Below the pieces are notes generated by a model. It made no database searches, was not told the origin of the DNA, and saw nothing but the letters and a program-made list of their open reading frames with translations. Made by a program: the position numbers and the translations under genes. Shown one piece after another: positions 1 through 64,000 of a DNA stretch of 64,000 nt. Within the stretch, counting starts at the first letter, position 1; each line of letters begins with the position of its first letter. The stretch spans positions 2,046,001 to 2,110,000 of the forward strand of contig JAPEUQ010000004.1 in the NCBI GenBank assembly GCA_027946365.1. Direction: 5' to 3'. This DNA comes from Kalmusia sp. IMI 367209 (Eukaryota > Ascomycota > Dothideomycetes > Pleosporales > Didymosphaeriaceae).

Positions 1-172
1 ATGCTCAAATATACGCATCCAACTTCCCCACAGCTTACTTTCCGACCCCACTACCTTCAGGCAACATCACTACAGCATTTGAACGAATGTTATGAAGGTA
101 TAGCGTACGTGAGTTTTTTCGAGCTGCTCAAATACGCAGACAGGCTAACATAATTGCTACCTAGTAGATACC
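1..172. other. left edge; possible 5' leader with an intron
   Basis: An open frame runs from base 1 to a stop near 153, but nothing in it is recognisable. A typical fungal intron could run from GTACGTGAG near 107 through GGCTAAC to CTACCTAG near 165. It would lie just before the F-box start at 173 and so would be in its 5' leader. Whether bases 1-106 belong to that leader or to a neighbouring gene cut by the window edge cannot be decided. Confidence 0.25.
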
Positions 173-921
173 ATGGACACCCGCTACAAACGACGGACCC
201 GTGCACACATCTCAGCCGACACCGTATTCTACACGCCCGAACTTCTCGAATGCATCCTCTCTCACCTCCCCATGCTTGACCTTCTCACCACTGCCCAACG
301 CGTGTCCCATCGCTGGCTCGCCACCATCCAATCCTCCCCCTCCTCAGCGCGCACTCTACTTCCAACCCCAACCCCAGAAGACGACTTCCCGACCGCGACC
401 GCACCCCAAACCCCCTTCTCAAAGAACCCTTCCGCATGGTATACCAGCGGCGACTCAGCCCCCTACTTCTACCGCGACAACTTCAACATCGCCTGCCTCC
501 CCTGGTGCTCCTCCCCCGCGCGTAGGCGCGCGTTTCTCTGCCCAACGGCTTCATGGCGCTTCATGCTCGTGTCGCAGCCCCACCGCGGCGTTTGGGCTGC
601 TGGATGGTGTTGACCTCGTGCTGGGGCGAGCTGCCCTCGCATTCTTTCAAAGTCCTCGAGTTTCCGCTAGGCCTACGCATGGGCGCGCTGTACGACCGGA
701 CGGTACGCTGGCTGGGGACCTGTGCGACTACGTCGTTTGCGGTGTATACAGCCCCGAAGGAGCGGGGTGCGTTACGCGCGCGGTATCGGGTGAAGTTTCC
801 CGAGGACGCGGATGAGGTATGTGGTGCGAGGGTGGATTTTGTGCTGCGGGGGCGAGGAGGGTGGGGATGGCAGTGGGAGGGTATGGAGTCGGGTGGGAGA
901 GAAAGAATAGGGTATTTGTGA
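173..921 (+). pseudogene. F-box protein gene with a frameshift
   Basis: From the ATG at 173 the protein has an F-box-like N-terminus (about residues 19-55: FYTPELLECILSHLPMLDL, then VSHRWLATIQSS). This is the Skp1-binding module of SCF ubiquitin-ligase adaptors. The rest resembles the short fungal F-box family with a conserved S-W-R-x-M-L-V-S-Q-P block. That frame ends at 613. The family-like continuation (PRRLGCWMVL, then LRMGALYDRTVRWL) lies in the +1 frame from about 580 to 921. The break falls at the C-run 578-581, where the two frames abut, as expected from loss of one base. A third frame (819-1031) may hold further C-terminal sequence, implying a second shift. A sequencing error in the homopolymer is the alternative. 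Confidence 0.6.
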
Positions 922-1031
922 GAACATATGAGGTTCGAGGTGGTGATAGGCAGGGGAAGGAGCTGTTGGTGCCGATAAAGGATAGTGGGTATATGTCTCC
1001 AAGAGAGTGGGTCGAACTTGGGGCGTCGTAG

Positions 1032-2384
1032 TTTATGCTTTGAAGCACCGGCCGTACATATCGAGTGGATGCATCTAGGACACGATCATACTTCAACAAG
1101 CTTAGATAACATGCATTTCATACAAAGCGAAGAGGATATAAGCTCGAATTTGCCAAACACTCTCCTTGTTAAGAAGAGCATTGTTGATTGAAGTCTAGTC
1201 TTGCTGTTGTATAGTATACTTTTCGCTCCTAGAAATCTACAATACAAGCAATGATATCAACACATAGTCTCGGCATTGTATGTAGATTATGATGCGCTAA
1301 AACGGGTGAAATACAGAGCCTGATAGGTGATCCAACGAGAATTTATGGTTTTGATGCATAGCAGTGCCGTGATTACAGAATAGTTTCTTCCTCGATTGGA
1401 ACTAACAAGCTCTAATCAATGAAAAAGGTGGTTGCGGCTGGTCAGGATCTGGAGTGTTGCAGCTAACCTAGTACTGATGCGCACAGTACTGCTACATGAC
1501 TTTGGGGCATGCAGACCCTAGCTTGAAACAGAATGACAGTTTCTGATCGCACTGCTAACATGAAACTATAGCGGCCTCAGGCCGCTATGCGCAAGTTTAT
1601 GGCCGGGTCAATACAATCCATGGCTGAAGCTCTAAGTATGGCAGCAGATGACATGGAGAAACTAGACCCTGCCTCACATCAGCCACTTCTGTCACTGTTC
1701 CATGAAATATCATGACAGCAAGCCGGCGGACGTTGTAGCCAGACATATTCGCCCAAGGCCGGAGCCGTAGGAGCTCTGACTAAACGTTTAGGGATTGCAA
1801 CTGCAAGTGGTTGCAAAAATGTAATCTGTAAACGGTTACCGTATCGAAAGCTCATGTTGTGCACAAGGAGGGGCCCTAGTGTAGAAAAGAAGACTCCCTG
1901 ATGTGGGCGCGAGCTGTGTGTGGGGTGGTATGCAATACGTGTACCTTGGCACGCACCTGGGTTTTTGGTAGAAGGGAGCGAGGGGAGAGTGAGGCAGGTG
2001 GGCTTTTGTAGTAAAGAGGGAGCTAAGGAGCTCGGACCTCCAGTGCGGAAGATCATATTCACCGCCGCCGACGGAGGTGGCTGGGCGGTGAAGTGAAAGG
2101 TAGATTCTGAATAAAGTGTGGAAGGGAGGGCCGTAGAAAGAGCTGGGGAGCTATTGAAATAGCTAAATTTTAGGCAGCAAGCTAGGATAGGCGCAAGCAT
2201 GCCACACGGTGATAGTGAAATGGACGGTACGTGCTGCAGGAGCATAAAGCTATATCTTTCACCATCGCAGCCACAAATGCTCACAATGCATACTACGTTG
2301 ATACACAACTCTATGCACATACTTTGAACTCCAACCTGAACTTTGACGCGTATCGCTGAGTATCACGCTGCATCCGCTATCATT
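1032..2384. other. gene-poor interval
   Basis: No supported gene. The longest frame (minus strand, 1679-2320) lacks recognisable motifs and has no neighbours that would support it. The part before about 1650 is AT-rich. Confidence 0.5.
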
Positions 2385-3023
2385 ATGCCTCCATCCCAAG
2401 AGAAGCTCATTCGCGACCGGCTGGCGTTTATCGCGAAGCACCCCGAGATATATGCGAAACCCATTCGTGAACATCTTGCTATTATTGAAGACCTCCTCGC
2501 TGTCGTCCGGCTACATCAAGATCGAAAGGTCGCCAACGACCTTGCAGCTGCACAAGCTGAAACGCGAAAACAACAGGCTGTAAACAGGCTACAAATCGTA
2601 CAAAACGAGATAAGTAACTGTGAAGAAAGTGCACTCAGGCCTAGAAAGCGAGCTGTCGATTCACAAATCAGAAGTCAATAGCTTTTATCGCCAAGCCTCC
2701 GATAATTTCGGGGAGCTTGACTCGCTAAGACAGGGTATCAAGACAAGAGATCAAACCCTTCAGGAAAAGAATATGGAGATTGAGGCGCTAAAGCACGAGG
2801 TGCAGGTTTTGCGACAAGCGTAAGATATGCTGTGCAGCAACCGGGCCTGCTGTCTTGACTGACAATATCGTACAGGAAATGCATGGAAGGGCACGCAATT
2901 CGATCGTCTCATACGAAGAAGAATAGAGACCGTAGTCAACGCAGGTCGGCCAGCGCCAGCGTGGCCAGACTGCGGCTGATGGAAGAAACTAGAGGCCAAG
3001 CGCTGAAGCTTAACATAGTATAG
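2385..3023 (+). pseudogene. small coiled-coil protein gene, probably frameshifted
   Basis: ATG at 2385 (MPPSQEKLIRDRL). The predicted product is almost entirely charged helix and coiled coil with E/K/Q heptads. The first frame runs to 2681. The better coiled-coil continuation (LESELSIHKSEV, then LDSLRQGIKTRDQTLQEKN) is in another frame from about 2640. No intron of normal length joins them (the only GT...AG option is about 31 bp), so a one-base frameshift near 2610-2645 is more likely. A normal intron follows at 2820-2875 (GTAAGA, branch TTGACTGAC, acceptor TACAG), and the last exon ends at 3021-3023 with a lysine/arginine-rich tail. The family is not recognised. The intact 3' splice sites suggest recent decay or a sequence error. 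Confidence 0.45.
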
Positions 3024-4013
3024 ATGACTAGTAGTGAGTCTTGATGAAAGAATATGGGACGCGATGTGGGGAAATCCAGAGGGCAGGTCTAATACTAGCT
3101 TAGGAGGAAGTTTGTGAGGCTGGGTCGACTGTATAGTTTGTATCTGTATGTATTTTGTCTAGTAGATGAGGAGCTTCAATGTAACTCACGTCACAAAACT
3201 GTGGATAGAATACAAGGCGAAGAGCTTGATAATTCCAAACGTGGTCTCTTTGCGATGGGATGAAGGTAGCATTTGTTGGCTCGATAGCGTTATTACAATA
3301 CCCCTCGCGCTTCTTTAAGGAGCTATGAAGGGCATACACGAAGCTCCTCTGGGAAAATTTGGTAAAATTTCGCCATCATGGGTTCAAAGGGAAGATGAAC
3401 TATTCAAGGCAGGCATCTGTACCGCGGTATCTTACGCACTCTTTTCTTTTGTGCATGCAAAGCTATTATACATTTACTGAGGTAGATTTTCTATTGGACA
3501 CACAAGGTTACCGATCTTTTAATCACAGATCAGCGGTCCTATCGACCAGATGAAATTTTGAGGCTGCCGTATCTTTGACTGAACAAATCCTTACTCATTC
3601 GGTCCCTCAGTGCCACACCGCCAAGTCACGCGACCAGCACAGCTGCGTTGAAGGGAATAGAGTGATCGATCGCAGGAACACCACCGCCTGCACTCCTTTG
3701 GCTTTCATTCACGACATATTACCTGAAAGCCCGCACAAGACCGCGCAGCCTCTCCCATGCGCGTAATGCACCGCGGTGGCGCCACCGCCACAAGCTGAAC
3801 ATCAAGCCACCGTCGATTCCAGACTATTTCATTTTTTCGATTACCCACTACCTCTACAGTTACTGCTACCTACATGAGATGGCCCCAAAAGCAAGCTCAC
3901 AATGCTCGATTTCAAGGTCAACTTATATAACATATTCTGAGATACCGTAGCTTAATTGGCCGACTCAACTGGTCCGTGGCTAGGAGGACGTGTCTCTTCC
4001 TGCTCCTCCTTCT
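3024..4013. other. gene-poor interval
   Basis: Short unrelated open frames only (3359-3553 and 3575-3766). No gene, RNA or repeat is supported. Confidence 0.45.
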
Positions 4014-4692
4014 ATGGCGCTCGTTAGCCCACAAAAGCCCTCAAAAGCGCCAGAGTCTAGCGAGGCATTACTTCATATGCAACGAATAATGAAGGAATTC
4101 TTTAGAGAACATTGCGAGCACGTTGCCGACGCCCAGCGCACTATGAGTGACCTCACCATCGAGCTTAAGGCCATCGACACCGAAATCGAGGCCCAGCAGC
4201 AGGTCCTCCACGATCACATGAAGGAAGACTCTTCGAGTCCGGACGGTGTAGACGATTTCGCCGAAATAGATCAAGCAAAATAAAAAAAGGCCAAAGAGCT
4301 TCGGGCCGAAAAGATCAAGATGTTGGCGAAGCTCAGCAAATCAAAGGCCGAGTTAGAAGAGCTGGAGGGCCTAGTTTTCGTCTTTGGGGCTACGGTCAGC
4401 GACGTGTCGGCCAAGGTTCAGAATAAAGAAGGCTTGCAGCCCATCAAAAAGAATCGTAAACTAGCGCATGATTCCACTAACATCGCTGGTTGATCAGCTT
4501 ACACATGAGAATTGCGCGAAGGAAAGCTGTACTGACCTTCCACCGCCTACCGAGCCGAAGCGTGTGTTAAGCAGCGCTTATAAGAATTATTCTGAACCCG
4601 CTATCGAATGCGCCTCAGAGTCAGACTTGGAAAAGATCCAATCGAGCTGTGCGGCGAATCCCTCTGCCGTGATCCGCCATAAATCGCGCTGA
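4014..4692 (+). pseudogene. coiled-coil protein gene interrupted by an in-frame stop
   Basis: ATG at 4014 opens a heptad-rich protein (MQRIMKEFFREHCEHVADAQ, then IELKAIDTEIEAQQQVL). It meets TAA at 4281-4283. The same frame then continues open for about 70 codons with the same helical, charged character (AKELRAEKIKMLAKLSKSKA, LEELEGLV) up to 4491-4493. The last part (4468-4692) reads better in the next frame, so a second lesion is possible. A CAA-to-TAA change would explain the stop and is the type caused by repeat-induced point mutation or deamination. The family is unknown. It resembles the upstream locus at 2385-3023 only in coiled-coil character. Confidence 0.5.
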
Positions 4693-5254
4693 CCCTACTA
4701 CATAGGCTACTTCATTCTCAGCCACACGCCCGAATGAGTTTTCGAGTACGACAATGGGCGGACGGCGCAAACATTGGTAGAGGTGTACACATGTGGTCTA
4801 GATTGGCTCTTTGGCAGGTTAATTCGGTCGTGGCTAAAAATCGTTCTTTTCATGTTCTGTATGCTTGAGGAATGTCAGTTTCTAGACGACGTCCTCTAAG
4901 ATTGTGGTGTATTGGTAGAATGATATTGTTTCCTCAAGGTCAGCTTTACTTTGAGTGGTTCCCGTTTGAAAGATCGCCATGATTGCATAGCAAGTTACCA
5001 TTGCTGTTCATATGCTAATTTTCCAACTGTGGGCACTGTGTTACGAGCCCAAAGTAAGCATCCGATAACCGAACTTTTTCGCAGACCAAAGCGAATGAAA
5101 TGGTTCATATCTCAATGAATTTTATAAAGCTGGAGCATGATTCGAGGATTAGTACAACTATTGTAGAAAGCTGCGGTATTTGTATCACTTGGTACAGCTT
5201 GAATACAAACTCCATTTCTTGTCAATATCATCTCGTATAGTCTATCAAGTTGTT
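4693..5254. other. intergenic, AT-rich
   Basis: No gene or repeat seen. It presumably contains the 3' end region of the MFS gene on the minus strand. Confidence 0.4.
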
Positions 5255-6930
5255 CTACTCTAACTTTGCGAATATACCAGGTGTGGCTGTAGATACCGAT
5301 GTAGAAGTAACATCGACCTTCCCTACCTGGACTACGACCTCATCGCGTGGCGTCTCTGCACGGCCAGAAGAAGCAGCCTCCTGTTGTTCCCTAAGATAAG
5401 AGTTAATCATACTTCTGATACGACTGAACACTCGTTCCATGTACTTACTCGTCACGTGAATGAAGATGCCTAATGACCTGCACCATACCAAGAAATATGA
5501 ACGACAGCGCCAACGTAAAGCTGAAGCCTTTCGTATACCTCGGAGCCTCCACTGTCGGAAAGACCAACAAAGCTATCCAAGCCGTCATACCCTGCGCAAC
5601 ACAGTTCATGATGACCAGGACGAAGGCTCGTTCTGCAGTGTTGTGCTTGAGGATATCGTTCGCCCAGCCGTGGAATACAGGTGAGATTATGGTTGCGCCG
5701 TAAATGGTGTTGTATGCAAACCATTTGGCAGACTCGGGGACGTTCCAAACGACCAATATGATGAGGCCAATCATGTTCCATCCGTAGGACAGGGATATAG
5801 CCCACGCTCGCCCGAGGAACAAGTCAGAAGCGAAGCAGAATAGGAACAAGTAGAAGATTCCAATAGCTGGCGCGGTGGAACCAAGGTTGTTAACTTCGGC
5901 TACCTTGTAGCGACCGAGACTCTTGATCCAAAGTAGATAGGTGCCGCCGGACACGTGGAGTCCCGTAGCCCAGAAAATGACATCCCAGAGCGTGAGCAGA
6001 TAAATTTTCCAACTACTTAAGGTCTTCTTGATGATGGCCAGGTTCAAGCTTGGTTCTTCTTGTGACCCATTTTTGTCAAAGTGTCCGTGGCGCTCGAGAC
6101 GGTTGCGCGCAAGTGCGACATCTGCATCTGAGAGAAATAGTTTGTTCGGCTTGAGCGGTGTACCGGGCCAGAGAACATAGCCTAGTAGCGCGATAGGAAA
6201 GGTAATAACCGACGTAAAGATGAACATCCAGCGCCATCCTGAGAGACCGTGCCGTCCGCCGAAAGTAGTCGCAATAGAGCCAGTGAGCAAGCCCGTAGAC
6301 ATGGCTCCTACTGTTTGCCCAACGTAGAAAAAGGCACCCCGACGGGCGATTTCGTCGCCGCGGTACCACGAGCCGAGGACGAATTGCACGGCAGGGAAGA
6401 ACGCGCTCTGAAAAATGATTAGCCTGCTTTCGTAGCTAGAAATTAGGGGCGCACCTCAAAGACTCCAACCATGAATCGATACGCAACTAGTTCACCGAAG
6501 GAGTTGGCGCGATACTGTAATAGATTGAAGACTCCCCAGGACAATTCCATGGACGGTAGGAGAATATGGAGAGGAACTCTTGTGAAGAGGTATGCAAAAG
6601 GCAGCTGGCAAACGACAGTGGCAACGGTGAACAGAGTTTGCAGTTGCACAAGCTGATTGCCGTAGAATCCCAACTCCTCTTTCATACCTGATACATACGC
6701 GTTGTCTGTTCGACGATCTGGTCAGTTAATTCGATGCTACTTTAGGAAATTAAATTTGACGTACTAATGTTGCTATAATCCATGTTTTTGATCCAGAACG
6801 AGAGCAAAGCGACAGGCAAGATGATGAGATCGAGTTTCAACAGAAAGCGCCGTTCTTCGGGAGTATCCTCTGGTGAGTACCACTGGTACCACTTTCGAGT
6901 CGATTTCAAAGACTGAGTCTTCGACGCCAT
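5255..6930 (-). CDS. MFS permease, anion:cation symporter (Liz1/Fen2/Dal5-like)
   Basis: Plasma-membrane proton symporter for a small organic acid. Relatives carry pantothenate, allantoate, nicotinate or biotin. Exons on the minus strand: 6930-6765, 6705-6455, 6407-5449 and 5390-5255, giving 503 aa, near the usual family size. The first splice restores the family block SNINNAYVSGMKEEL after the first membrane segment. The third exon holds most transmembrane helices, including the central FFYVGQTVGAMSTGLLTGSI segment. The N-terminus (WYQWYSPEDTPEERRFLLKLD) is characteristic of the Liz1/Fen2 branch, and the C-terminal tail is polar. The intron near the C-terminus (GTAAGT...CTTAG) is in frame with the tail ending FAKLE. 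It is divergent from an FMN monooxygenase 519 bp away, which suggests co-regulation. The substrate cannot be read from the sequence. Confidence 0.92.
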
Positions 6931-7449
6931 TATAGCGGTACGCAATGCGAGCGATCGTGGGTAATCGTGCGCTGAGGCCCAGGGACAACGTCAAGGCGTG
7001 ACTTGACATTTTAAAGGATTGCATCGCGCGAGTAAGGCAGCTCTTCACAGATTGAAAAGCTGTGTCAGTCTTTTGCACTGATAGTACTTTAAGCACAAAT
7101 GCGACTTTCGACATCTGGATGTCGTGCTCTGGAGGAGCGCCTCAAGCCTGCCGCATTTGCCGAAGTACTGCGGAAGAAGATTACATTCTTTCTGAGAACG
7201 CGCTCTAGCAATGAGCTTGCATGCAAGCAGCAAGGCTATGAGACAGCCTCGCCGGATTATTATTTCCAGGTCCAGCCCTGACCCACTTGCGACTTCATTG
7301 TGAGTATTTAGCTGCTATTGCGCAATGCGATCCCTGCGAATGACCGATTCGGTCTAGTCCGCCATCACGATCAGTTCTATGGGTGTTCTTCATACAATGT
7401 ATAAGTATCGCGATATGATTTGATCAATGAGACGACATCGCAAGGCAAG
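6931..7449. promoter_or_regulatory. shared divergent promoter of permease and monooxygenase
   Basis: The 519 bp between the two start codons contain no convincing gene. Small frames at 7045-7281 overlap on both strands and lack motifs. No binding site could be assigned. Confidence 0.5.
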
Positions 7450-9068
7450 ATGTCGAATTCAGCGGCGCCCAAGAAGCAGCTAGTTCTAAGCGCATTCGTT
7501 CACCAGACCCCTTCGCATCTGAACCCTGGTCTGTTTAACTTCCCGGGCGATCAGGGTCGCCAATACAAGAATATCCAGCATTGGATCTCCCTCGCTAAAA
7601 AGCTTGAGGCTGCAAAGTTTCACTGTATTTTCTTCGCGGATGTGCTTGCAGGCTACGATGTTTACAAGAACAGTCTACAGCCAGCAATCGAAGCTGGCGC
7701 ACAGTACGTATATTCCGGGCCCATGATTAGCTATATGAAGCATATCATTGGATATCAGTCGCTGATGCAAGCTTCAGATATCCAAGTAATGACCCATTGT
7801 TGAGCATCTCAGCCATGGCTGCAGCCACAGAAACTATAGGATTTGGAGTCACGTCCTCAACAACCTATGAACAACCATACTCGCTAGCTCGAAGATTTTC
7901 AACCCTCGATCATCTCACAAATGGTAGAGTGGCTTGGAACGTAGTCACCTCTTATCTTGAATCTGCGGCGCGAAACTTCGGGCTAGACACTCAGATCGAG
8001 CACGATGAGCGATACAACATGGCTGAAGAGTGAGTTAATGGTTGGTTTTGATATACGAGATCGTAACGCTAAGACACTTCAGGTACATGGAAGTCGTGTA
8101 CAAGCTTTGGGAAGGTTCTTGGCGAGATGATGCGGTATTGCCTCCAGATGATCCACAACGTCGCTATGCAGATTCAACCCGCATCCGGGAGATCAAACAC
8201 CAGGGCAAGTACTATAAAGTTCCAGGTGCTCACATATGCGAACCATCTCCACAAAGAACACCATATATCTTCCAGGCTGGTACGTCCAGAGCTGGAAAAG
8301 CATTTGCTGCCAGGCATGCCGAAGCTGTCTTCCTTGGCGGCTCGGAGCCGGAGCTTGTTAAGAAGCAGGTTGTTGACATTCGTGCCCAGGCTGAAAAGCA
8401 GGGTCGAGATGGTAGATCTGTGAAGATCATCGCAGCAACGTTAGTAAGTAATAACGGGATACAATGTTCAAATGCCTTTTGTGCTGATTGCGCAGGTGAT
8501 TGTGGCCAAGACCGACGAGGCAGCCCAAGCAAAGTTCCAAGAGTATCTCAAGTACGGAAATGGGGAAGGTGCGCTAGCTCTATTTGGTGGATTCTCAGGT
8601 TACAACCTCGACAAGTATGCGGATGACCAGGATGTCAGATTTGGCTACGAACCTGCTGTGCAGACATTGGTGAGTAGCTGGGCTGCCACGGTTCCTGGAA
8701 CCGATGGTTTGAAGTGGAACAAAAAGACGATTGCGAATTACCTGATGGTTGGGGGAATGGGGAATAAGATCATCGGCAGCGTCAAGACGGTCGCAGATGA
8801 ATTGGAGCGCTGGGTCGAGGTTGCAGATGTTGACGGCTTCAACTTTAAGTTTGCCACAATTCCTGGGACCTTCGATGATATTGTGGATTTGCTCCTCCCT
8901 GAACTTCGTAAGCGAGGAATAGTCTGGGACGATTACGCTGTAAAGGGTGGAACTTTCCGTGAGACGCTAAGCGGTGCTGGAAATGTAAGATTACCGACAG
9001 AACATCCTGGGTCAAAGTATACATGGCGAAGTGTAGAGGAGACGCCAGCTTACGTGAATGGTAGTTAA
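7450..9068 (+). CDS. FMN-dependent monooxygenase, NtaA/SnaA/DszA family
   Basis: Class C two-component flavin monooxygenase (bacterial-luciferase fold). It would use FMNH2 from a separate reductase to oxidise a small amine, sulfur or aminopolycarboxylate compound. Exons 7450-7703, 7778-8029, 8083-8443 and 8496-9068 give 479 aa, a normal family length. All three introns (74, 53 and 52 bp) restore family blocks: the AQYPSNDPLLSISAMA junction, then VTSSTTYEQPYSLARRFSTLDHL and RVAWNVVTSYL, and later YIFQAGTSRAGKAFAA and GFNF. The first ATG that fits the N-terminus is 7450; an upstream TTG at 7420 is not a fungal start. It lies back to back with the MFS permease, consistent with uptake and oxidation of one substrate. 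The substrate is unknown. No flavin reductase gene is adjacent. Confidence 0.93.
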
Positions 9069-9764
9069 GGTTTGCGTCACGTGGAACTCCCACCGATATT
9101 TCTCAATGCATTAGGACGGGACCAATCGAACCGAAAGATGTTGCCTATGCATACTAGTGAATGTTGTGTGCCCTACACAACTCATCAAGTGGATATCATC
9201 AGCCAAAGAAAAATCATTAGCCTTTCATGGAGTCGTACGAAATCAATCATTGACGCCTTCGCCACGCAATCGTCATACACGGTGAACATATAGCATTCGA
9301 TATGACGCAAATAGTAAGTATCGTCCTGGTTCCCTAGCTACTCACTATCTTAGAGGTCCATTTCGAGGGACAACGTAAGAGGGGGCAGCGATGCAATGTA
9401 TGCGCTTATCTCCATCCAATATTCCAACCAGTGAGTCCGCTGATAATCAATTGAACCAATCGAATGAGTCATTGCCGGAGGAGCTCCTATAAAGGAGTCC
9501 GATCCTCAAGCCTCTCGGAACAATGCATGGTATCGTTGGGCGTACGGTGTTACACGACATACACTTTCTATGTCCTTCCGCATCATTATGTCGCATTCCC
9601 CACCTAGGGTGAGAATGATCCTGCTGATCCGTTTTTTTGTTGGGAAGATGACTCCGGGACGACACGAAATCAGGGAACACATAACAGCACACGTGACATG
9701 CTTGATCATAGCATAAAAGGTACGCAGTCCTTTCCCTCTGATTGCTCAGTCACGACGAACACAC
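9069..9764. other. intergenic
   Basis: No gene is supported. Short minus-strand frames around 9447-9709 have no recognisable motif. Confidence 0.4.
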
Positions 9765-9827
9765 TCTTTATTCCCTTAAAATCATTCTTTATCCCCTTAA
9801 AAACATTGTTTATTCCCTTAAAACTAC
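9765..9827 (+). repeat. three tandem 21-bp repeats
   Basis: Units start at 9765, 9786 and 9807. Each is T-(C/G)-TTTAT-(T/C)-CCCTTAAAA plus a four-base spacer. The copies differ at only a few positions. They lie upstream of the DQDSYF repeat locus, so they could be promoter elements or a small minisatellite. Confidence 0.8.
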
Positions 9828-10124
9828 AAGCATATTATATCTACCGTCCGACAACACTCTAAGCACACGATTGAACTGTCCAGCAAGTTGAGTCGTAGAG
9901 GAACCTGAGGATGGATTCAGTCTAGAAGTCAAGTAAGCATCCCGACGCATGTGGAGAATCTTTTTGCCTAATGCTGACCTGAAATTAGGGCAATTGGGGA
10001 AATCTGCACTGCCAGTCTCGGTGCTTCCGTTGGAAGACTCCGTATTGGGCGCTGTTTGTATTGGGCCCGTTTGGATTGGATTTCTTTGTCTTAGGGAATG
10101 CTGTCTTCGACCTCGCTGTGTTGA

Positions 10125-10337
10125 AAGCGCGTTCGCAAAGACGACCAGGACCCCTTCTATGACCAGGATAGCTACTTCGACCAGGACAGCTACTTCGACC
10201 AGGACAGCTACTTTGACCAGGATAGCTATTTCGACCAGGATAGCTACTTTGACCAGAACAACTTCGGCGACCAGGACGACTAGGACGACCAGGACGACCA
10301 AATCGATCGCTGTGCAAGGTGGAAAAGGAAATTTTAG
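10125..10337 (+). pseudogene. remnant of a gene encoding DQDSYF hexapeptide repeats
   Basis: The plus frame beginning after the TGA at 10122-10124 reads a run of Asp-Gln-Asp-Ser-Tyr-Phe repeats flanked by DQDPFY and DQNNFG units. It reaches TAG at 10281-10283, and the same frame continues DDQDDQIDRCARW to 10335-10337. Among the five full repeats all base differences (GAT/GAC, TAC/TAT, TTC/TTT) are synonymous in this frame only, which argues that it was once translated under purifying selection. The internal TAG sits where the pattern predicts CAG. A convincing intron lies upstream (9933-9988: GTAAGC, branch GCTGAC, acceptor TTAG), but no clean exon joins it to the repeat frame, so the gene looks broken. 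The product is unknown. Long competing frames on both strands here are treated as shadows. Confidence 0.5.
10143..10268 (+). repeat. 18-bp minisatellite, seven units
   Basis: Seven contiguous 18-bp units, five of them GACCAGGA(T/C)AGCTA(C/T)TT(C/T), with diverged first (10143-10160) and last (10251-10268) units. Confidence 0.9.
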
Positions 10338-11130
10338 TGAAAGTCGTCGAGCCTCATAGGCTTCTGAAGAGATTGGTAGTGAGTGCTAGCAAACAGCGTT
10401 CTTTTAGCATTTCATTTGTACAGGTGCCGGGAGGTTCTGGGCTTACACTAGAAAAAGGTTTCTGTTGAATACTTTAGGAGGTGGCAGTCCTTCAGTCAAT
10501 GCACAGACTTCTGACTTTATACTACTTCTTTGCTTTGTGATGACTTTGCATCTATGTCATGCTGGATTCTCTGTTAACTTATAGACCCAATAGACTGCAG
10601 ACGTAATGTCGTGCAAGGTACGTCATCTTCGTATTGTAACGCACAAGGATCGTACGTGCTGCGCAAAACGTGTTTGTATTTGATAGGCCAAATATACCGG
10701 ATACGTCGGTGAATCATCTTGGGTTGGAAAAGCTGTATGTCTTTCGTGTCTCTTTCGTCGATATCTGCCAGTTCATGGCATGTTATCGCGTTGACTTGGC
10801 ATGCATTCCTTATCTGCTCGCTAAACCCTACCATTTCCTGACTTCCGATGGTCACCGCAGGAGCTTATCGTGACACTAAATGTGTCATTGCGCCTTCGTT
10901 TTCGTGAAGCTAGATAATTTCAAAACTCGGTCCAAATTAGACTTTGGTTGCGGACCTAGGCACGTCAGTGCCATCGTATTTGTCCCAATTACTCGAGCTT
11001 CTCCGATACACACGCTAGAACAAAGTCTAGATCAATGATTGAACCGAGGTACTAAACACGTAAATCATCTATCAATAATTCGTTGTTATTATATCGGTTG
11101 CTCTGTCTTGATCAAAGCTAGCTAGAGTTG
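10338..11130. other. intergenic
   Basis: Contains a minus frame (10574-10855) starting at a GTG with no recognised motif. Nothing is supported. Confidence 0.4.
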
Positions 11131-12480
11131 TTACAATTTTGCTGCTTTGAAAACTGCGGCCATTCCATCAAACCGATCCTTACTCACCAAGAACGAGCGA
11201 GGATATTCATTTGGTATATCCTTGCCCAGGATCAAGTATGCCATCATCTGTGCGGTCTTGAAAGCTCTCACCATTCCGATACCGCTGTAGCCCCCGCAGA
11301 CCCATTGGTGACGCGTGTTTGAGAAGGGAACCCTGCCAACGAATGGATTGCCATCAGCCGTAAAGGCAACTGCCCCACTCCATTGATGTGTCACCTCAAT
11401 CTTATCTGTGCCCCAATCGAACACGTACGGCGTCGCTCCTCGTAGGTGAACCTGTGCGACCAAATCCATCTCGCTGTCATCGGCTGTTGCCCTTCGCCCT
11501 GTGCTACCTCTGCCAATGATGGTAGCGCCATCCGGTCTCTGCATCATGTAGTCATAGTCCTTCTCGCCGTACCTAAGCCAATACGAGCGTGTGAGTTGAT
11601 GGCTGATCGGGCGAGGCAATTGACGCTGTATGTTGGCGCGCACCGGTGAGATATACGGCCGTATCTCGGTGACGAGATGTCCGAGGAATGCATTCGTTGC
11701 ATGGACGATATGCTTCGCTTTTATGTTCCCCCGAGTAGTCTTCACAGTCGCGAGATCATCGCTAGGTCCTTCAGTGACGGATTTGACTATGGTGTTTGTT
11801 TGGATTGAAAGGCCATTCTCCTTGACGAACTTCTCCAGCAAGCCGGCTACCATTTTGTATGGCCACATGGTAGCGGCAGGCATTCCGATAGCTCCTACAG
11901 CAAGATCCGAGACCCTGATATCTCGGAGCGCCCTTCGTGTCTCGTAGATGGTGTATCTGGCGCCGAGTTCGGGATCGTGTTTGCGGATATCCTCTACAGC
12001 GTCGACCGCTCGCCTCCAGGTCTTTTCATCATGGTATACATCCAACCCCTCAACTCTACGGTGGTCCGCCTGTATTCCATTCTCATTGATACAGGCAAGT
12101 TTCTCCTCAACGTGTGCATGCTCAAACTTCATAACCTTGAGAGCCTCCTTGATCCCGTATGCTTTCTTGCGATCAAGCCAGGCGCCCGGGCTCATCGCTT
12201 TCATATGCCCACCATTGCGACCTGTCGCGCCGGCGCAGAGATCACGAGCCTCTACCAGAACGATTTTGATACCGGGCTTCTCTGAATAAAGTGTGCGACA
12301 CAAGCTCGCGGCTGTCATCCCCGACCCTATGATTACCACATCTGCTTCATCTACCCATGGCGACTGGAGTTTTGCAATTGGAGATGGTTCGGTCAACCAG
12401 TACGGCTTAGTCGAGTTAGCAACGGGCTCTCCGGGGTCGATGATGCCCTTTTCGTAGATGCCGTCTGGTGAGTGGGCCAT
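11131..12480 (-). CDS. FAD-dependent oxidoreductase, DAO (D-amino-acid oxidase-like) family
   Basis: Intronless, 449 aa from the ATG at 12480. The N-terminal dinucleotide-binding strand is VVIIGSGMTAAS (about residues 48-59; GxGxxA variant of the Rossmann motif). It is followed by an acidic strand end (VLVEARDLCAG) and the TGRNGGH block (about 86-92) typical of glycine-oxidase/gamma-glutamylputrescine-oxidase-like flavoproteins. The C-terminal FAD/substrate region has HQWSGAVAFTADGNPFVG and GGYSGIGM. The likely reaction is FAD-dependent oxidation of an amine or amino acid. The substrate is not deducible, and there is no obvious signal peptide. Its neighbour at 13570-15222 is a Zn2Cys6 regulator on the same strand that could control it, but nothing in the sequence proves this. 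Confidence 0.92.
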   Translation of the reverse strand: MAHSPDGIYEKGIIDPGEPVANSTKPYWLTEPSPIAKLQSPWVDEADVVIIGSGMTAASLCRTLYSEKPGIKIVLVEARDLCAGATGRNGGHMKAMSPGAWLDRKKAYGIKEALKVMKFEHAHVEEKLACINENGIQADHRRVEGLDVYHDEKTWRRAVDAVEDIRKHDPELGARYTIYETRRALRDIRVSDLAVGAIGMPAATMWPYKMVAGLLEKFVKENGLSIQTNTIVKSVTEGPSDDLATVKTTRGNIKAKHIVHATNAFLGHLVTEIRPYISPVRANIQRQLPRPISHQLTRSYWLRYGEKDYDYMMQRPDGATIIGRGSTGRRATADDSEMDLVAQVHLRGATPYVFDWGTDKIEVTHQWSGAVAFTADGNPFVGRVPFSNTRHQWVCGGYSGIGMVRAFKTAQMMAYLILGKDIPNEYPRSFLVSKDRFDGMAAVFKAAKL

Positions 12481-13569
12481 TTTCGAAGAGCAGTTTGAAG
12501 AGAATGTGCAGCGGTGCGACCGATTAGCGGCACGCTGGGGGATATACCCTTTATTTTTTAACCCTGCCAGAATCTAGGGAACATGCCAAGCATTTTATCA
12601 AGCACGATGGGGTGTAGGTCGTCTACCGGTGTTCTCATTCAAGCTTCCGAAACAGGAAATTTCCGCTGCTCACGCGTTGCGGTTCCGGAACGGTCCCCCG
12701 CTTCAAAGCGTGACCAGCCGCGCTGACTTGGCTTCAACACTCAGCTTATCGGCCCGAGTTTAGCATCGCACAGAACCTAACAACTGCCACAACACAAATA
12801 GCCAGAACAAACTACATGGGTTAGACTTAACCTGTAGTCGGGGCTCTTTTCACTCAAAAATGTCTGATTTGGCACTTGATACCTGGAGCTAAACTTAATG
12901 GTGGGCGCTCTTATCTACTGAGGTCTGAGCTACCCTTCTGGACGTCCGGAAAGCAACAACATAGATATGCACTGGGTTTAGGTGGAACGAGTAGTCAGTG
13001 TGGCCATTTTTGATCATTTCTTAGACATGCTGCTTCGATTCTTGGGCCATCTTTGTTTCTGTTCTCATTAATGTACTCTAATCCGCTCAAGATCTATAAC
13101 ATTAGATGTCCAACGTTGAAAAGGTTCGGAATCACCCACTTTGACATGTTGGGGTAAGAGACGTCGAGAAACTCCAATCTCGAGCTCGTTTAGACGCCGG
13201 GTTATCATGTACTAACGTGCAACGAAACTAGTCAGTGTTCATGATACTTCTTCAACCCCTTGTTATGAATGCTTTTCAATTAGATCTTGGGCGCCTCTTC
13301 GTCAATGCTATGTATCCAGTGAATCACTAATAATTCTCATCGGGTGGATTGATTCATGTCGATGAGGCGCTAGGAAGGTACGGTTCCTCTTAGCTTTGAT
13401 GATATAGTTGCTGTTCCTACACAAAAAGCTTTCTTGACAGTTAGTACAGACTCATGCATGGAGGCCGAAGCATACCTATTAGACCACGGAAAAATTTCTT
13501 TTTCGATATGAGGCACCTAAATATCTTCTTGGAACGTATTAGGTATTTCTATCAATTGGTGTAGTCTTG
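12481..13569. other. intergenic, about 1.1 kb
   Basis: No gene is supported. The first 100 bp or so, which include an AT-rich stretch near 12550, presumably hold the promoter of the FAD oxidoreductase. Confidence 0.4.
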
Positions 13570-15222
13570 CTAGACGATAAATATTCGCATTTCGGGGAGA
13601 AGATTTGTCCATTTGGGCTCTGATTCATTTTCCCAGATAACTTGCAAGAGGGATATCGCCTTGAGATTGTTCTCGAACTTCGAAATCGTGTGGAAAGTTC
13701 TTAGCCGTTCAATAAGAAAAGCCCTATGCTCTTGGGTGGAGCTTTCGGCAGCCACTATGAAGGTCGCCCAGATGAGAACATGGTGGCCCAGAGTAGTACC
13801 AGGATATTCCTCCGCAGTTCTTTTGAACTGCTCAACTAATTGCATAGAAGATAAGGGGTCTAGGTTCCCAAGTGCACGAAGGAGGTATATGTTGTAAGCC
13901 TGCTCGATCTGACTTCGTACGTTTTGCAGGCTCACAGCATGCTTGGGATGCTTTAGAATACAGCTTTCCAAGCAATCGAAGCTTTGCGAGGCGCGTGTAC
14001 GAATGGTCGCTATTCCACCTTCTTCACTGACCATGGGTTCACCGTATGTGTGAAATCTGGTGTTCTGTCAGCTTCTTCTGATCGCTACGCTAAGAAAGGT
14101 TACACCTACTTTCTAAATTGCCTTCGTAGAAACTCATCCAGTTCGTAGCTTCCTGAACCTCCGTTTTCCATCATCGCCTCGATAGCGGATTTCAACATCT
14201 TGAACAGGACAGGAAAATCGGAGCATCCTGTTACCATAACTGAAACAAGCAAAACAAGGATGGCGATAACGCTGAAACCATTTGTCAAAGGCTTTAAGCT
14301 TTTGAAGTCTTGCCTCTTCATCAGCCCGTCGACGGCTTTGGTAAAAGACGATGGCCCAAGGGACAAAGCTGCATCGAAATTCGCAGATACGTGGTAGGCT
14401 GATGCAGTGACAACGGCATCCATGACTACCTCATCTTCAAGTGCGATGGGAAGTATAAGCTCTCTCCACCCGTTGGATGAATCGTCGATTGAGAGCATAT
14501 ATGGTGCAATGTGTGTTGAGACTGAAGTTATGTCAGCTTCAATATGCAGATCTAATACCAATCCCAACATATAGCTTACAATGAATGATAAATGATTGCT
14601 TCCAGCCAGGAATAGTCTCGAAACGATCGAAAGTCAAGAAAGGAGGTGAGGAGAGTTCCTTAGAGGCGAATCGAGAGGCCTCGCCATCATGCAGAGAAGG
14701 ATGTGTACGAACTTCAAATGGATCGAGGACCACAATGGTTTGCATGGCAAACCCACTGCCTGATGAATGTAAGGCATCCTCTCTAGAGATTTCAAGGTCC
14801 GTGTTGATAGAAGACGATACCGCCGCCCGCCTTGTAGGTTCGCCAACACTGATTATACTACGAAAGACCGGAGAGGAATCCTCCTCGATGAGATGGTGTG
14901 CTCTAGAGAACTCGATTTGAGTGACTGGGCGCTCAGTGTTGTCCCTGCAGATGTCGCGTGCTGTTTTCCCGACAAATTTACCCCGGGAAGCAATGCCTTT
15001 TTCGAAACGATACCGAACACCTAGCCCGCTGCATTGCAGTCCTCTAGAAAGACATTTGGCACATTTTGGTTCGCCCCGATCACAACTAATACGGCGTTGC
15101 GAGCATTCATAGCATCCTAAAGCGGCGACGTTAGCGAGGTAAGATATTGGGAGTGACGGGCCCGACGAACCCTTGACCTTCGGCTGAGTGGGTCGTCTTT
15201 TCTGTCGCTTCCTCTGTGTCAT
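13570..15222 (-). CDS. Zn2Cys6 fungal transcription factor
   Basis: Binuclear zinc-cluster regulator. From the ATG at 15222 the cluster is C37-x2-C40-x6-C47-x6-C54-x2-C57-x6-C64 (CYECSQRRISC, then CAKC), followed by the GLGVRYRFEKG linker common in this subgroup. Exons on the minus strand: 15222-14580, 14521-14110 and 14056-13570, giving 513 aa. Introns at 14522-14579 and 14057-14109 are canonical. A further 54-bp in-frame intron just before the cluster (GTTCGT...GCTAAC...TTTAG) would join VKG directly to CYEC as in relatives, giving 495 aa. Either form is open. The C-terminal part has the helical character of the fungal regulator domain (LLRALGNLDPLSSMQLVEQF). ATG 15262-15264 upstream is an alternative start. 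Targets are unknown. Confidence 0.88.
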
Positions 15223-16178
15223 ATCTTCCGTGCTCGATGCGAAAGAGATCTGGCAGCAATGCATGGAGGCACTGCAAGCACGGCAATCTTCAAGACTGAT
15301 CAAGAAATGTTTGAGAGCGCCGGCGAGAAGACGGGTGAGCAACTCGGAGGGCAACACCCAATTGGGAAGGTTAAATGAGATGACTCCCAATCTGCAGATT
15401 ATGTCATTATTTTAGCTCCACGCAAAGGTGGGTCGGCTTCAAAACTAGTCTAGTCTATCAAACATACGACCAGACTGTTCACGAAGGGACATAATCGGTC
15501 CACGATGACATGGATTCGTAGACCATTCCATTCATCAATTCAATATCAGCCATCAAGATAAAAAGGGTTATCATCGCGTTTGTTAGTGGTTGCTTAGACC
15601 CGTCGGCAGTCAGAACGAAGATGATCTAACATCAAGACAAATCATTCGAGAATGATTTCTCGTACTCCTAAGAACCTTCACAAAGACTTGTGTACAAGCA
15701 GCCAGCATAGTATGTGGCTTACAAGTCCCCGATGATGCAGCGAACGACACCCGAATGCGGGGTATATAGCGTGAGATCCACACGCGCACACTGCTTATCG
15801 CCACGTGATCAAACATAGAGACATAGAACACTTGAGCATGATTTCCCGCACTCAGATTCCTAACATCCCACTGCTACCCATACTATATGTATCATTAGTC
15901 TTTTGCAAATTTTTACTCGCTCAATATGCGCTCGTTCCTCTGATTATATCGAAGTTGACAGAAAATTATCTGAACGACAGCGATTTCGACTTTCTCTATC
16001 CTCTTTGTAGCGAACATGACTTTCACAAATCAAAATCATTCAGGAGTTGTCTAATTTACGCTTTGAATTTTCGGTTCATCTCGAGTAATTTTTCTGTCAG
16101 GACAACATGATCTCCATTCCACACATCCTTTAATTATGATACATGATGTCCACTTGCTCCTTTTACGAGACTCCCTTC
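15223..16178. other. intergenic
   Basis: Presumed promoter of the Zn2Cys6 gene, then sequence with no supported gene. A CACGTG box lies near 15802. Confidence 0.4.
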
Positions 16179-16594
16179 CTAAGCCTGGTAGCCAATCAAG
16201 GCGCTGGTGAATGGTCCTGCTGCTGGGTCCCAATCTGCGCTGCAACGATTCTCTTGAATATTGGAATACCCGTGCGCACCACCAACAGTGCAATCCCCTC
16301 TGACTGAGACGCTAGCACTCCACAGAATTGGGGCAGTGTTGTCCTCTATCGAGAGAAAGCAATATTTGTAGGATGCTCCCAAGGGAAGACAGTAGTTCGG
16401 AACACCGTCATACGAGCTGCCGGAGACGATTGGGTTGCTGCGATCGGCGCAAGACGTATCTAGGGGGTGAAAGTACATAAGCGATTGTTTCAGATGTGAT
16501 CTGTGGCTAGTTCAAGCTTACTGCTGCAGTAAAGACCCCATCTAACTGCTTCAGCGGAGGAAGTGAATATGGTTGCTGCTGTGAGGAAGCGCAT
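16179..16594 (-). CDS. small secreted cysteine-rich protein
   Basis: Two exons on the minus strand, 16594-16522 and 16459-16179, joined across a 62-bp intron (GTAAGC...CCCTAG), encode 117 aa. The N-terminus MRFLTAATIFTSSAEA is a short signal-peptide-like segment with probable cleavage after about residue 16. The mature part has six cysteines (C23, C28, C48, C58, C81, C97), an even number that could form three disulfides, and few charged residues. A TATAAAA box lies about 100 bp upstream of the ATG (minus strand, near 16690-16696). Small size, secretion signal and cysteines match the general profile of secreted or effector-like fungal proteins. I do not recognise the family and make no claim about its role. 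Confidence 0.82.
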
Positions 16595-18004
16595 CTTGAG
16601 AGCTTGAGTTCAAGAGCTAAGTTTTTGAGACTGGGAATGGTGCAGTTGCTGGAATATCACAGATGTAGAGTGTGCAATAGACATCAGTCTTTTATACCGA
16701 ATTTTTAAACACTATCGACTACTTAAAGAAGCAACTCCTTAGGTCCGGAAGCCCTCAGCAGCTTTATACCCACAACTTCTCGAAAGCACGATTGCAATCA
16801 AATCAGTTATTGCTCTGATCATGGCTGGGTACTTGTTATGGAAGCTGGTGCGGATTCCAACTTACCGAGGTACTAATCGGTGAGCCTTCCGCTGAAATGA
16901 TTACAAAATAGATGGAATAGGTAAAAGCTGGTAGCGACACTATTGAAGACCTTCTACATCTGGACTGAACGTCGATTCAGAACATTTGCCACAATAAATT
17001 AAATTGCTTGAATTCTCCTTGAGACTCGTAACACATGCTCGTCGAGCATATATCTAGACCTTGCTATGTCAATTTATTGTACGATCTATTGCACTCTATT
17101 GCTTTATAGCGATATTCGGAGACGCAACCAATGCAATACTCGGGACTAAGGAACGATTAAGAGCTATATATACAATCAAATGATCGTGATTCCAAAAGAA
17201 CTGCTACGGCATTAGTAACAATTCGATAGTACTATGACCCTAAGAAAGTACGGATCAGTACACCTCCACGAAGAATTGAAAGCATGCGTACTGCGCTACA
17301 AAGACTAGAAAGATCTATGGCAATGGTAAATGCAAGAAACTACGCAGCATTCAGCTCCCATCGCGCGGTAAGAAAGGAAAAAAAGGAAGGCTTGACTTCT
17401 AGTCTGAACGTTAACGACGCAACATTTTCGATCCTCTGGCTTATGTGAATAATTGCTACAAGCAATGTTAGAAGGTCACGGCACCATATCAAGTGACTGA
17501 GGTCAGCTCAATTATACCTTCTTTCAACCCCTTCTCCCCCCCGCCAAAGGATAGTGAGTTCATGCTAAGTAGCGTGAAAAAACATACATCGCCATTCGAA
17601 CATTTAAGATTCTAGATATGAATCTATTAAGCTTCCGGGCAGAAAACATGGCGGATGGGTGAGTCCAGCTGACCACCTAACCATGTTTAATTTAGATCAC
17701 CAAGTGCTACCACACGATCCGTTAGACGCGGGCCGGCTAGGTCGCCCTAGCGGGATGACCAATACCAACGATAGGACCAGTACCGAAGTGTTCGTCGGCT
17801 ACAGCATCACAGCGCGCAAAACCACTAGATCGGCTCGACAGAGTAAGCCACAGTAAGACGATGCGGGGTAAATCAGCTTCCATCACAATGCTTTAGACAA
17901 AGCACTAAGGCCTCATGAGCCTTAAGCACCTTCTCCCTCAGCTACAATTGCTATTGAATTCGCATCGACCCCGATCCTGCCACTTCGGAAGTTTCTAGCC
18001 CATA
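16595..18004. other. AT-rich intergenic, 1.4 kb
   Basis: Contains the TATA box of the small secreted protein and otherwise no supported gene. The frame at 17659-17856 lacks motifs. Confidence 0.45.
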
Positions 18005-18778
18005 ATGACTATCCAGGTATATTCCGATCCCTGCACAATCAACTGCCATAAAGTCCTCGCTGCGCTGGAAGAGATGAAGGTCGACTACAAACAGAACTTC
18101 ATCGACTACTTCAATGGACAGCATAAGAGCGAAGAGTTCAAGAAGATCAATCCACATGCGACTGTTCCAGCAGCCACTGACGGTGATCTGACGCTTACGG
18201 AGTCCAATGCTATCTTACAATATGCGGCCGACGTCACCGGATCAGAGTCGATGTATCCAAAGGACCTCAAGCACCGTGCCGACATCAATCGGTGGCTACT
18301 TTGGGAGGCGTCAGTTTGGTTTGGAGTCTGTTATGTATACGTCATTGAGAACGTCGTCAAGCCACTAAAGAAGCAAGAGCCCGATCGAAGAGCCCTTGAT
18401 GACGAGTCTGAAAAGTTTCACAAAGGCGCGGCAATCTTAGACAAACAACTCAGCAAGACGAAGTGGTTGACCGGTTCTAATGTCACCATCGCAGACTTCG
18501 CGGTTGCAGCGCCCATGCATCTGCATGCAGCTTCACGTCTTCCTATAGATAGGTATCCCAGCGTCAAGCGATGGTTGACAGAGGGGATGGAGCAATTGGA
18601 GAGCTGGAAGAAGACGCAAGGGCCGGTGAACAAAGCTCTGCTTCCATACGGTGTGCAAATGAACGGGGAAAGTACCAATGGACAGCCTGATGTACGTACC
18701 ACCGTCAATTACACCGCTGTAGAAGGACTCACTCAGCTCTACTTCTACGAGAGCGAAAAAGCTAAGAAAAATCCATGA
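18005..18778 (+). CDS. glutathione S-transferase with a C-terminal extension
   Basis: Cytosolic GST. The N-terminal thioredoxin fold has YSDPCTINCHKVLAALEEM, NPHATVPAATDGDLTL and ESNAILQYAA (the glutathione-site Glu-Ser). The all-helical C-terminal domain has the N-capping/hydrophobic-staple block VTIADFAVAAP. The start at 18005 gives the expected length before the first strand. The GST fold ends near residue 220. The frame then runs on through DVRTTVNYTAVEG, which is not GST but looks like the start of a CmcJ/AsaB-type protein, and stops at 18776-18778 after an A5 run. As it stands the gene encodes a GST of about 257 aa with an odd tail. The ancestral product was probably a longer fusion. 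Confidence 0.85.
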   Translation: MTIQVYSDPCTINCHKVLAALEEMKVDYKQNFIDYFNGQHKSEEFKKINPHATVPAATDGDLTLTESNAILQYAADVTGSESMYPKDLKHRADINRWLLWEASVWFGVCYVYVIENVVKPLKKQEPDRRALDDESEKFHKGAAILDKQLSKTKWLTGSNVTIADFAVAAPMHLHAASRLPIDRYPSVKRWLTEGMEQLESWKKTQGPVNKALLPYGVQMNGESTNGQPDVRTTVNYTAVEGLTQLYFYESEKAKKNP

Positions 18779-19497
18779 ACCAGGCGACGCACCAGTAGAA
18801 ATTACTGTCTCGGATGGCTGGCCACATGTGAAGGACTTCGACATCGACAAAAATGGCTTTTCGCTCCACGCTTTCCATACTTCGCATTCAGATTGGGAAA
18901 ACGATGATGTCGTGCGGTCAGCCTTCTACCCCAAAATCATCTCTTTCCTTGAGCAAACTCTTTGTGCTACACGCGTCCTTGTCTTCGATCATACTATCCG
19001 CACGGAGAGAAATGCACAGAAAAATCTAACCGATGAGAAAAATACCAGTCAGCGCTCTCCCGTTATGCTCGTCCACTGACTACACCGCCGAGTCCGGGCC
19101 CCTCCGCGTCCGCCGATTGCTACCTAACGAAGCCGACGACCTCCTGTCACGCCGCGTTACCTTCATCAACGTCTGGAAGCCCATCAATCGCATCGTAGAA
19201 GAGCGGCCGCTTGCTATGTGCGATGTCACATCTTGCAAAGACGAAGACTTCTTCAAGCTGATTCTTCGATATCGCGACCGCACTAGAGAAAACTATGTGC
19301 TCCAGTATTCTCCCGGGCACAAGTGGTGGTTTTTTCCGAAGATGACGCCTGAGCAGGTGATCTTGTTAAAAACGTTTGATTCGGAGGGGGATGGGCGGGC
19401 GAGGTTCGTAGGGCATACAGCGTCTATGGATCCAACCAGTCCAGTGAATGCGCCGCTGCGGGAAAGCGTTGAAATTAGGACGATTTGCTTCTTTTGA
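18689..19497 (+). pseudogene. CmcJ/AsaB-like oxygenase-family domain fused to GST, two frameshifts
   Basis: Family-like sequence begins inside the GST frame (DVRTTVNY), continues in the next frame after the A5 run at 18767-18771 (KKIHEPGDAP, VSDGWPHVKDFDIDKNGFSL, RVLVFDHTIRTERNAQKNL), and changes frame again near 19076-19080 (VMLVH, then DYTAESGPLRVRRLLP). It runs to a stop at 19495-19497 (ESVEIRTICFF). The FDHTIR block and INVWKPI, LAMCDVTS and KWWFFPKM segments mark the family variously called GA4-desaturase-like, CmcJ-like or AsaB-like. One extra A and a two-base loss would account for the breaks. Most conserved blocks are still readable, so decay is recent or partly a sequence error. Confidence 0.7.
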
Positions 19498-20477
19498 TGA
19501 ATGCTCAGTCTAGTACGATCATTTGTTTTGTTACTCTTGTATACTCGCACTCTTGTTTTTGTGATTAATGTTGATTACAACTTTCTTCAGTTCTTCTCGA
19601 AGAAACTTCGAAACAAATGATACATCCAGCAATAGTAACAACTCCAATCTAGAAATCAAGCACGAGTGTAGCGGAGTCAGCCAAGATCTCTCCAAACGTC
19701 ATGGGTGGCTTATGAAACTGCGCTAATGTACTTGTGCGCTAGCGATCTTCGAGTGAGACTTCAGTGTGGTGTTTCCCCGCTCCAACGCTCTCAGCCGCAC
19801 ATCACAAGCGTCGCAATTCTGATCCAAACCTTTCCTCATCGCATTCGGCTCGGTTGGACACTGAGAAGTTCCATCTTGTCGCGAGAGGAGATCTCTCAAG
19901 TCCTTCGTGTTCAGCGACAGCCATGCTACGCCAAGGCGGTCTTCGGAGATTTCCCAGCTAATGAGCTTTCGTGGCGAAGCGGTGCCTTACCATGTGCCGA
20001 AGCGCACACTGTCTGATCCTCTGCTCTGATTCCTCCCTTGCGGACTCCCACGCAATCTTATAGTCGTTTCAGAAAGCACGGTAGCCTCAGGTTCTCATAT
20101 GCGGAAGGTCGAAGCCTTTTTCCATGCTCGGTTTCTTCGCATCGAGGCTCAGCAACACTGCTACAGCCACCGCAATGACCAATGGCCTTGCGAAGGCCGC
20201 TACTTGGGGAAGGAGGTCGTGGAAAACAGCTGCACGTGGGAGCCGCAGTCGTAGGTAGCTCCAGGAGTAATGCGATCGGACTTGCTCCCTTGTCGTCTAA
20301 GACGTTTTACAAGATGTCTACATAGTCGCCACTAGGTTTTGAGGCTCGCATTCCGTATCCTTACTTTTCCCTGTTCCTCCAGTCACTCATTCTTCAGCCT
20401 TCGTTCTCTATTATATATCTCTTCACGATTTCCAATTCTTTCATTTTTGTTATAAGCGTCTTTAGTGATCCCATATA
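19498..20477. other. intergenic with a CT-rich promoter
   Basis: No gene is supported between 19498 and about 20300. The last 130 bp are pyrimidine-rich with a TATATA near 20410, consistent with the promoter of the secreted-protein gene at 20478. Confidence 0.45.
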
Positions 20478-22166
20478 ATGTCTTTTTCAAATTTTCTCAA
20501 GTGGAGCGTTCCACTTCTATTAGTAAACGGAGTCGTTGGTACAACATTAGTGCCAATTCGACCGCATAGTGGGCGGCACAGTAGGCGTCAGGAGCCCTCT
20601 GGGTTCGATCTTAAGAGTGACGAGACCTTCCTTTGGGGTTCTTCCGGTGCGTCTAAACTGTTGCTATTAAATCAACAGAAGTCGCTAACAAACCTATTAG
20701 ATGCTTCTGAAAATGCCTTGGCATCTCTTACAGTCCACACGCCTGGCGAAACAGAGAACATCCTCTCTATGGAAAAGTTCGACGATATGGTGACATCCGT
20801 CAACTGCGGAAACAGCAGCATCGAAATGACATTCGAAGACGACGCTACATTTGCCTATGCTCAGCGGGTTTGGGACTGGGTCAACGGCGCCGACAACCAC
20901 AGCTTCGTTATGGTCGCCGGACCAGGTGATTGTGGCACGAATGCGAACAGAATACCCTTCGTCGTTTCGACGCTACAGTACGATGAAGCCGCGAATAAAG
21001 CCACGCTTGCTGCGATCCAAAGCAACTGGACAGCCATTGCGCACACATACGATCTTGTTATCGGTTCTACTGGCGGCGCAAACCACACCAATAACAACAC
21101 CCATGGATCACCGATCTTACCCCGTGATATCGACAAGGACACTTCCATTGACTTCAACCACGACCTCACTGGCTCCTTGTCTCTTGCTTCAGGCGACCTC
21201 TCTGCCACTGTCACCTGCCTGAATTGCAGCACCACAGGCTCATTCGACATGCAGTTCAAAATTTCGCAGAAGCTCTTCGTACCCACAGGCGCATCCATGA
21301 CGCTAAAGCCCAAGGGCGTCTCCGCCATCGCAAAGATGAAGCTTGCCGGCTCAGGCAAGGTCACCGATTCGCTCACCAAGACGTTCGATCTGCTATCGAT
21401 CCCAGTCAGCGGCCTGACGATTCCGGGAGTCTTTGATCTTGGCCCGTTCTTGACTATTGCGCTGGGTGCCCAGCTTACTGGTATTTCTGTTACCGCGGGC
21501 GTGACTTCGGGAGCTACGGGCTCGCTGTGCGACAATGCAGTACTCGAAATGAACTTGCTCGACCCATCCGAGAACACGTTTTCGGGATGGGAGCCAAAGA
21601 TAGAAGTGCTTGAGACGTCAGTCGATGGATCGATTTCGGGCGGCGCGCAGGTGTTCTTGCAAGGTAGTCTGGAACTAAAGGCCACTGCGTTAGGTATGTC
21701 CATCCTGTCCGCTTTAAATAACATTGCTAATGCATGAAATAGGTCAGGGCTTCCGTATCGGCCTCGACCTCAAACTCCCAGCCGTCAAAGCGACTCTTAC
21801 CGGTGTTACTTGTAAGTTCAAACCGAAAGATTCTCTACAATGCTAACCTCATCTAGCCACCGCCGAAGTTTGCCCCGGCTCCAACCAAACTGTGGGTGTC
21901 AAGGCTGGAATCTCCATTGGCGGTAGTCTTGGCATCAAGGCATTCAGAGAGTCCGACGAGTCGGACCCATTTCTCACTGTTACGCTCGCTGTAGGTCTAA
22001 CCCTTGGATGTTGACATGTAGCAAAGAAATGCGCTAACGAATGGATCTTCAGGCACTCGACAAACCGCTAACGGATCCTTTATGCTTTCCGTTCGGGCCG
22101 CAGGTCGGAGAGGTGGTACCGAGGAGCTTTGGTCACCCACACGTGCGGCGCATTACTGCGTCTTGA
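20478..22166 (+). CDS. secreted protein, DUF7029/DUF7223-like
   Basis: Exons 20478-21693, 21743-21811, 21857-21990 and 22053-22166 give 510 aa. All three introns are canonical (49, 45 and 62 bp). The N-terminus is a signal peptide (FLKWSVPLLLVNGVVGT). A first domain (MEKFDDMVTSVNCGNSSIEM, FAYAQRVWDWVNGADNHSFV, GDCGTNANRIPF) resembles fungal extracellular proteins that I recall as DUF7029. The second half is beta-rich (LTGSLSLASGDLSATVTC, GLTIPGVFDLGPFLTIALGA). Several N-x-S/T glycosylation sequons occur (NCSTTG, NHTNNNT). The short last exons supply the missing C-terminus including PLCFPFG. The function is unknown and the family name was not checked. It is probably a secreted or cell-surface protein. 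Confidence 0.85.
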
Positions 22167-23259
22167 AGGACTTTGGAAACTTTACGAAGGAATTGTTTAC
22201 GATAGCTATTAGACAGAACTTTTGCCATTTTGATGAAGATTAATGATACCTCAATTTTGTTTACTCGCTCAGCTTGTCCACGGTTTCGCCTCACGTTTAT
22301 CTCGTAAATTCTATTGGGTATACTGATGTCAAAGCCTACCTCAAACTGCAATAGCCCCATCGAGCATGAGAGAGGAGTTGAAGTCAGAAATGTCAACATT
22401 AACAGATCACAAAGGATTACAAGTTTAGTATCTTCGACTACCTTCGAATCAAACAAATACAAAGTATGAACATGTCAACCCTCTTACCCACCCTCTCCTC
22501 TTCAATCACACTCCGAGCCACGCCCGCGTCAAAGGCAGACACCTACGAGCTAGTCAAAATCGACGAAAAGTCGCGATTCGACTGCGTCGAAGGTCTTCTA
22601 ACTCTTTTCCCGATATCTCAGTCAACGTAATAACAATATAGAACTCTAGCTACCGCGCGCATTCCGACGAGAACGATAATTAGTCCAAATTTCCGAGCCC
22701 TGGGCACTCGATTTGAGCTAACTTCGACCAGACGTCACACAATCTCAGTTATATGTGTGCTTCAATGTGCTACTTACGTATCGTGCATATTGTAGTGACT
22801 TGCTGATGTATAGGCAAGCCTAGAACCTGACGTGGGCACTCATTGTCAGGCGTAGGCTAGTCGAAGAGATTTCAACGTATTGCATACGCTACAGTCACTC
22901 GCCGAGTTTCACGCAAAGCCAGACACCCAAAAAAACACAAGAATGCACTTGGTTCCAAATTTGCACAGAAAGAGGCGCATCGTATAAATTCATATTCTCA
23001 TAATTATACCTAGTAATACTCATCGCGAAGTCATTCTCGAGAAGCCATAGCGCATACAAGCCGTACAGATACAGTCTACCGCCCAGAAAGACAATTCCCA
23101 AACGCCAAAGACACCTAAAGCTGCCATGGTATATCGCACCCAAAAACGCCTATCAATGAAGAACCCATTCCTGTACATGAAAACCTAGTCCTTCTTCGCC
23201 GCGATAAAGTAAAGCCACCTTCGCCTGATCCGGATATCGAATCACCTCTGCTGGCTTGG
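22167..23259. other. intergenic, 1.1 kb
   Basis: A 54-codon frame from ATG 22466 to 22630 (plus strand) is unsupported. A minus frame at 22895-23143 begins at a non-ATG codon and is probably 3' flank of the giant gene. Confidence 0.35.
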
Positions 23260-26200
23260 TTATGCTACGATCCTCTTGAGGCCACCAAAGAACCCCTTGA
23301 AACCACTGTCGTCCTTCTTTTTACTACTCTTGCCTCCTCTATCTGTCTCACTTCGTCGCGGCCTGATCCTTTCATCGCCTGTACCTCGAGTGCGCGTTCT
23401 GTCGCTCTCTGTTCGCCTACTTGTGGGCCTCTCTTTCTCGGTAACAGAGATACGACGACTCTTTGGTCTTTCATGTTCGACTATGGACACGCGACGACTC
23501 GTTCGGCGACGCTCACGGCGATCGCCCGAGGATGTTGACGCGACACCAATGACGGCTGCTGCGTCATCTAGAAGCGGAGACCGTGGACGCTCGTCTACTT
23601 CTTGCTCTGGGGCTACCTCTGGCTCTGCGGGCTGGAGTGAAGGTGGATCGTCAAGAGTCGCATTGAGTGAGACGCCCCCATCACGGCCGCCCGACATCTC
23701 GAGCTCTTGTGCCTTAGCACGTCGCCGTTCTTCCTTTCGAGCGCGATACTCGGCCTCTTCTTCAGCTGAGTTGAAGCGGCGGTGATGCGTGTGTGAATGG
23801 CGACGACTGCGATGCGGCCGTTCCGCTCTTTCTCGGCTTTCATTAGAAGAATGCTGACTGCTTGCGCGGCCGTCTCTTTCCTTTCGCAAGACATCCACGG
23901 GACTTGGGGGAGCCTCCGCTGGATCTGTACGGACACGAGCTACAGGTTTCGTTGGCTTTGCACTGGGCACAATAGGATCCGTTTTGGATCGACCAAACAG
24001 CGAGAACCCTCCCAGGAGGCTATTCCTGCGGGCAGGAGGTGGCGCATCGCGGCGACGATCATTGGCATGCCTACGCGTAGGCGCACGGGGTGTGACGGGA
24101 GATGCGGGTGAAGACTCGTCCTCTTCCTCTGCGGCTCGACGAGCCGCATCACGAGGTTCTACATCAAACGAGTGAGTTGCGGTTTCTGCGAGCTTTTGTT
24201 TCTCGAGCTCGGCTCGGCGCTGGCGGCGCAGTCTCCTTTCCTCCTCCTCCTGTTCAGCCTTTTCACGTTCCAACCGTATAGCCTCCTCAGCTTCATGTCG
24301 CTGCCGCCTCCGCCTTTCATGTCTGAGGCGCCTCTCCTCCTCTTCCCTCGCTTGCCTTTCTCCAGCTTTCCTAGCTAGTCTTTCTTCCTCCTCCTTGCGC
24401 GATTGCTCTTCTTCAAGTTGTCGTAGCCGGCGCTCTTCGCGGCGTTTTTGCCTTCGCTCTTCCGCTTCCTGCTCTAGTCTAGCTGCTTCTTCTTGTGCCA
24501 GTCTCTCCTTCTCGGCGCGTCGGGCTTCGCGGCGCTGCTGCCGCTCGGCTTCTGCCTCAAGTTCTTCGAGCGTTCGGCGTTTGCTTCCTTTGTCGTCACC
24601 ACGGTCGCGATGATGTCGGTGAGATCGGTGTTCGCGATGAGACCTCTCTTTGCTACTGCTACTTTCCTTCTCTGGATCTCGAAGTCGCTCCTTATGTCTT
24701 CCGTACTCACGGTCTGTCATGCTGTCCCTACGCTTGTTTTTGACGGACCCGACAAGCTTTGTTGCAGCTAGTAATGCGATAGGGTTCAATGTAGGTCGTT
24801 CACTAGCACTAGCATTACTCTCACGTCTGCGGTGAGAGGGTTTACTGTCACGGTGGGTGTGAGAGTGTCGACGACGATGTTTTTCTCTTGGCGTTGATTC
24901 CGGAGTGGGCTCATTGACCACAGCTAATTCATTTGGTGGCGTCTGTGGCTGGGTGTCTTGAGGGGCATCAGCGGGTTCTACAACTTCACTGACTGCAAGT
25001 GGTGCTGCATCTTGAGAATCCTCAAGCTGGTCCTGTTCCGTTCCTTGTTCGGGCACAGGCGATGCTGTAGGCGGAACGTCCTCAGGCTCCACTAAAGATC
25101 GTTCTGCAGGGGCATTTTCCGGCTCAAGTTCCACTTGTTTTGCTTCGTCGATCGTTGGGTCAGATATGGGCTCTGGCACTTGTTCAATAGGTGCTTCTTC
25201 AACGACCTCTGCTGCAGTGGGGATAGGATCCGGTTCCGGTTCGGCGGCCTGATCGACCACTGGCTCTGGTACCGTTTCGACTACCGTCTCGGCAATCTCT
25301 TCCGTAGCAGCGGCAGGCTCAGGTTCAGGAGTGTGCTCTGCTGCCACCTGCTCATTTTGAGCCTCCGAAGCGAGGATCGGGTCTTCAGTAGCTACTGGAC
25401 TAGGAGCTTCTTCATCCTCATTAACAGGTGTAGTCGGCTGCACTTCTTCCATCTCCTCGGCGGGGCCCTGTGCGGGGGGATGTTCCGTCTCATCTGGCGC
25501 GTCATCTGGTGGGTGATCGTCATCCGCTGTCTCTTGTACATTTGAAGGGCAATTGGCATCGTCATGTCCGGCCTCGTGGTTCTCTGAAGCTTCAGCCTCT
25601 TCCGGCATTGATATGTCTTCATTTTTTGAAGAGCCTTCGACAGGCTGCTCTGTAACTACTTCATCGGACGTTGGCGGCGAGGCTTCGGGCTCGTCATCTT
25701 GCAACACCTCCGGAGGAGCATCTTCCGAAGAAGTTGGGCCCTGATCTGATCCATCTACTGACTCTTGGGCCGGAGGTGGTGTATCCTCAGACTTTTGGTC
25801 ATCATTGGTGTGTTCTCCTTGCTCGGGAGACTCATTATTCTGGGTAGTCGAAGCTTCTTGAGTACTGTCGCCTTGAGGCTCCTCAGTATCAGCTTTTGCG
25901 CTTTGGTCTGGTGATTGGCTCGATGGTTCTTCTTCACCTGCGTTCGCGGCGTCCTCGTTATTGGCTTCTGCTTCTGCTACTGTTTCGTTTGCAGATTTCT
26001 CGACAGCAGCGTCCGGCAGTTCCTGTTCCTGTTCTGCAGCCACCGTAGGTTCCGCTGAATGCTGGCTTTCACACAGGCTTGCAGAATTCCCCTCAGCGAC
26101 AATATCTTGCTCTTCTTGATCAGCCACTCCCCCCTCCCCCTCCGCAGCTAAAGAGGGAGGATATTCGCCGTTGGCTTCTGCGGGAGGCTTAATATCAGTT

Positions 26201-29200
26201 TCATCGGGAGTTTCAGCTTGAGGTGATGGTTCAATCATCTCCTCTCTACAGGGTTCTGTAGCCGCGGTTTCGTCCAGTCCTGAATCTTTCGTCTCCGAGT
26301 TGACCGGCTGGTCTACATGATCCGTAGCTATTTCGAGCTCATTATCCTCACCCACATCTTGTTGAATGTTGTCTCCGATAGGCGCTTGTGACTCGCCAGC
26401 TACTGATGCACCTTCCACGTGATCTTGGGGTGGATCAACACTGAGTGATTCGTTCGCTTGCGTTTCTGTCGTTGGATCGCTGGATACATTATCTAAGATC
26501 GTTTCGACCTCTTCAGTTCGGGGTTGTTCAACTTCTGGTGCTGGCAATTCGGTCTCAATCTGTGGCTCGATTGTGGAGGGATCTTCCGCATCTACGTAAG
26601 AATCAGCCATGGAAGACGATCATCAAAATCAATCATTCATTTAAATCCTGATACTGTGGAACAATATCTTCTTGTGTTGAATTTGAAACAGAGTGTGCTT
26701 ACTGGACGCGTCTGGCACAGTTTCGAGACTGATCTGAACGGGTTCTTGGGTTACCATCGCATCCTCTTGCGCCATATTAAGATTATTGAGATCCTGAGCA
26801 TTTACGTCCGGACTCATTGCGGCGGCCGCATCAGTATTTTCCTCGTTAGCGACCGTTGTGCTCTCATCTGGTAAAGTTGGTGGTTCTGGCACGTCGTGTT
26901 GCGGTTCTATTTCGGAATCCGAGCCCTCGTCATTACCCGACCCAACGTCGCTTTGTAAAATGTCGTTTCCGCTGTCGCTAGTTATAACAGCCTCGACTTG
27001 CTGTATCTCCGTGCTGGCAGGTCCCTCGCTACTAGCCGAATTCGACGTCGCGTCAGTTTGCTCTGGGATTTCGTCCGCATCCGGAGCGGTTGAGACTTCC
27101 TCAGGTGAGACATCGTTTGCAGGCGCGTCTGAGGGAACCTCTAAGTCTGAGACTACTGCACTATCCTCTGCATGTCCAGATGTAGACGGTTCCTCCGCGG
27201 TTTGATCAACGTTAAACGGTTCTGCGGAAGTGTCTACAATATTTGTTAGCTTAAGGCCTCCCACCCATACACCCAGTGCTAGACGGTGAGAATCTCCACG
27301 ACAGGTAAGATCATCCGAAAAATTTACGTACCAGCTTCATCGGATGAATCATTTTGACTGCCTGCCTCTTGTTCCTTTAACCCCTCTTTAACAGAGCTTT
27401 CTAGCGGCTTTTGTATGCTGGGATCAACAGTGATTCCATCTACTGCAGTATCAACAGGATCAATAGATTTGTCTTCAGCGACTGATGGTTCTGAAGTCTC
27501 GTCCGGTGGGCTCTCAATATCACCAGTGGGAATCGTGTTACTGATCGGCTCATCCACTGCATCATCATCGTCGTCTTCGTGGTGGTCTTGATCATTGTTC
27601 TCGTCGCAAATAGCGTTGTCGCAGCCCAGATTATTTTCGGTGACGGTGGCTTCAGAAATTTCGACGACAGTGGAATCGACATCGCCTTCCTTCGAACCAT
27701 CGCTATTATCGTGATCTTGACCCTTATCGACATCTACCGCAACTTCATTTTTATCCAGACCCTCTTCAGGGACTACAGCGATTTCTTCATTTACATTTTC
27801 GACGTTTGTTGCTTTGCAGAATTCATGGGTTTCGCTCCCAAGGGGAGTGTCATCAGAGTTTCGGGTACTCTCTCCATTTTCGGCTGTTTGACAAACCTCT
27901 ACAGCAGAAACATCAGCGATCGCGCTCGTCTCTGATAGGTTTGACGCATGCTCAGCTTCGGCAGATGCCGATGCACAGTCGTCCCGTTCTTCATCGGTTG
28001 TGTTAGTCGGCGCTTCGTCAACTAGGGGCTCCAGAGGCTTTTCGTCCGAAAGTGCCACAGCTGTACTGTCTGTGTTTAATTCTTTGCTAGAATCGGCAGT
28101 AATGGAAGAGTCGGTGGTTTCTATCACCTCGGAAGGAGGAAATTGGGGGGTGTTATCTAGGACATCAGGCTGCTGCTGACCGGTAGCATCGGGGATGGTA
28201 TGTGTACTTTTCTCTTCGACTTCATGGTTCTCTTCCACGGCCAAGGCATCGTTACTAGGCTCTGCCCCAGTAGCCGGAGTAACCCCGGTGCCGGGCTCTG
28301 CAGTACAATCCCCAGGATCCTTTGGGTCGGAAGTCATGCCAACAGGTGGCTCGGCTGCCACTGCTGCAGTCAAGTCATGCGCAGAGTCTGAATCCTCTTC
28401 TTGGCCAGCAAGGCTTGGTTCCACGGACTGCGGCTCTGGCAGTGGCTCTTCGGCTGTAGTGGTATCGTTTGTCTTTGGATCTTTTTCTTCTATCGACTCA
28501 TTCTCTGCTGAAGGTTCTTCCTCTGATGTAGTTTCGTGATCCGCCACAGGCTCGCTTTCTACAATGGGGTTCGATGCGATGGCGACCTCGGCCTCTGCGA
28601 CGTGTGCAGCCTCTACTGCAGGCTTCGTGTCTGCTACAAGCGCCGTATCTGTTACATGCTCCATATCTTCTACACGTTCAGTGTCTACCACATGCTCCGT
28701 GCCAACCGCTGGCTCGGTGTCTGGTACGGATTCGGCATCTGCTATAGGCTTGGTATCTGCTTCAGGCTCGATATCTGCCACAGGTCCGCTTTTTGCTGCA
28801 GATTCGCCTTCTATAGCAGGCTGGGTCTCTGCAACAGATGTCTCTGCAGCAGGTGTCTCTGCAACAAGTGTCTCTGTAACAAGCTCCCCTGTAACAAGCT
28901 CCCCTGTAACAAGCTCCCCTGTAACGGGTGTCTCTGCTGCAGGCTCACTCTCTGCAACAAGCTCACTCTCTGCAACAGGCTCACTCTCTGCAACAGGCTC
29001 ACTCTCTGCAACAGGCTCGCTCTCTGCAACAGGCTCACTCTCTGCAAAAGGCTCAATCTCTGACAAGGGCGCGTTCTCTACTGCAGATTGGTCGTTTGCA
29101 GGAGATTCTTCAACTGCAGAAGTTTCGCCATCTGCAGGGGATTCGGCCGCTACAGGAGATTCACCATCTGCGGACGGATCAACATCTCTGGGAGGTTCGT

Positions 29201-31788
29201 CGTCTGCAGGAGGTTCGTCGTCTGCAGGAGGTTCGTCGTCTGCAGGAGGTTCGCCGTCTGCGGGAGATTCGCCGACCGCGGGAGGTTCGTTCTCAGCTGG
29301 AAGCTCTTCGTTATTAGTAGTCTCGTCCACAGCAACTGGGTCCTCTTCCGCATTAGCTTCCTTGCTATTGCTTGCGTCGTCATCCGTCGGATCTGCTAGA
29401 GTTGAAGGATCTGTATCGGTAGCCTGCTCTGCAACACTATCGCCCTCTTGGACGGGTTCCTCAGACGTAGTTTGTGAGTCCTCATGGTTCGCTGTAGAGC
29501 TACTTCCATCGGCGGGGTCAACTTCCGTAGGATGGCCTTCGCAATGGTCCTGATCTTCCGCATTGGCAGTTTCGTTCGAGGCTGCTGGGCCGACTTCGTC
29601 CACCTCGATGCTCTGCGAATTGTTGGTCGGGTCGGTCGGTGGGTCCTCTCCTGAGTCGTCCACAGGCTCATTTGGTGGGTTTTCCGGTACGTCTGTGATT
29701 GCCTCTCCCGACGCTTCGTCTGAAGGCTCGGAGACAGCTTCGCTTGGCGTGTCACTCGATTGTTCGGCCGGAGTTTCTCCTTCCGCAGCCTGAGGAGCTT
29801 CTGCGGCAGGCTCGGGTGAACTTTCGCTCTGCGCTTCATTCGCTGAAGTGCTCGGTTCATTTGCAGGATTTTCAACGGCCTCCTTGTCCTGTGCTTCATC
29901 GGGACTAAGCTCGATGGTTGCTACAGCTTCACTTGGAGCCTCGGGCTCCAGCTCGACAGCAGGCTCTTCGGATGTACCTTCTACCTCTTCTGGGGTAGCA
30001 CCGGTGGATGAAGGCTGCTCTTCGGGTGCATTTTCTTGCGGTGGGCTTTCTTCGGATGGACTGTCTTCAGCAGCTGGCTCAGCAGGACTATCCTTGGATG
30101 GTTGCACATCTGGCACGCTATCTTCCGGTTGACTTTCGGCAGGTGCACTTTCTTCGGGTACGATTTCTTCGGGTACGATTTCTTCGGATACGCTTTCTTC
30201 GGGTACGCTTTCTCCAGGTGCGCTTTCTGCAGGCGGACTTTCTTCAGGCGGGCTTTCTTCGACGGCACTTGCATCAGCTGGGTTCTCTTCAGGTGATTGT
30301 TCTGCAGGCGGACTTTCTTCCGTCACTTGTTCTACAGATGAACCATCTTCGGACGTTTGTTCTGCTGGTTGATCTAATTCGACCGGAAGTTCTTCGGGTT
30401 GGTCATCACTGGGTTGAGCAGTGGCAGGCTCTTCCTGTGGTTGAACCGCTTCATGATCTTCTTCTGTCGGTGGCGCGCCAGCTGAGTCAGCGACCGAGCT
30501 GTCTTGTGGTTCAGACTTCTCGTCGCCCTCGAGCAACGAACCGTCGTCGACTTGAGAGGAGTCGCTACCTTTTCGTCCCTTTTTGCCTTTGGACTTCTTG
30601 TCCTTTTCGTCCTGCTTCTTCTTCTTGCGCTCTTCTGCTTTGGCAGGCAATTTCTTCTTCAAGATGCTATGCGGGGGCGCAACAGGCGGTTTCTCATCCT
30701 TATGAGCACTCGACGGTTTCTCCTTCTTCTTGATTTCCTTGACAGCCTTCTTCTTGTCCTCTTTAGCAGGCTTCTTTTCCTCCTTGGGCGAAGCAGGGCG
30801 GACTGGCACAGGGTCCTTTATGCGTACAAAGGCATTTGCCTTGCCCTTACCCAACTTCTTGGGGCCTCCTTTCTTCTTACTGCCGATGCTGGCGGCGTCT
30901 GGATCTTTAACGTCAGGCGAGAAATGAACAGACTTTGCGCTTGGGGACATTGGGGGCTCTTGAGCAGCCTGCTCGCACTCACCACTCTTCTCACCCTCCA
31001 CGGCAGGCTCTTGAGTTGTGTCAATAGGAGGGACTGGAGGAGCCGGCTCGGGCTCACTGGGTGCCGAAGGCTCCTCTTGGACTGGAGGTATAGTCTCTGC
31101 GGGCTCAGACAACGGTGCGGGTGGACTGTCATCGGCCGGTGCGTCCCCTTGGGCTGCTTCAGCTGGCTCATCTCCAGCAGGTCCTGGAGCTTCAGTGGAG
31201 GCAGGTGACGTCGCATCTTCTGCCTCTTTTGCAGCCGCATCCCCACCACCTTCTCCAGGCGGTTCATCCTTGACATCACCAGGCTTGGCTTCACCATCTT
31301 CATTGCTATCTCCAGGGCTTGGCGTTGCTTCTTGTGGCTGTTCGGTCGGTTGCGCAGCGGCCTCATCTGTACTGGGCTCAGGAGCGGGTTCGGCTGGTGC
31401 TTCAGGCTCCACGGGCGGCTCTTCTGGTGCGCTTTGCAGCGCACTCTCACTCGGCGGATCGGGCGCTGCGGATGGTGGTTCTGGTGCCTCTACTAAGGCA
31501 CTGTCAATGGGTACACCGGATTGTCCTTCCTACTATTAGTGGATCAGCTCCATGTGCGTTGTAGCACCGCTACGTACCCTCTTCGGACTCATCGTCATCA
31601 CTGTCTTCCCCAACGACCTGTTCAACGCCCGGATGATAAAATACTGGGGCAGGAGGGAGCACTATACGCCGATACACGGGCTGTGGTGGACTACTAGGTG
31701 CTCCATAGTAACTCTTGCCGGCATTGGACCCAGTGGTGTATGGATTCACTGCCCAGGGCGAGATCGAAACATTGGCAAACTGGCGCAT
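23260..31788 (-). CDS. giant acidic repeat protein, about 2,755 aa, function unknown
   Basis: Four exons on the minus strand (31788-31578, 31525-27332, 27233-26703, 26591-23260) join in one frame of 2,756 codons. Introns are 52, 98 and 111 bp; the first uses acceptor GGAAG. The N-terminus is Pro/Tyr-rich, ending GEDSDDDESEEG. Then come a Pro/Glu/Ala stretch, a basic segment (KKGGPKKLGKGKANAFVRI, followed by lysine runs), about 1,900 residues dominated by E, P, A, S and D with tandem short repeats, and finally a long E/R/K single-helix or coiled-coil region. The C-terminus is a basic Ser/Arg tail ending GFKGFFGGLKRIVA. There are no signal peptide, transmembrane segment or catalytic motifs. Translatable sequence continues upstream of the chosen ATG (WTPTQGNPILYPT), so an upstream exon is possible. 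The third intron could instead separate two genes (ATG at 26610). A scaffold or cytoskeletal role would fit but is only inference. Confidence 0.8.
28875..29060 (-). repeat. in-gene tandem repeats encoding GELVT and ESEPVA
   Basis: Within the giant gene: 15-bp units (plus strand GTAACAAGCTCCCCT, about 28875-28920) are followed by seven or so 18-bp units of the type GGCTCACTCTCTGCAACA (about 28941-29060). The reading frame is maintained, giving pentapeptide and hexapeptide arrays. Confidence 0.88.
29191..29280 (-). repeat. 18-bp tandem repeats encoding ADDEPP
   Basis: Five 18-bp units, the first three identical (plus strand GGAGGTTCGTCGTCTGCA at 29191, 29209 and 29227) and the last two diverged. 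The three identical units imply recent expansion. Confidence 0.92.
30137..30250 (-). repeat. 15-bp repeats encoding EEIVP/EESVP
   Basis: Units of the type GGTACGATTTCTTCG on the plus strand, with substitutions, encode a run of Glu-Glu-(Ile/Ser)-Val-Pro pentapeptides within the giant gene. Confidence 0.82.
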
Positions 31789-34018
31789 TGTTGGATAGAG
31801 AATAGGATTGCCCTGCGTAGGCGTCCAAAGATGTGGTAATTTGTGCTACTAGCTAGCTATACTGTATGGCTTTTCCGAGCCATTGCGGGTGGTATAGACA
31901 GAAGATGCGCAATGGCGACATAAAACGTGAGATGCGGGCTTTGGATGTGGAGGAGCGAATGAGAAACAATTCAGCAAAATGCATGAGTATGGGGGGGGTG
32001 TCGTGGCTCAATGGGGCAAGGGAGACACAGCCTGTAACGTGGGACAGTGAGAAATGCAGGCTGATAGTCACGCAGACGTATTCGCAAAGATTCGCAGGGT
32101 CGGTCCAGCAAGCCTCGCGCAGGTGTTCGAAACGGACCGGGAGCCTTACGTTGGCAGTCCCGTGACCGGGCACAGGAGGGAATATGGGAGACGAGGCTTG
32201 GCCTAGTGCTATTGGAGCCACGTCAAAGCGACTCCGTCCGCTTGCGATGAGAGAATTGAAAGCCCGGGAAGTGGGCGTCTGGGGCGCAAGGCATGAAGCC
32301 ATTGGCTGTGTCCCACGCTGCTTGCTAGCTGCATGGCCTCGGCTTCTAGTTCGTCGTGATGCAGCGTTCGTGGTTGCATGCCAACGGTCCTTAGGCTGGG
32401 CTCCCGGGCGGCCGTGAGCGTGGGATCGTGGTCGACGGCGGCCAGCGGCGGCTGCCATCCTGACACGTTCGGGCTGCCATGACGGTCGGCAATGCAGGGG
32501 CATGCGTCTAGAAGATGAAATAAGTGAGCGGGCCTCAAGGTTGATGAAGTGGTGGAGTGACGTGGCCGTGGAACGAATTTGAAGGGGGCAGGGGTAGGCT
32601 TCGGTAGCGCCTTCCTGCTTGGCCCGAGCGAGCCGAGCCGACGAACCTCAGAACCTCAGGTTTGCTCGTGCTCGAACCCGCGCAACGTGGGACGAAAGGA
32701 GGCGCGTCCTCGAGGCCTCGTTGTACAATGCGACGTCGGCAAATGCGGCTATGCCTCAGCGAGCGCTGCTATCGATCATCTGCAACCCTCCGCAATCTAT
32801 ACCCGGGCCATGGCGGGTGACGTGCATCCAGTAATCGAGATGCCGTCGCAATTTGCAGCGGCTATCGAGCATTATCGCAGATACGGCTGGCGACGAATAC
32901 CGTCCGTGAACGTGTTCCAACCTCAGTGCCTGATGCTTCAGGCCGATGTGGCCATGTGGCTGACTATCCCAACAACCCCCGCACATAAGGCAGCGTATGA
33001 GAATCCACAGCTCCCCACGGAGAAGTCGTGTCCGCTTTGAACCTGTGTCGACGATGACTCTCACGTGCGCTCTCTGACGTTGGTGTAATCCGTCAGAAAC
33101 TGTACTCCGATTCATGGTCGGACCTCGCCTCGCAGCTATTCATGCCTTTTTGAGCACGGGCTACATGTCGCCTTACTCGTCATCTGCAAGACGGCCCAAA
33201 TCCTCGAAGCTGAGAATGGCCTATCTTGACCCATCACTATTGGACGTTCATTTATCTTCTTGCGTAGAAATCACGTGCCCGTATCGGCTGTAGGTGCCCA
33301 GGTGTTGGGAATCTGCACGCACATGAACTCGGTACCGCACCTAGCATCGGGATCCGAGTGTAGACTAAGAGCGTAAGAGTCGTTAGGGAAGAGCAATACT
33401 GCTTTAGGCAATGCTAGCGTGCACAACAGCGTCCAAGTAGACCGCAAAAAAAGCGAGACGCACGGCTGCTAATAAACGAGACGCATTGGTGGGAGGATGA
33501 ACAATAACACGAGTGTAAATCTTCACCGCCATCGAGTCTAGCATAACAATTATGCCAGCAATGAACAGGAGCGTAAGCCCTTGTCGCAACGTTATGATGG
33601 CGATAATCCAGATCATTCTCTGTCATTCCTGTGAACTCCCCAACTCAAAAATGCTCGAGTACCATCCAGAGTCGCTATGAACCACTTATTTTCTCCATTT
33701 ACAGCTAGCTTTCTTTATTCTTCTTCGCCACGCGCACGACATATCGTTCCCGTCTCTAGGTTACTGACAAAATCCAGTCCTGAAGTGCTCCCGCACAATC
33801 TCCACACACCCATACCGAATCTCGTCAACATGCTCCAACTCCTCTTCCACCTCAACACCGACTCCAGCCTCTCCAGCCACTTCGCATTCTCCAACCTCAT
33901 CTCTTGCTCCAAAACAAGACTCCGTCGTGATTCTTGCAAATCGGCTGGCGTCAATGTCTCATGTCTCTCTTTCCATATCATGTGATGACTGCCGATCACG
34001 GCTTTTCATGTCGCTCTT
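31789..34018. other. gene-poor interval, 2.2 kb
   Basis: Upstream region of the giant gene. Several long frames on both strands (minus 31853-32503, plus 32579-33040, minus 32756-33115) overlap each other and lack recognisable motifs, so none is called. Bases 31789-31860 may hold more N-terminal coding sequence of the giant gene. Confidence 0.4.
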
Positions 34019-35266
34019 TCACAGGACCACCCATTCCACACCAACGAGCCACTTTTCGGCCTTCTCCCCAACGCCAACACGCACATCCCAGATAGGCGCT
34101 CTCACACCCACCACGCCACCTTGTCTGATACGAACACCGCCTTTCCCTCGCGCCCCGCCTTGCCCTGCAAGCATAATCTTGATCTCTGCATGGTCATCTT
34201 GATATCCTTCGGACGAGATCAAAGTAGGAGCTCTTGACGCGTTGTAAAGTCCCGCATCAGTGTTTCCACGCACAAACACCACACCGCCGGGCCAACACTC
34301 CGTTTCCGTGTCGTCACTGCCTCGGCCACCCGTTACACCAATAACCCTAACCTTGATTCGCACGCCTTCCTCTTTGTCTCTTCCCCACACCACGGCTGAG
34401 TTTGTAACTGCAGTGTACCCTGTACTAGCCGTCTCGTGAATCCATGATTGCAATGTAGAGGCCATACCATCCGGTATATACTTTCCGGTTTTGCGACTCG
34501 GCGAGAAAGTCTCAGGGAGCGGAGTGGCGGACTTGGTGGGAGATGGCGACGTTCGTGGAAGAATGAAATGGGGTCGAGAATTTGATTGGCAGTCGGACAG
34601 GGAAATGGACGTATTGTCGAAGACGGGAGGTCGGGGAGCTGGGACTTTGAAACGGTGCGACACAGGCGATGGTATCTGCGGCGAAGATAGTTCGTGTGGT
34701 GTAGGCGGGTCAGAACGAGCATGTGTCGGAGAAGTGGGAATGTGTGGCGACACGCGACGCCGTTTATTGCGCTCCTCAATAACGAACAGGATTTCTTCTT
34801 CCTCTTCTTGGTCCATTCGTCCTTCATCTTCTTCGAGTACCGACGGCTCGACGCTCGGCACAACGTTGTAGGCATAGTGAGCCTCTGCATTTGCAGAAGA
34901 CGACGGAGATGTTGAATCGATGCTTTCCACTCTACTCAGCTTAGGCAATGGCAGCCTCGGTCTCGGTGTATTCTGAGTGTACGCTCCCTCATCATGAACT
35001 TGATCTCTGACTGTCCTTCGTTCTCCGATGTTTGGTGTCTTCGGCGAGACAAGAGGTGCGACCACAAACCGCTTCGCCGGTGTCACCCGCCTTGGCTCGT
35101 CACCATCGTCGAGAGTATGTCGTAGAGGAAACGCTGTCGATCTAGGCGTCTGAGCTGAGGCCACATGGCGTAGGCCTGATGGCGGCTTCGGCTTAGGTTT
35201 CGCTTTCTGCGTTGCAGGTGGGGCCGGGGCGAGGAAGCGATGCGGTGAGGGCGTGTGGAGCGGCAT
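34019..35266 (-). CDS. conserved fungal hypothetical protein with a C-terminal beta-rich domain
   Basis: Intronless, 415 aa from the ATG at 35266. The first 270 residues are low-complexity, rich in Pro, Ser and Arg, with short basic patches (NKRRRVSP) and an acidic run (DQEEEEEILFVIEE), which suggests a disordered, possibly nuclear region. Residues about 270-415 look folded: IPDGMASTLQSWIHETASTG, then alternating strands VRIKVRVIGVTGG, VVFVRG, IKIMLAGQG, GGVVGVRAPIWDVRVG and KWLVGVEWVVL. The strand pattern around GxxVGIRxPxW is reminiscent of an OB-fold-like module, though this is only an impression. Intact reading through the whole length and a normal ATG support a real gene. No function is assigned. 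Confidence 0.75.
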   Translation of the reverse strand: MPLHTPSPHRFLAPAPPATQKAKPKPKPPSGLRHVASAQTPRSTAFPLRHTLDDGDEPRRVTPAKRFVVAPLVSPKTPNIGERRTVRDQVHDEGAYTQNTPRPRLPLPKLSRVESIDSTSPSSSANAEAHYAYNVVPSVEPSVLEEDEGRMDQEEEEEILFVIEERNKRRRVSPHIPTSPTHARSDPPTPHELSSPQIPSPVSHRFKVPAPRPPVFDNTSISLSDCQSNSRPHFILPRTSPSPTKSATPLPETFSPSRKTGKYIPDGMASTLQSWIHETASTGYTAVTNSAVVWGRDKEEGVRIKVRVIGVTGGRGSDDTETECWPGGVVFVRGNTDAGLYNASRAPTLISSEGYQDDHAEIKIMLAGQGGARGKGGVRIRQGGVVGVRAPIWDVRVGVGEKAEKWLVGVEWVVL

Positions 35267-35764
35267 TGTCTTATAACCATTTTATTGAGAGCATCATCCG
35301 CACATATACATGGCGCTATGGGTGCTGCGAATGCGCAAAGCGAGGACGGCGTGTCGAATGCATAGCCGTTATGGCCATCTTCCAGTCGGGTGTGAAGCGC
35401 CATGACGCGAGGCAAGACATGACGCGCTATCACGAGCAAGCGCTAACCGCATTTGGCCTCCGTTTGCATGTGCTTCTAAAGCGACATATAGAATCCTCGC
35501 ATTTGAACGGGCTATAGGTCGTACATCAATCCCTAAATCGCAAGGAGCAACATATAAAAAGGGAAGCAATGTTTAAGCATTGTCGGGACAATATGCAGAG
35601 CTCGCAAAAACCCTAACCTCTCTCGTCGCAGATAATAACTTCATATACTTTGTAGTAGGTAGCCCTGCGGTGTGTTGCTAGAGTTGATGGTACGAAATTG
35701 ATTAGAACAGGAATCTAGATGAAATTGGTACGAGAATTCGGTAATGTCTGGAGAACTTGTGACC
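35267..35764. other. intergenic
   Basis: Short frames on both strands near 35212-35569 are shadows of each other. Nothing is supported. Confidence 0.4.
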
Positions 35765-38176
35765 TTATTTCAGAGTAATCCGCGTCTTGCGTCGCTCACA
35801 ACGCTCCCATGCTCCACACTGGATAGTTGCGAGACCTCGTCGTTCCGCCCATTGTTTGCCATGATCCCGTTCCAATAACATCACATGTAGGAGACTACAA
35901 TTTGGTTTCCGACAGTAGATGTTATCAGTGTAACCTCGAAGAAGAGCTCGCGCGCCCGACCCACGTGCCTGAGTCTCGCACATGGGACAAACAACCGCGG
36001 ACAAAAGCACTAAATCGTACCGTGGGTGGGTATCTCTCATTGACACTTGAGTGACAGTCCAGAAGCAAGCGTACATGATCCCGCACCACTTGCCTTCAGG
36101 ATGCATCCGCATTTTCGCATGCCCAGTTTTCGAGTCGCGCTCGCCGACATAAAAAGGCTGGACACTGATTACTTCAGCATCGAAATGAATAATACCGTGC
36201 CCATATCCTAGAGAATAAGCAGTGCTATCTTGAATTTGGTCTTCCTGTTTCATCCGTACGATGGAGCGAACGGAATTTTCGGACGTGTCGGGAATTCCAT
36301 AAGACGTTTTAACATTCTCGAGCTTACTTGTTAGACTTGAATCTGGCTTTCGGTTCACGGTCGAAAGTCCCTTGATCATAAAATCGTGGAGAAACAGTGG
36401 TCCGTTGTAATGACTGGCCTTTGTTTTCCATCCTGCCCATGACCAGCTAGGGAAGTCATCGTCGCGTTCAGTGAGGTGATCGGGAACACATATTTCGTTC
36501 CACAACAAGCAAAAGTCCAGCAAATACTCAGGAAACCCTCCAGTTGTATGACCCGGCAGTGACGTTGTCAGTGCGGCTAAAAGACCAAAGAATGCGTTGA
36601 GCTTGTCCTTTGGAAAACTCAATTTACGAGTGGCAATTGGTGCACAAGATATGTGTATGCTGCCATTTTGAGTTGCCACCCATGTGAATTCACCGAAAAG
36701 TCTCCGTTGGCGAGTTTATGATGGCCAGCAAAAGTATCTGTGGTCTTTGGATTTGCCAAACAGAAAGGATCTAACATTGTATGCACCTGGGTGTTACTCC
36801 CACCCGCAAGATCTGGGGAAAGTAATGTGATGTTCTTGGCATCACAGTGGAAAATCCCATGTTGACAGTAGAAATATGTCAAATGGTTTGTAAAGTAGAG
36901 ACGTCGATAAGATAGGAGACGCTCTTGGAATGTCCAAGCTCTTCGCTCATATGTGGATTGGCGCAGCATGTGCAACAAGCTTGGTGGATATGTCCTCAGC
37001 GAAATTATATGCTCATTCCCTGGATTATTCCCTACATGTTTAGCAAACCATTCGCAGATAAACGGCATTCTTGGGTTTCCCACAGTCCCTGGTATGGCTT
37101 GTGTGGTGTCCGCAGCTGACAGGTCAACTAATGTTACCAGAGCACTGCTGTATATCACATCCATATGCGAAATGTTAAGGTGCCTTTCAGTTTCGTTATC
37201 TTGTTCGATGCTGAGTCGATCGACCCACACATACCTCTCCCCAATGCGTTTCACGACTTCCATGGCGCTCGTTATAGCCGATGGAAGTTTGAAACGCTCT
37301 AAGTGTAAAGCTCCGGGACATTCCAATTCACTACGATTCGAAACAAGTAGCTCGAGTCCTGGAATACATCCCCAGACATAGCTCAAAGCAACATATCGAC
37401 CATAGGATGTTATTTTGACGAGACATTGTACTTGCACATCCACCACAGTCAAATCAAGTGAAGCGGCTTCGAAAACTTTTCTAGCTGTGGAAAGTGGTCT
37501 TCTGACTGAAACGGAGTCTTCCGCTTCATTTTTATCATGCAGCAAATTGTATGTCACATGATCCTCTTCCGTTGAAAACGTTCGATGAGCTTCTTGTGAG
37601 GGGATAGCATGTCTTCCTCGAATTTCCGGGTGTCCGCTTCTACAACTTTCGATCCAAGAGGTATACAATTCCGGAATCAGTGGATTATCAGCCAAATCTG
37701 AAAAATCAATTTCATCTCCAATAATACTTCCATGGTAGTTTTGATGATCATCGTACAACCGTGCGATTCTTGTCTCCACGTTGACTTCCAAATGGTACAG
37801 AACTTGCTCATACTGAGCGTATATATGCTTTCGTGCTGGGATATTAGCAGTCATCTCTGATCTAAAAGACATAAAACCAAGGGCCAGCCGACACAGAATG
37901 CATTTGCGTAATCGGTGAAGGTTGTAAACATTTCCTAGTGAGAAAATGTATGGAGTCTTCCACCCATAGGGAATACGCTTATCCGTGGGTAGAAGCGCAT
38001 GTATGACCCCCTTACACCCATCGCAGATGGAGGAATAGTCTGTATCCTTTTCGAAGAGTGCTCCGTTGATTTTGTATTCGTCCTATGTCCCGTCAGCCCA
38101 GCCGCGACTCCGTCATTTCATTTCATGCGCTCACCGAACTGTGATTCCAATATGAGCGCCTTTTTTTGTTGGCCAT
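35765..38176 (-). pseudogene. HET-domain (heterokaryon incompatibility) gene with one frameshift
   Basis: The first exon is 38176-38135 (MANKKRRSYWNHSS). After a 52-bp intron (GTGAGC...GCTGAC...ATAG, 38083-38134) the second exon begins DEYKINGALFEKDTDYSS. It has two CxxC pairs (CDGC, then CILC) and the HET motifs: YVALSYVWG, ERYVWVDRLSIEQDN, YSSALVTLVDLSAAD and RRAWTFQERLL. The frame ends at 36619, but HET-like sequence resumes in the next frame from about 36640 (TRKLSFPKDKLNAF, DDFPSWSWAGW) and runs to 35765. The break at 36633-36640 fits one missing base. HET proteins trigger non-self cell death after hyphal fusion, and broken alleles are common in the family. Whether this is a real null allele or a sequence error is open. 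Confidence 0.78.
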
Positions 38177-38920
38177 GATAATGCGCCGAGCACATCTACC
38201 GTCACTGAAAGGGCCTTGTACCTAGGCGGTTTGGTCGCAATGCAACAAGTCCGTGTCAGTGAAGGCTGCGCGCGTGTATAATCAAGGCACAATTGGAGCA
38301 GTCACGCCAGGCTCAACAAGGAAGCAGTTTAGGCAACTGCATGGCAAGGCTGGAGACGTCAAAATATTTTCGCGTTCAACGAATAAATATATCCCTTTGT
38401 CGAAGATACTCGAAGCTTTTTGCCTTTTGCAAGGTATGAATATAACGTGCGGTGCATTGATACACCCACAACTAACTCATAGCGTCACCCGAAGCGCTTG
38501 CTGTCCTTTCTCGGTTTCCGTGTGTCACATTCAGAACAGAGATATTCGCCTACATACACAACGATAAGCCATCGCTATGCAATGATTCAGTCTTTTCAAA
38601 ATCATCCGGGAGGCAGTAGCGTGCCCCTGTTAAAGTACATGACTCAAAAGTGCTATGCTTATCCTCTCCCCAACCGTGGTCTTTTGGCAAAAACGAGATC
38701 TGTAGTTCATGAAATATCGAAACTATATAAAACTTGGAAAAATAATACTAATCACTTAGCTAAAGCTGAATAATCATCAGTTTTATACATAATTGATAGC
38801 TCAACAGCACTTTGAGCTCAATACTCAGTTTGGGAGCGGATGTTCTAGCGTAAGAGCGCCAGCCTCATTCAGACCTTGATGGCTACCAATAGCCTTAGTC
38901 ATTCATAGCTTCCTACTACG
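38177..38920. other. intergenic
   Basis: No supported gene between the HET gene and maleylacetate reductase. Frames at 38253-38773 have no motif. Confidence 0.4.
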
Positions 38921-40129
38921 CTATAAATCCACCCTAGCATCTTCCCCAGCCCAAGCCCTCCTAATCAATTCCCGAACCTTGCTATGCTCAATCTCTCGTG
39001 GATTCCAATACGGTTTCGAAACCGCAATGTCTACTGCACGATCGATATCCTCTTCCTTCATTCCATACGCCTTCAAACCCTTCTCTACATTTAATTTCTG
39101 TAACAACACGTTCAAACCATACACTGCATCTTTCCCATTGCAGTCTGGCAACACTGTGACCAGCTTTTTCATAGTGTCAGGCACCGCTGGTGCATTGTAT
39201 GCAAGTGCGTGTGGCAAGACTATCGTGTGCGTTTCTGCGTGCGGGAGATTGAAACTGCCGCCTAGCGTGTGGCAGAGCTTATGGTGCAACGACATGCCCA
39301 CAGCGCCAAGACAGGTACCGCAGAGCCAGGCGCCGTATAGCGCAGATGAGCGCGCGACTTTTGACTGTGAATCAGCCATGACCCGTGGGAGTGCCGTAGA
39401 TAGTGCTCGTATGCCTTCCTGGGCTAGTAGCTCAATGATAGGGTTTCCATTTTGCGCATATAGGGCTTCAACCGCGTGTGCAATGGCATTGACACCTACA
39501 ACTCGGGACACCAAGTCAGCGAGAGTCATTCGGCGGAGATGAGTACCTATGTATGCCTCAACCCAGCGGAAGAGATGTTATCTTCACGGTGCTAAGATGC
39601 ATCTAGTTTGTACCCGGCCCTACGCACCACTCGTTGCTGTCAGGGATGTAGGGAGCGTGAGAGTTAAATCAACATCGTAAATCACAGTCCCCGGCAGAAT
39701 GCTTGCATCTGAGCGGGTCTCTTTTCGTCCGCTGGCCGTTTCGCCTAGGATTGGCGTGACTTCGCTGCCAGCATATGTCGTAGGAATTGCGATGTGGTAG
39801 AGCCCTGTCCGTGTGCTGATGGCTTTGCCTAGACCTATTGTACTACCCCCTCCGATTGATATTACCGAATCGGCACCGGACTCTCGTGCTATCTTGATTG
39901 CCTTTTCCGTGATATCGATTGGGGTGTGCATGGTAGCGTCGGTGAAGACACTAGAAAATTTACCATCAAGGATCCTGCCAATATCAGCAGCTTGTAAAGC
40001 CTGATGTGGAGTGGAAAGGATAAGTGGGTTGCATCTGTTCAACCTGAAAAGCTCGGAGGGTAATTTAGAAATCGTTCCGCTGCCAAAACTAATGTGAGCA
40101 GGGTTGCTGCTGTACACGAATGTTGCCAT
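38921..40129 (-). CDS. maleylacetate reductase
   Basis: Reduces maleylacetate to 3-oxoadipate with NAD(P)H, the last step before the beta-ketoadipate pool. Exons on the minus strand 40129-39628 and 39495-38921, joined over a 132-bp intron (GTGCGT...TTGTAG), give 358 aa, the family length. It belongs to the iron-containing alcohol dehydrogenase fold: SIGGGSTIGLGKAI (about 91-104) for the nucleotide, PTTYAGSEVTPI (about 116-127), NAIAHAVEALYA at the splice junction, and HHKLCHTLGG and LPHAETHTIVLPHALAYN in the metal-binding C-terminal half. It is divergent from hydroxyquinol dioxygenase with 275 bp between the starts, so substrate production and consumption are probably co-regulated from one promoter containing a dyad at 40243-40262. 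Confidence 0.95.
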
Positions 40130-40242
40130 GATGGTGAAATAGACTTGATTGTTGTTTTTGAACTTTAATACCAATTTTGGCTTCAATGATATGTCTACAT
40201 CAAAAACGTCGTGCTGGATTACTAAGCCGGAAGAGCTATAGA

Positions 40243-40262
40243 GCGGCAAATACCTTAGCCGC
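40243..40262. promoter_or_regulatory. candidate QutA operator, reductase/dioxygenase promoter
   Basis: GCGG-CAAATACCTTAG-CCGC. It lies between the divergent maleylacetate reductase (ATG 114 bp away) and hydroxyquinol dioxygenase (ATG 143 bp away). It matches four similar dyads elsewhere in the cluster. Confidence 0.7.
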
Positions 40263-40404
40263 ACTTCCCCACGTCATACGTCTTTCAATCAATTGGTCAG
40301 ATCATGACGACGTGACACTAGGCGTTCGGCAGTAATTTTCGAAGATATCATTGGCGATGTATATCCAATCTACCCTTTACTGCAGATATACTACTAAAAT
40401 CACC

Positions 40405-41409
40405 ATGGCGGAAGCAATTGCAACCCAGAAAGCACTTTCACTGAAAGACCTTACCATTGACAACATCACCGGAAACGTTCACGCCATCAATGCGAACTGC
40501 GCCGACCGTCGCCTCAAGTTCCTTCTGCAGCGCCTTGTAACACACTTACATGACTTCGCACGCGAGACTCGCCTCAGTACATCTGAATGGGAAGGTGCAA
40601 TCCAATTTCTCACCCAAGTTGGTCAGATCTGTAGTCCCGTGCGTCAAGAATTCATCCTGTTATCTGACGTACTCGGCTTGTCTCTACTCGTGGACTCGAT
40701 CGATCATCCCAAGCCACCTGCCTCAACCGACGGTACAGTGTTAGGCCCATTCCACACACATGAAGCTGTTCACGAGCCAAATGGCGCGTTGATATCGCAT
40801 GACGAGGACGGCGAGCCCATGTTGGTTATCTGCACTGTTAAAGATACAGCAGGCAGACCGATTCCTGGAGTCAAGATTGATGTTTGGGAAACAGACTCGA
40901 AAGGATTCTATGACGTGCAGCACGCAGATCGAAAGGGTCCAGATGGGCGTGCCGTGGTAGAAAGCGATGAAAACGGCGAGTTCTATTTCAAAGCTATTGT
41001 ACCTGTCCCATACCCGATTCCGCACGACGGCCCTGTAGGCAAGCTGCTCCAGAAACTTAATCGTCACCCGTACCGACCCTCACATTTTCATTTCCTGTTC
41101 GATAAACCTGACTATGACCGACTCATTACGGCTCTTTATCTGAGAGGCGATCCGTATGAGAGGACGGACGCAGTGTTTGGGGTGAAGGAGTCGCTAATTG
41201 TAGATTTGAAGAATGTTTCGGACTATAACGGATTAGCAGAGAAGCATGCGGTTAGGCCTGAAGCAAAACTGATGCAGTATGATTTCGTGCTCGTTAGTAA
41301 GCAAGAGGCGGATGAGCTGCGACACAAGCTTGCGTTGGAGGCTTTAGAGAAACAAGGGATTGAAGGGGTCACGGTGATTGATGGAATGTTGGTACCTGAT
41401 GTAGATTGA
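40405..41409 (+). CDS. hydroxyquinol 1,2-dioxygenase (intradiol ring cleavage)
   Basis: Cleaves hydroxyquinol (1,2,4-trihydroxybenzene) between its 1,2-hydroxyls to give maleylacetate. The ATG at 40405 gives 334 aa; an in-frame ATG at 40357 would add 16 residues of unlikely sequence. The N-terminal helical dimerisation domain (about 10-105) precedes TVLGPFHTHEA, which is typical of hydroxyquinol and catechol intradiol enzymes. The four Fe(III) ligands of the family are visible as Tyr169 (GFYDVQ), Tyr203 (VPYPIPHDG), His227 and His229 (RPSHFHF). Assignment to hydroxyquinol rather than catechol rests on overall likeness and on the adjacent maleylacetate reductase, whose substrate is exactly this enzyme's product. 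No introns. Confidence 0.93.
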   Translation: MAEAIATQKALSLKDLTIDNITGNVHAINANCADRRLKFLLQRLVTHLHDFARETRLSTSEWEGAIQFLTQVGQICSPVRQEFILLSDVLGLSLLVDSIDHPKPPASTDGTVLGPFHTHEAVHEPNGALISHDEDGEPMLVICTVKDTAGRPIPGVKIDVWETDSKGFYDVQHADRKGPDGRAVVESDENGEFYFKAIVPVPYPIPHDGPVGKLLQKLNRHPYRPSHFHFLFDKPDYDRLITALYLRGDPYERTDAVFGVKESLIVDLKNVSDYNGLAEKHAVRPEAKLMQYDFVLVSKQEADELRHKLALEALEKQGIEGVTVIDGMLVPDVD

Positions 41410-41940
41410 ATGCCACCACACCGAGTAATGGAAGTTCCACGATTATTACTTCATAACAACATATATCTGGAACCGCTCCCATGGATTCATTAAGCTCTCC
41501 GAATCCTCACTCCGTGTTATAGCACAGCCAGAATAGTCTTCATGGTTTGATACACGCGCACATTTTGTCTACTTCGATCCAAGGCACTGTAACTATCATA
41601 GTATCAACTATGACGTCAACCTATACTCGCCCTTGGCGAGCTACCCACGTGTTGGCGCGTACGACAGAGGAAGTTCAAATCGGCAAATGTCTTCTCCGCC
41701 GTTCATACGATCCCGCACTTCATACCCTACTAGATGCGGAAACACCCCGCACCCCGAAATCAGGGTGTTAATCAACAGATGAGTCAATTTTCGGGAGATA
41801 CTGTGTGTGATAAATCCTAGTGCTGCAAGGTACAGCTCCCCGGTTTTTGCAGCATTTATACACCCTGCGCTTTTTTACAGACTTTTTTTATACATCCAAA
41901 CTTTAAAAACATCTATTCCATCCATTCAAGTCGGATCAGA
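41410..41940. promoter_or_regulatory. promoter region of the shikimate/quinate dehydrogenase-like gene
   Basis: No gene is supported here (the frame at 41547-41771 lacks motifs). It contains the dyad at 41680-41699 and a T-rich/TATA stretch just before 41900. Confidence 0.5.
41680..41699. promoter_or_regulatory. candidate QutA operator
   Basis: TCGG-CAAATGTCTTCT-CCGC, 242 bp upstream of the ATG at 41941. It keeps the CGG-N12-CCG spacing, AAA and CTT core of the other cluster dyads. Confidence 0.6.
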
Positions 41941-42864
41941 ATGTCTACGAACCGCATAGTCGCTTCAAACTCAGAAGCCAGAAACCTCCACCTAGTCGGC
42001 ATTAATGTAACCCACTCCATTGCACCCTCGATGCACAATCACATCGCTCGTTCCCTTGGCCTCCCTTGGACCTTCTACGCTACCGAATGCCCCTCGTTAT
42101 CCGACATCATGGCCCTAGCGCGCGACCCCAAAACTGCCGGCCTAGTCGTCACCATGCCGTATAAGAACACCGTTATGCAGCACCTGGACGGACTCGATGA
42201 GCTGGCCGTCCAAATTGGCGCCTGTAACAACGTGTACCGCGATCTGAAAGACCCTACAAAGCTAAGGGGTACTAACACAGATTGGCTGGGCATTAGGGGG
42301 TGCCTGCTTGAGGGCGGAGAAGTGGTGAGCCAAAAGCCGGCTCTAATCGTAGGAGCTGGAGGTGCGAGTCGCGCTGCAGTTTACGCTCTGCACACGACGT
42401 TCCACGCTTCGACGATTTACATATTGAATCGCGACGATGCGGAAGTTGAGGCTCTACTCCTAGATACTAAGCGCCTCTCTACACCCCCAATGATTGTGCA
42501 TGTCAAGACTCCTGAGCAGGCGCAGGGGCTCGCAACGCCATACTACATCGTTGGCACAGTGCCGGACTTTGAGCCTACGACAGCTGAAGAGCTGGCTGTC
42601 AAGGCGTCACTGAACGTTTTCCTGGAAAGAAACGATAAAGGCGTATTGTTGGATATGTGCTTCAAGCCGCGGCGGACGAGGATGATCAAGAAGGCGGAAA
42701 AGGATGGGTGGTCCTGCGTAGAGGGGACACATGTGATTGGGTATCAGATTGAGGAACAGTATCGGCTTTGGGCTGGAGAGGAGAAAGTTTTGGGTTTAGA
42801 TGGGGAGGGGGCGAGGAATGTGTTGTCAGTGGAGGCAGAGAAAGCAGCTGGAATCAACTTTTAA
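41941..42864 (+). CDS. shikimate/quinate dehydrogenase-like protein 1
   Basis: 307 aa, intronless. Catalyses NAD(P)-linked interconversion of quinate/dehydroquinate or shikimate/dehydroshikimate if active. The substrate-binding domain has GINVTHSIAPSMHNH (about 20-34) and the catalytic lysine block VVTMPYKNT (Lys75) with Tyr where most relatives have His. The partner Asp is in GTNTDWLGI (Asp114). The NAD(P) fold has GAGGASRAA (about 138-146). ACNNVYRD replaces the usual A-V-N-T-V block. These departures suggest a quinate/shikimate dehydrogenase of the fungal catabolic group (QutB-like) or a diverged relative rather than a biosynthetic enzyme. Its position in the quinate cluster supports a catabolic role. 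Confidence 0.88.
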   Translation: MSTNRIVASNSEARNLHLVGINVTHSIAPSMHNHIARSLGLPWTFYATECPSLSDIMALARDPKTAGLVVTMPYKNTVMQHLDGLDELAVQIGACNNVYRDLKDPTKLRGTNTDWLGIRGCLLEGGEVVSQKPALIVGAGGASRAAVYALHTTFHASTIYILNRDDAEVEALLLDTKRLSTPPMIVHVKTPEQAQGLATPYYIVGTVPDFEPTTAEELAVKASLNVFLERNDKGVLLDMCFKPRRTRMIKKAEKDGWSCVEGTHVIGYQIEEQYRLWAGEEKVLGLDGEGARNVLSVEAEKAAGINF

Positions 42865-42955
42865 AAGACACTTAGTCGTAGCTCCCACTTCTGTAGGCGC
42901 TTAGCCAGGCCGAATCAGGTTTAATTTCATACTTCGGAGCATGCCTCAATGCTGA

Positions 42956-43981
42956 CTACGCATTCAAGCGAAGCCGCTGCACAAATTTCTTCCACGCTTC
43001 GATGCCTCTTCTCGCATGTTCCCCTGGGACGTGCTCTCCCTCTTCATTCATTGTTCTTGAGAATAGTTCCATAGATACCCAACCCTTATACCCGAGCCCC
43101 TCGATGATTGCCCTAGCGACATCTTCAGAAGGAAGATATGCTCCCCTGTCTGTTTCGTACATGTACGCTCTTGCATTTCTCGACCAGTTCATCCTAGCCG
43201 GATTACCGTCCACATGATACGGGTGCCCATTGACAAGAGGTTTCTCCATCCGCTCCGCATCAACAACCTGGATGTAGAATACCTTTTCGAGATCAACATC
43301 ACAAACTAATCGCTTGAGCGAGGCGGCCAGATCGGCATCCGCGTCAGGCATCTTGCCTGTTGGGGATGTAGGGTCTCCCCAAACGCGGCCAGCGATGTTG
43401 AAGGTATCGAGACACAGACCAAAGTTAGGCCTGTTCACCTTCTGTAGGACTGCGTATGATTTCTCCCATGTGTCGATGTGTGTGCTCCAGCAGAGGGCCT
43501 CATAAGCAAAGCGGATGGGAGGATCCTCTTTGATTCCGAGATCTGCTAGTTCGATAAGGTCGCCAGCAATCACGTCGAGATCGCTCGTTAATTGATCTGA
43601 TGGGAGGAAGTTGGCTGGGATCTGTATGGTGTTTGTCCCTAAATGTTTGGCGATCTTGAACCAAAGTTTGATCTTTTCAATGAGACGAACATGCTGGTCT
43701 CGATCAAGAAGACCTTCATAAAAGAGAAAAGGCTGTAGGCTGATTATAGTGATACCAAGCTCGTCGAGAATCTTTCTTGCATTTTGAGCAGCTGAGAGGA
43801 TTTGATCGTTATTAGGGTCATCGACGTTATGCAATTGCTTCGCCAAATAATCGAGGTCCTCATAGAAAATTTCGATGCCCTGGAAACCATATCTGGCGGC
43901 TTCCCGCGCTTTTGTCGCGAAATCGTGGAGCCAGGCGCGACCGAGGGACGCAGAGAATAGAGCAGGACGAAAGTCGGACAT
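42956..43981 (-). CDS. qutC: 3-dehydroshikimate dehydratase
   Basis: Converts 3-dehydroshikimate to protocatechuate, the step that commits quinate/shikimate carbon to aromatic catabolism. 341 aa, intronless, ATG at 43981. It has the TIM-barrel xylose-isomerase-like fold, with an N-terminal ASLGRAWLHDFATKAREAAR and the family segment RYGFQGIEIFYEDL. Acidic and polar residues expected to hold the divalent metal lie in IRFAYEALCW, FGLCLDTFNIAGR, VFYIQVVDAER and WVSMELFSR. Length and motifs match QutC/Qa-4. A TATATA box sits about 40 bp upstream (44020-44025, minus strand) and a candidate operator lies at 44131-44150. Confidence 0.94.
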   Translation of the reverse strand: MSDFRPALFSASLGRAWLHDFATKAREAARYGFQGIEIFYEDLDYLAKQLHNVDDPNNDQILSAAQNARKILDELGITIISLQPFLFYEGLLDRDQHVRLIEKIKLWFKIAKHLGTNTIQIPANFLPSDQLTSDLDVIAGDLIELADLGIKEDPPIRFAYEALCWSTHIDTWEKSYAVLQKVNRPNFGLCLDTFNIAGRVWGDPTSPTGKMPDADADLAASLKRLVCDVDLEKVFYIQVVDAERMEKPLVNGHPYHVDGNPARMNWSRNARAYMYETDRGAYLPSEDVARAIIEGLGYKGWVSMELFSRTMNEEGEHVPGEHARRGIEAWKKFVQRLRLNA

Positions 43982-44130
43982 GATAGGCTAACAGCAAAGC
44001 AAGCAGAAGATCAAGAGTGTATATAGACCCGATAAGACAGAATCAAATGGCGACACGAGGGTTTGGGTCAAATACAAACAGTATGATGGTGGGTGGAGCT
44101 GCTGAGATTAGTGACGCCATAGTTGAGAAA

Positions 44131-44150
44131 GCGGGAAAATGCATTACCGC
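44131..44150. promoter_or_regulatory. candidate QutA operator, qutC promoter
   Basis: GCGG-GAAAATGCATTA-CCGC, 150 bp upstream of the qutC start. The inner 16 bases match 12 positions of the Qa-1F/QutA consensus as I remember it (GGRTAARYRYTTAYCC). Confidence 0.7.
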
Positions 44151-44304
44151 TCGGTCGAAATTGCTCATTGGATGTAGCTTTCCGCTCCTTTAGCGAAGAA
44201 TCATGTCAAAAATGTGTCTAAGCTAGTAGCTGAATCGTTCATGATACCTAAGTGCTTCATAAAGTCGGGTGGATTGGCGGACCTATGCATCATTAACGTT
44301 GATC

Positions 44305-46677
44305 CTAGCACATAAGCGAGATTTGTGAATACCAGTCGGCAGAGTCGAGATCTGCTAGGCTCTGAAAAAGGCCATCTTCGTCTATGTCGGTGGAGACGAA
44401 ATCCATGATGTCCGCGTTCGTGCTATCCGCAATGTCCAGGTGCCCTTGCTCTGGAAGTGGATGCGTCTCCGTTTCGAGGTCTGAAAGGTCATGAGTAAGG
44501 AGGCTCGTTTCGGGAACAAGTACATCTGGATTAACAGTGCTCGCTTCTGTGGAGAGTGTCGAGAAATCTGTTTCGAAGATACTTGAAACATCTACGCGGC
44601 TACGCTTTCTACCATGATGGCCTTGCTGTCCGGTAGAACTTTCAGGCATTACACCTGATACTCGCCGAAGTGAAGGGCTAATGTAAGCTGGTCCATTTGT
44701 AGGAAATCGTGACTCTTCTTCAACAAGGCGAAGGGATTGATCAATTTCAAGCAGTAGATTTTGAAGGGATAAGGCCTCAGTTTCAGTCTCATTCAGTATT
44801 CCGAATCTATCGGTCATCTTGAGATGCAGTGCCGAGATATATATGATACACGTCGGGGGGACAACACGTGATCCTATATCTCGAACAATGTCTTGTAGCA
44901 TGTTACCAAGCTTTCGCAAGCTTTGATTAGTGTTTCCGATACCTGGAAGAGAGTTTTTGTCAATTGATTGTACCTTTAGTGTTTCTGTAAGATTAGCTGC
45001 GAACCAATGGAGATTCAGAGTGTGGGGAGTTGCGTTCGAAGCCGACACAATAGGCTCCAGCGACGAAAAATGCGTTATCCAGTCTCGAGTATTTTGCCTA
45101 AGAATCGTTGGAGCATTGGGGGTGAACAAGCCACCAACAGATCTGAGAACGTCGTTGAGAATGCCTATAGATTCAATGAAGTTATTGAAGGTGCTCAGAA
45201 CCCGAGCAGGTGTGTGATGAGATAGGGAATAGTCGCTGGAAGTGCCGTATGGTATCCATGGCTCCCATTCCTCGATTCCTTCGGTTCGGAGAAGGCCAAT
45301 GTTGACTATGTCGGACCGTTGGAAATAAGGTCGGACACGTACCCAGGCGGCTACAATACTATCCAAAGCCATACAACACAGAGCTGTTCGTTTGATTCCG
45401 TCATCGAGAGATGACCCTGAATTCGGATGTAGACATGCAAAGCCTTCAATGGTAGTTAATGCATACACAGCTCTCCCAATAGCAGACCATGCTCCTTTTC
45501 GGTCTCTGAGTTGTATTCGGACAAGGACTAAAATCAGAAGGGCTCTGACATGGCCCAGTTCGTACGCTTCAGTCTGATCAGGAAATAAATCCTTGGTTGC
45601 GGCTAATAATGTTTCCGGTTGATATGGATGCATACTACCTAGATCTGGGACAGCCTGTGATGATGAATATGCTAACACCGTCATGAGAAAGGCTCGATCA
45701 CCCTGCGAGACATCGGGCGCTACGGCTCCATTATCTTGACAGGCCGCAAGTAGATGGGCACTCCTTAATAAGTCGTGTTTCTCACAAATTGGCAACCAGC
45801 AATGCGTGCTAGTGAAGTGCAAACCAAGAAGATTTCCCCAATTGGCGGGTAGAGAAGTACTCGACGATGCCTCTAGTTGAAAAAGGACATGCTGCTGCTG
45901 CTGCTGCTGCTGCTGAGAGAGTGTTGTGTCGTGAGTCACCGGAGTCTGGGAGCTCAGATTCGAAAGGGAAGGATCAATGTCTTGGGGTTGAGTTGGTACC
46001 GGCGCAGCGAAGTCAATAGGGGGCCGACTGGTAGCGTTGGTAGGAGAAGTCGACTCGGTGTGCATGGGACTTGGAAAGTAACCAGGCTGAGAATTGTAAT
46101 CATCCACGGAGCTTCGATCGTGAGTCATACGAGCGGCCAGTACCATGGCCTGCGAGGCTCTGCGGTCGAAGTCATTGACTGTTTCGGTACTCTCGCCATC
46201 ATCGGTCGTCTCAGCGGCAGACAGGAAGTGTTCGACCTGTTTCAATACCGCGCTCGTCCGCCAAGCGTCTATTAAGGGTTCTACCGAGTCACCGGTCGGC
46301 GGGTTCTCTAGAGCTTGAAGACGGAAAGGAGGTGCCTCCTCGTGGCCATCAAGCAACGAAGTAAGCCAGGCATCGGTCCCTTTCACAGTGACAAATAACA
46401 GTCCAAGTAGTGTCTCGAGTGCCCGGACGTATCCTGTTCGCAGCCCTCGCTTCCTGTTCTGTCGGTAGGTACAATCACGTCTAGCGCGCAGGCAATTATC
46501 GCACGCCGGCCTTTCGCCATTGCATCGATCCTTGCGTTTTCGACATGCCTCACATGCCTCACTCACACGATGGCGAGGCCTGCGTAAGGGTGGATCGTCG
46601 TCGTCAATTGCGTCCGCCTGGGTGCGTGGCCGTTTCGCGTGGCTCAGTCGTGCTTTTTCCCCACTGCTCGCGGGCAT
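44305..46677 (-). CDS. qutA: quinate pathway activator, Zn2Cys6 (QutA/Qa-1F-like)
   Basis: 790 aa, single exon. The N-terminal zinc cluster is C42-x2-C45-x6-C52-x6-C59-x2-C62-x6-C69 (ACEACRKRKDRC, CDNC), preceded by a basic stretch. The middle homology segment has LGLHFTSTHCWLPICEKHDLLRSA, typical of QutA/Qa-1F. A run of eight glutamines (CTG repeat at 45892-45915) precedes it, and the acidic C-terminus could be the activation region. In Aspergillus and Neurospora this protein activates all quinate structural genes and is blocked by the repressor, encoded here divergently 294 bp away, in the absence of quinate. A candidate autoregulatory dyad lies in the shared promoter. The assignment is strong because of sequence plus location. 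Confidence 0.9.
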   Translation of the reverse strand: MPASSGEKARLSHAKRPRTQADAIDDDDPPLRRPRHRVSEACEACRKRKDRCNGERPACDNCLRARRDCTYRQNRKRGLRTGYVRALETLLGLLFVTVKGTDAWLTSLLDGHEEAPPFRLQALENPPTGDSVEPLIDAWRTSAVLKQVEHFLSAAETTDDGESTETVNDFDRRASQAMVLAARMTHDRSSVDDYNSQPGYFPSPMHTESTSPTNATSRPPIDFAAPVPTQPQDIDPSLSNLSSQTPVTHDTTLSQQQQQQQQHVLFQLEASSSTSLPANWGNLLGLHFTSTHCWLPICEKHDLLRSAHLLAACQDNGAVAPDVSQGDRAFLMTVLAYSSSQAVPDLGSMHPYQPETLLAATKDLFPDQTEAYELGHVRALLILVLVRIQLRDRKGAWSAIGRAVYALTTIEGFACLHPNSGSSLDDGIKRTALCCMALDSIVAAWVRVRPYFQRSDIVNIGLLRTEGIEEWEPWIPYGTSSDYSLSHHTPARVLSTFNNFIESIGILNDVLRSVGGLFTPNAPTILRQNTRDWITHFSSLEPIVSASNATPHTLNLHWFAANLTETLKVQSIDKNSLPGIGNTNQSLRKLGNMLQDIVRDIGSRVVPPTCIIYISALHLKMTDRFGILNETETEALSLQNLLLEIDQSLRLVEEESRFPTNGPAYISPSLRRVSGVMPESSTGQQGHHGRKRSRVDVSSIFETDFSTLSTEASTVNPDVLVPETSLLTHDLSDLETETHPLPEQGHLDIADSTNADIMDFVSTDIDEDGLFQSLADLDSADWYSQISLMC

Positions 46678-46971
46678 TGTCGTCCGATACCTTTACAGCC
46701 ACAGGCTTCTGATCCATGAGGCCCAATCGAGGTTGAAGGAAACATATGCTATGATCCCCGGGTTGTCATAACATCGCATGTGTCCCCTTGCATTAGCACT
46801 GCCTTTCTAGAATGGGAGGCGGAAGCGGCAAAAGACTTAGCCGCTTATTGTCACGTGATCTCATTGCGCCCACGAACCGGGGCTGTCCATTGTACCTAAG
46901 AATGGTCTTCCCTGGCTCTAGCCGACTTGGCCACAGCAGGCTCGCACAGTGACATTCATCGTCAAAGCTCG
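46678..46971. promoter_or_regulatory. divergent qutA/qutR promoter
   Basis: The 294 bp between activator and repressor starts. It contains the candidate operator at 46825-46844 and a CACGTG box just downstream of it. Confidence 0.6.
46825..46844. promoter_or_regulatory. candidate QutA operator in the qutA/qutR promoter
   Basis: GCGG-CAAAAGACTTAG-CCGC, 148 bp from the qutA start and 128 bp from the qutR start. It suggests that activator and repressor expression are both under activator control. Confidence 0.7.
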
Positions 46972-49518
46972 ATGCCTGCCCTCCGCAGCGCCGCAATGTC
47001 TGCACCAGCGAGTCGGCAGCAGTCACCGTCCGAGCAACCGCGTCGCTGTCTGTATAGGCCGAGCGCAGCCCGCTCGACACGCATATATGCTTCCGATGCT
47101 TCCATTGCCCTGGTTGGTATTCGAGGAACGGGATTGTCGACGCTCGCAGTCATGGCCGCCTCCGCGCTTGGTTTTCGCCTACTCGATGCAGACCAACAGT
47201 TTTATCAGGCTACTGGACTTTCACGTGCCAAGTTCAAATCTGTCCACGGAACCTTGAAATATCGCCATGCCGAAATCAGTTCCTTGCGTTCCATGGTGCT
47301 GGAGCATCCGACTAAAGCCGTCATTGTCTGCGGCCCCGGAGCTGTCGAAACCACAGGGCAAGCATTGCTTTCTGAATATGCGTTGGCTCATCCCGTTATA
47401 TATGTGACCCGGGATGTGCATGACATTCAGAGTCATCTACGTGTCTACGATGCAGCAAAGATATCTACACTTCTTGACCTCAGCGCCCCGACCATGCGGT
47501 CCTTGTCCAACTTCGAATTTCATAATCTTTCCTACCTCGATAATCCAACCTTGGGGGATAGTCACAGCTCAGGCAGTCGCTCACCTCAGTCACTGGCGTT
47601 GAAGCAGGTTGAACACGATTTTCTCCGCCTTGTACGCTCGACGACCACCAAGATCTATGGGGAGTCTCGCAATCAGCAGAATCGTCTATTATCGACTCCA
47701 GTTGAAGCCCGACCCTTCACGTACGCGCTGGTTCTATGCTCTCCTATACCCGATATCTTCTGGGACAGCACTCGCCACGTCGACATCCTGGCAGATGTGA
47801 TCGAGCTAACTATACCTTATTCGGAGATGCGTTCGAAATCATCTGTCTTCGACAATGAAGATGCCAACTTTATTACCCGACAATTTTACCTTATCAGAAG
47901 GCACGTCCAATTACCCATTATACTTAACATCCAATTGGACGAACACAACTTTCCCGAGGCCTTAGCGAATATAGCACGCTATTATGATGCCCTCCATCAT
48001 GGGCTACGACTTGCTCCCGACTTCCTTTGCGTTGATCTCAGATGTGATCATGATATGACACGTGGCCTGGCTGCTGTCAAGGGAACTACTAAGATAATTG
48101 CACAGCATCATCATGCTTCGCCTTCCAAGTCTGGCTGGGACACGCAAGGTTATGCTGAAGAGATCACTTTAGCGGAACACTTAGGTGCCGATATGGTCCG
48201 TTTGACTCAGAAGGCAACGTCGGTAGCCGATAATTTTGCCGCTCGATTTTTTTCTGATCAGGCTGCTGCCTCTAATAAACATCACATCCCTATCATAGCT
48301 TATAATACAGGCAGACTGGGAAAGATGTCACGTTACTTCAACAACGTTTTTAGCCCAGTGACTGATCAGTCACTCCTCTCTGTGTCTATACAAGATTTGG
48401 ACGATGCTTTGTTAACGACACAACAATCACAAAGAGCATTGTACTCCTCTCTCCTTCTCGATTCCCTATATTTCGGAATATATGGCAACAACGTTTCTCA
48501 AAGCCTCTCGCCAGCCATGCATAATGCCGCCTTTCGTATTAGTGGAATGCCACATGAATATAAGATTTTTCAGCACCCTACTGTTAAGGATTTAGAAGAC
48601 TTGATAACCGACCCGGACCTGGGCGGCCTTAGTATCACTGCCCCATTCAAGAGCGATGTCATTTCGATTGTCGATTATATGAGCGTCGAGGCCCAAGCCA
48701 TTGGAGCGGTCAATACGCTGGTTCCATTGCGTACTGCTGACACACGCTCGTTGCTTGACAGAAATAGAGCAGGCCCGATTTTAGCTATGTATGGAGACAA
48801 TACAGACTGGGTTGGAGTGCGCAACTGTATACGAAATAATCTCTCGCCTATAAACGTCATCAAACGACAGACCACAGCTCTGGTAATCGGAGCAGGAGGA
48901 ATGGCTCGAGCTACGACGTATGCTCTCATTCGCCTAGGCGTTCGCAATATCTTTATCCACAACCGCACTAAGCAGAAAGCGGAAAGTTTGATCAACCATT
49001 TCCGACAACGCACTCTCGTAGATGATGGCAAAGATGTACGTTCGCACAATCCTGACTCTGAATTCGACAACTCTTCAGCAGCCTTACCAAAGATGAGGAT
49101 CTTGGAAAAGAAGACGGACGCGTGGCCAGATGATGCCGATTATCCTACCATTATCGTATCCTGCGTGGCTACAGAAATTGTTGACGGAAAATCATCAGTC
49201 GATACCAGCCTCTCTACAGAATGGCTTGCGAGTCCCACAGGCGGTGTCGTCATGGAAGTGAGTTGAAACGATGCGAAGCGGTGATGATGAGGCTAATTAT
49301 GCTTATAGCTTTCTTATGCACCTTTACAGACCCCGTTGCTTCAACAAATACAAGAGATAAGTGAGCAAGGATGGATTGCAGTTGACGGCTTGCAGATGCT
49401 GCCGGAACAGGGCAAGATGCAATTTGAACTCTTTACGTCTCGCAGAGCTCCGATTAAGCTTATGTGCAAAGAAGTGGTTAAAGCTTATACGAGAAAAGTC
49501 GCGGCTCAGTCAGACTGA
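46972..49518 (+). CDS. qutR: quinate repressor, AROM-like multidomain protein (QutR/Qa-1S-like)
   Basis: Exons 46972-49257 and 49309-49518 (51-bp intron) give 831 aa. Three domains correspond to the last three of the pentafunctional AROM protein. The first is shikimate-kinase-like, with a degenerate P-loop GIRGTGLST (about 49-57; the Walker lysine is Leu55). The second is type I dehydroquinase-like (about 250-450), where the Schiff-base lysine of the GADxxK block is replaced by Arg410. The third is shikimate-dehydrogenase-like (SQSLSPAMHNAAF, ITAPFKSD, GDNTDWVGV, GAGGMARAT). The protein binds the activator in the absence of quinate and prevents transcription; it is not thought to be enzymatic, which the substitutions support. 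A further in-frame ATG exists at 46996. Confidence 0.93.
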
Positions 49519-49808
49519 TATAAAACAGGTTCGTTTCATTTCACAGAAGTTTAGAAATCTGGTGATCACCGTATAGTTATGGGGCCACTTCATTACAGCC
49601 GGGAAAATCAAAAGCCTCTAGTGGTCGACGTAATATCTAGGCGGCAAAGCTCTTTGCCAGCATCAAATCATCGCTCATTGATCACTTGGGCCACCGCTAA
49701 ATAGCGGATGCACTTCCTAAGTACATTGTTGGAAGGGTTTCCCGTATTTCCAGATACCCTACACACTCACTACCTGGCCTCAATACCTATTGCTGGCACC
49801 ACGAGACA
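49519..49808. promoter_or_regulatory. promoter region of the second dehydrogenase-like gene
   Basis: 290 bp between the qutR stop and the next ATG. It holds the dyad at 49641-49660 and an everted CCGCTA-AA-TAGCGG palindrome at 49694-49707. Confidence 0.55.
49641..49660. promoter_or_regulatory. candidate QutA operator
   Basis: GCGG-CAAAGCTCTTTG-CCAG, 149 bp upstream of the ATG at 49809. The inner GGCAAAG...CTTTGCC arms are the most symmetric of the five copies. Confidence 0.65.
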
Positions 49809-50705
49809 ATGAATAAAACTGCCGAAGCTCAGACTATCCGCGAAGAGCAAGTTCTGAAGCAGAATTATTTCATCTTTGGTCACAATATTTCTCATTCACT
49901 TTCACCTACGTTGCACAATACTGGGTTCCATGAGCTCGGCCTCCCCCATCATTACGCAGTCCACCAAACCGAGGCCGTCGACACAACTGTGGAAAACATC
50001 CTCAAGCAACCAAACTTCGGTGGCGCCTCTGTTACATTTCCGCATAAGCTTCAGATAGGCCGACTTCTAGATTCCATCTCTCCAAGCGCGCAGAAGGTTG
50101 GCGCTGTTAATACAATCGTGGTCCAAGGGCATGGCTCAGAACGGCATCTGCTAGGCGAGAATACAGACTGGGTCGGTATCAGGAGATGTATCGAAAGAAG
50201 TACACAGGGCGATTTGGGTACGTCAACTATGCTAGTGCTGGGCGCTGGGGGTGCAGCTCGAGCAGCTTGCTACACAGCTCAAGTTCTTGGCGTGGCTCAG
50301 CTCCTTATTGTCAACCGAACAGTGTCTAGGGGCGAAGACATGGCATCGAACTTCCAGCAGGTACAGTCTTGTGTCTTGGGCACGTTTCAAGAAGCAGTAA
50401 AGATAGCCACGACCCCGATACGTGTCATTGTAGCATGTGTACCGGCTGATGATCTGGGCGAAGAGAAAATACCATCGGAGCTGTTTTCTGGTTCTGCAAC
50501 GGGTGTTTTGGTGGAGATGGCATATAGACCACAGATTACGGGCATGATGAAAGTTGCCGCTCGATATCCGGGGTGGAAAGTTTGTAAAGGAATCGATGTT
50601 CTTGAGGAGCAGGCGTATGAGCAATTTCAGATGTGGACAGGGAAGCCGCCACCTGTGGGTGCTATGCATGAGGCGATGCGAGCTAAAGCAAAAGCGAACA
50701 TGTAG
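49809..50705 (+). CDS. shikimate/quinate dehydrogenase-like protein 2
   Basis: 298 aa, intronless. A complete shikimate dehydrogenase fold with the canonical catalytic set: HNISHSLSPTLHN (Ser28/Ser30 region), SVTFPHK with Lys80, VGAVNTIV, and ENTDWVG with Asp120. The NAD(P) site is LGAGGAARAA (about 144-153), with NRT at the end of the second strand. Because it keeps all residues expected for activity, it is the stronger candidate of the two paralogues for shikimate or quinate dehydrogenase of the catabolic route. Amino-acid identity alone cannot separate quinate from shikimate preference. Its own promoter carries a candidate QutA dyad, in line with induction by quinate. Confidence 0.9.
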   Translation: MNKTAEAQTIREEQVLKQNYFIFGHNISHSLSPTLHNTGFHELGLPHHYAVHQTEAVDTTVENILKQPNFGGASVTFPHKLQIGRLLDSISPSAQKVGAVNTIVVQGHGSERHLLGENTDWVGIRRCIERSTQGDLGTSTMLVLGAGGAARAACYTAQVLGVAQLLIVNRTVSRGEDMASNFQQVQSCVLGTFQEAVKIATTPIRVIVACVPADDLGEEKIPSELFSGSATGVLVEMAYRPQITGMMKVAARYPGWKVCKGIDVLEEQAYEQFQMWTGKPPPVGAMHEAMRAKAKANM

Positions 50706-50748
50706 ATATGTTTCTTCTTGTTACCGCAGGATGCTCTATATCCAATGA

Positions 50749-50767
50749 TGATAATAATAATAATAAT
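50749..50767 (+). repeat. short (ATA)n microsatellite
   Basis: About six ATA/ATAATA units just downstream of the second dehydrogenase gene. Confidence 0.8.
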
Positions 50768-50935
50768 GAGCTCGTGCATTAGTGTTCTAAACGTAGATAG
50801 TGCAGCTCCATATACATCAAGAAGGGGTATGATATGTGACTTATTGCAGAGGATCACTCACTTCAACACCAAAGAAGATTTTTGTGCAATTCTTCGACCC
50901 CATTTGTACCCAAAATTTATTGCTATACACAGTTC

Positions 50936-51709
50936 CTACACCTCAAAACTCCCATCCTCAAGCCACTTCTTCGCCTGATGATATAACAGATTATGCTTAT
51001 CCAGGTTCTCAGTGCCCACATGTCTCCGGTGGCCAGGCAGATCCCTCACCACCTTCACTCCCATAGTCTTCTCCTGCCAATACGCTAGATATCTATATCC
51101 TGGCGGATAAGTCTGTGCCTTCTCTTCATCAATTTCGGGCACTAGAACAGGGTTCACAGGGATGACCTTATCCTTCTCATACCAATGGCGAACCAGTCGC
51201 GCACCCCAATTTTCGTCAACCTTTTCGAAGAAGAAAATGAAACGGCAGTCTGCTTCGACGTCGAAGGTGACAGATGAGTATGTGAAACGTTGGGTTATTG
51301 TTGCTTTGAGCTTAGTGACTGCATGTGTGCCTGCTTTGTTGATGTCGGTGGTGCAGCCGTGGCAGCGGTGCATGATAAAGGCGCCTTTATCCATGCCTGC
51401 CTTCGAGGCCGCAATAAAGTCGGTATATAATACCTTACCAGACCAAGTAGTGTAAACGTGCGCGTTCGGGTGAAAGATAGATTCGAAGTTTTGCCATTCG
51501 CATGCATCTCTGCATCAGCGTAATGCGTTAGTTTGATGATTTTTGTCTGCGGGTAAATAGAAGGAGGGTTTGGAATACCGGTAGCATGGCCACCCTTCCG
51601 CTAGTTCGCGGAGTTTCATGCGCTCGAGAAGAAGGTCGGTAGGTCCGTTGTTGCGAATTGCGGAATCGGGGCGGGAGCCCGCGGGTAAGCTGTGAAGATC
51701 TGTGCTCAT
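50936..51709 (-). CDS. SnoaL-like (NTF2 fold) domain protein
   Basis: Exons on the minus strand 51709-51579 and 51509-50936 (69-bp intron, acceptor GATGCAG) encode 234 aa. The splice restores [20 protein letters not shown], then [11 protein letters not shown], and the exon continues into [19 protein letters not shown]. This is typical of the SnoaL-like NTF2-fold proteins widespread in ascomycetes. Conserved charged blocks follow ([44 protein letters not shown]). Members of the fold include hydroxylases, cyclases and dehydratases of secondary metabolism, but many are uncharacterised, so no reaction is assigned. Intracellular, no signal peptide. It is the first gene beyond the quinate cluster and convergent to it. 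No QutA-like dyad was seen upstream. Confidence 0.86.
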
Positions 51710-52094
51710 CTTAAACAAAGATTTCTAAGACGAGGTCCAATGGCAAGATGGAAGCTTGTCAAAGTGGAATTCCACCCTTAAATTTGACGATTTAGGATGG
51801 GGGAATCCGTGCCAGCTTTTATGTAAACTGCTTTTGAAAATTAATCGTTTGCAAATGGAGCATTGTTGCTTCCGTAAGGTCCATGCTTGAGCGTATTCGG
51901 CTTCTTGTGCAATCGTGAAGTGAGCGGCTAAGATCTTTGCCGTCTCCCACTTTGGCTGAGTTAACTTTAAGAATTGCAACCACAAATTAAGCACGCTCAT
52001 ATGTCATAAAGTATATGTAATACATCAGAAATGTAACAGAAGCTTCCTTTGCTCCTATTTTTTTTATTAGTAATTATTCCCACGATTGCGTGCA
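51710..52094. other. intergenic
   Basis: No gene is supported. It is AT-rich around 52015-52080. Confidence 0.4.
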
Positions 52095-52689
52095 ATGGGC
52101 GACGTTTTTGACAATTATTCGGCCCGAAGGTAAACTTTCATCGCGCCTCTAACGTCCCCGACGTCAGCCAATCCAAAGAGGTCATCACAAGGATCAGCTA
52201 TGGCTGCAATATCTGGGAGCTTCGTATAGACTTACTCAGCGCTCCACCTGACCACCCACTTGGGGAAACCAACCTGCCTTCACTCAGATACGTAGAAGAA
52301 CAACTCCAGACTGCAAAGTCTGAGCGATCTGCTAATTCTCTTTACCATACAGACAAAATCACAAGGCTGCAAATACTCTGGTGACGCGGCTGAGGAAGCG
52401 TTGGAGTTGATGCTATTGGTTGTGCGCTATTAGATTGCAAACATCGACGTTGAAATTGAATGGCCGAAGAAGTTACTCGATCGATGATATAACGGAGAAG
52501 AAGGAAAAGGCAAAAGTTGCTGTCTCGTACGATGACGACGCAGAGGTCTTTGATACCACCACTAACACAGCGGGCCAACTCGAAGATGCACTATTAGAGT
52601 CACACGAGGCCTGGACTGAGCGACGTGCGCCTCTTTCAATACTGCGCACTGCGTGGAGGGAAGCTGCGACTAGGCTAAAAATTCATTAG
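52095..52689 (+). pseudogene. possible decayed gene of unknown type
   Basis: ATG 52095 (MGDVFDNYSAR), a very short intron (52130-52167, 38 bp, with CTAAC) and then an open frame with ISYGCNIWELRIDLLSAPPD and RYVEEQLQTAKSERSA look coding but end at TGA near 52383. A second open stretch in another frame (RSYSIDDITEKKEKAKVAV to the stop at 52687-52689) cannot be joined by a clean intron. It could be a broken gene or two chance frames. No family is recognised. Confidence 0.3.
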
Positions 52690-53432
52690 TAAATCTAGTA
52701 ATGCAATGCTTTGAATTTCCCTTACAGATTTATGTTGGAAAGCTGGAAACAAAATCAATTGCAAGGTTCGCAGGGGTTCGTGGGTATGATCTAAGGCGAC
52801 GTCTTGGTTCACCACCTACTCCTAAGTCGATGCTATTTCTTCCAATCTTCCCGCTCCAGCAACCTGTGGCGGTGCGCAAACTGGTTCTACCGACCTCAGA
52901 GTACCAGAATCTAATAACGTTAGCTATCAGCTAGCTTCATCACTCTAAATACTATGTCGTAATCCCCGTGCTTCTACTAAGGAACCTCGGAACCCAGCCC
53001 CTACCAACAAGCTCACAGATGCTTGTATCAGTCCACCGCCTCTGATTCGCTACATCATGTTTACAGCCTCGTTACATCATTCGTGATGGCGAAGCTTCAA
53101 GTCGATACGCTATTTCGCTCGCACGCGACAAGCTGTTCTCAGGCGCCCATTGTGCGGGATGTGACCTTTAACCAGCCCGCTGCGGCTGACTAGATCACTA
53201 TCTCTTTGACAAGGTATTTCGTAGATAGCTACTAGTATCTAGATAATTAGAAGTTATTCTTGACACGATGTACATATAATACTCGACCTATTCTCCTCGA
53301 ATCTATCGCCAAGATTCGAACCTTTCTACAAAGCGAGATTTATACTAGCTTGATAAGCAAAAAAATTAAAAATGTGTAGGGTAGAGTAGAAATTTGTAGA
53401 AATAACCGAGTCTCGCTGATATGGATATTCTC
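52690..53432. other. intergenic, AT-rich in its second half
   Basis: Nothing is supported. An AGATTCGAACCTT string near 53312 resembles a tRNA T-loop, but no cloverleaf can be built around it. Confidence 0.45.
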
Positions 53433-54373
53433 TCAAACTCGGATTGAACTAACTACCTCCGTGTTGGAATCCCAAGGCCCAGGCAATCCACTCATATTGT
53501 CTTTGAACCAGCAACTTCCTCTCGTGCTAAAATTGGAATAGGCATACTCCGGGTGTACACTCCACTCAGGGACATAGCTTACGCCAGCGCATAAATGCGT
53601 GTCTCCGGTCGATTTGAAACCGTCATAAAAGTCGTTGTATTGAGCACAGGCATCCATGCAGGCAGCCCATGACGTCGTTGAGATTTGGAACATGTCTGAG
53701 AGATATCAGTTGTGTGTCCTCGACTTAATGGGAAAAAGCCGAGGAAATGAACAGGCGCAAACGGGGAGGGTAGATAGAGGCATAGAGGAACGGTTTAGCA
53801 ATACGTACCGCCATTGCCTTTGACTGTGTCGCAGAGTAGCGTAAAGTTGGTAGCTTTATCTCTAAATTTCGCCGTGTATATCGATCCATTCACAGAAGGA
53901 CAGTTGGTTTTTGGAACGATAATCGCTGATGGAGATACAGTTGCATCTGACGCACAAGCACTACTCGAAGAGGTAGAGGAGATTGTCGTTGGCGTGGTCG
54001 TTACTTGGGAGGGAGAAGAGACACTATGTCGCAGTGCCGAAAGCTCTCCACGACATCGTTTCGCCGCCATTCCTCCGGCAACCCCACCTCCCACCGCGCC
54101 AGCTATAGCCACCACGATCGATGCGAGACTTAAGAACGCTATTAGCGCGGGATATCCGCATATAGTTCTTTGCTGATTAGGCTTGCTTCTGCTGTCCTGT
54201 TCAAGCACTTCTATACCCGATGCTGATCCACATACGTATTTCGCGGTGTCCTGTTCGTATTGTGCAGGGATGGCCTGTGGTGTAGTGTCCCATTGCTGGA
54301 TAATTTCCGGGTTCACCGTTATGGAGTACTGCGGGTAGGTTTCAGATGATCCAATGTTTCTGTCCATCTTCAT
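53433..54373 (-). CDS. single-pass membrane protein with a cysteine-rich extracellular domain
   Basis: Exons on the minus strand 54373-53809 and 53695-53433, joined over a 113-bp intron (GTACGT...CTCTCAG), give 275 aa. Residues 1-72 are polar and probably cytosolic. Residues about 75-104 form one transmembrane segment (YPALIAFLSLASIVVAIAGA, then a Gly-rich stretch), followed by basic AAKRCR and a Ser/Thr-rich linker (TTTPTTISSTSSSS) likely to be O-glycosylated. The C-terminal domain (NCPSVNGSIYTAKF, FTLLCDT, AACMDACAQYN, CAGVSYVP, SCWFKDN) has the cysteine spacing of PAN/apple-like modules common in fungal surface proteins. The function is unknown. A sensor or adhesion role would fit the architecture. 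Confidence 0.85.
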
Positions 54374-55249
54374 CCCGGCGGTTGATCGAAGAAGAAATGG
54401 ACTAGGAAATGCTGGGTGTAGTCAACAGGAGCAACATCGTTTTTGAACGGCAATGTAGCGGCAACCCTTCCTCATTACCTCAGCTCGTCATGATCTGCAG
54501 AATCAGCCCCAAGATGCGACTCTTCTGGAAAACTCACATTCGGATCCCGACCACCGGCCAGGATAGATGCGGGGGTTGGAAAGTTTGACCACTCATAAAG
54601 CTCAAAGGACATTGTGTGTCCCGTAGGTCTGTCAACAGCCTTACGCTTCTTGCCATTTCAGCCAACAGGATTGGTCAGCCTTGTTGTTCGTTTTCAGCTT
54701 ACCTCGTATTACTCAAAATTGGCTAAACACATGTCCACTCTCATTTTCCACCACCACATCATAAGAGGGGGCTAATGGCTCATCCCTTCCCGGGACATAC
54801 AGGCGGTCCTACCCAACAAGCCAGAATTGACTCGGGAAATTAGTAAGCGAGCTCTAGATGGTAACCTATATGCGTAGAGTAGTTATCAGCCTTCCGATCA
54901 ACACTTTCTCTCCTCCGGCATTCAGCAGATGTTCGTGCCGATGAGAAATTCTGAAGTTGTCCAGGGAAGTCTTACGGCAGCGCGTTCCGCAGGCGACTCA
55001 AGGTATTAATACAATCCTACCCGTTTCGTGCTTAGATCCCAACTTCGACTTTGCTAAGCCACCAGTGATAGATTCAAAAGATAATGCGCCTTGCAAATGT
55101 CTCGGTATCGGCACGGAAGACCCAGACCACCTCGACAGCGAAAGTCACTTCACCGCTATCTAACACTTGCGATTATTCGTCTGTCCGTAGTCGTCAATTC
55201 TGCATCTCCCGATTGTATTGGTGCTAGATCTAAAGTATGTACTTGAGTC
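54374..55249. other. intergenic
   Basis: A short plus frame (54957-55163) has no ATG and no motif. Nothing is supported. Confidence 0.4.
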
Positions 55250-56119
55250 TCACTTGCCATCGAGCTTCATGCATTGCACTAGCTCTCTGCAGTATCTCTC
55301 TGATTGACCAATAATCCAAGCTGAACGAGTGTGCTCCGCATTTGCCGACCCTTCCACTTCGTTGCGTGCATAGAGCACGCACAGAGTCTCGCTCTTCTCT
55401 ACCCGCTCGCCTGGCTTCTTCATATCAGCGATACCAACATTCAAATCGAGAATGGAATCTTTATTCGCTCGCACGCCGCCCAAGTCACGGACGACTTCAC
55501 CGATGATGTGCGCATTCAACGACGAAATAGTGCCCAAATCACTAGCAGTAATAGACAAGGCGAATGCTTGAATAGGCGATTTCAGCTTTTGCTCGAATGC
55601 ATTGGGATCGCCGCCTTGTGCTTCCAGCAGCTCATCCCATTTTGTCCGCGGCACTCCCGATTCAGGGCATGCTTTGGCCTTTGCAAGTCCAGCATCTAGA
55701 TCTGGCTCTTGCCCGGTGAGCACCAAAAGCCGTCCGGCACATTGCAGTACCAAATCACGAACATCCTCTGGACCACGATTCTCCAGACATTCAACGGGCT
55801 CGACAACTTCAAGCCAGTTTCCTGCTGTACGGCCTCTTGGTGTATCCATGTCGTTCAAGAACGCCTCCACTTTGACACCACACGCATTGCCGAGCTCTTC
55901 CATTCCATTTGTCAGCTTCTGCGCATCCTCGCGCGTCTTCATGAACGCTGCTGAACCATACTTCACATCGAGTACCAGCGCGTCCAATCCTTCGGCTAGT
56001 TTCTTGGACAATACAGAAGCTGTGATGAGGTTGATGGAAGGCACCGTCGCCGTCACGTCGCGCATAGAGTAAAGTCTTTTGTCGGCAGGCACCATATCCT
56101 CAGTTCGTCGGATTGCCAT
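55250..56119 (-). pseudogene. 5'-truncated thymidine/pyrimidine-nucleoside phosphorylase
   Basis: The frame encodes the C-terminal two thirds of a thymidine-phosphorylase-type enzyme (phosphorolysis of thymidine to thymine and deoxyribose-1-phosphate). It has VPADKRLYSMRDVTATVPSI, then ALVLDVKYGSAAFMKT, MDTPRGRTAGNWLEVVEP and the C-terminal lipoyl-like domain ALSITASDLG, DLGGVRANKDS, LNVGIADMKKPGERV. From the first ATG (56119) it is 289 aa, against roughly 430-440 for complete enzymes. The phosphate-binding glycine-rich block and helical N-terminal domain are missing. The frame is open upstream only to a TAA near 56160. The remaining frame is intact, so it might be expressed as a fragment, but activity is not expected. 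A horizontally acquired gene that lost its 5' end is one explanation. Confidence 0.72.
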
Positions 56120-56404
56120 ATATGTTGAGCCGATCACAGTCTTGCGGCTTCTCCTTTATCGCTACAAGCTCAGGCCGATGCCGTGTAGCACTGAACGCGA
56201 TTGCCTGTATATACTTTATCCATACAGTTCCATACTCAGGACACGGGTTCGCAATTAATCATTTCTACGGAATTTATGAAGACAATCAAGGCATCTAAGA
56301 ATGAGCCAATCGACAATTTCCTCGTAGGTCTACTCAGTTCCATATTCTGCGAAAACATCAGGCTAGTCCGCTCTCAGCGTCCCGTCGAATGGTACTTGCA
56401 CTGG

Positions 56405-56850
56405 AGTCATAGTCATCACCGAAGAAGCGGAAATCGTGATACCCATGCTCCGTGCCCTAGGTCTTAACACCAAGGTCTATCTTCTGACATACTCAGCGCC
56501 CGTGACCAAGAAGATGCTACCTTTTAGTGGTCTAAGCTACTATGCTCTACCTAGACTCCCGTTTGGCCATATGATTCCCTAAACTCTCACTATCGAGATA
56601 AGCATCTTTGCGGTGCAATTGTATTTGCATTACGATGAGTGTGCACCGCTAATGACTTACATCGACAACGCCTGCCTGCGCAAAAAGTGGGGCAAGTCAG
56701 CGACAAAGATGACCCATTTTCTCTTTCAATGGCTCTTTCTGCGTCGGAAAAATCAAGACATCATGCACACACCTATCGGCTACGTGTCTCAAGGTCGTCC
56801 ATTTGACAGCAGACATGCTTTCTTTGTGACACATAGTGTGGACAATAAAC
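56405..56850 (+). pseudogene. remnant of a large fungal protein (DUF3638/DUF3645-like C-terminus)
   Basis: One frame (about 56406-56582) reads VITEEAEIVIPMLRALGLNT, then YLLTYSAPVTKKMLPFSGLS and YYALPRLP before a stop. Another (56613 to about 56850) reads QLYLHYDECAPL, MTHFLFQWLFLRRKNQDIMH and TPIGYVSQGRPFDSRHAFF. Both resemble the C-terminal region of very large fungal proteins that I associate from memory with DUF3638/DUF3645. They lie in family order but are out of frame, with no gene around them, so this is a decayed 3' fragment. It lies head to head with the truncated phosphorylase. Confidence 0.5.
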
Positions 56851-58302
56851 TCTTCGACAGGTTAGACAGCTGTACGCTCCTAGAGTGTTCCTCTAGAAAG
56901 ATCTTGGGTAATGGTACGTGATGAACCTGCTTTCCCATAGAACCGAATGATAATAAGAGATGAGAGGGATGCAAGAGAAGGGGAAGTGGGAAATTGCGGA
57001 TAAGGAGATTCCGATTTTGAAGACCTCCATTGGATAGGATACTAGATCTTCAGACTAGCCCATCCATCTCTAGAGAAAGGACGACCTACTAGCAGCATCC
57101 GCAGTGGAGCTTTGGATACAAGAGCGTTACGTATCGAATGCAGTAGGCTTGGAACACGGCACCAAGATATCAGTCAACGAATATCAATCTTTACGAACAA
57201 AAGCTAGATTTTGAGCCTTCCAGGCAAGTCGGCCTCTACTTAGTCAAGTCACATCTAAAGCGTATGCATCGTGATTCGTCCCAAAATGTGTAGATGGCAG
57301 TAGTCTATTGGGCACCTCCATCAATGCTGACGGAAGTGAGGAGAGCAATCGCCGCAGCGCTCAAGGCTGGTTCGAAGACAGGTGATTATTTCTAGAACCA
57401 TTCGGGAATTAGCGATCCGATGCGTAGCGTAACGTCACACGTTTGAGTTTCGAGCAATGATGTCGCAAGATCCCATGCGCGCGCTTCTCTTGTCTTATAT
57501 ATGCATTTCAAATTAATACGGGTAAGAGTTGAATCCCAATCATCTAACCTGACTGGTACTTCGGTGTGCAGTAGCTAGTTCCGGTAGAGGTGATAGATAG
57601 ACTCGCGAATCCATTACTAGATAAGTTCCTTCTACGGTAACAACACATTGCCTTTATTACTACATAGGAAAGATGATTGTGAAATAGTATGTTATGTGAC
57701 CAGTGCCCATGAAAATGAAGCATGCTAAAAGCAGCCTAATTTAATGGATTCGTAATAATTATTCGAATCCAGCATTAATCTTTCTAACCTGGTGGGAACG
57801 TACAGAGAGAATACATGCTGTCGAATAACGGGCCTGGCAGCGGGGCGATATCGGAGGCAAGGGTTATCTGATCATCTGATAAAACTGGTCCTCGGCACGC
57901 AAATCATGTGGGCCGGGCAGACAGGGGGCTCACGGGCGGATGACGCTTTTTGGTGCCAAGAAATAGGCTTGCAATCCACACAAACACAATTGAACCCTGA
58001 CTAGCTTGGTTTTCAACAATATCTTATCAATCAGATCATCCAGGCTGAAGGTCGTGACCCACCAGGCGCTAGAATCCTTTCGCCGACCTAGCGACTAAAG
58101 AACCACTACGGTAATGCCGCATAATAAAAATGTGTGAACAAAAGGATTGCCGCCCCGCAGCTTTTCTTCCTATGGCCGCCGTGTAACGCTTGCTTCAAAC
58201 TCGGAACTGCGGCACTTAAAGGAATACTTTTTGCATCAAGGCCTCTTCACATCGTGCTCGCAGGAATTCGGCGATCGATAATATAGAATAATTTTTTTCG
58301 CG
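56851..58302. other. gene-poor interval, 1.45 kb
   Basis: No gene is supported. An AT-rich stretch lies around 57600-57780. The last 100 bp or so are the presumed FTR1 promoter. Confidence 0.4.
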
Positions 58303-59723
58303 ATGATGGCGACTGTTTTCGCTCTTCCAGGCAAGCTCACTGTTGCAGGATGCTGCATTGGTATTACTCCCATTATGCCAAGATCTGACAATTTTAAGTG
58401 TTCTTCGTCTGTTTCCGTGAGAGTCTCGAGACGAGTATTATTGTGTCTGTGCTTCTGGCCTTCCTTAAGCAAACCCTTGGCCCTGAGCAAGACGATGCGA
58501 TACGAAAGAAGTTGGTGAAGCAGGTGTGTTCGTTCTAATTGTTGATGGTAGGAGCACTACTAACTAGGTTCAGATATGGTACGGTGTCAGCTTAGGAGTG
58601 CTTATATGTCTCTTCATAGGCTCTGGTCTGATCGCTGCCTTCTATATCGCAGGAAAGAAAGCTTTTGATGCCGCCGAATATATCTGGGAGGGTGTTTTCT
58701 CCATTGTTGCATCAATTATCATTACCATGATGGGTGCCGCTCTTCTTCGAGTGAACAAGCTTCAGGACAAGTGGAAGGCTAAGATCACCAAAGTATTAGA
58801 GGCGAACGACTCTTCCCAATCGTCGTTCACAGGCCGGCTTGGCAAATGGTGCGAGAAGCATGCCTTGTTCCTTCTACCATTCGTTACTGTGCTCAGAGAA
58901 GGAATCGAGGCTGTTCTGTGCGTCTATTTATCGAACGTAATCACACAACTGCTGATTTATTCTTAGCTTTATAGCAGGGGTAGGGGTAGGGTTGCCTGCA
59001 ACATCGTTTCCTTTAGCAGTCTTCTGCGGGTTTGGAGCTGGTATTCTCGCCGGGTACCTTATCTACAAGTGAGTTTACGTTCTTGCAGTAAGACAAACAC
59101 GGGCTAATTAGGCTAGGGGTGGAAACCACACATCTTTGCAGATTTTCCTTGTTGTATCTACGTGTTTTCTATATCTCGTAGCTGCAGGCCTCTTTTCCAA
59201 AGGTGTATGGGACTTCGAAATGAACGCGGTATGGAGTTCTCTGTCTACGATATTCGACCAAAGCTAACAAATTTAGTGGGTCAAAATTGCTGGAGAAGGA
59301 GCCGTTGAGGCTGGATCCGGTCCAGGCTCATATGACATTCGAAAAAGTGTGTGGCATGTCAACGTAAGGTAGCCCAGAGCATATCTGATCGCTTATGCTG
59401 ATTCACACTTCTGTTACTAGTGCTGTAGTCCATCCAACTACGGAGATGGTGGCGATGGTGGTTGGGGCATCTTCAACTCATTGTTCGGCTGGCAAAACTC
59501 CGCAACGTACGGGTCCGTGATTTCGTACAACGTTTACTGGCTAGTCGTCATTATCGGATTTGTGTGTCTGCGATTCAAAGAAATAAGAGAGAATGAGCAG
59601 TTACAACAGGCTGCCACCGGAGAATCAGTGGTCTCTAGTGACGGCGATTCTATAACCGAACCCATATTGAGGCAGTCACAGGAAACAACTGCTTCAGCTA
59701 CTAGCCAAGAAGTGTCCGATTAG
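58303..59723 (+). CDS. FTR1: high-affinity iron permease Ftr1
   Basis: Plasma-membrane Fe(III) permease that works with a Fet3-type ferroxidase. Seven exons (58303-58330, 58399-58523, 58574-58917, 58967-59068, 59117-59228, 59277-59363, 59421-59723) give 366 aa. The first intron has a GC donor (GCAAGC...TCTGACA...TTTTAAG) and is required to join FALP to [12 protein letters not shown]. The iron-transport motifs are R16-E-S-L-E20 and LREGIEA (about 159-163, Ile in place of the usual Leu). Other conserved parts are [57 protein letters not shown] and [22 protein letters not shown]. The C-terminus is a polar cytosolic tail. No ferroxidase gene is in the window. Confidence 0.94.
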
Positions 59724-60319
59724 GTGGTAAGGATGGGCAACATTACCGATACATAAAAGCTAGGGTTATTTCGCGTGGAAGCTCTTAAAAAAATACTTTG
59801 ATTGCTCTAGCCGTTGATTGCAACAAGTGAGATCCGTCGCAATCTACAAGATGACTGTTTTCTTTTTCGCATTTACGCTCGGTAGCTTTGAAAACTAGTA
59901 TATTCAGATGGGCTGAAAAGGCTAGATGAACAAGTGGAGATCAAACAGCAGATTAAAGCTTGAAGATGGTCTCTTCATAACATTTGTTAACATCGTTGCA
60001 TGATGCTTGGAGTAGAAAGTCATTCAGCCAGCTGATGTCCTCGTCGTAGCGAGGGTGAAAGATCTGGTTGAGACTGTAACTCATAAAAAGCTAAAATGAG
60101 CGTCAATAGAAAAGTGGGTCAATATGTTGTGATTGCGCCTGTTCGCAACGGTGCCCTGCTGGTGTTGTTTCGGCGTTAGATGAACGCCGAGCCAAGGGAC
60201 GCACAGGCCAATGGCACGCCTGATTCGCATCTTATCAGATCTAAGCACCAGATAATCACCAGACTTACATGCCTGCATATCCCGTGTGAAGACGTGGGAC
60301 AGAGGTCTCAATCAACACT
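59724..60319. other. intergenic between FTR1 and the ABC transporter
   Basis: No gene is supported. It contains the 3' flank of FTR1 and the promoter of the ABC gene. Confidence 0.45.
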
Positions 60320-63300
60320 ATGGTATCCTTAAATTGCCTTAACGACGACACTATGGGGCCCATTGTGCAAGGTTGTCGAGGTAATTTCGACTTTACCGTC
60401 ACCTTCGAACTGGTGTTTTTTACCGTGGTCCCAAGCTCAATCTTCATTGCTCTCAGCATTGCCCGGTCTAGCCAAATCTTCAAACGACCTAAGGTCGTGA
60501 ATCCCGGGGCTCTATTGATTCTCAAACTTGTAAGTTCGCATCGGTTATGCGTAAAAGGTTTCAACGATGCCAAACTTCCCGTTGCTAATTGATTCTAGAC
60601 ATGTCTTGTTGCCTACTCGATAGTTCAACTCGCACGACTCCTCTCCTTAGCAACTACCAGCCAAAAGGCCAAGAATGAACTGTATTTAGCATCAAGTGCC
60701 ATGGTCTTCATCACCTCCCTCACCATGATCGTGCTCTCGTTCCTTGAGCATGGTAGATCCATTCGGCCTTCCTTACTTCTTTCGACCTATGTCTTCTTAA
60801 CACTACTCTTCGATATCGTGCACACACGCACTTTATGGCTTACAATGACGGCGCGTCAAGTGAACACCAACGCAGGATTATTCACAGCTTCGATGGCCTT
60901 AAAGGTCGCTGTGTTACTTCTTGAATCGAAGAAGAAGACCAAGTGGCTACTGGATCGTAACGATAAGGAGCATGGCCCAGAAGCGATCAGTGGAGTCTTT
61001 GATATTGGATTGTATATTTGGCTAAAAGGGCTCTTTCTGAAAGGCTTCACGTCTCTTCTGGCTATGGATCACCTGTATCACTTGGACGAAAAGATGTCCT
61101 CAGAAAGACTCTACCACAGACTGGCTACGCGCTTCAAGGAAGGTGCAACTCCTGGAAAACGCCATCACCTCGCTAAAGCTCTCGCCAACGCTCTCCTTTG
61201 GCCATTGTTTGTACCAGCACTACCAAGGCTAGCACTGATCGGTTTTACGTTCAGCCAACCATTTTTTATTGCTTCCGTTCTCTATACCATATCACACGCT
61301 AATGAAGATGGAGCCAAAAACGACAGTTTCGGCCTTATAGGAGCTAGTATCTTCATTTACACTGGTATAGCGCTGTCCCGCGCCTTTTATGGTTATCTCG
61401 CCCAACGTTCAGTATTCATGGCTCGCGGGTGTCTTGCTTCTACTATTTTTGACAAAACTATCAAATCTCAAGTAGCCATTGGAGATAATGCATCTGCTGT
61501 TACCCTTATGAGTACCGACGTAGAACGCATAATGAGAGGTATTGAGAGTTTCCACGAGCTTTGGGCGAACACACTTGAAGCTGGCCTAGGCTGTTGGCTT
61601 CTCCAACGGAAACTCGGTTTTGCATTTCTGTCGCCGGTGATCATAATCGCCATCTGCGCCGCAGCTATGGCGTGGGTCGGCCGCACCGCTGGGACGAGCC
61701 AAGCGCTCTGGATGGCCAGAATACAGACCAGGGTTGGAATGACTTCTAAAGTCATTGAAAATATCAAGCAGGTCAAGATTGCGGGAATGGCGGAATCTAT
61801 GGAGAAGCTCATTCGAAATCTTCGAACAGACGAACTTGCAGTTGGAAATAAGTTTCGTAAGGTTCAGGTTGTCGCTGCCACCATCGCCTTTAGCCCGCAA
61901 GCGCTATCTTCCGTATTTGCTTTCGCTCTGGCGGGACGCAATTTGAACGTCACAACAACATACGAGTCGCTTTCGTATATGATACTACTGAGTTCTCCAC
62001 TCGCGAGTCTCTTTCAGGAAGTCCCTAATATCATTGCTACTTTTACCTGCCTCCAAAGGATCCAGGCATTTCTTGAGGTAGAGTCTAGGCAAGACTTCCG
62101 CATTCCTCTCGATATTGTTCAGTGTGGACAGCGGTTTTCACCTGAGCATGCAACGACAAGCAATTTCGAGAGGGCCGAAACGTTTGGGCCGAATGGTTCA
62201 TCCCCCCCGGACGACCCCATAGCGAACAGCGAGCCAGTCCTGACAGTCACCAATGCATCTTTTGGCTGGAGGGCCGATGAAATGGTTCTCAAAGATATCA
62301 ATATTGTTGTTCGTTTTGCACAGATAACCCTCGTTGTCGGTCCTACTGCTTGTGGAAAATCCACTCTCTGCAGGGCTGTCCTTGGAGACGTTCCACATGC
62401 TACCGGTAAAGTCCAGCTTCATCCCTCTGTTTCATCCGTTTCATTCTGCGATCAAGTGCCTTTCCTGATCAGTGGAACCCTGAAGCAAAACATTGTACGA
62501 CATCACCGCTTCAGCCAGAAGCGCTACGATGATGTTGTTTGGGCGGCAGCTTTGGACCACGATGTCGCATGTCTATCTCATGGCCATGACACGGACATCG
62601 GAAGCAGCGGAACGACACTTAGCGGCGGTCAGAGAGCAAGAGTATCTCTGGCCAGAGCTCTCTACCATGAATCATCAATACTCGTTCTCGACGACGTGTT
62701 CAGCAGCCTTGACAATAGCACCGCAAATGAAGTTCTCAATCGTTCACTTGGGCCTGGGGGCATAATTCGCAGCCGAGGATCAAGTGTTATTCTTGTTTCT
62801 GACTTTCAACTCCCTTTGCCACTCGTTGATCATATTGTGGTTCTCGGAGCCGATGGGACAATACTCGAACAAGGATCCCAGGAGAACCTAAAGCACCATA
62901 GGCGAACTGCTAAAGTCTCCGAAACAAAAGACACTGGACTCATCGCGAAATCGAATGATCAATTCCGCGGGACAAACATCTCACAGGTTCTTCCGTCTGG
63001 CATTGACGACACTATCACAGAAGCACTTGATGAACGTTCTCGACAACTAGGTGATTTCAAAGTATATAAGTATTATCTTAACAGCATGAACAAGGTATTG
63101 GTCATTGCAATGGTGGCAAGCTGCGTTACTATGGCTGCCGGACTACATCTTCCTCCCGTATGGATAGGATTTTGGGCGGCAGATTCGTTCAACAGATCCA
63201 ATACCTTCTATCTTGGGATTCTTGGACTTCTTAGTTCCCTCATGCTTGTTGGTATATTTGCAGGCGCTCTCATAACCAGCTGTTACATGACAAATGATGC

Positions 63301-64000
63301 AGGAACAATGTTGCACCATACTGCACTGTCAACAGTAATGCACGCGCCACTCGGATTCTTCACTGCGACGGATACGGGCACCATCATCAACTTGTTTTCC
63401 CAAGACACTACCATTATCGACAGCCAATTGACCATGTACCTGCTCAACTTCGTCTTTGGTATCACAGGTGTGTTGGGTTCTGGGTTCGTCGTTGCATTAG
63501 CATCACCATATCTGGCCGTTTCCTATCCATTCTTGATCATTATTGGATGGTCAATTCAAATGTTTTACCTGCGGACTTCAAGACAGCTACGTCTACTAGA
63601 TTTAGAGGCTAAGAGCCCCCTATAGTAAGTTACGTGTAGGTCGTGCTGAACCTTTACTAATAATTTCGTCTTAGCACCAATTTCCTCGATACTATGAAAG
63701 GTATCGCAACCATCCGAGCTTTTGGATGGGTCAAGGACGAGGTAGTCAATAATCGCTCTCTACTCGATACTTCACAGCGCCCTGCGTATCTCTTAGCCAT
63801 GATTCAACAGTGCTTGATCCTAGTTTTGAATCTTGTAGTAGCTATACTAGCGACAACGTTAACCAGCCTGGCTACACAACTGCATACCAAAACCGGATTC
63901 ACGGGCGCGTCTCTAGTCTCTTTGTTGCAATTTGGACAAATGGCTTCAAACCTAATGTATTCTTATACGGCTCTTGAGACATCAATTGGTGCTGTTAGTC
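60320..64000 (+). CDS. ABC transporter, ABCC/MRP type (partial, runs off the window)
   Basis: Exons 60320-60529, 60599-63624 and 63675 onward (introns 69 and 50 bp) give about 1,187 codons so far. Layout: an N-terminal TMD0 with five or so helices (FELVFFTVVPSSIFIALSIA, LTCLVAYSIVQLARLLSLAT); a linker; TMD1 with SVFMARGCLASTIFDKTIK and STDVERIM; NBD1 with Walker A VGPTACGKST (about 648-657), a Q-loop-like FCDQVPFLISGTLKQNI, signature LSGGQRARVSLARALY and Walker B SILVLDDVFSSLD; then TMD2, starting LGDFKVYKYYLNSM, with the start of the conserved FLDTMKGIATIRAF segment in the third exon. NBD2 lies beyond 64000. Likely a vacuolar or plasma-membrane exporter of conjugates or drugs; the substrate is unknown. 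Confidence 0.93.

What the first reader, a model, noticed from the sequence alone, without database searches (positions are those of the whole stretch)
40243..49660. Five matching 20-bp dyads, one in every promoter of the quinate/hydroxyquinol cluster
Sites at 40243, 41680, 44131, 46825 and 49641 share K-CGG-(C/G)-AAA-NNN-C-(T/A)-T-NN-CC-R-S with an exact 12-bp gap between the CGG and its complementary half (the 49641 copy ends CCAG). AAA at positions 6-8, C12 and T14 are invariant. Four sites lie 114-150 bp from their start codons and the fifth at 242 bp; two are in divergent promoters, so together they serve all seven genes. A Zn2Cys6 dimer typically reads inverted CGG halves, and the spacing equals that of the Qa-1F/QutA consensus as I remember it (GG-N12-CC), but the inner bases differ. 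This would define a QutA regulon and extends it to maleylacetate reductase and hydroxyquinol dioxygenase.
Basis: partly seen in the sequence, partly recalled or inferred. Interest (0 to 1): 0.86.

Follow-up and report, generated by a model that had tools for sequence, protein, structure and literature searches.

The report
Second quinate-type regulator with own sites
Six near-identical 18-letter DNA sites sit in front of all eight genes of a fungal gene cluster for breaking down plant ring compounds; they look like the docking sites of a sister of the classical quinate regulator, not of that regulator itself.

Summary
The five sites are real, exactly placed and far from chance. With the first base relaxed, the motif has 29 matches in the 42.8-Mb genome; six fall in these 12 kb. 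It lies upstream of an eighth gene, a gallate/protocatechuate-decarboxylase relative. Only the core is conserved; flanks are random. A matrix built from published Neurospora Qa-1F site patterns ranks four of the six in places 2-5 of the window, the last tied. The sites are thus of the quinate-regulator class, in a CGG-N12-CCG, GGC-half version.

The label 'QutA regulon' is probably wrong. The genome (Kalmusia sp. IMI 367209) holds a second divergent activator/repressor pair on contig C1, among the classical quinate genes. That repressor groups with the Neurospora quinate repressor; the window pair forms a separate clade with another zinc-cluster signature. The C1 promoters have no close match to the window motif.

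Best reading: a paralogous QutA/QutR-type module with its own operator over a dehydroshikimate/protocatechuate-to-ring-cleavage cluster, perhaps the counterpart of the orphan Aspergillus niger module NRRL3_07604/07605. Binding and conservation in related species are untested.

The parts
38924..40129 (-). maleylacetate reductase gene (iron-containing alcohol dehydrogenase family), two open exon frames 39623-40129 and 38924-39577
   Evidence: PF00465 and PF25137; C-terminal exon alone searched: best named PDB matches maleylacetate reductase 3w5s E 2.1e-56 and 3hl0 E 1.7e-54; the top hit 3jzd is named only iron-containing alcohol dehydrogenase
40243..40262 (+). operator site 1 (GCGGCAAATACCTTAGCCGC), divergent promoter of reductase and dioxygenase
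40405..41409 (+). hydroxyquinol 1,2-dioxygenase family gene
   Evidence: PF00775+PF04444; PDB 8r2w hydroxyquinol 1,2-dioxygenase E 1.6e-79 against 5e-30 for the best catechol 1,2-dioxygenase; NCBIfam lists only catechol, chlorocatechol and protocatechuate models, all below cut-off
41680..41699 (+). operator site 2 (TCGGCAAATGTCTTCTCCGC)
41941..42864 (+). quinate/shikimate dehydrogenase-like gene 1; lysine and NTD motif present in the translation
   Evidence: PF08501; 39% identity over 222 aa to the C1 quinate-dehydrogenase candidate; below every NCBIfam cut-off listed
42956..43981 (-). 3-dehydroshikimate dehydratase-like gene
   Evidence: PF01261; weak NCBIfam QuiC match E 4e-20, far below its cut-off; 51% identical over 340 aa to the C1 paralogue
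44131..44150 (+). operator site 3 (GCGGGAAAATGCATTACCGC), the weakest
44305..46677 (-). Zn2Cys6 activator of the RKDR zinc-cluster clade (QutA paralogue)
   Evidence: PF00172+PF04082
46825..46844 (+). operator site 4 (GCGGCAAAAGACTTAGCCGC), divergent promoter of activator and repressor
46972..49519 (+). AROM-like repressor (shikimate kinase, type I dehydroquinase and shikimate dehydrogenase domains); exon 1 to about 49263, second exon inferred to about 49516
   Evidence: annotated as N0V90_004740, 816 aa
49641..49660 (+). operator site 5 (GCGGCAAAGCTCTTTGCCAG), near-perfect palindrome
49809..50705 (+). shikimate dehydrogenase-like gene 2 (AROM type)
   Evidence: NCBIfam TIGR01809 211.3 bits, above its cut-off of 196
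50936..51709 (-). gallate/protocatechuate decarboxylase relative (AGDC1/PPP2 family), exon 2 at 50936-51514, eighth gene of the regulon
   Evidence: PDB 6w54 gallate decarboxylase E 6e-37; the only copy found in the genome by a protein search

Best explanation
The six dyads are the operators of a pathway-specific Zn2Cys6 activator encoded inside the cluster (44305-46677) and held in check by the AROM-like repressor beside it (46972-49519). The pair is a paralogue of QutA/QutR (Qa-1F/Qa-1S). Inferred mechanism: the activator binds as a dimer to CGGCWAAG-N2-CTTWGCCG (CGG-N12-CCG), one dyad per promoter and two of them in divergent promoters, so that all eight genes are switched on together, including its own. 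The repressor, built from shikimate-pathway enzyme domains, blocks the activator until a quinate- or dehydroshikimate-type ligand binds it. The regulated enzymes take a shikimate-pathway intermediate to protocatechuate (dehydratase) and on through decarboxylation and intradiol ring cleavage to maleylacetate and 3-oxoadipate. The canonical QutA/QutR pair with the classical quinate genes sits on contig C1 and probably reads the GGRTAA-type site. Shown: the sites, their enrichment, the paralogy and the absence of close motif matches at C1. Inferred: binding, dimer geometry, ligand, route through the pathway.
For: Six sites in six promoters serving eight genes; 6 of 29 genome matches in 11.7 kb. 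Only the N12 inverted CGG spacing is enriched, and flanks are random. A matrix made only from 14 of the 16 published Qa-1F patterns (two without a spacer left out) ranks four of six sites in places 2-5 of 63,984 16-mers of the window, the fifth place tied with one other; the remaining two sites score lower, with 16 and 80 places scoring at least as high. A second pair lies on C1 near DHQase II, quinate-dehydrogenase-like, sugar-transporter, dehydroshikimate dehydratase and Gfo/Idh/MocA genes. C1 repressor 48.5% against window repressor 37% identical to the Neurospora quinate repressor, and it groups with that protein at 100/100 support. Activator tree: the C1-type group stands on a 1.41 branch at 100/100 apart from the window type; Paraphoma chrysanthemicola and Neocucurbitaria cava have both types. 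Zinc cluster: RKDR in 38 of 46 window-type hits, AREK in 83 of 92 C1-type hits; the residue in the place of Gal4 Lys18 is K in 44 of 46 and R in 92 of 92 (the window factor is aligned to Gal4). C1 promoters have no window-type site at 0-1 mismatch, and two of the four hold the top two Qa-1F-like places of 70 kb, GGATAAACACTCTTCC and GGGTGAACGTTTATCG. Activator and repressor relatives share a contig length, taken as linkage, in 19 of 57 activator hits.
Against: No binding, expression or deletion data. Promoters of related species could not be read, so conservation is untested. Site 3 is poorly predicted by the others, and one place outside the cluster outscores it. The two regulators have not been shown to discriminate the two site types; C1 QutA could read both. 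The C1-side motif evidence is thin: the top two of 70 kb lie in two of four promoters (P about 0.004, chosen after the fact), the dehydratase and dehydroquinase promoters are not among the top 14, and two of the four C1 promoters have a window-type match at 2 mismatches (6 such places in 70 kb). Perfect GGRTAA-N4-TTAYCC has 10 genome places, no more than its reversed control and none in the C1 cluster. Databases put the name 'quinic acid utilization activator' on members of both activator types. No aromatic monooxygenase that could make hydroxyquinol is among the 20 window frames scanned; the rest of the genome was not searched for one. No type II dehydroquinase or sugar transporter was found in this cluster. 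The decarboxylase relative has Cys where AGDC1 has the essential potassium ligand Glu88.
Confidence: 0.72

Rival explanations
1. One reading: these are operators of the one canonical QutA, whose regulon here extends to hydroxyquinol genes.
For: Same spacing and partly the same half-sites as Qa-1F sites; divergent activator/AROM-like repressor pair, dehydratase and dehydrogenase-like genes present; relatives of the window activator in Colletotrichum and Fusarium are named quinic acid utilization activator.
Against: A better QutA/QutR candidate pair sits on C1 with the classical gene set; window-type sites are absent from C1 promoters at 0-1 mismatch.
Confidence: 0.08
2. Cross-regulation: the C1 QutA and the window activator both bind these dyads, so quinate switches on both clusters as one cascade.
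For: The published Qa-1F patterns score four of six window sites highly; one of ten perfect canonical places in the genome lies about 380 bp upstream of an unlinked intradiol dioxygenase gene.
Against: Near-invariant outer C/G and GGC half-sites in the window; a diagnostic difference in the zinc cluster. The single upstream case can be chance: it also lies inside overlapping open frames of 171 and 136 aa.
Confidence: 0.12
3. The window pair is the orthologue of TanR/TanX, so the cluster serves gallate or tannin use.
For: A SnoaL-like decarboxylase related to AGDC1 is among the 20 genes most induced when A. niger tanX is deleted, though its own deletion did not stop growth on gallate (PMC10512348, section 10 and passages); the window repressor keeps the type I dehydroquinase domain, which the paper did not detect in the other candidate, NRRL3_07605.
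Against: Tannic acid pathway genes are not linked to their regulators (PMC12610400); none of the eight cluster genes is a tannase; dehydratase and dehydrogenases point to dehydroshikimate; AGDC1 Tyr146 is Val here, as in the protocatechuate-acting PPP2 (alignment; residue roles from passages of PMC7862292).
Confidence: 0.15
4. The repeats are inherited from duplicated promoters or are a composition artefact without regulatory role.
For: Two of the genes are related dehydrogenases.
Against: Flanking identity is 26%, i.e. random, with 71% in the core; shuffles do not reproduce the sites.
Confidence: 0.02

Closest known systems
Qa-1F/Qa-1S of Neurospora crassa and QutA/QutR of Aspergillus nidulans, with their GG-N12-CC response elements
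   Same: Zn2Cys6 activator beside an AROM-like repressor; same half-site spacing; catabolic genes of shikimate-type compounds alongside.
   Different: Paralogous pair; outer CGG/CCG near-invariant and mostly GGC rather than GGR left halves; no type II dehydroquinase or sugar transporter found in the cluster; ring-cleavage genes inside.
TanR/TanX of Aspergillus niger
   Same: Same activator-repressor architecture; regulon includes an AGDC1-like SnoaL decarboxylase (PMC10512348).
   Different: Targets unlinked to the regulators; tannases and a FAD monooxygenase rather than dehydroshikimate and hydroxyquinol genes.
Orphan module NRRL3_07604/NRRL3_07605 of Aspergillus niger
   Same: By locus numbers (inference), a dehydroshikimate dehydratase paralogue (07603, PMC12610400) and an AGDC1 homologue (07601, PMC10512348) lie next to the pair, matching the order dehydratase-activator-repressor here.
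   Different: No type I dehydroquinase domain was detected in 07605, while the window repressor has one; sequences not compared here.
CDO4 cluster of Ceratocystidaceae
   Same: Intradiol dioxygenase beside quinate genes and a Gal4-type factor (PMC8896014, passages).
   Different: Contains dehydroquinase and permease; no motif reported in the passages read.
Hydroxyquinol cluster of Scedosporium apiospermum
   Same: Adjacent maleylacetate reductase and hydroxyquinol dioxygenase (PMC8283699, passages).
   Different: Neighbours are a CoA-transferase and a cytochrome P450, not quinate-type genes.

Membership tests
QutA/QutR-type activator-repressor modules (broad family) | Zn2Cys6 activator gene next to a repressor built from the last three AROM domains | tested here: met
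   PF00172+PF04082 divergent from SKI, DHquinase_I and Shikimate_dh domains
QutA/QutR-type activator-repressor modules (broad family) | Repressor acts on the activator and is relieved by a pathway ligand | not testable with these tools
   no biochemical data
Canonical QutA/Qa-1F (orthologue) | Pair is the genome's closest to the Neurospora quinate repressor/activator | tested here: not met
   Repressor only: C1 48.5% against window 37% to P0292; C1 repressor groups with it at 100/100. The Neurospora activator itself was not compared.
Canonical qut/qa cluster | Linked quinate dehydrogenase, type II dehydroquinase, dehydroshikimate dehydratase and permease | tested here: not met
   The only type II dehydroquinase found is on C1; no sugar transporter among the cluster genes; dehydratase and dehydrogenase-like genes present
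Qa-1F response elements | Inverted GG halves at N12 spacing | tested here: met
   6 of 6 sites; only k=12 of the inverted CGG dyads enriched
Qa-1F response elements | GGRTAA-type halves | tested here: not met
   Five of six left halves are GGCAAA, the sixth GGGAAA; five sites have 3-4 mismatches to GGRTAA-N4-TTAYCC in register, the DSD site 2 in a register shifted by one base; GGCAAA does occur in the published list
TanR/TanX | Orthology to the A. niger pair | not tested
AGDC1/PPP2 decarboxylases | Trp35, Asp40, Trp61 and His86 present | tested here: met
   Asp40, Trp61 and His86 read from the alignment; Trp35 position read from exon 1, GWPCYR, splice inferred
AGDC1/PPP2 decarboxylases | Glu88 potassium ligand | tested here: not met
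   Cys at this place
Hydroxyquinol 1,2-dioxygenase | Closer to hydroxyquinol than to catechol dioxygenases | tested here: met
   1.6e-79 against 5e-30 among solved structures; substrate untested

The most novel reading that the evidence does not exclude
This is a fourth kind of QutA/QutR-derived switch, the counterpart of the A. niger module NRRL3_07604/07605 whose targets are unknown. It has its own operator (CGG-N12-CCG with GGC halves) and its own cluster leading from dehydroshikimate through protocatechuate decarboxylation to ring cleavage. A change between Arg and Lys at the base-reading position of the zinc cluster accompanied the change of operator after duplication.
Probability: 0.4. 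Interest if true: 0.65.

Novelty: new variant of a known kind. Interest (0 to 1): 0.5.

Why it matters
One genome offers two paralogous activator-repressor pairs with the same spacing rule but apparently different half-sites, a clean case for asking how a Zn2Cys6 regulator and its operators diverge together. It gives a testable target set for a regulator clade whose members databases sometimes label 'quinic acid utilization activator' (for example in Colletotrichum and Fusarium), and a lead on the A. niger module described as regulating genes of unknown function. The Qa-1F/Qa-1S pair is also the basis of the Q-system (PMC7078239, passages), so an operator-distinct relative could be useful as a separate expression switch.

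Tried and rejected
Canonical QutA regulon: rejected as the main reading after the C1 pair was found. Promoter duplication: rejected by random flanks. Genome-wide regulon with the strict motif: not supported. There are 23 off-cluster matches; 12 of the 23 were looked at, and 9 of these lie inside open frames of 130 aa or more. By the same crude measure 1 of the 6 cluster sites does too (site 1, in the reductase frame upstream of its ATG). The intergenic match to CGGCWAANNNNTTWGCC at C27:2322828, one of five exact matches listed (four are in the cluster), has no pathway family in the 4 of 9 nearby frames scanned. The C23:3604694 match lies downstream, not upstream, of a sugar-transporter exon. 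Aromatic monooxygenase near the cluster: none among 20 window frames scanned with Pfam; the one FAD oxidoreductase, at 11131-12573, is of the DAO family. Pattern CGGCWAANNNNTTWGCC with 2 mismatches was uninformative: 2,209 matches on both strands against 2,188 in the control. Papers: Gluck-Thaler and Slot 2018 is not held. No paper describing this motif or this cluster was seen in the listings, of which searches list only part of what they found (20 of 26, 10 of 22, 10 of 14, 12 of 86); subscription journals are mostly outside that library. The protein searches were capped as well (57 hits; best 120 of 229; best 120 of 140). Structure prediction was not used, since no claim depended on it.

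Full report
Observation. The window lies in a 42.8-Mb fungal genome at C25:2046001-2110000. The C1 activator query matched at 100% a protein of Kalmusia sp. IMI 367209 on a contig of the same length as C1, and the window repressor did the same on a contig of the same length as C25, so this is the organism. A search without the first base finds a sixth on the minus strand at 51942-51926. The six 20-mers agree at CGG, AAA, the C and T of the right half, and CC; five of six have CCG at the right end.

Is it more than chance? In the window, 6 matches against 0.05 in shuffles, although the bare dyad CGG-N12-CC is not enriched (94 against 88). In the genome, 29 matches, 6 of them in 11.7 kb, against 18 for the reversed pattern over the whole genome. 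Because the pattern came from five of the sites, only the sixth is an independent hit; 0.0005 matches are expected in its promoter. Leave-one-out scoring puts five of six at rank 1 in 64 kb; site 3 ranks 11th and is the weak one, outscored by a place at 4652 even when all six are in the matrix. In the six intergenic regions (2,603 bp), inverted CGG triplets occur at N12 in five regions against 0.27 expected; no other spacing or arrangement among 100 exceeds one occurrence. Sixty-base flanks are no more alike than random (26%), so selection on the core rather than copying explains the likeness.

The genes. Maleylacetate reductase (solved relatives of that name at 2e-56 and 2e-54 for its C-terminal exon; Pfam family), hydroxyquinol dioxygenase, two shikimate/quinate-dehydrogenase-like genes, a dehydroshikimate dehydratase-like TIM barrel (its only solved match is named 4-hydroxyphenylpyruvate dioxygenase), a Zn2Cys6 factor and an AROM-like repressor. 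The eighth gene is a relative of AGDC1/PPP2, cofactor-free decarboxylases of gallate and protocatechuate (passages of PMC7862292). It keeps Asp40, Trp61 and His86 and Trp35 (exon 1). It has Val at Tyr146, as in PPP2, but Cys at the potassium ligand Glu88, so its activity needs testing.

Whose sites are they? A matrix built only from 14 of the 16 Qa-1F patterns printed in PMC3114802 (passages; the two without a spacer were left out) puts four of the six sites in places 2-5 of the whole window, the last of them tied with one other place; the remaining two score lower, with 16 and 80 places scoring at least as high. So the sites belong to the quinate-regulator class. But the genome has a second pair. 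On C1 lie a dehydroshikimate dehydratase-like gene, a Gfo/Idh/MocA oxidoreductase (the domain family that PMC12610400 gives for the A. niger qutH orthologue), a Zn2Cys6 activator divergent from an AROM-like repressor, and about 20 kb further a sugar transporter, a quinate-dehydrogenase candidate and the only type II dehydroquinase found. The C1 repressor (its longer open frame) is 48.5% identical to the protein named Neurospora quinate repressor (P0292), the window repressor 37%. In a tree of 35 repressors the C1 protein joins Neurospora at 100/100, and the window protein lies in another group of 27. In a tree of 36 activators the two Kalmusia factors are far apart, and Paraphoma chrysanthemicola and Neocucurbitaria cava have one of each type. 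These are selected rows, 36 of 176 and 35 of 121 available, and the tool flagged four long rows (P0051, P0052, P0054, P0057) in the activator tree as unsure.

Zinc clusters. Of 55 window-type hits (two shared with the other search moved out), 46 show the cluster: 38 read RKDR and 44 of 46 have Lys at the Gal4 Lys18 place. Of the 120 C1-type hits listed (of 229), 92 show it: 83 read AREK and all 92 have Arg there. The window factor is aligned to Gal4; the C1-type place is counted from the cysteines. That Gal4 Lys18 touches the CGG triplet is recalled. The linker after the cluster is conserved in both groups (44 of 46 and 90 of 92), which would fit the shared N12 spacing (inference).

Two site types in one genome. 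The C1 promoters have no match to CGGNWAANNNNTTWNCCG at 0 or 1 mismatch; two of the four have one at 2 mismatches, of 6 such places in the 70 kb. Two C1 promoters hold the best Qa-1F-like places of the 70 kb, GGATAAACACTCTTCC between activator and repressor and GGGTGAACGTTTATCG between permease and dehydrogenase (P about 0.004 after the fact); the dehydratase and dehydroquinase promoters are not among the top 14. The perfect canonical pattern occurs at ten places in the genome, no more than its control, and not in the C1 cluster. One of those ten is about 380 bp upstream of an unlinked intradiol dioxygenase frame; four of the ten were looked at. The divergence of operators is therefore well supported on the window side and only suggested on the C1 side.

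Counterpart elsewhere. A. niger has four such modules: gaa, qut, tan and NRRL3_07604/07605, the last regulating 'genes with currently unknown function' (PMC12610400, passages; PMC10512348, section 10 and passages). The same papers name NRRL3_07603 as a dehydroshikimate dehydratase paralogue, minimally expressed under the conditions tested, and NRRL3_07601 as an AGDC1-type decarboxylase homologue. Read by locus number, the A. niger order is decarboxylase, one gene, dehydratase, activator, repressor; the window has dehydratase, activator, repressor, one gene, decarboxylase. This is an inference from numbers, not a sequence comparison, and 07605 was reported to lack the dehydroquinase domain that the window repressor has. 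TanR/TanX remains a rival. Relatives of the window activator and repressor share contig lengths in 19 of 57 activator hits, so the pair seems to travel together.

Mechanism. By analogy with QutA/QutR, the activator would bind the dyads as a dimer and the repressor would hold it until a ligand arrives (the model for Qut in passages of PMC12610400 and PMC10512348; not tested here). The cluster would convert dehydroshikimate to protocatechuate and feed ring cleavage. The route to hydroxyquinol is incomplete: decarboxylation gives catechol, whereas hydroxyquinol needs an oxidative step (a protocatechuate hydroxylase, PhyA, does this in A. niger, PMC12388069 passages). No such gene was found among the window frames scanned, and the rest of the genome was not searched for one.

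Novelty. Quinate genes beside an intradiol dioxygenase and a Gal4-type factor are already in print for Ceratocystidaceae (PMC8896014, passages), and adjacent hydroxyquinol dioxygenase and maleylacetate reductase for Scedosporium (PMC8283699, passages). What I did not see in the listings is this operator, or a paralogous pair with its own operator over such a cluster.

Noticed in passing
C1:2669887-2704396 (L062, L054, L055): A qut-type gene set with activator and repressor in one part and sugar transporter, quinate-dehydrogenase candidate and type II dehydroquinase about 20 kb away.
   Followed up: yes
C25:2620108-2620123 (L069:1608): One of ten perfect GGRTAA-N4-TTAYCC places of the genome lies about 380 bp upstream of an intradiol dioxygenase frame related to hydroxyquinol dioxygenases.
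   Followed up: partly
C1:2630985-2632195: A second hydroxyquinol-dioxygenase-like gene, 65% identical to the window's in its longest piece, about 38 kb from the C1 qut genes.
   Followed up: no
window 54770-54785: GGCTAATGGCTCATCC is the best match of the window to the published Qa-1F patterns, outside the cluster; the nearest long frame is 53795-54421 on the minus strand.
   Followed up: no
C2:137320-138474 (L045): A further distant AROM-like repressor relative (26% identity, 692-aa frame), possibly of the GaaX kind.
   Followed up: no
window 50936-51709: The decarboxylase relative has Cys in place of the potassium-binding Glu88 essential in AGDC1.
   Followed up: partly
window 4652-4669: CGGCGAATCCCTCTGCCG scores above site 3 with the six-site matrix, about 34 kb from the cluster.
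   Followed up: no
window 36619-38082: A HET-domain (heterokaryon incompatibility) gene borders the cluster.
   Followed up: no
window 49600-49616: CGGGAAAATCAAAAGCC, a half-matching dyad 41 bp from site 5 in the same promoter.
   Followed up: no
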